From the NCBI GenBank assembly GCA_030429665.1, contig JAUIEZ010000035.1, forward strand, positions 1 to 38,328: a stretch of DNA of 38,328 nucleotides, given 5' to 3'. Positions 1 to 38,328 of the stretch are shown piece by piece; the stretch's first letter is position 1, and every line of letters starts with the position of its first letter. Source of the DNA: Gammaproteobacteria bacterium (GTDB lineage: Bacteria; Pseudomonadota; Gammaproteobacteria; Arenicellales; CAJQKF01). The translations under genes were made by a program, and so were the position numbers. The notes under the pieces were generated by a model, which worked only from the letters and a program-made list of their open reading frames with translations, searched no databases and was not told the DNA's origin.

Positions 1-2
1 CC

Positions 3-791
3 GAGGAGATGGAGCGCGTGCTGCACGTGCCGAACCTGGGAATCATTCCGAAGATCGAGGACAAGAGCCGGACCGAGCGCAACGTGGTCGGCATGATTGC
101 CCACAACGAACGCACCCACGAGCTTTCCGAGGCGGTGCGCACCATTCGCACCGGCCTGATGTTCTCCACCGCCGGCGGCGCCCCGAAACGTATTCTCGTA
201 ACCAGCGCGACCGCAGGTGAAGGCAAGAGCACCTTTGCCGCCAACCTTGCCACTACCCTAGCGCAAAGCGGGTCTTCGGTGTTGTTGATCAACGCCGACT
301 TGCGCCGGCCCGTCTTGCACGAGATCTTCCAGACGCCCGATGCACCAGGGTTGTCCGACTACCTCGTCGGTGCCGAGAGCAACGTGATTTACCGGACCGC
401 TATCGAGAGCCTTTCGCTGGTGCCGAGCGGCGTGCTGCCGCCGCATCCGACCGAGTTAATCGGTTCGAAGCAGATGGACGAACTGTTGCGTACCGTGGGC
501 GATCGATACGACCACGTCGTCATCGAGGCGCCGCCTATCCTGGGCTTGGCCGACTCGCTGGTGATGAGCGCCCACGTCGACGGCGTAGTGCTGATGGTCG
601 CCAGCGGCGTTACCAGCAAGGATGCCGTGCGCGACGCCGTCAAGCGCCTGCGCTCGGTACACGCACCGTTGCTCGGCACGGTGCTCAACATGGTCGACAC
701 CAGTAGTCACGAATACGGTTACTACAATCGTTATTACTACAACAAGCAAGTAAAGGACGGCGGAAAGCAACTGAAACGTCGCGCGGCCTAG
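3..791 (+). CDS. Tyrosine-protein kinase (BY-kinase, Wzc/CpsD type), 5'-truncated
   Basis: This is the C-terminal cytoplasmic kinase domain of a polysaccharide co-polymerase/tyrosine autokinase that controls chain length and export of exopolysaccharide. The frame is open to the window edge, so the N-terminal membrane and Wzz part lies upstream. Numbering from the ATG at 9, a P-loop (ATAGEGKST, residues 67-75), a Walker A'-like stretch (VLLINADLRRP, 91-101), a Walker B-like stretch (VVIEAPP, 170-176) and a tyrosine-rich tail (YGYYNRYYY, 236-244) appear in the usual order. The tail is the typical autophosphorylation cluster. Two usual acidic positions differ: Asn95 replaces the first Asp of Walker A', and Glu172 replaces the Walker B Asp. 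These may weaken catalysis. It heads the polysaccharide operon and is followed closely by the TPR gene. Family assignment is firm; activity is uncertain. Confidence 0.9.
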   Translation, partial: EEMERVLHVPNLGIIPKIEDKSRTERNVVGMIAHNERTHELSEAVRTIRTGLMFSTAGGAPKRILVTSATAGEGKSTFAANLATTLAQSGSSVLLINADLRRPVLHEIFQTPDAPGLSDYLVGAESNVIYRTAIESLSLVPSGVLPPHPTELIGSKQMDELLRTVGDRYDHVVIEAPPILGLADSLVMSAHVDGVVLMVASGVTSKDAVRDAVKRLRSVHAPLLGTVLNMVDTSSHEYGYYNRYYYNKQVKDGGKQLKRRAA

Positions 792-881
792 ACGCGCGAT
801 ACGGTCGTGGTCCGTGTTACAGGGACGTGGGTAAAGGGCGGGTGCGTTGCGATGGGGTTCGTAACGGGTGATCGGGAGTTC

Positions 882-2132
882 ATGAGAAGAACGTTCACGA
901 TATGGCTCATCGGCGCGCCGATGGTGGCCGTGTTCGTCTGGTTGGCGGCGCTTCAGTGGCGTGGCGAGGTGCTGGTACGCGACCTCCGCCTCGGCACGAC
1001 CGCGCCGGCATCGGCCGTCGTACCGCCGCTGATGGAAGCGCCGTGGCGCGCCGTCGCCCGCGCCTTCATGTCCGCGGACGTCACGAGCGAGCCGGCCGAA
1101 CGGGCGTTGCATCGAGCGCTCGCCTTGCGCCCGCTGTACGCCCCGGCATGGTTCGACCTGGCGCGGATGCATCGCGCGCGACAGGATGCCGATGACGCCA
1201 ATCGCCTCGCCGCCCATGCCCGCGCCCTGTGGCCGGCCCAGCCGGCTCTGGCGTGGAACGTGGCCAACCTCTTCATCGCCACCCGGCAAGGCGAGGCCGC
1301 GCTTTCCACGCTGCGCGACTTCTGGCGGCTGCGGCCCTGGGCCGGCCGCGACGTGCTGGCGCTGGCGAGTTTTCTCGTTCCGGACTACGACGCCCTCTAC
1401 GAGACCGTGGTGCCCGAACCCGCAAGTCGAATCCTCGACGCCGACCATTACGCCAACCAGTTCCAGCAACACGCCCGGCGAACGCGCAACCCGCGCATGG
1501 CCATGGCTGGCTGGCGCCACGCGCCGGATTCCCTCAAGTCGAATCCCGACTTCGCGATTCCCTTCGTCGACTTCATGATCGCCAGGGGAAGCACCGCCGA
1601 TGCCGCCGCCGCCTGGCGCGAGTTCACCGGCGAGCCGCTGCCGCCGGGCGAACTGCGCAACGCCGGTTTCGAGGCGCCGCGCATCGACGGAGGCTTCGGC
1701 TGGCGGTTCATCGATGCGCCGGGTGCGCGTTCATCCATCGATCCGTCGAGCGCCCACGGTGGACACGGCGCCCTGAATGTCGCCTTCGACGGCAGTGAGA
1801 ATCTCAATTTCCACCACGTGCGCCAGGCGATCGTCGTCGAGCCCGCCGCCCGCTACCGCCTCGAGGGCTGGTGGCGTGGCGAGAACGTGTCCACCCGCTC
1901 CGGCGTGTTCGTCGACATCCGCGCGCTGCACGTCGAGCAAAACAACTACGCCCGCTCGGAGGCCCGCTTCAACACCTGGGACTGGCAGCGATTCGAGATC
2001 GAGTTCGAGTCGCCGCCGGACGCCACGCTCGCGGAGCTGCGCGTGCGCCGCAATCCCACCGACGCCCTCGACAGCCGCATTGCCGGCCAGGTGTGGTTCG
2101 ACGACTTCGTCCTCACGAGGATCGAGCGGTGA
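882..2132 (+). CDS. Membrane-anchored TPR protein with C-terminal carbohydrate-binding-like domain
   Basis: The product has one N-terminal hydrophobic segment (after MRRTF), a middle of alanine-rich helical repeats that read like tetratricopeptide repeats, and a C-terminal all-beta region beginning near NAGFEAP and ending WFDDFVLTRI. The C-terminal pattern (N-x-GFE, a Gly/His-rich turn, v-x-QaivV, Y-x-LeGWWRGE, W-x-xF-x-xeF, VWFDDF) resembles the CBM4/9-like jelly-roll fold. A periplasmic scaffold role in exopolysaccharide assembly is inferred from these parts and from its position between the kinase and the J-domain gene. The ATG at 882 was chosen because GGGAG lies just upstream and the membrane segment follows at once; an ATG at 852 and a GTG at 807 are in frame. 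The stop overlaps the next start by 4 nt. I do not recognise a named family. Confidence 0.75.
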   Translation: MRRTFTIWLIGAPMVAVFVWLAALQWRGEVLVRDLRLGTTAPASAVVPPLMEAPWRAVARAFMSADVTSEPAERALHRALALRPLYAPAWFDLARMHRARQDADDANRLAAHARALWPAQPALAWNVANLFIATRQGEAALSTLRDFWRLRPWAGRDVLALASFLVPDYDALYETVVPEPASRILDADHYANQFQQHARRTRNPRMAMAGWRHAPDSLKSNPDFAIPFVDFMIARGSTADAAAAWREFTGEPLPPGELRNAGFEAPRIDGGFGWRFIDAPGARSSIDPSSAHGGHGALNVAFDGSENLNFHHVRQAIVVEPAARYRLEGWWRGENVSTRSGVFVDIRALHVEQNNYARSEARFNTWDWQRFEIEFESPPDATLAELRVRRNPTDALDSRIAGQVWFDDFVLTRIER

Positions 2133-3916
2133 GCGCGCCCGTCGGCAAGTGGACCGGCCGGCTCGTGGAGGCGGTGCTCAGCGATTCGGGCGACCCGATC
2201 GTGCGCGAGCGCCTGGACGCGCTCATCCGATGGCTCGCCGGGGTCAAGAGTCCCGACTGCGAGGCCATCACCCTCGAGTTCGAAAAACACGACACCAGCG
2301 AACGCCAGGCCCAGCAGCTCGCCCTGGTATCCATCGATCCCATTCTTTTCGCCGGCGGCGCCAGCGCCTGGCAGTTCCTCGGTCTCGCCCCCGGCACCGC
2401 CCCCGAGGCCGTCAAGCAGCGCTACTACCGGCTGACCAAGATCTACCACCCGGACCGCCAGCTCAGCGCCGAGGAATGGTTGAACGAGCGCACGGAAAAG
2501 ATCAATCGCGCCTACGACGAGGTAAAGCGGGGCAGGGCGCCGGCCACCGCGATGCCGATGGGCTCGGGTCCCGCCCGATCCGTCCACGCCCGTCCAGCAC
2601 CCGGCAACACCATTTCGGTGCGCGCAAGCGACGGTGAGAACGGCTTCGGCGAATGGCTGCGCCAGGTGCTCGGCGGCAGCGAGCGCCTGCAACGAAACGC
2701 CATCATCGCCGCGGTCTCGACAGCCGGTCTCGTGCTGGTCCTGTTCGCCCTGCAGGGCAATGAACCCTACGTATCGAGTCTCGCGAACCAATCCAACGAG
2801 GCCAGAACCGATTCGGGCGAACAGTCCGCGGCGGTGCCCGCGCAAGCCGAAGCCGAGACGGACAGTTTAACGGAAATCGTCGAGGACAACGCGGATGTTT
2901 CCGTCGAGAAAGCTGCCTACGACGCCGACGAATCGCAGCAGGAGGTGCCACAACCAGTCGTCGTCGACATCGAGCCGCCGCCAGCCCGGGACGCCGGACC
3001 CGACGAAACGCTCGACCCTCTGCCGGCAATGGAGACCTTGCCCGATGACATCGCGATTAAGGACGACGAACCACAACGACCGCAGTCGGATGAAGCAGGT
3101 AACGAACCCGGCGTGGCGCGAGTCTCTACGTCAAGCGAGATTTGGATGGCTACTGCCCCCGTCAAGAAACCGGGCGACGAGACCGCGACCGAACTCCGAT
3201 TGAACGACCTGTCGAACGCCATCGTCCTCGCCGTTTACCAGCCGACGGTTGAACCCGGGTCCGAACCGGTCGCCAGCATTATCGTCAAGCGATACACAGA
3301 TTCGACGAGCGAACCGACCGGCGACCTGGAACCCGCTGCCGTAACGACGGTATCTCCCTATGCCGCGCCGGGCCGAGACGCCGAAGAAACACCGACAAGG
3401 CAAGCGCAATCGGGACAAGCCATCCCGGTCGACGACGCGCAGGCGGCCGTGGAAACGGAAGAGCCGCAGCCGACGGGTACATCGACACTCGCGGCGACTT
3501 CCGAGCCGATCCGGATCGCGGCGATCGAGCCGCCGCTCGACACGCAAGCAGACGAACTCGAGCGCCTGCGGGAGAAAATGCGTTTCTTTCTCGCCCGCTA
3601 CGCGAACTACTACGCAAAAGGAGACGCCGCGTCCCTTGCCGGGTTGTACGAACAAAACGCGATACAGGACAAGTTTACAAGCCGGGTAGAAATCGAAGGC
3701 TACTACGCGCGCTATTTCCGCCTCACCGAATCACGCGAGCTCGACTTTCAACTACGCGATGTCGAGTTGCGGCAGGACGACTATCGCGTCACCGCCGATT
3801 ATCGCGCCCGACTCGGATACAAGGGTGGGCGCGCCGAGCGGTTGTCCGGCAGTGCGACGTTCAACGTGGGTCATCACGGGATCAATTTGATCATTCGGGA
3901 AGCCGCGTACCAGTAA
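2129..3916 (+). CDS. Membrane protein with DnaJ J-domain and C-terminal NTF2/SnoaL-like domain
   Basis: A 595-residue protein starting at a GTG that overlaps the upstream stop (GTGA), so translation is probably coupled. Residues about 81-133 form a J-domain with the HPD tripeptide at 107-109, the motif that stimulates Hsp70 ATPase. A single membrane helix lies at about 189-208, so the J-domain should face the cytoplasm. A long acidic, Pro/Glu/Thr-rich linker follows. From about residue 477 to the end there is a compact domain (FFLARYANYYAKGD..., ending REAAYQ) that reads like a SnoaL/NTF2-like fold and would be periplasmic. Zinc-finger and peptide-binding regions of true DnaJ are absent. Its role in polysaccharide export is inferred only from context: it may recruit DnaK to the secretion machinery. 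The domain mix is unusual. J-domain assignment is strong, C-terminal domain moderate. Confidence 0.8.
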   Translation: MSAPVGKWTGRLVEAVLSDSGDPIVRERLDALIRWLAGVKSPDCEAITLEFEKHDTSERQAQQLALVSIDPILFAGGASAWQFLGLAPGTAPEAVKQRYYRLTKIYHPDRQLSAEEWLNERTEKINRAYDEVKRGRAPATAMPMGSGPARSVHARPAPGNTISVRASDGENGFGEWLRQVLGGSERLQRNAIIAAVSTAGLVLVLFALQGNEPYVSSLANQSNEARTDSGEQSAAVPAQAEAETDSLTEIVEDNADVSVEKAAYDADESQQEVPQPVVVDIEPPPARDAGPDETLDPLPAMETLPDDIAIKDDEPQRPQSDEAGNEPGVARVSTSSEIWMATAPVKKPGDETATELRLNDLSNAIVLAVYQPTVEPGSEPVASIIVKRYTDSTSEPTGDLEPAAVTTVSPYAAPGRDAEETPTRQAQSGQAIPVDDAQAAVETEEPQPTGTSTLAATSEPIRIAAIEPPLDTQADELERLREKMRFFLARYANYYAKGDAASLAGLYEQNAIQDKFTSRVEIEGYYARYFRLTESRELDFQLRDVELRQDDYRVTADYRARLGYKGGRAERLSGSATFNVGHHGINLIIREAAYQ

Positions 3917-4036
3917 CAAGCCAAAACGGCCAGGCGTTACGACCCAGGGTGCAATCCTTTGCTTGCGGCCCATGGCGGTAGCGTGCCTGAAACCGAAGCG
4001 GCGCCCTTTCGGCGAAGACGTTAAACCAAAAACAAG

Positions 4037-4459
4037 ATGACCGAGCGGGCAACGACAACAGGTCAATACGCCATCGGATGGTTCCTTACCGTCGTCATCG
4101 TCTACGGTTCTCTCGCCCCGTCGACGCCGGAAACCATCACATCCGTAAACGACAAGCTCCAGCACTTCGGAGCGTACTTCGTCACCATGGCTTGGTTCGC
4201 CGCGCCCGTTAAGACAAAAATGGAATGCTGCATGCACGCGGCATTCCTCGTGTTGCTTACCGTAATGCTCGAATACGCCCAGTTGCTCGCGCCCGGTCGG
4301 ACCTTTGAGTTGGCCGACATCGCATTCGGTACGGCAGGCGTGGCCATGGCCGTCATCACTACCGCCATCCTTTCCCGATGGACCGGGGCGACGAATCTCG
4401 CCGACAGGGAATACGTCCTGCGCCGACCTCTCAAGTCTCTGATCGAATCCAGGAGGTAA
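4037..4459 (+). CDS. VanZ-like family membrane protein
   Basis: A 140-residue protein with three to four hydrophobic helices. The first helix is followed by the VanZ-type block DKLQHFGAYFVTMAW, and a second signature, GRTFELADIAFGTAGVAMA, follows the third helix. VanZ-like proteins are small integral membrane proteins; the prototype gives low-level teicoplanin resistance, but relatives are common in exopolysaccharide loci, where their function is unknown. The stop codon is embedded in the AGGAGG-TAA that probably serves as ribosome binding site for the next gene, so the two are likely co-translated. It follows a 120-nt spacer after the J-domain gene in which I see no clear promoter. Confidence 0.8.
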   Translation: MTERATTTGQYAIGWFLTVVIVYGSLAPSTPETITSVNDKLQHFGAYFVTMAWFAAPVKTKMECCMHAAFLVLLTVMLEYAQLLAPGRTFELADIAFGTAGVAMAVITTAILSRWTGATNLADREYVLRRPLKSLIESRR

Positions 4460-4469
4460 CCCCGGACCG

Positions 4470-5882
4470 ATGCCAAAGAACGGATTGATCCGCGCTTATG
4501 ACAGTGAGCTGCAGATCTTCCAGCGATTCGCGGACGCCGTCATCATTTTCGCCTGCTTTGCGCTCGCTGTATGGATTCGCGGTATCGAGTGGAACGACAA
4601 GTTCACGATTGCCGCCATGTTCACGGTCGTATTGTTCTACCTGTTCTCCAAGCCCGCGAACCTGTACCAGTCCTATCGCATCGGTGGCATTCTGGAGGAG
4701 ATCAAGCCGGTCATCGCGACATGGACCGTGACGGTCGCTAGCGTCATCATTATTGGTTACGGTTTTAAAGTAGCCCAAGACTACTCGCGATTAGCTATCG
4801 CGGTTGTCATCGTCACCGTGCCGACGGCACTGATCGCCTGGCGATTCGCTGTACGCAGAGTTCTTATGTGGCTTCGTGTGCAAGGACGGAACACTCGGTC
4901 CGTGGTGGTCATCGGAATCAACGAAACCGCACTCGATCTCGGCATGAGTATCGTGGCCCAGCCCTGGACCGGCCTTAAAGTGATTGGTTACGTAACGCCG
5001 CAAGACGAAAAAAGGAGCGAGGTCGTCCTGGCGGACTACACGAGAATTCCGGTTCTGGGCGACGTCGGCGATCTGTACGAGTTGGCAAGGGCTAACCGGG
5101 TGGATATCGCCTATATCGCGGTTCCGCTGAGCCAGCGCAAGTTGATCGACAAGATTCTTGCAACACTTGGTGACACGACAATTTCCATGTACATCGTCCC
5201 CGATATCTATACCGCGGACATTATGCAGGGACATTGGGTGACCGTTGGCAGCATACCGACCGTAAGCGTCATCGACAACCCGCTTCGCGGTTTCGGTTCG
5301 TGGCTGAAACGTCTAGAGGATATCGTCGTTTCGGTAATTGTTCTCGCAATGATGGCCATTCCGATGGCGATAATCGCCATCGCTATAAAAGCCACGTCGA
5401 AAGGTCCCGTTTTCTATATCCAGAAGCGCTACGGCCTCGCATGCGAGCCGATAAACGTTTACAAATTTCGGACGATGACCGTTACCGAGACGGATGAAGA
5501 GTTCAAGCAAGCCACAGCAAACGATCCGCGTGTAACTCCTTTGGGTTCGTGGCTACGACGAACCTCTCTCGACGAGTTGCCCCAGTTCATAAATGTTCTA
5601 AAAGGAGAAATGTCTGTCGTAGGGCCAAGGCCACACGCCGTTGCGCACAATGAACAATACCGTGGACGGATCGATTCATATACGTTGCGCCACAAGATAA
5701 AACCAGGGATAACCGGATTGGCGCAAGTCTACGGCCACCGAGGTCAAACGTCTTCGGACGGTGCCATGGCTGTGAGAGTTAGGCACGACATTGAATACAT
5801 CAATAGTTGGTCGATATGGATGGATCTCAAGATACTACTGGCTACTCCACTGGTTCTTATAAAGGGAGAGAATGCATTCTAG
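4470..5882 (+). CDS. Undecaprenyl-phosphate glucose/hexose phosphotransferase (WcaJ type)
   Basis: This enzyme starts repeat-unit synthesis by moving a hexose-1-phosphate from a nucleotide sugar to undecaprenyl phosphate at the inner membrane. The 470-residue sequence has the full three-part layout: four N-terminal membrane helices, a central Rossmann-like CoA-binding-type domain (about 130-260), and a C-terminal bacterial sugar transferase domain preceded by a membrane helix after KRLEDIVVS. Family motifs include KFRTM, DPRVTPLGSWLRRTSLDELPQ, VVGPRPHAVAHNE and KPGITGLAQVYGHRG. The H-x-x-HNE and RGQT variants fit the WcaJ/glucose group better than the WbaP/galactose group. An AGGAGG lies 13 nt before the ATG, overlapping the end of the VanZ-like gene. 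The length is normal for the family. The donor sugar is inferred. Confidence 0.92.
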   Translation: MPKNGLIRAYDSELQIFQRFADAVIIFACFALAVWIRGIEWNDKFTIAAMFTVVLFYLFSKPANLYQSYRIGGILEEIKPVIATWTVTVASVIIIGYGFKVAQDYSRLAIAVVIVTVPTALIAWRFAVRRVLMWLRVQGRNTRSVVVIGINETALDLGMSIVAQPWTGLKVIGYVTPQDEKRSEVVLADYTRIPVLGDVGDLYELARANRVDIAYIAVPLSQRKLIDKILATLGDTTISMYIVPDIYTADIMQGHWVTVGSIPTVSVIDNPLRGFGSWLKRLEDIVVSVIVLAMMAIPMAIIAIAIKATSKGPVFYIQKRYGLACEPINVYKFRTMTVTETDEEFKQATANDPRVTPLGSWLRRTSLDELPQFINVLKGEMSVVGPRPHAVAHNEQYRGRIDSYTLRHKIKPGITGLAQVYGHRGQTSSDGAMAVRVRHDIEYINSWSIWMDLKILLATPLVLIKGENAF

Positions 5883-6088
5883 ATGTGGCAAATCTCTACC
5901 AGGTTGCAAGGAATCGTTTTGCTGAATCGCGTGATCTTCCCTATTCCGGCGAATTGTGATCGTTGGTGGACGGCATTCGATCTTTCCGTCGGAGATTGTT
6001 GTACGTTTACTGCGGATTCTGTAGCGGGAAACCAGGTACCGAGGAGATATTGAGCCGAACTTGCAGAACGGGTGCGGTCGGAGTGGAC

Positions 6089-7366
6089 GTGTCGGCGCCA
6101 TCTCGTGCTCAAGGTTGTAACCTTGGCGATGTTCTTGCGTTTCTTGTTCCGGCTCTTTTGTCTCTGGAGATTGAAATTGGCGGCAGACTGTTTGCCTCGG
6201 AATTTGTTCTGATGTTGTTGTTGCCTTTTCTTCTGGTGCTGCATGGAAGACGCCTGCGGGAGAAACACACTACGTTCTTGATAGGTCTTTGCTGCGTCTG
6301 GTTCGCCGGCTTGTTCGTCACCGATATCATCAGGGAAACTGCGTTTGCGGATTATTCGAGAGGTTGGGCGAAAGTTTTCGTGTTTCTGCTGGACTTTGTC
6401 GCGATCGTCTTGCTGATAGGTCGAAGTATCAGACGCTGGACTTTATTCGGCGTAGGCTTGGCGCTTGGGATGCTTCTGGATTTCGTCTACAGTCCATCGC
6501 AATACGCTCAGGATTATCCATGGAAGTTCGGCATCGGAATGGGAGTAACATTCTTGCTGATACTGCTTTCGAGTACCTTGCTGACGAAACGCGGTCGGTG
6601 GCAGGAGATACTGATCGGATCCGCGGCCGTTCTAAACCTTTATCTTGGCTTCAGGTCATTGGGTTTGGTTTGCGGATTAACTGCGTTCTATATCGCTGCG
6701 AACAAATCGAACGTCCGGGGTAGCGCGGCCCCACGGTTAAGGTCCGGAATGTTGAGATATTTGACAATCTTCACGGTTGTGGCGGTCGGCGGATACGGTG
6801 TGTTCGTATTGTATGTATACGCGGCGAGCGCGGGATATCTTGGTGAACTTGAACAGTGGAAGTATGAGTTGCAAAGCAGCGGCGAATTGGGTGTGTTGCT
6901 CGGCGGAAGGGCGGAACTGGCGGCTTCTTTGCAGGCAATAGTTGATGCGCCGTTAGTGGGTCATGGCTCATGGGCAAAGGATCCGTACTACGTCGACATG
7001 GTTACAAACCGGATGGCGTCTTACGGTTATCAAGGAATGGGTTCGACACAATCTGACTTGATCCCATCGCATTCCTATCTTTTTGGATCTTGGGTGGAGG
7101 CGGGAGTTCTGGGCGGATTATTCTGGTGTTGGGTTCTTTTGCTCGCGGTGGAGTATTTTCGAAGGTATGCGAAGTCCAATCTTTCGTCATCACCATGGGT
7201 GGTATTCTGTACTTTTCTTTTGATGTGGAACATTCTGTTCTCGCCATTTGGCGCTGAGCAACGAATACTCGCGGCCTACCAGATTGCGATGGTTGTCCTA
7301 TCGTTGTTCGTTCTGCGAAACAGTAGAAAAAGTACTCCGTTGCCTGTACGTCGCTACGGCCTGTGA
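6089..7366 (+). CDS. Wzy / O-antigen ligase-like polysaccharide polymerase
   Basis: A multi-pass membrane protein (about ten helices, 425 residues from this start) with the Wzy_C/O-antigen-ligase layout. A large periplasmic loop contains LLGGRAELAASLQAIVDAPLVGHGSW, matching the sLsGR-x-x-aiidsPllGhG pattern, and then the SHSYLFGSWVEAGVLGG motif seen near the catalytic region. In this cluster it most likely polymerises lipid-linked repeat units in the periplasm (Wzy role). Ligation is the alternative. The start is uncertain. GTG at 6089 has GGAG five bases upstream. A TTG at 6050 follows GAGGAG, and the frame is open back to a TTG at 5963, but the residues before 6089 do not look like protein. 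Base composition is clearly more AT-rich than the flanks. Confidence 0.72.
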   Translation: MSAPSRAQGCNLGDVLAFLVPALLSLEIEIGGRLFASEFVLMLLLPFLLVLHGRRLREKHTTFLIGLCCVWFAGLFVTDIIRETAFADYSRGWAKVFVFLLDFVAIVLLIGRSIRRWTLFGVGLALGMLLDFVYSPSQYAQDYPWKFGIGMGVTFLLILLSSTLLTKRGRWQEILIGSAAVLNLYLGFRSLGLVCGLTAFYIAANKSNVRGSAAPRLRSGMLRYLTIFTVVAVGGYGVFVLYVYAASAGYLGELEQWKYELQSSGELGVLLGGRAELAASLQAIVDAPLVGHGSWAKDPYYVDMVTNRMASYGYQGMGSTQSDLIPSHSYLFGSWVEAGVLGGLFWCWVLLLAVEYFRRYAKSNLSSSPWVVFCTFLLMWNILFSPFGAEQRILAAYQIAMVVLSLFVLRNSRKSTPLPVRRYGL

Positions 7367-7522
7367 TTTCAATTAGAAATATGGTTTAACAAGCGGTAAC
7401 TAAGAGTGACAAGGAAAGTTGGAAATCTATTCTAAAAAGTGGTCTTGAGCCGGTAAGCCAGTGAACGACGAGTAAAAGTATATCGTGAGCGCCCTTTGGG
7501 TGCGCGGACTTGTGAGAAGTGA

Positions 7523-8413
7523 ATGATCTGTTTGCCACGCCAGAAACCCGGTAGAGATGAGTCGCCAAGTGATGAGGGCGCGAATTTGGATGGTTACGAG
7601 ACCGGGATGCCCAAGATCTCTATTGTGACAATATCATTTAACCAGGCGAAGTACCTTGAAAGCGCAATAGAGTCCGTAGTGTCCCAAGACTATGACGATC
7701 TTGAATACATTATCGTCGATCCTGGGTCGACGGATGACAGTCTGGATATCATCGCGCGCTACGAAGACAAGATATCCCGTATTTGTCTGGAGGCGGACAG
7801 CGGCCCCGCGGAAGGTTTGAACAATGGGTTCTCCATGGCTACCGGGGACATTCTTGGGTTTCTGAATGCGGATGACGTTCTAGAGCGTGGAGCGATTGCC
7901 CGGGTCGCCGAATGTTTTGTCGCTAACAACGATATTGATGTTGTCTCTGGGCATAGCTGGATTATCGATGAGACGGGTTCGCCTTTGCGTCGGTTCTATT
8001 CTGATAGATTCTCGCTTTGGATGGCGGCTCATGGCGCCGCCATTCTGTCTCAGCCGTCGACTTTCTTTCGTTCTGAAATTTTCCGAAGGGTCGGGGGTTT
8101 TAACGTAAGCAACAAGTCGAACTGGGATGGCGAGCTGTTCATAGATATGGCTATCGTAGGGGGACGGTTCGCAGTTGTTCCGTATTACTGGAGTAAATAT
8201 CGAATTCACACGGCGAGTATAACCGGCTCGGGAAGGTTAGACGATCTTCACAGAACGTATCGAGATAGAATGTTCAGAAAGATAATGCGTAGAGACATCG
8301 GTAGAATTGATTCGGCGCTCGGGGCGGGCGCGAAATATCTGCGAAAAATATTGAACCCCCGAGACACGATCGAACGACTAGTACGGGGCCCGGTCTACCG
8401 ATCCTCGGCGTGA
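7523..8413 (+). CDS. Glycosyltransferase family 2
   Basis: A GT-A fold transferase that adds a sugar to the growing lipid-linked repeat unit on the cytoplasmic side. The catalytic core begins at MPKISIVTISFNQ, followed by ESAIESVVSQDYDDLEYIIVDPGSTDDS and the metal-binding D-x-D-type FLNADDVLE motif, all typical of GT2. The C-terminal half carries aromatic and basic residues but no membrane helix. The ATG at 7523 has a GAGAAG-like site; the in-frame ATG at 7607 begins exactly at the conserved core and could be the true start, which would remove 28 unconserved residues. The gene is preceded by a 156-nt AT-rich spacer and overlaps the next gene by 4 nt (GTGA). Donor and acceptor cannot be told from the sequence. 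Confidence 0.88.
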   Translation: MICLPRQKPGRDESPSDEGANLDGYETGMPKISIVTISFNQAKYLESAIESVVSQDYDDLEYIIVDPGSTDDSLDIIARYEDKISRICLEADSGPAEGLNNGFSMATGDILGFLNADDVLERGAIARVAECFVANNDIDVVSGHSWIIDETGSPLRRFYSDRFSLWMAAHGAAILSQPSTFFRSEIFRRVGGFNVSNKSNWDGELFIDMAIVGGRFAVVPYYWSKYRIHTASITGSGRLDDLHRTYRDRMFRKIMRRDIGRIDSALGAGAKYLRKILNPRDTIERLVRGPVYRSSA

Positions 8414-9099
8414 GTTTGAGAGTCAAAGGACGACGTGCGCGACTGGTCGTTGGAATCTGTACGATATTTCTACCCTGGGCGCTAAAGAGACGACTCCTCA
8501 ATCGTTTGCTTGGATATGATTTGGCGAGAGATGCCAAGATCGGAATGTCGATAGTTGCTGTCGAGAAAGCGCGAATGGATAGCGGCGCGCGGATCGGCCA
8601 TTTAACAGTCTGTCGTGGGCTGGAACGACTCGATATTGGTACTGAAGGACGAATCGGGAATCTGAACTGGATTGCCGGTGGTGGAGAGCGGCTATTGGAT
8701 AGCGGGGTCGACGGAAGAAAAACTGCATCATGCCTGTTGGTCGGTACGCATAGCGCGATAACGAATAGACATTATATAGATTGTTCCGATAGCGTCGATA
8801 TCGGCGAGTTCACGATTGTCGCAGGCGTCCGTAGCCAGATTCTGACGCATTCCGTAGACACGGGCGAGTGTCGTCAACTCGCGAAGTCGGTAGTGATAGG
8901 CGACTATTGCTTCATCGGAACAGGTTCCATCTTGCTGCCGGGTGCTGTGCTTCCCGCCTTCTCGATATTGGCCGCAGGATCCGTACTGAGAAAACCGATG
9001 GAACACACGTGGATGCTGTATGCGGGTGTGCCCGCAGTGCCAAAGAAGCAGATACCGAAATCGCATAAGTATTTCGTTAGGACTAAAGGATATATCTAA
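8410..9099 (+). CDS. Left-handed beta-helix (hexapeptide) acyltransferase
   Basis: A 229-residue enzyme of the hexapeptide-repeat O-acyltransferase group. The sequence shows loosely periodic [LIV]-G-x-x-x-x repeats (IGHLTV, IGTEGRIGN, IGEFTIVAG, IGDYCFIGTGSILLPGAVLP) and the terminal AAGSVLRK...YAGVPAVPKK element that ends most members. A His in the LTHSVD segment sits where the catalytic His is expected. It probably acetylates a sugar in the repeat unit. An N-terminal hydrophobic/basic stretch (IFLPWALKRRLLNRLL) may associate with the membrane. The GTG start overlaps the upstream stop, so the gene is translationally coupled to the GT2 gene. The acyl donor and sugar target are not visible. 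Confidence 0.83.
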   Translation: MSLRVKGRRARLVVGICTIFLPWALKRRLLNRLLGYDLARDAKIGMSIVAVEKARMDSGARIGHLTVCRGLERLDIGTEGRIGNLNWIAGGGERLLDSGVDGRKTASCLLVGTHSAITNRHYIDCSDSVDIGEFTIVAGVRSQILTHSVDTGECRQLAKSVVIGDYCFIGTGSILLPGAVLPAFSILAAGSVLRKPMEHTWMLYAGVPAVPKKQIPKSHKYFVRTKGYI

Positions 9100-9251
9100 C
9101 GACGAGAAAGTTCCCATGGATTCTCAAACCAAAGATCAATATGCCCAAGTTGTTCAAAGGTTGATGCGTGTCGTGCTGACCTACGAAACGTACGGTGACC
9201 CGATAGTTGAACGACAAACAATCGACTGCGAATGACTCGGGAGAAGGACCG

Positions 9252-9968
9252 ATGACCTACGTAAAGCGCTTACTTCACGATATTGCGAATCGAATAGGGT
9301 TTGATATCGTAAGAGCGCACCGGTCTCCCCAATCGACATTACTCGGTCTGGCCAAGTCGAGAGTCGGGACGATTATCGACGTTGGTGCGAATGAAGGGCA
9401 GTTCGCTCGACAGGTATTGGAGTTCTTTCCGGCTGCGGAATTATATTGCTTTGAACCGCTTGAGACCCCGTTTCGCATACTGAGCGAGTGGGCCAAGACA
9501 AGTAAGGGGCGGGTGCATTGCTATCAAACGGCTCTTGGGGAAAAAGAAGGCGAGGTGGAGATGCATCTTCATACACACCACTCGCCCTCCTCGTCGCTTC
9601 TTGAGTCCACAGATACCTGCCACCGGTTGTATCCACAAACAGCAACGGAACGGCTGGTTGGAATCAAGGTGTCTACACTGGATCAGGTGCTTGGACAAGC
9701 TCTTGATGACATGAAGAAAGACATCTTGCTGAAACTCGACGTTCAGGGTTACGAGGACCGCGTTCTACGGGGCGCTTCTCAGGTTCTTTCTTCTTGCGGC
9801 GTCGTCGTGATCGAAGTTTGTCTTGAGTCGCTCTACGAAGGGCAGGCGGATTTTCTTCAACTCTCTAACATGCTCTATGGCGCAGGCTTTCGGTATTCCG
9901 GGAATCTAGACCAAACCTACGACAAAGACGGTCGTGTAGTGTTCTTGGACGCGGTGTTCACGAGGTGA
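9252..9968 (+). CDS. FkbM family methyltransferase (first copy)
   Basis: A SAM-dependent methyltransferase of 238 residues. The SAM-binding motif I is TIIDVGANEGQFARQV, followed by AELYCFEPLE (acidic ribose-binding end of strand 2) and the FkbM block LLKLDVQGYEDRVLRGA, then VIEVCLESLYEGQ. FkbM enzymes O-methylate hydroxyls, and in polysaccharide loci they usually methylate sugar residues. The ATG at 9252 is preceded by GGGAGAAGGA, a strong ribosome binding site; an in-frame TTG at 9207 has none. A 152-nt gap separates it from the acyltransferase. Its stop overlaps the next start by 4 nt. A second FkbM enzyme lies at about 14.4-15.1 kb, so two methylation steps are possible. Confidence 0.88.
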   Translation: MTYVKRLLHDIANRIGFDIVRAHRSPQSTLLGLAKSRVGTIIDVGANEGQFARQVLEFFPAAELYCFEPLETPFRILSEWAKTSKGRVHCYQTALGEKEGEVEMHLHTHHSPSSSLLESTDTCHRLYPQTATERLVGIKVSTLDQVLGQALDDMKKDILLKLDVQGYEDRVLRGASQVLSSCGVVVIEVCLESLYEGQADFLQLSNMLYGAGFRYSGNLDQTYDKDGRVVFLDAVFTR

Positions 9969-10879
9969 CGCGTTCGCCGATACGCTGCCATGAATGTGAC
10001 AACCAAGCGTATTTCGTCGGCCGGATTCCTCCAACAGATGTCTTCGCAGGTAGACAGCGTACCGATGTGTCGGATAGTAGCGCGCTTTACCGTTGCGCTA
10101 ACTGTAGACTGGGGTTTCGTTGGCCGCGACCAGAGAAAAGCCGGCTTGATGCTGGTTATGTCGACGGAGACGGTTTCACCTGGACTAGAGCCCCAGCCTA
10201 TCGGCCGGACTGGGTAATTGCTCGCAACTGGTTAGCAGCTCGACTCCGACCATCGAGTAAGATGCTCGATGTAGGGTGTTTCGATGGCGGCTTTCTCAAG
10301 CCGTATCTAGGTGTTCATGATTGCCTCGGAATAGAGATACATCCGGAAGCCGGTCAACGGGCGTCACGGTTAGGGATTGAGCTGATCGGAAAGGATTTCT
10401 CGTCAATCAAAGGATCGTTCGATGTGATCACGGCGTTTGATGTGCTGGAGCATGTCGAACAACCACGACGATTCGTAGAGAACTGTTTGAACGCTTGTGC
10501 GCCGGGCGGTGGGGTGATCATATCAACCGGGAATCTGGACGCATGGTCCTTTCGATTCATGGGTAGTCGCTACTGGTATTGCACCATAGCAGAACATATT
10601 TCCTTCGTAAGCCCGGTATGGTTTTCGAGGATCCAGGAAGAAATTGAGTTCGATATTGCCCGAGAGAGCTTCTTCGCTCATGAGAGCGTTGCGTGGGCCA
10701 AGCGACTAGAGGAAGTGGTCGGAAATCTGTTGTACAAATCATTTCCTTGGGGTGTAAAAACACTCCGGAAGCTAGGCGCGGGAGGCAAAAACGTTCTGGC
10801 GCATCCTGAGCTCGCCGAACATCCACCGTATTGGGGTAGTGCCTGCGACCATTTCATGGTTTTACTGGTCAAGCGATAA
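9965..10879 (+). CDS. Class I SAM-dependent methyltransferase with N-terminal zinc-ribbon-like Cys pairs
   Basis: This 304-residue protein begins with C-H-E-C and C-A-N-C pairs about 35 residues apart, followed by GFRWPRP. This layout is common in Methyltransf_23-type enzymes that carry a small N-terminal metal-binding ribbon. The SAM-binding core follows: KMLDVGCFDGGFL (motif I), CLGIEIHPEA, then FDVITAFDVLEHVEQP, the post-motif that marks class I UbiE/COQ5-like methyltransferases. The region after residue 200 is a variable substrate-binding tail. The start is a GTG overlapping the previous stop. In this setting it probably methylates a sugar nucleotide or glycan, but the substrate is unknown. 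Confidence 0.83.
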   Translation: MTRSPIRCHECDNQAYFVGRIPPTDVFAGRQRTDVSDSSALYRCANCRLGFRWPRPEKSRLDAGYVDGDGFTWTRAPAYRPDWVIARNWLAARLRPSSKMLDVGCFDGGFLKPYLGVHDCLGIEIHPEAGQRASRLGIELIGKDFSSIKGSFDVITAFDVLEHVEQPRRFVENCLNACAPGGGVIISTGNLDAWSFRFMGSRYWYCTIAEHISFVSPVWFSRIQEEIEFDIARESFFAHESVAWAKRLEEVVGNLLYKSFPWGVKTLRKLGAGGKNVLAHPELAEHPPYWGSACDHFMVLLVKR

Positions 10880-10881
10880 GC

Positions 10882-12372
10882 ATGCCACTATCGCGAAACG
10901 CGATTTCGAATGTTGTACAGATGCTGTTCGGGGCGATCGTGGTGTTCGTACTGTACATCTATATCAACAATCAGTTGGGCGTCGAACAATTGGGCGTATG
11001 GTCTGTTGTGCTCGCTACGACTTCAGCAACAAGACTCGCCGACTTGGGTCTGGGGGGAAGTGTTACCCGGTTCATCGCTCGCGAACTGGCGCGTGACGAA
11101 ACGGAACGTGCGCGGGAGATCATCGACACGGCGGCAATTACACTGATAGTAGCAACGGGAGTCCTGTTACCGCTACTTTATCCGATGATGGTGAATGTTC
11201 TGGATCTCGTTTTCTTCGGTGAACATCTTGGGATTGCGAGAGAATTATTACCCTATGCATTCGTGTCGTTGTGGCTGAACATATTGGCTGCCGTGTACCA
11301 GGGGGGCCTGGATGGTTGTCAGCGTATGGATCTACGCGCCGCAATAGTATCGTGCGGACAAGTACTTCTATTGGTGTTGGCATTTGTGCTGGTGCCGAGA
11401 TACGGACTCGTCGGGCTCGGTGTCGCGCAGGTTGCCAATGGTGTCGTTCTCCTTGTAGCTGGAACGCTAACGTTGACACGGATCGTTCCCACGCTGTCGA
11501 GCATACCGCGTCGTTGGCGGGCTCGAACCCTGAGAGAAATGCTTGGATATGGGGTGAACCTTCAGGCGACGTCGATACTGATGATTCTGTTCGACCCCAT
11601 GGCCAAACTGCTCATGGCACGATACGGCGGTGCGGCCGCGGCTGGGATCTTCGAGGTTGCGAATCAGGTTGTTCTTAGAGTGCGGGGCATGATTGTCGCT
11701 GCTAATCAAGCAATAATTCCCCGTGTAGCGTACTTGACAGAAACGCAGCCGGAACTGTTGGCGACGTTTTACAAAAGAAATGTAAGTTTATTGGTGTTGG
11801 CGACACTGCCATTGTTTGCTCTCGTGTTTGCGTGGGGCGCCGGATTGTGTTCACTTTTAATCGGTAGCCATGAACGAGAGTTCGTAACAGTACTGGGAAT
11901 GCTTACCTTGGGGTGGGCGGCGAACACTTTCGCGGGTCCGGCCTTTTTTACAAATATGGGCAGAGGGTGCGTGGGTTGGAACGTTCTGGCGAGTGCCACG
12001 ATGAGCGTTCTCAGTGGAGTCCTTGGGTGGCTGCTGGGCATTCGTTATGGAATGTACGGCGTTACGGTCGCGTATGTAACTGGATTGATCGGTGGGAGTA
12101 CGTTGCTGATCGTGGCGTATCAGCGTCGCAGCGGACTTGCCTGGCGAGAAAGCGTGTCGCCTGAGCATCGCGGAATAGTGGGCGCTTTCCTCACGGTGGT
12201 GGCAATTGGGTGGGCGTGGCCTCTACATCCGGGCGCTGAAGACGTAATTCAGACTGCCGTTAGGATGGTGGTACCGGCGGTCATCATGGGATGGGCAGTT
12301 TGGGTCCACCCGTTGCGTCACGAGTGCCGCAACTGGCTCGTGAACACCAGAGAGATTAGCCAATGCAGTTGA
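10882..12372 (+). CDS. Wzx-like oligosaccharide flippase (polysaccharide biosynthesis MOP superfamily)
   Basis: A 496-residue membrane protein with about 12-14 hydrophobic segments and few charged residues between them. The N-terminal ISNVVQMLFGAIVVFVLYIY helix, the G-V-E-Q-L-G-V-W stretch and the internal ADLGLGGSVTRFIARE loop are typical of RfbX/Wzx-type flippases. It should move undecaprenyl-linked repeat units from the cytoplasmic to the periplasmic face, where the Wzy-like protein at 6089 would polymerise them. Only 2 nt separate it from the upstream methyltransferase, and its end overlaps the next gene by 10 nt, so it is in the same operon. The length is normal. Confidence 0.87.
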   Translation: MPLSRNAISNVVQMLFGAIVVFVLYIYINNQLGVEQLGVWSVVLATTSATRLADLGLGGSVTRFIARELARDETERAREIIDTAAITLIVATGVLLPLLYPMMVNVLDLVFFGEHLGIARELLPYAFVSLWLNILAAVYQGGLDGCQRMDLRAAIVSCGQVLLLVLAFVLVPRYGLVGLGVAQVANGVVLLVAGTLTLTRIVPTLSSIPRRWRARTLREMLGYGVNLQATSILMILFDPMAKLLMARYGGAAAAGIFEVANQVVLRVRGMIVAANQAIIPRVAYLTETQPELLATFYKRNVSLLVLATLPLFALVFAWGAGLCSLLIGSHEREFVTVLGMLTLGWAANTFAGPAFFTNMGRGCVGWNVLASATMSVLSGVLGWLLGIRYGMYGVTVAYVTGLIGGSTLLIVAYQRRSGLAWRESVSPEHRGIVGAFLTVVAIGWAWPLHPGAEDVIQTAVRMVVPAVIMGWAVWVHPLRHECRNWLVNTREISQCS

Positions 12373-12941
12373 TTATGGAAGGTACTGCGCGATTGCTGGA
12401 AGGTATCTTCAGGGTAGCGGTGCACGTTGGTCGGATCTTGCGACTGGGTTTCGTAAGGCGATTGGTGAGAAATGCATGGTGGAAGGCGCGCCTGCAGGCT
12501 ATGGGAGACGAATCCACAATCTACCCGTTCGTCATGATCCATGAGCCAGAACACGTTCGTATCGGGGCGAGGTGCGCAATCGCCGAGTTCGTACATATTT
12601 GGGGAAGCGGCGGTATTACTATAGGTAACGATGTGCTGATTGCCAGTCACGCAGCGATTACTTCGGTCACCCATGATCCGAAGGCACGTTGTTTCCGAGA
12701 AACCACGGTTCGCAAGGCTGTAGAGATTGGCGACAACGTGTGGATCGGGGCGGGTGCGATCATTCTTCCGGGTATCAGTATCGGCATGGGTAGCATTATC
12801 GGTGCGGGGGCAGTAGTGACAAAGAGCGTCCCTCCTGGAACATTGATCGTCGGCGTCCCCGGCAAGGCCAATACTGAACACTTGCCTGTCGGGAAAGATC
12901 TACATAAAGGAATATGGGTTCGGCGGTCGACGCAACACTAG
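12363..12941 (+). CDS. Hexapeptide-repeat acetyltransferase (WbbJ/NodL/LacA-like)
   Basis: A 192-residue left-handed beta-helix acyltransferase. Repeats (IGARCAIAEF, ITIGNDVLIASHAAITS, VEIGDNVWIGAGAIILPGISIGMGSIIGAGAVVTKSVPPGTLIVGVPGK) follow the classic maltose/galactoside acetyltransferase pattern, with the catalytic-type His in ITSVTHDP. It is better conserved than the acyltransferase at 8410 and probably O-acetylates a sugar of the repeat unit using acetyl-CoA. Its start overlaps the flippase by 10 nt in another frame. The N-terminal 50 residues are basic and amphipathic and lack repeats. Two distinct acyltransferases in one cluster point to a heavily decorated polymer. Confidence 0.87.
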   Translation: MQLIMEGTARLLEGIFRVAVHVGRILRLGFVRRLVRNAWWKARLQAMGDESTIYPFVMIHEPEHVRIGARCAIAEFVHIWGSGGITIGNDVLIASHAAITSVTHDPKARCFRETTVRKAVEIGDNVWIGAGAIILPGISIGMGSIIGAGAVVTKSVPPGTLIVGVPGKANTEHLPVGKDLHKGIWVRRSTQH

Positions 12942-13020
12942 TTGCCTACAGCTTTCGCCGGCACGGGGAAAGCACGGTAGGGTATCAAGGATTCGCAGAA
13001 CGTGGAGTCCCGATATCTCC

Positions 13021-13049
13021 TTGCCGCATCATATGAACGTCAATATAGA
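13021..13049 (+). promoter_or_regulatory. Candidate sigma-70 promoter before the GT4 gene
   Basis: TTGCCG at 13021-13026 and TATAGA at 13044-13049 are separated by 17 nt, about 65 nt upstream of the GT4 start, inside a 173-nt intergenic gap. Both hexamers match consensus at four of six positions. This could begin a second transcription unit for the GT4-to-fcl half of the cluster. It was found by eye only. Confidence 0.35.
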
Positions 13050-13114
13050 ATTGGTCCCGGTAGTCGTCCGGGGCGCGGTATCGAGTACGGAAACGAGCGA
13101 GAAAAAAGTCTGAA

Positions 13115-14347
13115 ATGCGGATCCTTCATGTCATTTCTACATTGGCTCCGTCGTCCGGCGGTCCGACCCAGGTGCTTAAAGGCCTTGTGGGTGCCCAGGC
13201 CTCGATCGGTCACGAGGTTACGATTTGCACGACTAACCGCGGGAGTACTGTCGAGGAACGCCTTTCTGACGATTACTTTAGAAATTTTTCTCGCGATGAT
13301 TCCATCGTTCGGGTGTTTCCGGCCTTGCCGGGAATGCTGTTGCTCTCACCACGGATGGCCCGCTGGTTGAGCAAATCGCTTCGATCTTTTGATATCGTCC
13401 ATATCCACAGCCTCTATCGCTTTCCGCAAACCTGCGCCGCGTGGCTGGCACGGCGTCAGGGCATGCCCTATGTCATTAGTCCTCACGGTGCGTTGGATCC
13501 GTATCTCTACGTTCGAAGTACGACGGGTAACCTTAAACTGAAGCGCTTGTACGAACGCTGGTTCGATTTGCCCAATCTCCACGCCGCAGACGCGATTCAC
13601 TACACGGCAGAAGATGAGCGAGACCGTGCAACCTTTTTGAAACTTGAATCACCTTCTTTCGTTGTGCCCAATGGCATTGACTGGCAGCAGTATCACGAGT
13701 TGCCGAAGTACGGTGCCTTTCGGGCAGACTGGCGCCTGGGCGACCGGCCGATCATTCTGTTTTTGGGTCGGCTGCATTTCAAGAAAGGCCTCGATCTGTT
13801 GGTTTCGGCGTTCGGTAAGCTACGGCGCAACCTTCCGAGTGCACAACTTGTGATTGTCGGTCCGGAGAATGACGGTTACGGAACAAAGGTGCGGCAATGG
13901 GTAAAGGATCGTGAGCTCGAGAGTTCAGTACATTTTCTCGGGCCGCTTTATGACGACAATGTCGTGCGCGCCTATGTCGATGCGGACCTGTTCGTGCTCC
14001 CGTCCTACACCGAAAACTTCGGACTGACTGTCATCGAGGCGCTAGCCTGTGGTCTTCCAGTGGTGATTTCCGATCAGGTGAATATCCATAGAGAAGTGAC
14101 AACTGCCGGCGCCGGTCTGGTGACGCGCTGCGATGCCGATGAGATAGCGTGCGCATTGGAGGAACTGCTGCTTGATCCGTCGCGACGTCGGGAGATGGGG
14201 GTGGATGGCCGATGTTTGGTGCGGACAAATTACACTTGGCCTACTGTCGAGGGCGCGCTGACGCGTGAGTATGAAGCGGTCATAGAACGGCACACCAATC
14301 TCTCCGCGGGAGGAAACCGAGCCAGGTGTCAGGGTATTGCCAACTGA
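13115..14347 (+). CDS. Glycosyltransferase family 4
   Basis: A 410-residue GT-B transferase. The N-terminal half starts MRILHVISTLAPSSGGPTQV and contains YVISPHGALDPY. The C-terminal half has ILFLGRLHFKKGLDLLVSAF, LVIVGPENDGYG and the nucleotide-sugar binding block PSYTENFGLTVIEALACGLPVV with the E-x7-E pattern of retaining GT4 enzymes. It adds a sugar to the lipid-linked intermediate at the cytoplasmic face. The ribosome binding site is weak (GAGAAAAAAG). The gene lies after a 173-nt spacer with a candidate promoter and is more GC-rich than the genes just upstream, so it may sit at the edge of the variable segment. Sugar specificity cannot be read from sequence. Confidence 0.9.
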   Translation: MRILHVISTLAPSSGGPTQVLKGLVGAQASIGHEVTICTTNRGSTVEERLSDDYFRNFSRDDSIVRVFPALPGMLLLSPRMARWLSKSLRSFDIVHIHSLYRFPQTCAAWLARRQGMPYVISPHGALDPYLYVRSTTGNLKLKRLYERWFDLPNLHAADAIHYTAEDERDRATFLKLESPSFVVPNGIDWQQYHELPKYGAFRADWRLGDRPIILFLGRLHFKKGLDLLVSAFGKLRRNLPSAQLVIVGPENDGYGTKVRQWVKDRELESSVHFLGPLYDDNVVRAYVDADLFVLPSYTENFGLTVIEALACGLPVVISDQVNIHREVTTAGAGLVTRCDADEIACALEELLLDPSRRREMGVDGRCLVRTNYTWPTVEGALTREYEAVIERHTNLSAGGNRARCQGIAN

Positions 14348-14479
14348 TTATTCAGACGTCGCGGCGTCTTTGCCTTTTCGGGTGATATCAACCTGATTGC
14401 CAGGTTTGTTTCGCTGGCTTGGAAGCTGGCCGAGATACTGGCGGTACCACTTTGGCGACGGGCCGTAATTCGTTATCGT

Positions 14480-15124
14480 GTGGCTGCCGGCGTAGAGCAC
14501 GCGTCGGTGTTGCGAATCCTTGGCGATATCCGGATGGTTGTGGACGTTGGTGCCAACCGGGGACAATTTGCCCTGGCCGCACGACAATGCTTCCCGAAAG
14601 CCCGTATCGTCTCATTTGAACCGCTGGTTGGACCTTCGGATCGATTCCAGCGAGTCTTTGTCCGGGACGGACAAGTGGTGCTACATTCGGTTGCCGTCGG
14701 ACCGGAGCGCAAGAAGGTCGCGATACATATTTCGGCCAAGGACGATTCCTCGTCGCTCTTGCCGATCACGCCTATACAGACGGCGTTTTTCCCGGGGACG
14801 CAGGAGGTGGAGGTTGCTACGGTTCAAGTGGCCCCGTTGCCGACATATCTGTCTGATAGCGAGATTTACTCACCGGCCTTGCTCAAGTTAGATGTTCAGG
14901 GATATGAACTCCTCGCGCTGAAAGGGTGTGAGTCGTTGTTGGAATGTTTCGAGTTTATTTACGCGGAATGCTCATTCGTAGAGCTCTACTCTGGACAAGC
15001 GCTAGCCGACGAAGTCGTGGCGTGGCTGCAGGAGAGATCGTTTCGTTTGCGTGGGGTCTACAACCTCGTTTATGACCGGACGGGTCGAGCGGTGCAAGGA
15101 GATTTTCTTTTTGAGCGGGGGTAG
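14480..15124 (+). CDS. FkbM family methyltransferase (second copy), start uncertain
   Basis: A SAM-dependent methyltransferase with motif I MVVDVGANRGQFALAARQCFP, then ARIVSFEPL and the FkbM signature LLKLDVQGYELLALKGCE followed by YAECSFVELYSGQ. It is a divergent paralogue of the enzyme at 9252 and probably O-methylates another hydroxyl of the glycan. The GTG at 14480 is the first conventional start, but the frame stays open and protein-like back to 14348 (residues such as LAWKLAEILAVPLWRRAV), which fits an N-terminal helical region common in this family. A CTG at 14393 lies 6 nt after GGTGAT, a good anti-Shine-Dalgarno match, so the real protein may be about 29 residues longer. The downstream WcaI-like gene has its own ribosome binding site. 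Confidence 0.83.
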   Translation: MAAGVEHASVLRILGDIRMVVDVGANRGQFALAARQCFPKARIVSFEPLVGPSDRFQRVFVRDGQVVLHSVAVGPERKKVAIHISAKDDSSSLLPITPIQTAFFPGTQEVEVATVQVAPLPTYLSDSEIYSPALLKLDVQGYELLALKGCESLLECFEFIYAECSFVELYSGQALADEVVAWLQERSFRLRGVYNLVYDRTGRAVQGDFLFERG

Positions 15125-15169
15125 ATTCGGTATGGTGCCACGTAACGAGTTGTCACAGGAGCGACTGGG

Positions 15170-16474
15170 ATGCGGATAGTCGTAGTCGGCCTTAACTTTG
15201 CCCCCGAACCCACCTCCACCGGGCGCTATACTGGGGAATTGGCGGAGTGGCTGGGTCGTGCGGGTCACTCGGTCAAGGTCGTGACTGCGCCGCCGTATTA
15301 CCCGGCGTGGAAGGTTTTCGAAGGCTATCGGCGGTGGTGGTACCAGTCGGAGGTCTTTTCGTTGCCCGGAACGACGCTCGACGTGGTCCGCTGTCCGATC
15401 TACGTTCCTTCCCGGGCGAGCGCGGTACGGCGTGTGTTACATCTGCTCAGTTTCGCCGCGAGCAGCGCGCCGGTCGCCATGACCGCTCGGCGTTGGCGAC
15501 CGGATGTTGTGTTCGCCGTAGCACCCACGTTGTTCGCGCTGCCGGCCGTCTGGGCCGGTGGGCGTATGGCCGGTTGTCCTTTGTGGTTGCATGTGCAGGA
15601 CTTCGAAGTCGGTGCGGCTCGAGGGGCGGGTATATTGAACGATAACCCGATGCTCAAGATTGCCGATCGCTGGGAACGATGGTGCCTTCGGCGGTGCGAT
15701 CGCGTCTCGACGATCTCCGCTCCGATGATCGATTCCCTGCAGTCCAAGGGCGTGCCCGAGACGCGGCGCGTATTCCTGCCGAACTGGGCGGATACGGAGC
15801 ACGTCTTTCCTGTCGAGGGCGCTAGTTCCTTTCGAAAGGAATTGGATTTTGCGGCAGAACAGAAGGTGGCGCTGTACGCGGGCAACATGGGAGAGAAGCA
15901 GGGCCTGGAGTTGCTGCTCGACGGTGCGCGCCGAATGTCCGCAGAGGCTGACGTGGTCTTCGTGTTGGCGGGCGACGGGGCCGCCCGGCGTCGCCTGGAG
16001 GCGAAAAGCCGGGGTATGCAAAATGTGAAGTGGTTGCCCGTGCAGCCTTCGGAACGGTTGAACGACTTGCTGAACTTGGCCGATGTGCATCTCCTGCCTC
16101 AGCGCGCCGACGTCGCCGACCTGGTGATGCCGTCGAAACTCACCAACATGCTCGCCAGTGCCCGTCCGGTCGTCGCGACCGCCGCCAAGGGAATGGCGAT
16201 TCATGACGTCGTGGCCGGACACGAGGCGGGCCTGGTTGCGGAGCCGGGCGATGTCGATGGTTTCGTGGCAGCGATCAGGCGGCTCATGACCGACTCGGAG
16301 GCAAGAGATCGAATGGGGCGCAACGGCAGGGCCTATGCGGAGCGGTACCTGACCAGGAACCGGATACTGGCGCAGTTTGAAATGGACTTGCACGAGTGCG
16401 TGCGGGAGTATAGATCAAACAGGACGGTGCAGCGTTCCGACGATACCATTCATGCCGCGCCGCCCAAGAAATGA
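15170..16474 (+). CDS. WcaI-like glycosyltransferase (GT4)
   Basis: A 434-residue GT-B enzyme closely resembling the colanic acid transferase WcaI in its N-terminus (MRIVVVGLNFAPEPTSTGRY, then APPYYPAWKVFEGYRRWWY) and in WLHVQDFEVGAARGAGI. The C-terminal half has LYAGNMGEKQGLELLLDGA, FVLAGDGAAR and the donor-binding LLPQRADVADLVMPSKLTNMLASARPVVAT. WcaI is thought to be a fucosyltransferase in colanic acid synthesis, which fits the GDP-fucose genes directly downstream. AGGAG lies 8 nt before the ATG. High GC resembles the flanking housekeeping-like genes rather than the AT-rich middle of the cluster. Family assignment is strong; the fucose donor is inferred from family and context. Confidence 0.88.
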   Translation: MRIVVVGLNFAPEPTSTGRYTGELAEWLGRAGHSVKVVTAPPYYPAWKVFEGYRRWWYQSEVFSLPGTTLDVVRCPIYVPSRASAVRRVLHLLSFAASSAPVAMTARRWRPDVVFAVAPTLFALPAVWAGGRMAGCPLWLHVQDFEVGAARGAGILNDNPMLKIADRWERWCLRRCDRVSTISAPMIDSLQSKGVPETRRVFLPNWADTEHVFPVEGASSFRKELDFAAEQKVALYAGNMGEKQGLELLLDGARRMSAEADVVFVLAGDGAARRRLEAKSRGMQNVKWLPVQPSERLNDLLNLADVHLLPQRADVADLVMPSKLTNMLASARPVVATAAKGMAIHDVVAGHEAGLVAEPGDVDGFVAAIRRLMTDSEARDRMGRNGRAYAERYLTRNRILAQFEMDLHECVREYRSNRTVQRSDDTIHAAPPKK

Positions 16475-16509
16475 CGCCGGTACCGTGACAGCACCAAGAT
16501 AGACCGAGA

Positions 16510-17622
16510 ATGACAAAGACAGCATTGATAACCGGCGTCACCGGCCAGGATGGTGCCTACCTGGCGGAGTTCCTTCTGCAGAAGGGCTACGTGGTCCACG
16601 GCCTCAAGCGGCGAGCGTCGCTGTTCAACACCGACCGCATCGATCACCTGTACCAGGATCCGCATGACCCCGATCAACGGTTCATCCTTCACTACGGGGA
16701 TTTGACCGACTCCTCCAGCCTGGTGCGGGTGATCCAGCAGGTGCAGCCGGACGAGATCTATAACCTCGCCGCGCAGAGTCACGTGGCGGTGTCGTTCGAG
16801 GAACCGGAGTACACGGCGAATTCCGACGCGCTGGGAACGCTGCGGATCCTGGAGGCGATCCGCATTCTCGGGCTGGAGAAGAAGACGCGGTTCTACCAGG
16901 CGTCGACGTCGGAGCTGTTCGGCAAAGTGGCGGAGACGCCGCAGCGCGAGACGACGCCGTTTCATCCGCGTTCGCCCTACGGGGTCGCCAAGCTGTATGC
17001 CTACTGGATCACCGTGAACTACCGCGAGGCGTACGGCATGTACGCATGCAACGGCATCCTGTTCAACCACGAGTCGCCGGTGCGCGGCGAAACGTTCGTC
17101 ACCCGCAAGGTCACGCGGGCGCTGGCGCGAATATCCCTCGGTCTGCAGAACTGCCTGTACCTGGGCAATCTCGACGCGAAGCGGGACTGGGGTCATGCGC
17201 GGGACTACGTCGAGATGATGTGGCTGATGCTGCAGCAGGACGAGCCCGAGGATTTCGTCATCGCCACCGGCCAGCAGTACTCGGTGCGGGCGTTTGTCGA
17301 GGCGGCGGCGGAGGAGCTGGGCATGGGGATTCGCTGGGAAGGCGAGGGGGCCGGCGAGGTCGGTGTCGTCGCGTCGAGCGCGGGCGAGGCGGGGCCGGCG
17401 GCGGGGAACGTCATCGTGCGCATCGATCCGCGCTACTTTCGCCCGGCCGAGGTCGATACGCTGCTGGGTGATGCCACGAAAGCTCGAGAGCAGCTTGGGT
17501 GGTCGCCGAAGACGTCTTTCGCCGAACTCGTTCGCGAAATGGTGGGCGCGGACCTGGACCTGGCCCGTCGGGACGATCTCGTGCGCAAGCGGGGATTCAC
17601 CGTGTTCAATCGCCACGAATGA
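16510..17622 (+). CDS. gmd: GDP-mannose 4,6-dehydratase
   Basis: This short-chain dehydrogenase family enzyme converts GDP-D-mannose to GDP-4-keto-6-deoxy-D-mannose, the first step to GDP-L-fucose. The sequence has the NADP-binding [21 protein letters not shown] motif at the N-terminus, the family block [17 protein letters not shown], the [32 protein letters not shown] stretch, the STSELFGK catalytic Thr/Ser region, the SPYGVAK Y-x3-K pair, and the C-terminal [20 protein letters not shown]. At 370 residues it is close to the usual length. It overlaps the fcl start by 4 nt (ATGA), a common gmd-fcl arrangement. No GDP-mannose supply genes (manA, manB, manC) are in the window. Confidence 0.96.
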
Positions 17623-18596
17623 GCGCGCAAGGCATGGACAGGCAGGCACCGGTGTTCGTCGCCGGTCACCGCGGCATGGTCGGCTCGGCAATCGTTCGCG
17701 CGCTGGAGCGCGCCGGGCACGAGCACATACTGACCGCGCCGCGCGCCTCGCTGGACCTGCTGGACCAGGCGGCGGTGCGGCATTGGTTCGAGGTGAACAA
17801 GCCGCGCTACGTGTTCCTGGCGGCCGCGCGGGTGGGCGGGATTCACGCGAACGACACGCTGCCCGCGGACTTCATCTACCAGAACCTCGTCATCGAGACG
17901 AACGTGATCGAGGCCGCCTGGCGCGCCGGCGTGGAACGGCTGCTGTTCCTCGGCAGTTCCTGCATCTATCCCCGCATGGCGACACAGCCGATGTCCGAGG
18001 AGGCGCTGCTGACGGGCGCGCTCGAGCCCACCAACGAGCCCTACGCCGTGGCGAAGATTGCCGGCGTGAAGTTGTGCGAGTCCTTCAACCGGCAGCACGG
18101 CACGGACTTTCGTTCGGTGATGCCCACCAATCTCTACGGCCCCGGCGACAATTTCGATCTCGAGGGCAGCCACGTGATCCCGGCGTTGCTGCGCAAGTTC
18201 CACGAGGCCAGGTGCGGTAACGCGCCGAGCGTGGCGGTGTGGGGAAGCGGGAAACCGCGCCGTGAGTTCCTGCACGTCGACGACGCCGCCGAAGCGTGCC
18301 GGTTCGTCATGGCTCTCGGGCCGGCGACGTACCGGGCGCATACCACGCCGATGTGCTCGCACCTCAACGTCGGCTGCGGCACGGACGTGACCATCGCCGA
18401 GCTCGCGAGGACGATAGGAGACGTCGTGGGCTACGAGGGCGAGATTCGCTTCGATGCGAACAAGCCGGACGGCGCGCCGCGCAAGCTGCTGGACGTGAGC
18501 CGTCTCAAGGCCATGGGATGGCAGGCGCGCATCGGGCTCGAGGAAGGCCTGCGGGAAGTCTACGAATGGTACCGGGCGTCGGAGGGCGGCCGATGA
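17619..18596 (+). CDS. fcl: GDP-L-fucose synthase
   Basis: An epimerase/reductase that converts the Gmd product to GDP-L-fucose using NADPH. The N-terminal nucleotide-binding motif is [18 protein letters not shown]. Downstream are the catalytic region [17 protein letters not shown], the [18 protein letters not shown] block with the Y-x3-K pair, the family sequence [30 protein letters not shown], and [10 protein letters not shown]. At 325 residues it has normal length. The ATG at 17619 overlaps the gmd stop; an internal ATG at 17634 is also possible. With gmd it supplies activated fucose, presumably to the WcaI-like transferase. It is the last gene of the polysaccharide cluster, followed by a non-coding gap. 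Confidence 0.95.
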
Positions 18597-18638
18597 TCGC
18601 GGCCGGCCTTCGAATCGCGCCGGGCGTGCACGTTCGGT

Positions 18639-18672
18639 GCAGATCGGTCATCTGCGACGCGATATATTTTTT
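18639..18672 (+). terminator. Possible terminator after fcl
   Basis: GCAGAT (18639-18644) and ATCTGC (18650-18655) can form a 6-bp stem with a CGGTC loop. TTTTTT occurs at 18667-18672, but 11 nt separate it from the stem, so this is a weak intrinsic terminator at best. Its position, just after the last polysaccharide gene, is right. Confidence 0.3.
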
Positions 18673-18912
18673 GCCTGAAGAAAATCATAACTAATTGATT
18701 TTTAAGAAGTTTAGTGAAGCAGGGCCGACGCCCCCATGATGCGTCCGGCGGTGCGCGAAGCCGCGTCGCCGCGCCCACCGCCGGTTCGTTCACGCGCTCA
18801 CCGGTGTCGCATCCTCGTCTTGAGCGCGTCGCTGCGTTTCTGGCATCTTCCCCCACGGCTATTCGGGCCGTATTCACGGCGTGCCGCAGGCAACGCCGGT
18901 TCATTCCGAACA

Positions 18913-18932
18913 CCTTATCGAACCTTATCGAA
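18913..18932. repeat. Perfect tandem direct repeat 2 x CCTTATCGAA
   Basis: Two exact 10-bp copies abut each other, so they repeat once per helical turn on the same DNA face. They end 15 nt before the ATG at 18948, directly before the GAGGG ribosome binding site. The placement suits an operator, or a translational control element in the transcript. Confidence 0.5.
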
Positions 18933-18947
18933 TAGAGGGCGCCCTCC

Positions 18948-21512
18948 ATGGCGACATTTCCGCAAAGCGCACGCGTCGTGATCATCGGCCAGGGCGGTAT
19001 CGTCGGCGCCAGCGTGGCGCACCACCTGATCGAGAAGGGCTGGGACGATATCGTCGGCATCGACAAGTCGTCCGTGCCCACGGACGTCGGCTCCACCGCC
19101 CACGCTTCCGATTTCTGCTACGCCACGTCCCACGATCACATGTCGTGCTACACGACCCTGTACAGCATCGACTTCTACGAGAAGATGGGTCACTACGCCA
19201 AGGTCGGCGGCCTGGAGGTGGCGCGCAAGGGCGACGACGAGCGCATGGAGGAACTCAAGCGCAAGGTCGGCTCCGGCAAGGCGTTCGGCACCAACGCCTG
19301 CCTGATCAGCGCGAAGGAGGCCAAGGAGAAGTTCCCGCTGCTCGAGGAGGACGTGATCCAGGGCGCGCTGTGGGATCCCGACGCGGGGCTGGTCATTCCG
19401 CGTTCGCAGACGGTGGTCGGCAAGCTGGTGGAGCAGGCCGAGCAAAGCGGCAAGCTCAAGGTGTTCGCCAATACGCCCGCCACGGGCCTCGTCATCCGCG
19501 ACGGCCGTATCGAGGGCGTGCAGACGCCGCGCGGCACCATCGAGACCTCGACGGTCGTGGTGTGCGCCGGTCTGTGGGGACGGCTCATCGCCGAGATGGC
19601 GGGCGAGGACCTGCCCATCATGCCGGTCGACCATCCGCTGACGTTTTTCGGGCCCTACGATGAATTCGCCGGCACCGGCAAGGAGATTGGCTGGCCGCTG
19701 CTGCGCGACCAGGGCAACTCCGCCTACCTGCGCGACACCGGCGACCCCAGGACCGCCGAGGGCGGCCAGATCGAGTGGGGTTACTACGAGGAGAAGGCGC
19801 CGCGCCTGGTGCATCCCCGCGACCTGCTGGAGAAGGCCGAGGCGCGCCTGTCGCCGTCCCAGCGCGACCTGGAGATGGAGCAGGTAATGGAGCCGCTGGA
19901 GCGCGCCATGGAGCTTACGCCGATCCTCGGCGAGCTCGGCTGGGACGAGAAGCGCTCCTTCAACGGCTTGCTCCAGGTGACCGCCGACGGCGGCCCCTCC
20001 ATCGGCGAGTCGCCGGACGTTCGGGGCCTGTGGTACTGCGAATCCGTATGGGTGAAGGACGGCCCCGGCACCGGCAAGGTGCTCGCCGACCTGATGACCG
20101 ACGGGCGCACCGAGCTCGATACCCACGGCATCGACATCGCCCGTTACTACCCGATCCAGAAGACGCCGACCTACATCCACGACCGCTGCTTCGAGACTGC
20201 CTTCAAGATCTACAACCCGCCGGTGCATCCGCGCGAGCCCTACACCAAGGGCCGCGACCTGCGGCGCGGCCCGTTCTGGCCGCGCGAGAAGGAGCTGGGC
20301 GGTTACTTCATGGAGGCGGCCGGCTGGGAGCGCGCCCACGGCTACGCCCACAACGAACCCCTGCTCGAGAAGTACGCCGACCGCGTGCCGGAGCGCAGGA
20401 ACGAGTGGGACGCGCGGCATTTCTGGCGCGTGTCCAACGCCGAGCAGCTCGCCATGAGCGAGGGCGCGGGCATGGTGAACCTGTCGCACTTCGCCATCTA
20501 CGACGTTTCCGGGCCCGATGCCGAGGCGCTCATGGAGTACGTCTCGGTGGCCAAGGTCGGCGCCGACACGCCGCTCGGCAAGGGCGTGTACACCCACTTC
20601 CTCGACGAGGTCGGCGGCATTCGCGCGGACCTCACCGTCATTCGCCTCGAGCCCGATCGCTTCCGCGTCGTGTGCGGCGGCGACACCGGCCACCGCGACT
20701 ACGTGTGGATGAAGCGCATGGCCGAGGACAGGGGCCTGAAGGTGTGTTTCGACGACCGCGCCGACGACATTGCCACGCTCGGCCTGTGGGGGCCGAACGC
20801 GCGCGCCATCCTGCAGAAGGTGGCGGACGACCCGGACGCGCTCACCCACGAGAACTTTCCCTTCGCCACCACCCGGCACATCCGCGTGCGCGGCATCCCG
20901 GTGTGGGCGTTTCGCATCTCCTACGTCGGCGAGCAGGGCTGGGAGCTGTACCTGCCGTTCAGCTACGGGCTCACGTTGTGGGACATCCTGTTCGAGCAGG
21001 GTGTGACGCCGGTCGGCATCGAGACCTACGCCAACAGCCGGCGCATGGAAAAGAGCCTCAGGCTGCAAAACGCCGACCTGCTCACCGAGTACAACCTGTA
21101 CGAGGCGGGACTGGCGAAGCCGAGGGTCAAGCCGATGGACTTTCACGGCAAGGCGGCCTACGTTGCCCAGCGCGAGCGCGAACGGCAGGACGCCTACCTG
21201 TGCACCATGACCATGGTCGAGAACGTGGATTCGAACGGCGTCGCGCGCTACCCGGTCGGTACCTGGCCGATTCTCGACCCCGACACCGGCGACGTGCTGG
21301 TGGACGCGGTGGGCCGGCGCTCCTACGTGTCCAGCATCGCCTACGGTCCGACCATCGGCAAGAACATCGCCCTGGGCTACCTGCCCCGCGACTATGCCGA
21401 GGAAGGCCGCGTGCTGACCATGGAATACTTCCACGAGCACTACCCGCTCAAGGTCGAGGCGGTGGGCTACAGGGCGCTGTACGACCCGAACAACGAGCGG
21501 TTGAAGTCCTAG
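18948..21512 (+). CDS. FAD-dependent dimethylglycine/sarcosine dehydrogenase-like enzyme with fused GcvT domains
   Basis: An 854-residue enzyme that probably oxidatively demethylates a small N-methylated amine and passes the C1 unit to tetrahydrofolate. The N-terminal half is a DAO-type FAD domain (VVIIGQGGIVGASVAHHL at 10-27). GSTAHASD at 48-55 corresponds to the GSTWHAAG region, whose His is the flavin attachment site in dimethylglycine and sarcosine dehydrogenases. The middle is the FAO_M-like region. The last 400 residues are GcvT-like: MVNLSHFAIYDVSGPDAEALMEYVS, YVGEQGWELYLP, and the C-terminal ARYPVGTWPILDPDTG barrel. The exact substrate (dimethylglycine, sarcosine or another N-methyl compound) is not resolved. 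GAGGG lies 8 nt before the ATG. It stands alone, with hairpins on its 3' side. The partial N-demethylase at the right end of the window would fit the same metabolism. Confidence 0.88.
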   Translation: MATFPQSARVVIIGQGGIVGASVAHHLIEKGWDDIVGIDKSSVPTDVGSTAHASDFCYATSHDHMSCYTTLYSIDFYEKMGHYAKVGGLEVARKGDDERMEELKRKVGSGKAFGTNACLISAKEAKEKFPLLEEDVIQGALWDPDAGLVIPRSQTVVGKLVEQAEQSGKLKVFANTPATGLVIRDGRIEGVQTPRGTIETSTVVVCAGLWGRLIAEMAGEDLPIMPVDHPLTFFGPYDEFAGTGKEIGWPLLRDQGNSAYLRDTGDPRTAEGGQIEWGYYEEKAPRLVHPRDLLEKAEARLSPSQRDLEMEQVMEPLERAMELTPILGELGWDEKRSFNGLLQVTADGGPSIGESPDVRGLWYCESVWVKDGPGTGKVLADLMTDGRTELDTHGIDIARYYPIQKTPTYIHDRCFETAFKIYNPPVHPREPYTKGRDLRRGPFWPREKELGGYFMEAAGWERAHGYAHNEPLLEKYADRVPERRNEWDARHFWRVSNAEQLAMSEGAGMVNLSHFAIYDVSGPDAEALMEYVSVAKVGADTPLGKGVYTHFLDEVGGIRADLTVIRLEPDRFRVVCGGDTGHRDYVWMKRMAEDRGLKVCFDDRADDIATLGLWGPNARAILQKVADDPDALTHENFPFATTRHIRVRGIPVWAFRISYVGEQGWELYLPFSYGLTLWDILFEQGVTPVGIETYANSRRMEKSLRLQNADLLTEYNLYEAGLAKPRVKPMDFHGKAAYVAQRERERQDAYLCTMTMVENVDSNGVARYPVGTWPILDPDTGDVLVDAVGRRSYVSSIAYGPTIGKNIALGYLPRDYAEEGRVLTMEYFHEHYPLKVEAVGYRALYDPNNERLKS

Positions 21513-21527
21513 CCGCCAACGCGGATA

Positions 21528-21589
21528 GCCGGGCGCCTCGTTGCGGTGCCCGGCAAGGCCGGAAGTCGTATCCGGCCGGTCTTTGCCGG
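21528..21589 (+). terminator. Two overlapping hairpins after the flavoenzyme gene
   Basis: GCCGGGC (21528-21534) pairs with GCCCGGC (21548-21554). The sequence from 21550 (CCGGCAA then GGCCGGA) can instead pair with TCCGGCC (21571-21577) and TTGCCGG (21583-21589). The two folds share bases 21550-21554, so they exclude each other. No T-run follows, so termination may be factor-assisted. They start 16 nt after the stop codon. Confidence 0.55.
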
Positions 21590-21816
21590 TCGGGAATCCT
21601 CCCCGCTCGCGTTCGCGAGCGCCCGGCAGGTCGTCGTGCCGGTCACCGATGCCGCCGTCGCGTACCAACGGCGCTCGCGCTGCAATCTGGAGCCGCCCGG
21701 AACCTTCTTCGGCGGCGTGACCCTGGTGCGTCGTTGTCGAACCCGGCGTGGGACCCGCGATTGATCTGAATTGTACTCGCGCGCCCGGGTGGTCGATCCA
21801 ATTTCCTCGGCAACGC

Positions 21817-21845
21817 TTGAAAGATCGATCGTTAACGTACACAAT
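21817..21845 (+). promoter_or_regulatory. Candidate promoter of glycine-rich gene 1
   Basis: TTGAAA (21817-21822), a 17-nt spacer and CACAAT (21840-21845, within GTACACAAT) are conserved with the same spacing at 25606-25634. The spacer itself differs between the copies, as expected if only the hexamers are under selection. The -10 match is weak. Confidence 0.45.
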
Positions 21846-21849
21846 CCCT

Positions 21850-21992
21850 GCCCGTTGTACGGACTCCGACAATCAGGCGAACAGCGGATAACCGTGTTCT
21901 TCGGCACTTGCTTTCGAGGTTTGGGGGGAAGTCGGCGGAGGGAATCCTCTCGACGGCCGGATTGAAAATTAACAACAATCGGTAGGGGAACC
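21850..21992 (+). promoter_or_regulatory. Conserved 5' leader, possible structured RNA (copy 1)
   Basis: This leader lies between the promoter-like sequence and the start codon and is strongly conserved with 25639-25780. GGA-CTCCG (21861-21868) can pair with CGGAG-GGAA-TCC (21936-21947), leaving a four-base bulge. Inside, CTTCGG (21899-21904) can pair with TCGAGG (21914-21919) around the invariant loop CACTTGCTT. Long invariant stretches (ACGGACTCCGACA, CAGGCGAACA, CGGCACTTGCTT, GGCGGAGGGAATCC except one base) exceed what promoter function needs. It matches no riboswitch consensus that I know. A structured control RNA is inference. Confidence 0.45.
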
Positions 21993-22910
21993 ATGAAACC
22001 TGAAGACAAGTGCGCCCGTGGTGCGAGCGCGAGCGAATCCGAAACGCCTGAATTATCCGTCCCGTTGCATCGACGCCGTTTGCTCAAGGCGCTGGCCATA
22101 GGCGGCGCGGCGGCAATGCCCGTCGAGAAATGGTCCCGACCCGTCGTCGAATCGGTGGTGCTGCCGGCCCATGCCCAGACGACGGACGATGACGAAGAAC
22201 CTCGCGTTGCCGAGCCGGGATGTTCGGTTTTCAATTCTGATGACAGTTTCGTCGTGCCGGAAGGTATTACCGAGATCCAGGTGGAACTCGAAGGCGGCGC
22301 CGGCGACGATGGCGACGGGTTTGCCGGCCACGACGGCGGTTCAGGCGGAGACGGCGCCTCGGTCACGGCGACAATCGCGGTATCGCCGGGTGAGATCCTC
22401 GGCATCTCGTTTGTCGCGGGTGGCGCCGGAGGGACGAATGCCGGAGATTCCCTTGCTGGAGCGGGCGGCGCGGGCGGCGCGACCGCCGCGATCGATCGGG
22501 GCGGCTCGTACCTGGTCTGGGCCGGTGGCGGTGGCGGCGGTGGCGGCGCCTACGATCGTGACGCCGGCGATGGGTCGGGTGGCGACGGTGGCGACGCGGG
22601 TAGCGGCGGTTCCGCGAGTGCCGATGGCGACGCCGGCGGCACCTACCCGGGCGGTGGCGGCCAGAACAGCCAGGATCCGGCCAGCGCGGACGGCGACGAC
22701 GGCACCTCCAACGGTACCTTCGTGACGGCCGGCGGCGGCGCGGCCGGCGCGGACGGTGCATCGCCCTCCGGTGCCAACGGCGGCGGCGGCGGTGGTGGCG
22801 CCGGCGGTGAAAGCGGTTCTTCCGGGGGCGACGTCACGGGCTTCTCTGCTTCCGGCAGTAGCACAGGCGGTGCGGCGGTCTTGATCTGTTGGGGCGGGGC
22901 GAGCCTCTGA
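21993..22910 (+). CDS. Secreted glycine-rich protein with Tat-like leader and LPAHA motif (copy 1)
   Basis: A 305-residue protein. Residues 27-41 (RRRLLKALAIGGAAA) look like a twin-arginine-type signal, followed by KWSRPVVESVVLPAHAQT (46-63), an acidic stretch (DDDEE), a Cys at 77 and then a glycine-rich domain. That domain starts VVPEGITEIQVELEGG, has the SVTATIAVSPGEILGISFVAGGAGG core and the WAGGGGGGGGA block, and ends with ICWG. This is the pattern of bacterial/phage Gly-rich beta domains. Cys77 and the Cys near the C-terminus may form a disulfide bridging the domain. It is probably exported and surface-located; the function is unknown. AGGGGA precedes the ATG. The paralogue at 25781 is nearly identical from residue 17 to about 270 and diverges at both ends. 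Confidence 0.8.
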   Translation: MKPEDKCARGASASESETPELSVPLHRRRLLKALAIGGAAAMPVEKWSRPVVESVVLPAHAQTTDDDEEPRVAEPGCSVFNSDDSFVVPEGITEIQVELEGGAGDDGDGFAGHDGGSGGDGASVTATIAVSPGEILGISFVAGGAGGTNAGDSLAGAGGAGGATAAIDRGGSYLVWAGGGGGGGGAYDRDAGDGSGGDGGDAGSGGSASADGDAGGTYPGGGGQNSQDPASADGDDGTSNGTFVTAGGGAAGADGASPSGANGGGGGGGAGGESGSSGGDVTGFSASGSSTGGAAVLICWGGASL

Positions 22911-23133
22911 CCGATTCGTTCGGGCGGCTCGGCGCGCGCCGTGTGGGCAGCGCCATCCGCGCGCGAACCTGCCGCGTTACCCTGCTGATGAGCATATCGG
23001 GATGACGGGCGCACGGCGTATCTTCGTTTCGACGGGGATCCGCCGGTTGCGCCGTGAGGCCACGTCCGGTACCCGTTGTACGACCGGGACGACGCGCGGC
23101 TGAGATCCCGGGCCGAAAGGAGGCGGGCGGGCG

Positions 23134-25032
23134 TTACTCGGGCAGCCCGGCCGCGCGCAGCGCGCCGAGATAATGTTCCAGGTCCTCGGGCCGGCGGTAG
23201 TTGGATTCGCGTCTTACCGCCTCGAGCGTGATGTTCGGGTCCACCAACAGTGCTTCCTGGACGGCCCACTCGGCATCGTCCTGCTGACCGAGGGCGGCGT
23301 ACACCGCGGCGAGGGACAACTGGCCGAGCGGGAACGCGGGATTTCGACTGACGCTTTCCTCGAGTACCGCCTTCGCCTCATCGTAGCGATTCATCAGGAA
23401 CAGGATGCGCCCCTCGACGGATAGCAGGATGTAGGAGTACTGCGGGTCGATCTCCTTGGCGCGCCGGATGGCCCGCAGCGCGTCGTCGAGGTCGCCCGCG
23501 AAACTCTGCACGAAGGCCAGGATCGCGTAGCCGTCGCCGTAGTTCGGATGCACCTCGACGGTGCGCCTCGCCGCTTCCACCGCCGCGTCGTGGCTTCGCT
23601 GGGCGAGGTACAGCAGGCTGCGGGTGGAGTAGACCTGCGGCAGGCTCGGATCGAGTTCGAAGGCCTTCTCCGCGTACTTGAGTCCCTCCGCGATCGCGTA
23701 CTCCCGGTCCCTGACGAGGTTGATGTTGATGTCCGATGCGTAGGTGAGAGCGACGTTCGCGTAGGCCCGGGCATAGTCCGGGTCCAGTTCGGCGGCTTTC
23801 GTGAACAGCGCCCGCGCCTCGCGGATGTCCTCGGGCGTGAAGCGCTGGTAGTGCTGCAATCCGCGCAGCAGCGTGTCGTAGGCCTGCGGGTTGGTGGTTT
23901 CGACGGACTCCAGCCGCTCCCGCTCGGCGCTGGTCAGGTTGACCGAGAGCGCTTCCACGATGCGCTTGTTCACGTCGTCCTGCAGCCTGAACACGTCCGA
24001 CATCCCGCCGTCGAAGCGGTCGGCCCAGACGTGTCCCCCGGATGTCGCGTCGATCAACTGGGCGTTGATGCGGACCTGGTCTCCAACGCGCCGGACACTG
24101 CCCTCCAGCACGTAGCGAACCCCCAGGGCGTCGGCGACCGTGCGCACGTCGACGGACTGTCCCTTGAAGGCGAAGCTCGAGTTGCGCGCAACCACGAACA
24201 GGCCCGAGATTCGCGACAGGTCGGTGGTCAGGTCCTCGGTAATGCCGTCGGCGAAGTATTCCTGCTCGGGGTCGCCGCCGAGGTTGTCGAAGGGCAGGAC
24301 GGCGATGGACGGGCGCTCGTCGGGCGCGTCGATCGATTGCGCGTCAACGGTTGTCGCGGGATCTCTATCGGGCAGGAACCATAGCGCCGCGATGCCGGCC
24401 GCGGCAACAACGATGACGCCCGCCACGATCGATGGCAACGGGAGTCGGCGCCCGTGCCGGCTCGCCGGTCGTTCGGCCGGGCCCGGGATGGCATCGCCGT
24501 CGCGTGTCCCGACGGCATAGACGGGCACCGGGTCGTCGAACCCCTTGAGCGTCGGTTCGCCCAGGCGTTCGTACGCCAGCGGCAGACGCCTCGGCAACGC
24601 CTCGTGGATGGCGCCCGTGACGTTGACACCCCCGGGGGCGCAGAGCTGCTCGATCCGTTGTGCCAGAACCACGCCGGAACCGGTGACCGTGCGGTCCGCG
24701 ATCACGACCTCGCCGAGGGCGATGCCCACGCGGACCTCGGGCCTGATGTCTCCATCGAGGGTTCGATTGAATTCGGCGCTGGCGTGTTGGAACGCCAGCG
24801 CGGCGCACACCGCGTCGGACGCGCGGGAGAACTCGGCGACCAATGCATCGCCGCGCACCTCGTGGGCGATGCCGCCGTAGGCGGCGACGTGCTCCGCGAG
24901 ACGCCCCAGCGTTTCGGTGATGCGACGATGGGCCAGACGTTCGTCGCGCTGCACCAGGGCCGTGGAACCCGCCACGTCGGCGTGGAGAATGACCGCCAGG
25001 GTGCTTGCCGGGTCGTTCGCGCGTGGTTGCAT
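23134..25032 (-). CDS. Class III adenylate/guanylate cyclase-like protein with TolB-like and TPR domains
   Basis: A 632-residue membrane-anchored signalling protein. The N-terminal cyclase domain (about 12-172) has ILHADVAGSTAL with the first metal-binding Asp, VRGDALVAEF with the second, GVALGE-like VGIALGEVVI, and GVVLAQRIEQLCAPGG. One membrane helix (about 201-221) follows. Then comes a FlgO/TolB-like segment (SIAVLPFDNLGGDPEQEYFADGITEDLTTDLSRI, RYVLEGSVRRVGDQVRINAQLIDA), common in this protein class, and then TPR repeats to the end. Both metal Asp residues are present, so cyclase activity is plausible. The ATG at 25032 was chosen because GGGAGGGGGA precedes it; an ATG at 25059 is in frame. 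The gene lies between the two glycine-rich genes on the other strand, so a regulatory link is possible but unproven. Confidence 0.88.
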   Translation of the reverse strand: MQPRANDPASTLAVILHADVAGSTALVQRDERLAHRRITETLGRLAEHVAAYGGIAHEVRGDALVAEFSRASDAVCAALAFQHASAEFNRTLDGDIRPEVRVGIALGEVVIADRTVTGSGVVLAQRIEQLCAPGGVNVTGAIHEALPRRLPLAYERLGEPTLKGFDDPVPVYAVGTRDGDAIPGPAERPASRHGRRLPLPSIVAGVIVVAAAGIAALWFLPDRDPATTVDAQSIDAPDERPSIAVLPFDNLGGDPEQEYFADGITEDLTTDLSRISGLFVVARNSSFAFKGQSVDVRTVADALGVRYVLEGSVRRVGDQVRINAQLIDATSGGHVWADRFDGGMSDVFRLQDDVNKRIVEALSVNLTSAERERLESVETTNPQAYDTLLRGLQHYQRFTPEDIREARALFTKAAELDPDYARAYANVALTYASDININLVRDREYAIAEGLKYAEKAFELDPSLPQVYSTRSLLYLAQRSHDAAVEAARRTVEVHPNYGDGYAILAFVQSFAGDLDDALRAIRRAKEIDPQYSYILLSVEGRILFLMNRYDEAKAVLEESVSRNPAFPLGQLSLAAVYAALGQQDDAEWAVQEALLVDPNITLEAVRRESNYRRPEDLEHYLGALRAAGLPE

Positions 25033-25363
25033 TCCCCCTCCCGCTGCGATGGACCGCATTGGCCAACGTCGTATGCTGATTCGCGCCGGGTTGCGACGTC
25101 CGCGTGTTGATCACCCGGGCGCTGGCGGCTGATGCCTTGTCCGCGCCATTCTACACCCATCCCGAAAAGCCGCCGGCCCGGGGTGCGCCTGCCATACCAG
25201 CGTCGGGGCATGTCCCGGCGGGTATCGACCCCGCGCCGCATCCCCGGTGCTGAAACGGGTGTCGTCACGTCGTCCGAAAGAGGCAACCGGGGACACCGTT
25301 CCGTCCGTTGGACCGGTACGCGACTCCCGCGGTCATTGACCCCAAAAACGGTGTTTGCTCTCC

Positions 25364-25377
25364 TATAGTGCACTATA
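25364..25377. promoter_or_regulatory. Perfect 14-bp palindrome, possible operator
   Basis: TATAGTGCACTATA is its own reverse complement. It stands in an otherwise GC-rich divergent intergenic region, about 330 nt upstream of the cyclase start and 400 nt upstream of glycine-rich gene 2. Such a site suits a dimeric DNA-binding regulator. No known regulon consensus is recognised. Confidence 0.4.
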
Positions 25378-25605
25378 CGATGTGCCTTCTCCAGCCTCGC
25401 GACGGACGGTGCCGGCACCAGGTTGCGGGTTTATTTGCAACCTCCTGATTGCCGTTCTCCGCCCTGGCCCAACGATCCGGAACCATCGGATCTCGCGCCA
25501 GGCAGCAAGAACTCCGGCACGGAGCCGGTGAATCCGGCGCAGGATCCGTTGTTGAATTCGGTCGGCGTCGGGCGCCGGGGACGCGTCGTGGACCTCCGGC
25601 AACGC

Positions 25606-25634
25606 TTGAAACTATTTCCTTTAATGTACACAAT
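25606..25634 (+). promoter_or_regulatory. Candidate promoter of glycine-rich gene 2
   Basis: TTGAAA (25606-25611), a 17-nt spacer and CACAAT (25629-25634) occur at the same distance and in the same context (GGCAACGC before, TTAA-GTACACAAT within) as in copy 1. The -10 is weak. Confidence 0.45.
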
Positions 25635-25638
25635 TATT

Positions 25639-25780
25639 CCCGGTCGCACGGACTCCGACAGCCAGGCGAACAACGGACGGCCGAGTCCATCGGCACTTGC
25701 TTCCGAGGTTGGGGGGTAGTCGACGGAGGGAATCCGCACGGCGACCAGGCTCAATACTCACAATGTTCGGTAGGGGAAAG
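25639..25780 (+). promoter_or_regulatory. Conserved 5' leader, possible structured RNA (copy 2)
   Basis: The same fold as in copy 1 is possible: GGA-CTCCG (25650-25657) with CGGAG-GGAA-TCC (25724-25735), and CATCGG (25688-25693) with CCGAGG (25703-25708) around CACTTGCTT. In the inner stem one G-U pair of copy 1 is a G-C pair here, which keeps pairing, but a U-G pair of copy 1 becomes an A/G mismatch. Support for structure is therefore partial. Confidence 0.45.
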
Positions 25781-26707
25781 ATGAAACCAGAAGATCAGCA
25801 CACCCGCGGTATGGATGAATCCGACTGCGAGACGCCTGAATTATCGGTACCACTGCATCGTCGCCGTTTGCTCAAGGCGCTGGCCATTGGCGGCGCGGCG
25901 GCAATGCCCGTCGAGAAGTGGACTCGACCCGTTGTCGAATCGGTGGTGCTGCCGGCCCATGCCCAGACGACGGACGATGACGAAGAACCTCGCGTTGCCG
26001 AGCCCGGATGTTTGGTTTTCACTTCTGATGACAGTTTCGTCGTGCCGGAAGGTATTACCGAGATCGAGGTGCAACTGGAAGGCGGCGGCGGCGAGGATGG
26101 CGCCGGGTTCTTGGGACACCCCGGCGGTTCGGGCGGAGACGGCGCCCTTGTCACGGCGACAATCGCGGTATCGCCGGGTGAGATACTCGGCATCTCGTTT
26201 GTCGCGGGTGGCGCCGGCGGGACGAATGCGGGCGATACGCTTGCGGGCGCCGGCGGCGCGGGCGGCGAGACCGCCGCGATCGATCGGGGCGGCTCGTACC
26301 TGGTCTGGGCCGGCGGCGGTGGCGGCGGTGGCGGCGCCTACGATCGTGACGCCGGCGATGGGTCGGGAGGTGACGGTGGCGACGCGGGTAGCGGCGGTTC
26401 CGCGAGTGCCGATGGCGACGCCGGCGGCACCTATCCGGGCGGTGGCGGCCAAAACAGCCAGGCGCCGGCCAGCGCGGACGGCGAAGACGGCACCGACAAC
26501 GGCACCTTCGTGGCTGCCGGCGGCGGCGCGGCCGGCTCGGACGGTGCGTCGCCCGCCGGTGCCGACGGCGGCGGCGGCGGTGGTGGTGCCGGCGGCGACA
26601 GCGGTTCCGCTGGCGTCTCGGATTTCCAGGATTTGGGCGCGATTAATTCCAGTTCCGCGAGGATTCAGATCTGCTGGGGCGAGGGCGGCGCGCCGAGTCC
26701 GGAGTAA
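25781..26707 (+). CDS. Secreted glycine-rich protein with Tat-like leader and LPAHA motif (copy 2)
   Basis: A 308-residue paralogue of the protein at 21993, with the same leader (RRRLLKALAIGGAAA at 27-41), KWTRPVVESVVLPAHAQT block (46-63), Cys77, Gly-rich beta domain and a C-terminal ICWG. Residues 1-16 and the last 40 differ (for example a DFQDLGAINSSSARIQICWGEG ending split here by an extra hydrophilic tail), while the centre is almost unchanged, even at the DNA level. The ATG at 25781 follows TAGGGGAAAG; the frame is open further upstream but only through the leader sequence. It converges on the minus-strand methyltransferase gene with 47 nt between the stops. Export and surface location are inferred; the biochemical role is unknown. 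Confidence 0.8.
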   Translation: MKPEDQHTRGMDESDCETPELSVPLHRRRLLKALAIGGAAAMPVEKWTRPVVESVVLPAHAQTTDDDEEPRVAEPGCLVFTSDDSFVVPEGITEIEVQLEGGGGEDGAGFLGHPGGSGGDGALVTATIAVSPGEILGISFVAGGAGGTNAGDTLAGAGGAGGETAAIDRGGSYLVWAGGGGGGGGAYDRDAGDGSGGDGGDAGSGGSASADGDAGGTYPGGGGQNSQAPASADGEDGTDNGTFVAAGGGAAGSDGASPAGADGGGGGGGAGGDSGSAGVSDFQDLGAINSSSARIQICWGEGGAPSPE

Positions 26708-26754
26708 GCAAGTAATGCGGGCGGTTCGGCGCGCGCGCTGCATAGGCCGCGCCG

Positions 26755-27531
26755 TCAGGCCACGTCCGGCACCAGCGGGAGTTCGTCAAGCAGGTCGCCG
26801 AATCCCGTTTCGGGTACCACCACCGTCCCGATGCCGAGCGGATAACGCGCCCGCGCCGAGTCCGTGATGGCGAACGCGCCCGGCAGGTGCTCGAGCCGCG
26901 CCCACAAACGGTGTACCTCGATCTCGTCGTTGCGCGCGCTCGGCAGAATGTCGTGCAGGGCGATGATGCCGCCCGCGCGCACCAGCGGCGCGTAGAGCCG
27001 GAAGTTGGTGGCGACACCCTCGAAGCGGTGATCGGCGTCGATGAACAGGAAGTCGAGCGGCTCGCCATTCATCAGTTCTCTCACGCGGCCGGGCAGGGCG
27101 GGGTCGCGCGAACTTTGTCGTACCAGGTGCAGCGCCTGGTGAGGCCGCGCAAAGGACTGGTACAGGGGCACGCGGCAGGCGCGATAGCCGCCGCCGAACT
27201 TTCCGCCCGGCAGGTCGATACTGACCACCACGGCGTCGTCCGTCGCCGCCTGCAGCCACAGGTAGAGCGTGCCGCCGCGCGCCGTGCCGATCTCCAGGAT
27301 TCGCCGCGGCCGGCGCTCGAGCACGTGCTCGTAGAGTGTAAAGATTTCCTTCGCGTGCTGGTACGGCTTGAGCCACTTGCAGTGGCCGTAGCCCTCGAAG
27401 CACGCCGGTACCGCGAAGCGTGCGCGCGGATCGGGCAGGCGTGATTCCATCTTCTTGAGCCGAGCGATCGATGCCCGGCAGTGGCGCTTCTCCAGCAGCG
27501 TGTAGACGGAATTCTTCAGCGCCCTGGGCAT
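26755..27531 (-). CDS. Class I SAM-dependent methyltransferase, CmcI / Methyltransf_24-like
   Basis: A 258-residue protein with the CmcI-like fold (cephalosporin hydroxylase family, mostly methyltransferases). Key segments are RRILEIGTARGGTLYLWLQAA (SAM motif I), VVVSIDLPGGKFGGGY, then LDFLFIDADHRFEGVATNFRLYAPLVRAGGIIALHDILP. The D-A-D-H pattern and the downstream LHD are typical metal/SAM residues of the family. Such enzymes often modify sugars or surface glycolipids. GGGGAGGAA lies just before the ATG, a strong ribosome binding site. The 3' end of this gene is echoed at 23051-23073 beside the first glycine-rich gene, which marks the edge of a duplication. The substrate is unknown. Confidence 0.83.
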   Translation of the reverse strand: MPRALKNSVYTLLEKRHCRASIARLKKMESRLPDPRARFAVPACFEGYGHCKWLKPYQHAKEIFTLYEHVLERRPRRILEIGTARGGTLYLWLQAATDDAVVVSIDLPGGKFGGGYRACRVPLYQSFARPHQALHLVRQSSRDPALPGRVRELMNGEPLDFLFIDADHRFEGVATNFRLYAPLVRAGGIIALHDILPSARNDEIEVHRLWARLEHLPGAFAITDSARARYPLGIGTVVVPETGFGDLLDELPLVPDVA

Positions 27532-28127
27532 GGCGATTCCTCCCCGTTCGCGACGTCGATAGTGGATATCCTGGCGGCGGGCGTGTCAACGGGCGCCCCG
27601 CGAAGGGGCGAGCGACCATTGGACGCGTGTCCGCGCGTCCCGTAGCAGGCCCCGCCGGCAGCGCGGTTGCCGTCCTCGGAAGCGCACGAGTACTGTGAGT
27701 AGCGGCTGGAACGGGGCAGGTGGTCCGGGAACATGGCAAGTCGCCGGGATCTCGATTCTCGGTACCGCTGGCATCTTGCTCGAACGTTTCATTGGATTGC
27801 GTACTGCTTGTATTCAGTTTGCGTGGTTCGGCATTGCCTCGATCGCTGCGTTGCAGTGCAGGGATTGTCCACGAACGTATCGAAACGAGAAACGTCGGTA
27901 TTGTCCTCACTTGGGATTCGCTACGACGTCGGCGCGCGGCTTGCCGGGGTAGCGTAAAAACGAGAAAATGGATCGACAGGGAAAACGTCGACATGCGTCG
28001 GTCGATGGACGAACGCGTAGATCTTCGCGTCTTCGTTATTCGATCCTCGGCAACAACAATCTGAACAGCCATCCTTAAGGTCAAGTGTTTCTCCGTTCGG
28101 CGCCCTGCTCTTGTACCTGGAGAGAAG
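27532..28127. other. Divergent intergenic region
   Basis: This 596-nt region separates the minus-strand methyltransferase from the small secreted protein gene. It holds a GC-rich hairpin (CGCCCC-GCGAA-GGGGCG at about 27595-27612). I found no open frame with a convincing start and protein-like composition, and no clear promoter hexamers. A small RNA cannot be excluded. Confidence 0.5.
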
Positions 28128-28505
28128 ATGATGCGATTCGTGCGCGCGACCCAACGGGTCATCCTGTCTTGTTCAATCCTTTTCGCGACCTCGACGGCCC
28201 TGGCGTTCAATACGTTGTTCCTGCGCGACAGCGTCATGAGCGAAATGAGCGACGCCGAGTACGAGCAAATGCGTCAATCGTTCTACGCGGCGCTCGAGCA
28301 ACTCGACGCCGGCGAGAGTGCCGAATGGGGTGTTGCCGAGGCGGCCCACGGAACCGTCACGATTGGCGAGGATTTCGAGTACTCCGGCTATCGGTGTCGC
28401 AGCACGCGATTTGAGAATTTCATCGGCAGCAAGCGTGGATCGGGAAAACTGAAGTTTTGCAAGGACCAGAACGGAGACTGGAAGATACTGTCGACACCGC
28501 GATAG
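28128..28505 (+). CDS. Small secreted protein, surface-antigen-like C-terminus
   Basis: A 125-residue protein with a clear Sec signal peptide (basic MMRFVRATQR, hydrophobic VILSCSILFATSTALA, then AFN). The mature part has an acidic helix and a short beta region containing GTVTIGEDFEYSGYRCRSTRF and, at the end, KFCKDQNGDWKI. Two Cys frame this region, and the YRCR...C-x4-G-x-W pattern recalls the C-terminal domain of 17-kDa / RT0821-type surface antigens. Two ATGs are adjacent; the second (28131) is better spaced from GGAGAG. The next gene starts 46 nt downstream, so the two may share a transcript. Function unknown; periplasmic or outer-membrane location likely. Confidence 0.7.
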   Translation: MMRFVRATQRVILSCSILFATSTALAFNTLFLRDSVMSEMSDAEYEQMRQSFYAALEQLDAGESAEWGVAEAAHGTVTIGEDFEYSGYRCRSTRFENFIGSKRGSGKLKFCKDQNGDWKILSTPR

Positions 28506-28551
28506 GCATCGACGAGACGGCATTCGCCTCCCGCGTCGCCGAGAGCTTTCG

Positions 28552-30180
28552 ATGTTTCGTTCGGGAAGCACGCCTCGCGCCGGTCGTCCGGTCTCACGGA
28601 ACATGTTCGTTTCGCCGGTCCCGCAGCGATTGTCCGCGAGTCGGCGCGGATTGAATAAACAAGAACGACCTCGAGACGAAGGTCGGATCGCCTCCCGGGC
28701 AGTGGGTGCAGGGCGCGCCATCCGGGCCAGACCTTCCAGGGTTCACCTCGCGACGTTGGTGGTTGTTGCCATCATCATGACCGTCTCGATGACTTCGCGT
28801 GCCAGCGGCGTTGCCGCCGACCATCCGATCGGTGTTTCGTTGGCGAAGTTCGAGGAAATGCTCGAAAAGCGACGTATCCGGGCGCTGGTCGTCTACAACA
28901 AGATTCAATACTTCCTCGATGGTCCCACCCAGCGCGGACTGGCGTACGACGCGCTCGAGCAGTTCCGCGAGTTTGTCGACAGGAAATACGGTTTTGAATC
29001 GCGCCGCTTCCAGGTCGTCTACATACCGGTCGCCCGTGATTCGCTGATACCCGCGCTGGTCGAGGGGGTCGGCGATATCGCCGTTGCGAATCTCACGATC
29101 ACGCCGGAGAGACTCGAGAGCATCGACTTCACCGATCCCGTTGCCGACGGAATCAAGGAAGTCGTCGTCACCGGTCCGGCGTCCGAGCCGTTGCAAACCG
29201 TCGCGGATCTCGCCGGAAGGCGCCTGTACGTTCGCGAGTCGAGCAGCTATTACCAAAGTTTGCTGCATCTCAACGAGCAGTTCGACAGGGACGGGCTCGA
29301 ACCGGTCGAGATCGTCCTGGTTGACGAGTTTCTCGAAGACAGCGATTTGCTGGAAATGGTGAACGCGGGTCTACTCTCCGCGGTCGTCGTGGACAGCCAC
29401 AAGGCGGAGTTCTGGTCGGACATTTTCGAAGGCATCGTCGTCCATGCCGACGTGGCCGTAAGCGACGATCGCCAGATTGCATGGGGTATCAGGAAGGGCG
29501 ATCCCGAGCTTGCCGAGGTGCTCAACGAGTTCGTCGCCGAGAACAAGAAGGGCACCATGATCGGCAACATTCTTTACAAGCGTTACCTCAAAGAGAACAA
29601 GTGGGCGCGAACCGCGCTCGACGAGCAGTCCCTCGCGCGTTACGGGCAAACGGTCGAATACTTCAAGAAATACGCGGATCGGTACGAGTTCGACTGGTTG
29701 ATGCTCACGGCGCTGGGCTACCAGGAATCACGCCTCGACCAGGACACGCGCAGCGCCGCCGGCGCGATCGGCGTCATGCAGCTGCTGCCGTCGACCGCGG
29801 CGGATCCGAACGTCGGCATTCCGGATATTCTCGACCTCGAGAACAATATTCATGCGGGGACCAAGTACCTCCGGTTCCTGCGCGATCATTACTTCCCGGC
29901 GCCCGAAATATCGGAGTTGAACAAGACGCTGTTCACGTTCGCATCGTATAACGCCGGGCCGGCGAAGGTCGCTCGTCTGCGTCGCGAAGCCGAGGATGAA
30001 GGCCTGGATCCGAACACCTGGTTCGGGCATGTCGAGCATATTGCGGCGCGGCGCATTGGCCGTGAAACCGTGCAATACGTGAGCAATATCTCCAAGTACT
30101 ACGTTGCCTACAAGATAGTCGCGAACCAGAAACCGGACCGGACGCTCGCCAGGGAAAAGCTCGAGACCGCGCTTGACTGA
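28552..30180 (+). CDS. MltF-like lytic transglycosylase with solute-binding domain
   Basis: The mature protein has two domains in the order of MltF. The first is a periplasmic solute-binding (SBP family 3) domain (about 90-330: FDGPTQRGLAY-like ligand region, VARDSLIPALVEGVGDIAVANLTITPERLESIDFTDPV, and TVADLAGRRLYVRESSSYYQSL). The second is a C-terminal SLT domain (about 370-520) with the catalytic Glu in ALGYQESRLD, then AAGAIGVMQLLPSTA and FASYNAGPAKVARLRREA. It should cleave peptidoglycan glycan strands. A hydrophobic signal/anchor (VHLATLVVVAIIMTVSM) starts only at residue 64 of the longest frame, so the true start is probably later: in-frame ATG at 28603, TTG at 28651 or GTG at 28702. 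It may act with the secreted protein just upstream. Confidence 0.87.
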   Translation: MFRSGSTPRAGRPVSRNMFVSPVPQRLSASRRGLNKQERPRDEGRIASRAVGAGRAIRARPSRVHLATLVVVAIIMTVSMTSRASGVAADHPIGVSLAKFEEMLEKRRIRALVVYNKIQYFLDGPTQRGLAYDALEQFREFVDRKYGFESRRFQVVYIPVARDSLIPALVEGVGDIAVANLTITPERLESIDFTDPVADGIKEVVVTGPASEPLQTVADLAGRRLYVRESSSYYQSLLHLNEQFDRDGLEPVEIVLVDEFLEDSDLLEMVNAGLLSAVVVDSHKAEFWSDIFEGIVVHADVAVSDDRQIAWGIRKGDPELAEVLNEFVAENKKGTMIGNILYKRYLKENKWARTALDEQSLARYGQTVEYFKKYADRYEFDWLMLTALGYQESRLDQDTRSAAGAIGVMQLLPSTAADPNVGIPDILDLENNIHAGTKYLRFLRDHYFPAPEISELNKTLFTFASYNAGPAKVARLRREAEDEGLDPNTWFGHVEHIAARRIGRETVQYVSNISKYYVAYKIVANQKPDRTLAREKLETALD

Positions 30181-30348
30181 AACCTGCCAGCGGGTGTGCC
30201 GGCTAAATCTCCTGTGACCTGATTTACGTTCCTATGCCGCGATTGACGGGCGCCCGGCCAAGGGCCAACGGCTGCAGATAGATTTTGTGCCGTAGTCGCA
30301 TCGAGTCCGTCCCGTTGCGTGCGTTTTCGATCGAAAGATAATGTCAGC

Positions 30349-31239
30349 ATGTCCATGACCCTGCGCCAGGTGCGCTACTACATCGCGGTGGCCGATACCG
30401 GTTCGATCACCGCCGCCGCGCGGCAGGTGAACGTGTCCCAGTCCGTGGTGACCGAGGCGGTCAAGTCGCTGGAGGCGCATCTTGGTACGTTGCTCATGGA
30501 GCGCGGCGCGCGCGGCGTGCAACTGACGCACGAAGGTCACCAGTTCCTGCGCCATGCGCGGCGCATCATCGCCGCGGTGGAAGATGCCGAGGACGCGCTG
30601 GTCGCGGAGCGGCGTTTCGTCGAAGGCACGCTCAACCTCGGCTTCACCAGCCTGGTGGCCGGCTATTACCTGGCCGACCTGCTGGCCCGCTACCGGCGCG
30701 CCTTCCCCTCGGTGACGGTCTCGGTGACCGAGGACGAGCGGCGTTACATCGAGCACCTGCTGGTCAACGGCGAACTGGACCTCGCGGTGATGCTGGTGTC
30801 CAACCTGGAGAATCGGCAGGCCCTGGAGGAACTCGTGCTGGTGCGTTCGCCCATCGGCCTGTGGCTGCCGCCCCGGCATCCGCTGCTCGAGCAGGAGACG
30901 GTGTCGCTGGTCGACATCAGCGACGCGCCGCTCATCATGCTCGAGGTCGACGAGATGGAGCGAAACCTGCGCGTCCTGTGGCAGACCCGCGGCTGGCAGC
31001 CCAACGTCGTCCTGCGCACCCGTTCGGTGGAGGCGGTGCGCAGCCTCGTCGCCACCGGCGCCGGCCTCGCCATTCTGCCGGCATTGGCGTTTCGCCCCTG
31101 GTCCCTGGAGGGCGATCGCCTGGAGTTCCGCACCATCGCCGACCTCACGCAAACCATCGATGTCGGCGTGGTGTGGCGTCGCGGCTCGGAGCTGTCGGAG
31201 CCGGCGGCGGGTTTCTCCGATATCGCCTTCGAGCACTGA
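30349..31239 (+). CDS. LysR family transcriptional regulator
   Basis: A 296-residue regulator. The N-terminal winged helix-turn-helix (about 3-62) reads LRQVRYYIAVADTGSITAAARQVNVSQSVVTEAVKSLEAHLGTLLMERGARGVQLT, the standard LysR pattern, with a substrate-binding-like effector domain from about residue 90 (GTLNLGFTSLVAGYYLADLLARYRRAFP). The ATGs at 30349 and 30355 are both possible; a GTG at 30319 adds unconserved residues. It lies 241 nt upstream of the polyamine importer operon on the same strand and probably controls it, a role played by a GntR/MocR protein (YdcR) beside the E. coli ydc operon. The effector is unknown. Confidence 0.9.
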   Translation: MSMTLRQVRYYIAVADTGSITAAARQVNVSQSVVTEAVKSLEAHLGTLLMERGARGVQLTHEGHQFLRHARRIIAAVEDAEDALVAERRFVEGTLNLGFTSLVAGYYLADLLARYRRAFPSVTVSVTEDERRYIEHLLVNGELDLAVMLVSNLENRQALEELVLVRSPIGLWLPPRHPLLEQETVSLVDISDAPLIMLEVDEMERNLRVLWQTRGWQPNVVLRTRSVEAVRSLVATGAGLAILPALAFRPWSLEGDRLEFRTIADLTQTIDVGVVWRRGSELSEPAAGFSDIAFEH

Positions 31240-31399
31240 ATCGAAGACCCGTATCCCGCCGGCATTTCCCCCCAATGCCGTGCCGGGCATCCTCCAATCT
31301 ATCGAATCGTTCGACAACGTCGCGCGGCGCGGCTCGCGCCATGCCGGGCCAGCCGGCGGAAAACGATCGATTGAGGCATCGGAAATAAAGATATCAAGC

Positions 31400-31428
31400 T
31401 TTGGAAATTTCTATTTGCTATTGCCAAA
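31400..31428. promoter_or_regulatory. Inverted repeat upstream of the importer operon, possible LysR site
   Basis: TTTGG (31400-31404) and CCAAA (31424-31428) flank a 19-nt AT-rich centre, 50-80 nt before the start of the solute-binding protein gene. The AT-rich patch stands out from its GC-rich surroundings. It could be the binding site of the upstream LysR protein or part of the promoter. Confidence 0.35.
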
Positions 31429-31480
31429 CCCTGGGTGTATCTGTATCGACCGGTGTCTTTCCACCCGAGGAGGTATTCCC

Positions 31481-32638
31481 ATGCATCCGACGCCCGTCAA
31501 GGCGGCCGTGTCCGCCGCACTGTTCTTTACCGCCGCCCAACCCGTTCTTTCCGCCCCGCTGACCGAGATCGGTCCCGGCGAGGGCGTTGTCGATATCGTC
31601 GCCTGGCCGGGCTATATCGAGCGCGGGGAGACCGACCCCAACTTCGACTGGGTCACCGGTTTCGAGGAGGCCACCGGCTGCCAGGTGCGCATCAAGACCG
31701 CCGGTACGTCCGACGAGATGGTGGCGTTGATGAACGAGGGCGGCTTCGACCTCGTCACCGCCTCCGGCGACGCCAGCCTGCGGCTCATTGCCGGCAAGCG
31801 GGTGCAGGAGGTGAACGTCGACCTGGTGCCGAGCTGGAATACCGTCGACGAACGGCTGCAGGACGCGCCGTGGCACACCGTGGACGGCAAGCACTACGGC
31901 GTGCCGTACCAGTGGGGTTCCAACGTGCTCATGTACAACACCGACGTGTTCGAGGAAGCCCCGCAAAGCTGGAACGTGGTGTTCGAGGAGATGACCCTGC
32001 CCGACGGCAACTCCAACAAGGGCCGCGTGCAGGCCTTCGACGGTCCCATCTATATCGCCGACGCCGCGCTGTACCTGATGCATCACCAGCCCGATCTCGG
32101 CATCAAGGATCCCTACGAGCTCACCGAGGACCAGTACCAGGCGGCGCTCAACCTGCTGCGCGGCCAGCGCGAGATCGTCAACCGCTACTGGCACGACCCC
32201 TTCATCCAGATCGACGACTTCACCAACGAAGGCGTGGTGGCGTCGTCGGCGTGGCCGTTCCAGGTCAACCTGCTGGTGGGCAAGGAGCAGCCGATTTCCA
32301 GCGTCGTTCCCGTGGAGGGCGCCACCGGCTGGGCCGACACCACGATGATGCATGTCGACGCGCCGCACCCCAACTGCGCCTACATGTGGCTGGAACATTC
32401 CATCAATCCCAAGCTGCAGGGCGACCTGGCGGCATGGTTTGGCTCCGTGCCGGTAGTACTGGCCGCGTGCGAGGGTAACGAGCTGCTGGGAGACGAGGGC
32501 TGCGACACCAACGGCCTCGGCAACTTCGAGCGCATCAGTTTCTGGCGCACGCCGGTCACCCAGTGCGCCACCCAGGAACAGTGCGTGCCGTACTACCGCT
32601 GGGTGACGGACTACATCGCGGTGCTCGGCGGACGTTGA
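31481..32638 (+). CDS. Periplasmic polyamine-binding protein of ABC importer (YdcS/PotD-like)
   Basis: A 385-residue solute-binding protein with a Sec signal peptide (MHPTPVKAAVSAALFFTAAQPVLSA). The mature chain has VVDIVAWPGYIERG, FEEATGCQVRIKTAGTSDEMVALM, FDLVTASGDASLRLI, YGVPYQWGSNVLMYN and AWPFQVNLLVGKEQPI, the layout of spermidine/putrescine-binding proteins, closest in style to the YdcS branch. GAGGAGGT lies 6 nt before the ATG, an excellent ribosome binding site; an upstream extension of the frame is not protein-like. It is the first gene of a five-gene set (binding protein, ATPase, two permeases, aldehyde dehydrogenase) in the same order as ydcS-ydcT-ydcU-ydcV-patD. The ligand, probably putrescine, is inferred from context. 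Confidence 0.9.
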   Translation: MHPTPVKAAVSAALFFTAAQPVLSAPLTEIGPGEGVVDIVAWPGYIERGETDPNFDWVTGFEEATGCQVRIKTAGTSDEMVALMNEGGFDLVTASGDASLRLIAGKRVQEVNVDLVPSWNTVDERLQDAPWHTVDGKHYGVPYQWGSNVLMYNTDVFEEAPQSWNVVFEEMTLPDGNSNKGRVQAFDGPIYIADAALYLMHHQPDLGIKDPYELTEDQYQAALNLLRGQREIVNRYWHDPFIQIDDFTNEGVVASSAWPFQVNLLVGKEQPISSVVPVEGATGWADTTMMHVDAPHPNCAYMWLEHSINPKLQGDLAAWFGSVPVVLAACEGNELLGDEGCDTNGLGNFERISFWRTPVTQCATQEQCVPYYRWVTDYIAVLGGR

Positions 32639-32651
32639 GGCCGCGTCAGGG

Positions 32652-33683
32652 ATGACGACGCCCGCCGTCGAGTTCAACGGCGTCGGCCGCCACTTCGGCA
32701 GCGTCCGGGCGGTCGACGACGTCAGTTTCGCCGTCGCGACGGGCGAGTTCTTCTCCATGCTGGGGCCGTCCGGCTCCGGCAAGACCACCTGCCTGCGGAT
32801 CATCGCCGGGTTCGAACAACCGGACACCGGCGACATCCGCGTGGGCGGACGCGACATGAAGGGCGTTCCGCCCTACGAACGCGACGTCAACACGGTGTTC
32901 CAGGACTACGCCCTGTTCCCGCACATGAGCGTCGCCGACAACGTCGCCTACGGCCTCATGGTCACCGGGGTCGACAAGGCAAAGCGCCGCGAGCGCGCCT
33001 TCGAGGCGCTGTCGATGGTGAAGCTCGAGGGCCTCGAGAACCGCCGGCCGGCACAGCTTTCCGGCGGCCAGCGCCAGCGCGTGGCGCTGGCCCGGGCGCT
33101 GGTCAAGAAGCCGCGCGTGCTGCTGCTCGACGAGCCGCTCGGCGCGCTGGACCTGAAGCTGCGCGAGCAGATGCAGGTCGAGCTCAAGGCGCTGCAGCGC
33201 CAGCTCGGCATCACCTTCGTCTACGTGACCCACGACCAGGCCGAGGCGCTGTCCATGAGCGACCGCCTGGCGGTGTTCAACAACGGCCGCGTGGAGCAGA
33301 TCGGCACCCCGGAAGCCGTCTACGAGAACCCCGAGACGGCGTTCGTCGCCGGTTTCGTCGGCGTGTCCAACATCGTCGACGGCGCGCACGCGTCGCGCTT
33401 CATCGACGGCGCGCACGCCATCGCCATCCGGCCCGAGAAGATGCTGGTGCTGGCGCGGGACGACGAAGTCCCCATCGACGGATACCGTGCCGCGAACGGC
33501 ACCGTCACCGACATCCAGTACCACGGCTCGAGTACCCGCTACCAGGTGACATTGGACGACGACGTCGCGCTGCACGTGACCGTGCCCAATCGGGACCTTT
33601 CCGGGCGACTCAAGGTTCGACAAGCGGTCCAGGTTCGCTGGCGCGTCGAGGACGTGCACCGGCTGCGCAACGGGTCGTCATGA
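32652..33683 (+). CDS. ABC importer ATP-binding protein (PotA/YdcT-like)
   Basis: A 343-residue ATPase with Walker A GPSGSGKT (38-45), Q-loop VFQDYALFPHM, signature LSGGQRQR (136-143), Walker B VLLLDEP (156-162) and switch His in YVTHDQAEALSM. The C-terminal part after about 240 is a TOBE-type domain (AIAIRPEKMLVL, VTDIQYHGSSTRYQV), usual for polyamine-type importers. It powers uptake of the ligand bound by the preceding periplasmic protein. It starts 13 nt after that gene and its stop overlaps the first permease by 4 nt. Confidence 0.95.
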   Translation: MTTPAVEFNGVGRHFGSVRAVDDVSFAVATGEFFSMLGPSGSGKTTCLRIIAGFEQPDTGDIRVGGRDMKGVPPYERDVNTVFQDYALFPHMSVADNVAYGLMVTGVDKAKRRERAFEALSMVKLEGLENRRPAQLSGGQRQRVALARALVKKPRVLLLDEPLGALDLKLREQMQVELKALQRQLGITFVYVTHDQAEALSMSDRLAVFNNGRVEQIGTPEAVYENPETAFVAGFVGVSNIVDGAHASRFIDGAHAIAIRPEKMLVLARDDEVPIDGYRAANGTVTDIQYHGSSTRYQVTLDDDVALHVTVPNRDLSGRLKVRQAVQVRWRVEDVHRLRNGSS

Positions 33684-34615
33684 CGACCGCGGTCGCCACC
33701 GCCCCGTCGCTGGGGCGGCGCCTGTCTAACGGGCTCTACCGGCGGCCCACGCTGCTGTTGTTGCTGCTGCTGGCGCCACCGCTGATGTGGCTCGGCATCG
33801 TCTATCTCGGTTCGCTGTTCGCGCTGCTGGCGCAAAGCTTCTTCTCCATCGACGAGTTCACCGGCCTGGTGCGCCGCGAGTTCACGCTCTCCACCTACGC
33901 CCAGTTGTTCTCGCCGGCCAACGTCGACATCGTGTTGCGCACCGCGCTGATGGCGGCGGCGGTGACCGTGGCCGCGGCGTGCATGGGCTTTCCCATCGCG
34001 TACTACATGGCGCGCTGCACCGGGCCGCGCATGAAGGCGGTGTTCTACTTGGCGGTGATGCTTCCGCTGTGGTCCAGCTACCTGGTGCGCGTCTATGCCT
34101 GGAAACTGATTCTTGCCAAGGAAGGGATTCTGGGCTGGTTCTTCGCGCAGCTCCACCTGACCTGGCTGCTCGACGCGGTGCTGGCGCTGCCGGTGATCGG
34201 CGGCGCCTCGCTGTCGGTGAGCTACATCGGCATGTTCCTGGTGTTCCTCTACATCTGGTTGCCGTTCATGATTCTGCCCATCCAGGCGGCGCTGGAGCGC
34301 GTGCCGCCGTCGTACCTGGACGCTTCCTCCGACCTCGGCGCGCACCCCGGCCAGACCCTGCGCCACGTCATACTGCCGCTGGCCTTCCCCGGCATCGTCG
34401 CAGGATCGATCTTCACGTTTTCCCTGACCCTGGGCGATTACATCATCCCGGGCATCGTCGGCTCCTCAAGGCTGTTTATCGGCCAGGCGGTGTTCGTGCA
34501 CCAGGGCACCGCCGGCAACATCCCGCTGGCGGCGGCGTTCAGCGTGGTGCCCATCGTCATCATGGCGATTTACCTCACCTGGGCGAAACGCCTGGGAGCG
34601 TTCGATGCGTTATAA
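33680..34615 (+). CDS. ABC importer permease (PotB/YdcU-like)
   Basis: A 311-residue inner-membrane permease with six predicted helices. The cytoplasmic coupling loop [39 protein letters not shown] matches the EAA motif (EAA-x3-G-x9-I-x-LP), where A-S-S-x-x-L-G takes the EAA role. A typical first periplasmic segment [24 protein letters not shown] precedes helix 2. It forms the translocation channel with the next gene's product. The start overlaps the ATPase stop (ATGA) and the end overlaps the second permease gene by 11 nt. Confidence 0.93.
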
Positions 34616-35408
34616 GGCCTCGCTCGGTCTAAAGGTCGCCGCCTTCGGCGGTCTCGCCTTCCTCCACGTGCCGCTGGGACTGATCTTTCTTTACGCCTTC
34701 ACCACCGAGGACAAGTCCTACCAGTTCCCGCCCCCGGGGCTGACCACGCGCTGGTTCGAGGTGGCGTGGAACCGCCAGGACATCTGGGACGCGCTCACGC
34801 TGTCGGTGCAGGTGGCCGCGGTGTCCACGGTGATCGCGCTGGTGCTCGGCACGCTGGCGGCGGCGGCGGTCTTCCGTTCCAGATTCTTCGGACGCGAGGC
34901 CGTTTCGTTGTTCATCATCCTGCCGATCGCGCTGCCCGGCATCATCACCGGCATCTCGCTGCGTTCGGCGTTCAACCTGGCGGATATCCCGTTCAGCTTC
35001 TGGACCATCGTGCTCGGCCACGCCACGTTCTGCGTGGTGGTGGTGTACAACAACGTGGTGGCCCGTTTTCGCCGTACCTCCGCGAGCCTCGTCGAGGCCT
35101 CCATGGATCTCGGCGCCGACGGTTTCCAGACCTTTCGCTACGTGGTGCTGCCGAACATCGCCACCGCGCTCCTGGCGGGCGGCATGCTGGCCTTCGCGCT
35201 TTCGTTCGACGAGGTCATCGTGACCACGTTCACCGCCGGCCAGCAGTCGACCCTGCCTATCTGGATGCTGACCGAACTGGTTCGCCCGCGCCAGCGGCCG
35301 GTCACCAACGTGGTGGCGGTGTTCGTCATCGCGGTGACCTTCGTGCCTATCCTCGTCGCGTATTTCCTGACCCGGGACACCGAGCACGTGGCCGGGGCAG
35401 GCAAGTGA
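34605..35408 (+). CDS. ABC importer permease (PotC/YdcV-like)
   Basis: A 267-residue partner permease with six helices. The N-terminal segment [36 protein letters not shown] is typical of PotC-type proteins, and the coupling loop [34 protein letters not shown] carries the EAA motif (EASMDLG). [16 protein letters not shown] near the end is strongly conserved in this family. It is translationally coupled to the first permease. A 67-nt gap with AGGAG separates it from the dehydrogenase gene. Confidence 0.94.
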
Positions 35409-35475
35409 GAAACGATTCGGGGAGACCGAACCGGGTTCCGTCTCCCTTGGCTTAACCTTCGCAGGAGTACTTGAT

Positions 35476-36900
35476 ATGGAAACGAAGCTGTTGATCGGTG
35501 GCGAGTTCGCCGGCGGCGCCGGCGCGGACGAGATCATCCTCGATCCGGCCACGGCGGAGTCGATCGCCACGGTGCCCGAGGCGAGCGGCGAGCAGGTGGA
35601 CGCGGCCGTGGCCGCCGCGCGGGAAGCCTTCGCGGGCTGGTCGCAGACGGCGCCCGCCGATCGCGCGGGCGCGCTGCTAGCGCTGGCGACCGCGATCGAG
35701 GAAAACGCGGAGACGCTGGCGAAACTGGAGTCGCGGAACTGCGGCAAACCCTACGAGCGGGTGCTCGAGGACGAGATTCCGGCGGTGGCCGATTGTTTCC
35801 GGTTCTTCGCCGGCGCCGCGCGCGGCGCGGCCGGTAGCGCGGCCGGCGAGTACCTGCCGCGCCATACCAGCATGATCCGCCGCGACGCGGTGGGCGTGGT
35901 CGGTTCCATCGCGCCGTGGAACTATCCGCTGATGATGGCCGCCTGGAAGCTCGCGCCCGCGCTCGCCGCCGGCAACACCGTGGTGCTCAAGCCTTCCGAG
36001 CAGACGCCGCTGACCACCCTGTTCGCCGCCAGGCTGATGGCGGACATTTTTCCCAGGGGCGTGGTGAACGTCGTCACCGGCCGCGGCGAAACCGTGGGCG
36101 CGGCCCTGGTGGATCACGACGGCGTCGACATGGTCTCGCTGACCGGCGACGTCGCTACCGGGCGCAAGATCCTCGAGGCCGCCAGCCGCACCCTGAAGCG
36201 CACTCACCTGGAGCTCGGCGGCAAGGCGCCCGTGGTGGTGTTCGACGACGCCGACCTCGAGGCGGTCATCGAGGGCATCCGGACGTTCGGCTACTACAAC
36301 GCCGGCCAGGATTGCACCGCCGCGTGCCGGGTCTACGCGGGCGCGAAGATCTACGACAATTTCGTCGCCGACCTGGCTTCCGCGGCGGCGTCCATCAAGC
36401 TGAACATTCCGGGGACCGAATCGCCCGACATCGGCCCGCTGATCAGCGAGCGCCAGCGCGACCGCGTTGCCAGCTTCGTCGAGCGCGCGGCTGCCCTCAA
36501 GCACATCGAGGTCCTGACCGGCGGCAGCGCGGTGAGCGGCAACGGCTTCTTCTACCAGCCCACCGTCATCGCCGGCGCGCGGCAGGAGGACGAGATCGTG
36601 CGCCGCGAGGTCTTCGGGCCGGTGGTCTCGGTGACCCGTTTCGACGACACCGACACTGCCATCGCCTGGGCCAACGACTCCGACTACGGCCTGGCCTCGT
36701 CGGTGTGGACCCGGGACATCTCCCGCGGCATGGAGTGCGCGGCGCGCCTACGCTACGGCTGCACCTGGGTCAACACGCATTTCATGCTGGTCAACGAGAT
36801 GCCCCACGGCGGTCTGAAGAATTCCGGCTACGGCAAGGACCTGTCGGTATACGCGCTGGAAGACTACAGCGTGGTGCGCCACGTGATGGTGGCCTGGTAG
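35476..36900 (+). CDS. patD: Gamma-aminobutyraldehyde dehydrogenase (PatD/YdcW-like)
   Basis: A 474-residue NAD(P)-dependent aldehyde dehydrogenase. Catalytic Cys280 lies in [17 protein letters not shown], general base Glu246 in [18 protein letters not shown], and Asn149 in APWNYPL. The Gly-rich coenzyme segment [10 protein letters not shown], the [13 protein letters not shown] active-site context and [23 protein letters not shown] fit the 4-aminobutanal dehydrogenase branch better than betaine aldehyde dehydrogenase. It would oxidise 4-aminobutanal, formed from putrescine by a transaminase or oxidase not in the window, to GABA. AGGAG lies 8 nt before the ATG. It ends the importer operon, and the hairpin at 36935 follows. 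Confidence 0.88.
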
Positions 36901-36934
36901 CGGCGGACCGGCCGAGATAACCCTCTGAAGGCAG

Positions 36935-36959
36935 GGGGGGCGGATGGTCATCGCCCCCC
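36935..36959. terminator. GC-rich hairpin between convergent genes
   Basis: GGGGGGCG (36935-36942) pairs with CGCCCCCC (36952-36959) around GATGGTCAT. It lies between the dehydrogenase stop and the stop of the minus-strand gene, so it can serve both strands. No T-run follows on either side. Confidence 0.6.
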
Positions 36960-36985
36960 GAGGTCGAGTGGTCGTGCGGGCGGGC

Positions 36986-37567
36986 CTAGCGGTGCCGGTG
37001 GTGGTGCCGGGTATGCCGGTTGTCGGGATGAAGCAGCGGCGCGTAGACGTAGCCGGTGACACGGCCGCGATGTGACACCATGAACCAGTCGGTGCCGACG
37101 ACGCGGCCGACCACGTGCACGCGTTCGCCCCGCCGCAGGATGTCGACGCTGCGGTAGTCCGGCGCCGGGCCCCTGCGAACGTGGCTGTTCACGCGGGCGC
37201 GAAACGGCTGGTCGATGACATGGATGCGCGGTGCGTGGCCCCGGTCGGGGCGGTGGTCGTGTCGGTACCGGTGGGATGGCTGCCGATAATGCTCGTCGCG
37301 GTACCGGTAGCCGTCGCTATTGTCCCACCGCCCGTTCTCGCCGTAGCGCTTGCCGACGAAGTAACCGCTCACGCCGCCGAGAGCCGCGCCGAGCAGTTCG
37401 TTGTCGCCGTCGCCCAGCTTCGAGCCGAGCAGCGCGCCGACCGAGGCGCCGATCACGCTGCCGAGCATCTCTTCTCGGTCGATGTTGAAATCGTTCTGGG
37501 CGTAGCCGATGCCGGGCGCCGCGACGAGCGCGGCGGCGAAACCGATGGCGATGAATGTGTGCTTCAT
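36986..37567 (-). CDS. Envelope protein with glycine zipper and bacterial SH3 domain
   Basis: A 193-residue exported protein. The signal peptide is MKHTFIAIGFAAALVAAPGIGYAQ. A glycine-zipper region (MLGSVIGASVGALLGSKLGDG...LLGAALGGVSGYFVGKRYG) resembles that of 17-kDa surface antigen-type outer membrane proteins. A His/Arg/Tyr-rich linker follows, then an SH3_3-like domain (DYRSVDILRRGERVHVVGRVVGTDWFMVSHRGRVTGYVYAPLL), and a His-rich tail. It may bind peptidoglycan or sit in the outer membrane. AAGGAGAA lies before the ATG. The gene diverges from the demethylase gene at 37786. Confidence 0.8.
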   Translation of the reverse strand: MKHTFIAIGFAAALVAAPGIGYAQNDFNIDREEMLGSVIGASVGALLGSKLGDGDNELLGAALGGVSGYFVGKRYGENGRWDNSDGYRYRDEHYRQPSHRYRHDHRPDRGHAPRIHVIDQPFRARVNSHVRRGPAPDYRSVDILRRGERVHVVGRVVGTDWFMVSHRGRVTGYVYAPLLHPDNRHTRHHHRHR

Positions 37568-37785
37568 GATGTTCTCCTTGCTGGGTCGTCGTTTGCTCGC
37601 TCCGATCGCCGCGGCCCGCGGACCCGGCGTTCGATCGTCGACCGCAAAGATGCCAGCGGGGTACTGAATCGGCCGTTAACTGTTCTTGAAGCGCGGCTGA
37701 ACGAACGCGCGGCGACGTCGTTGATCGACGATCCATTGGATGGCGTGTATCTTTGGGTCGCTTCCCGATTGGAGAGGATGAAGAG

Positions 37786-38322
37786 ATGCCCGCCGGCGAT
37801 CCGCTGCTGACCCCGTTCAAGCTCAAGCACCTGACGCTTCGCAACCGGTTGATGACGACCTCGCACGAGCCGGCCTATTCCGAGGACGGCATGCCCAAGG
37901 AGCGCTACCGGCTGTATCACGCGGAACGCGCGAAGGGCGGCGTGGCGCTGACCATGACCGCCGGTTCGGCGGTGGTGTCGCTGGATTCGCCGCCGGTGTT
38001 CGGCAATCTGCTGGCCTACAAGGACGAGATCGTGCCGTGGCTTCGCGACCTCGCCGACGTCTGCCACGAGCACGGCGCCGCGGTGATGATCCAGCTCACC
38101 CATCTCGGCCGGCGCTCGGTGTGGAATGCCGGCGACTGGCTGCCGGTGGTCGCACCGTCCCTGGTTCGCGAGCCGGCGCACCGCGCGTTTCCCAAGATCG
38201 CCGAGGCGTTCGACCTCGAACGCATTGCCGCCGACTACGCGGCGGCGGCGCAACGCATGCAGGCCGCGGGCCTGGACGGCATCGAACTGGAGATGTATGG
38301 CCACCTGATCGACCAGTTCTGA
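37786..38322 (+). CDS. NADH:flavin oxidoreductase / N-demethylase, interrupted by in-frame TGA and cut by window edge
   Basis: This is the N-terminal 178 residues of an Old-Yellow-Enzyme-type FMN protein, related to dimethylamine/N-methylproline demethylases: LLTPFKLKHLTLRNRLMTTSHEPAYSEDGMP, AERAKGGVALTMTAGSAVV, AAVMIQLTHLGRRS, and MQAAGLDGIELEMYGHLIDQF. Full-length members are about 650-690 residues with extra FeS/FAD domains. Here TGA follows DQF, and the next two codons (TCG CCG) encode Ser-Pro, exactly as in the family's DQFWSP, so Trp TGG appears changed to TGA. Causes could be a real nonsense mutation, a sequencing error near the sequence end, or, least likely, recoding. GGAGAGG lies 8 nt before the ATG. 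It probably served methylated-amine catabolism. Confidence 0.75.
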   Translation: MPAGDPLLTPFKLKHLTLRNRLMTTSHEPAYSEDGMPKERYRLYHAERAKGGVALTMTAGSAVVSLDSPPVFGNLLAYKDEIVPWLRDLADVCHEHGAAVMIQLTHLGRRSVWNAGDWLPVVAPSLVREPAHRAFPKIAEAFDLERIAADYAAAAQRMQAAGLDGIELEMYGHLIDQF

Positions 38323-38328
38323 TCGCCG

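Follow-up and report, generated by a model that had tools for sequence, protein, structure and literature searches.

Two glycine-rich proteins encoded in the stretch of DNA analysed here (the window, 38,328 nucleotides) carry a leader that was also found before unrelated proteins in other genomes of the order Arenicellales. Judged by sequence, these leaders form a genuine family of the Tat type that is restricted in lineage and has an additional conserved block. On balance, we think it probable that the leader is a two-purpose tag, acting as a Tat export signal and also as a docking site for a RiPP recognition element (RRE), by which the protein would be modified in the cytosol before export. 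We hold more tentatively the wider possibility of a RiPP logic at the scale of whole proteins in some Gammaproteobacteria, in which a Tat leader with RRE docking would send unrelated proteins to PqqD-linked glycosyltransferases or other enzymes, the twins being cargoes served in trans.

The twin genes and their common leader

The first-pass annotation of the window had described twin genes for glycine-rich proteins with a near-invariant leader. The twins are real, and both reading frames are open. Their features were located as follows.

21809..21992, + strand: upstream element, copy 1 (TTGAAA at 21817-21822 and CACAAT at 21840-21845, promoter-like)
21993..22910, + strand: twin 1, Tat-leader glycine-rich protein of 305 aa, open ORF
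22071..22175, + strand: leader of twin 1, R27-A61 (twin-arginine motif, short Ala/Gly core, W..P..LPAHA block)
22131..22175, + strand: rigid 15-residue block of twin 1, WSRPVVESVVLPAHA, with the candidate RRE recognition motif WxxPxV
22218..22895, + strand: glycine-rich domain of twin 1, from the first strand with C76 to the last strand with LICWG, as predicted by AlphaFold2
22071..22828, + strand, partner at about 25859-26610: homogenised tract between the twins, from silent-site identity along the alignment
25598..25780, + strand: upstream element, copy 2 (TTGAAA at 25606-25611 and CACAAT at 25629-25634)
25781..26707, + strand: twin 2, Tat-leader glycine-rich protein of 308 aa, open ORF, with ATG 25781 as the corrected start
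25859..25963, + strand: leader of twin 2, R27-A61
25919..25963, + strand: rigid 15-residue block of twin 2, WTRPVVESVVLPAHA
26006..26689, + strand: glycine-rich domain of twin 2, boundaries from alignment to twin 1

For twin 2, ATG 25781 was the best start, and the TTG at 25697 upstream merely lengthens the open frame. The acidic stretch (DDDEEP), the Gly-rich body and the two cysteines (C76 and the cysteine of LICWG or QICWG, one at each end of the domain) that had been described earlier were all found. Between R27 and Q62 the two leaders differ only once, by Ser or Thr at residue 48. Over codons 26-260, near-identity extends to silent sites, with 23 synonymous changes across 216 conserved residues. 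The N-terminal 25 codons contained 9 synonymous and 8 replacement changes, and the last 43 codons contained 6 and 18, respectively; silent change in the ends differed from that in the centre (Fisher p 1.5e-4). The homogenised tract fits gene conversion or a recent exchange, as had been suggested, and the pair as a whole fits an older duplication whose centre was later converted. Selection for different tips, proposed at the same time, found no support. The ends diverged at silent and replacement sites alike, so that conversion of the centre alone suffices.

The 184 bp located 5′ of each twin, overlooked in the first-pass annotation, are also duplicated (77% identical), and a promoter-like TTGAAA-17-CACAAT pair is kept in both copies. 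The element was absent before every other leader gene examined, which rules out one promoter common to all leader genes.

The leader family and its PqqD-containing neighbours

When the source genome was searched with the N-terminus of the twins, the twins themselves (E 2.5e-64 and 1.8e-55) and 12 further leaders (E 2e-12 to 2e-6) were obtained. The 14 leaders lie on 11 contigs, each before its own open reading frame, and their passengers are unrelated. Despite diverged codons, all of them retain W, both prolines, P-A-H and Q-T-T. A DNA pattern for P-A-H-[AG]-Q-T gave 15 matches in this genome, 14 of which were the leaders, and the reversed pattern gave none. The leader was present in 39 of 109 genomes of the order, in 1 to 20 copies each, and one of the two genomes of the same genus holds 20. 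These counts and the 14 copies of the source genome rule out a leader confined to the twins. Outside the order, sporadic leaders were seen in Gammaproteobacteria (G575, G615, G680). None was found elsewhere in the phylum among a sample of 397 genomes, in a profile search that scored only the best candidates per genome together with a strict DNA pattern and that distant variants may escape. None was found on plasmids or in the PDB. The genomes are mostly draft or metagenome assemblies, in which a simple greedy rule was used to call ORFs.

The leader consists of RR (or KR), a variable stretch, the block W-x-[KR]-P-V-V-[ED]-S-V-x-L-P-A-H-A and then Q-T-[TS]. RR or KR was present in 69 of the 69 leaders first examined. 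In all of these W to the final A spans 15 residues, while RR to W spans 16 to 32. Among 66 distinct blocks, extracted with a pattern that demanded W, both prolines and one of H, Q, R or Y, the residues W, P4, P12 and H14 were invariant; since the pattern preset W and both prolines, the search of the source genome is the strongest unbiased evidence, with W, both prolines and H in 14 of 14 leaders. Over all blocks the end was AHA, and rarely AHG, SHA, GHA or VHA.

The first half of the leader (RRxLLKAL and a weakly hydrophobic Ala/Gly core) would act as the Tat export signal. Core hydropathy was moderate (median best 12-mer 1.62). The curated Tat profiles TIGR01409 and PF10518 were matched at 13.5 of 16.7 bits and 14.4 of 22.7 bits; as both scores lie below cut-off, the leader is termed Tat-type without being filed in either family. 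With Tat signal peptides it shares the RRxLLK motif, the moderately hydrophobic core, the AxA site and these weak matches of 13-14 bits. It differs from generic Tat signals in the extra invariant block of fixed length, W-x-x-P-V-V-x-S-V-x-LPAHA-QT, which is undescribed for them. The source genome encodes TatC and two S26 peptidases (signal peptidase I). LPAHA↓Q is a textbook signal-peptidase site, and in the leader of twin 1 the predicted cut would fall after A61. The W..LPAHA block seems to have been added to a Tat signal. Hence, the earlier idea that the leader is a signal of its own kind holds in one part, namely that a distinct conserved module precedes many different secreted proteins. 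The other part, that it takes the place of a plain Tat signal, does not agree with RR or KR throughout, TatC and LPAHA↓Q.

A partner gene shared by the leaders had also been anticipated, and a candidate was found in PqqD/RRE domains; PqqD is a plausible partner of the leader family. Within the order it occurred in 39 of 39 genomes with the leader and in 14 of 70 lacking it (Fisher 4e-18, a correlation in a test that ignores kinship), and its occurrence in the latter 14 indicates that PqqD is insufficient alone. The exosortase control gave a weak association (9 of 39 vs 4 of 70, p 0.012). At most 5 kb from a listed leader, 14 PqqD domains were counted where 1.8 were expected (about 8-fold), 3 of the 14 coming from one locus, and the link had first been spotted in some of the loci afterwards counted. 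Comparison of adjacent with distant ORFs gave a weak enrichment of PqqD (6 of 125 vs at most 2 of 127). A family of stand-alone PqqD proteins (L198:1947-2279, on contig C203 of the source genome, G000) was present in 17 genomes, all leader-positive (Fisher 1.6e-9), and within genus g21 in three of three leader-positive and none of two leader-negative genomes. The stand-alone genes at L198:1947-2279 and L200:5986-6312 have no RiPP-type enzyme adjoining, and within the order their homologues were confined to leader-positive genomes. No PqqD was seen in G575, which is leader-positive, outside the order and 81% complete, and the contig of the window gave no match.

Neighbourhoods were inspected for 60 fetched loci and for those of G000 and G022. 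The commonest adjacent family was a large glycosyltransferase (GT2 and GT25), several members of which possess an N-terminal PqqD. PqqD fusions adjoining leaders were of the types GT2-GT25 (L095, L162, L191), GT2-like (L147), Glyco_transf_7C (L151) and Gly_transf_sug-GT2 (L180). In G615, which belongs to another lineage, PqqD is a separate small gene adjoining a GT2-GT25 enzyme and two leaders. For the PqqD region of L095 an RRE fold was predicted (AlphaFold2 pLDDT 82.5), and its best Foldseek matches were RREs solved with leader peptides. Thr/Pro-rich passengers adjoined the GT2-GT25 family more often (5 of 15) than others did (3 of 70, p 0.004), which fits O-glycosylation. O-fucosyltransferase-like proteins and tubulin-tyrosine-ligase-like ATP-grasp enzymes were other neighbours. 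An RRE with an enzyme was present beside the leader gene at several related loci, but not at the locus of the twins, whose immediate neighbours (cyclase-TPR and a CmcI-like methyltransferase) are not among the known RRE enzymes. At most leader genes, no RRE enzyme is adjacent.

Possible roles of the conserved block

Many RREs, including PqqD, FusE, McjB and StsC, recognise W/Y/LxxP/L/I, as given in a 2025 survey (PMC12710340), and the invariant W-x-x-P-x-V of the leader matches the class published there. We propose that W-x-[KR]-P-V-V-E-S-V is a docking sequence for an RRE of the PqqD type. A cytosolic RRE, fused to an enzyme or stand-alone, would grip this segment and bring the passenger to the enzyme, which from the related loci would mostly be a glycosyltransferase. 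The modified passenger would then leave via Tat, and signal peptidase would cut at AHA↓Q. Tat tolerates folded, modified cargo. The twins would be cargoes of the cell surface or the periplasm, each with a glycine-rich domain like that of ALK/LTK, and their RRE would act in trans, the stand-alone PqqD on contig C203 being one example. Docking, modification, Tat export and cleavage are what we infer; what we observed is a conserved family of leaders, with diverse passengers, and the co-occurrence and linkage of PqqD. The RRE reading is limited in that WxxP is short and that the invariant His of LPAHA and an internal AHA block of the passengers are left unexplained.

The arrangement resembles RRE-dependent RiPP leaders (PqqA, the YxxP of lasso peptides) with PqqD/PF05402, in its WxxP and in RRE-fold domains fused to, or adjoining, enzymes by the substrate gene. 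Unlike in those systems, the leader here would also be a Tat signal, cargoes are mostly entire secreted proteins (100-400 aa) where the RiPP systems have a short core peptide, and the enzymes are mainly glycosyltransferases. Fusions of RREs with glycosyltransferases, PF00535 among them, were noted by RRE-Finder as potentially novel (PMC7470986, PMC12710340). The accessible text of these papers names no substrate for them, whereas here a recurrent, adjoining family of Tat-leader substrates is proposed. The DUF2282 precursors are likewise RRE-associated substrates bearing an export signal; theirs is a Sec signal, unlike the Tat-type signal here, and the survey reports no specific RRE recognition motif for them (PMC12710340). 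No report of Tat and RRE together was found in the open-access literature.

The leaders may instead be ordinary Tat signals of one paralogous lineage, in which the block is an inherited c-region with its signal-peptidase site, spread by leader shuffling and having no dedicated partner. The constant RR or KR, the typical core hydropathy (1.62), an AHA↓Q that suits signal peptidase I, and the presence of TatC and two S26 peptidases would all be expected of such signals. We regard this as unlikely, since signal peptidase has no need of W, S, Q, T, the P at position 4 or the H at -2, all of which stay constant or almost constant while codons and genomes diverge. Moreover, a spacing fixed at 15 residues next to one that varies suggests a further constraint, and the PqqD association would have to be a coincidence. 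Another reading invokes a chaperone. Tat leaders are known to be read by chaperones, TorD and DmsD binding their leaders, and the block might bind a dedicated proofreading chaperone that delays export until the passenger is folded, with no covalent modification; the stand-alone PqqD that tracks the leader could be one. The passengers are without an obvious cofactor domain, however, and the frequent fusion of PqqD with glycosyltransferases better suits modification; we take this to be the most improbable of the readings.

The remaining alternative concerns a second block inside the passengers. The pattern [IL][LI][DE]x[FL][VI]xxA[HY]A had 33 matches in about 30 of 107 passengers. Shuffling of the passengers left 0.15 matches, and neighbouring ORFs gave 12 over 224,000 residues; as some of the block-bearing passengers are interrelated, the 33 matches are not all independent. 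One or two copies lie 16 to 113 residues past the leader, in register with VVESVVLPAHA (for example in L004, L005, L017, L056, L064, L191 and L192). The internal block (hh[DE]xhhxxA[HY]A) echoes the leader-end consensus and might be a second cut site of a dedicated membrane protease or sorting enzyme for which LPAHA is the sorting motif. The conserved His or Tyr at -2, unlike generic signal-peptidase sites, agrees with this. Such an enzyme is nevertheless quite improbable: no candidate protease appeared among the recurrent neighbours, the internal block is without the W..P part and the long hydrophobic core, and a second AHA-type block is absent from many passengers, the twins among them. Sorting of the exosortase/PEP-CTERM type was ruled out, PF09721 being unmatched in the source genome.

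Targeting in cytosolic bacterial protein glycosylation is usually attributed to the acceptor sequence. If the leader is indeed a two-purpose tag, targeting would follow another rule here, in which a shared export leader recruits the enzyme by way of an RRE, and Tat export would be joined with RiPP leader recognition. The leader would also supply a substrate family for the RRE-glycosyltransferase fusions, and a transferable tag by which any chosen cargo could be modified and exported. Through W and P of the block, the docking idea is directly testable.

Passenger domains and further neighbours

Gly-rich and Thr/Pro-rich proteins, small Cys domains, endosialidase-chaperone-like tails and fasciclin-like proteins were recognised among the passengers, by eye except where scanned. 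By eye, L032, L051 and L054 encode Tat-leader proteins with endosialidase-chaperone-like (S74) tails, a domain best known in phage tail spikes. Some leader genes have a mature part of about 8-24 residues (L061, two in L055, L043, L029, L105); these are genuinely short or are followed by a separate ORF, which in some cases contains Cys. L042 was ruled out as a leader-only gene, as it is a frameshift relative to L038, L040 and L045.

With Pfam Gly_rich_2 (PF21722), twin 2 scored 24.5 bits against a cut-off of 24.3 (3.3e-5) and twin 1 scored 21.4 bits (2.8e-4). The AlphaFold2 model of twin 1 had strands at 76-176 and 295-300 and did not resolve the Gly-rich middle (pLDDT 57, low overall but good for the strands). 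Its nearest Foldseek matches (E about 2e-3 to 6e-3) were to Gly-rich domains of ALK/LTK and to tail tip proteins of phages. With the ALK/LTK glycine-rich domains (TG/GRD), phage tail tip or fibre domains and PF21722, the twin shares predicted beta strands around a Gly-rich insertion; the match is weak (E 2e-3 or worse, pLDDT 57), and the Gly-rich core of the twin is absent from the model. Since the two cysteines are placed on the first and last strands, a closing disulfide between them is likely.

At L093:1991-9542 and L107 (G000 contig C182 and G022 contig C18), an O-fucosyltransferase-like gene and a protein with combined matches to GlcNAc-transferase, hydroxyproline-arabinosyltransferase and 2OG-oxygenase flank a short leader protein rich in Pro and Thr; this may be a bacterial hydroxyproline-glycosylation locus. 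Tubulin-tyrosine-ligase-like (ATP-grasp) genes directly adjoin leaders in three genomes, including one from outside the order (L088:4978-6060, L097:8661-9761, L192:3159-4259). Between the twins, on the opposite strand, the window encodes a protein with a class III cyclase-like domain and TPR (23134-25059, - strand), and cyclase-like genes also lie near several other leader genes. The region 7523-18596 of the window (GT2, FkbM-type methyltransferase, flippase, GT4s and GDP-mannose/fucose enzymes) looks like a surface-polysaccharide cluster, for which a relation to the twins is not required. G+C is 0.49-0.56 over 5-15 kb of the window and about 0.65 around it, which suggests acquisition from elsewhere.
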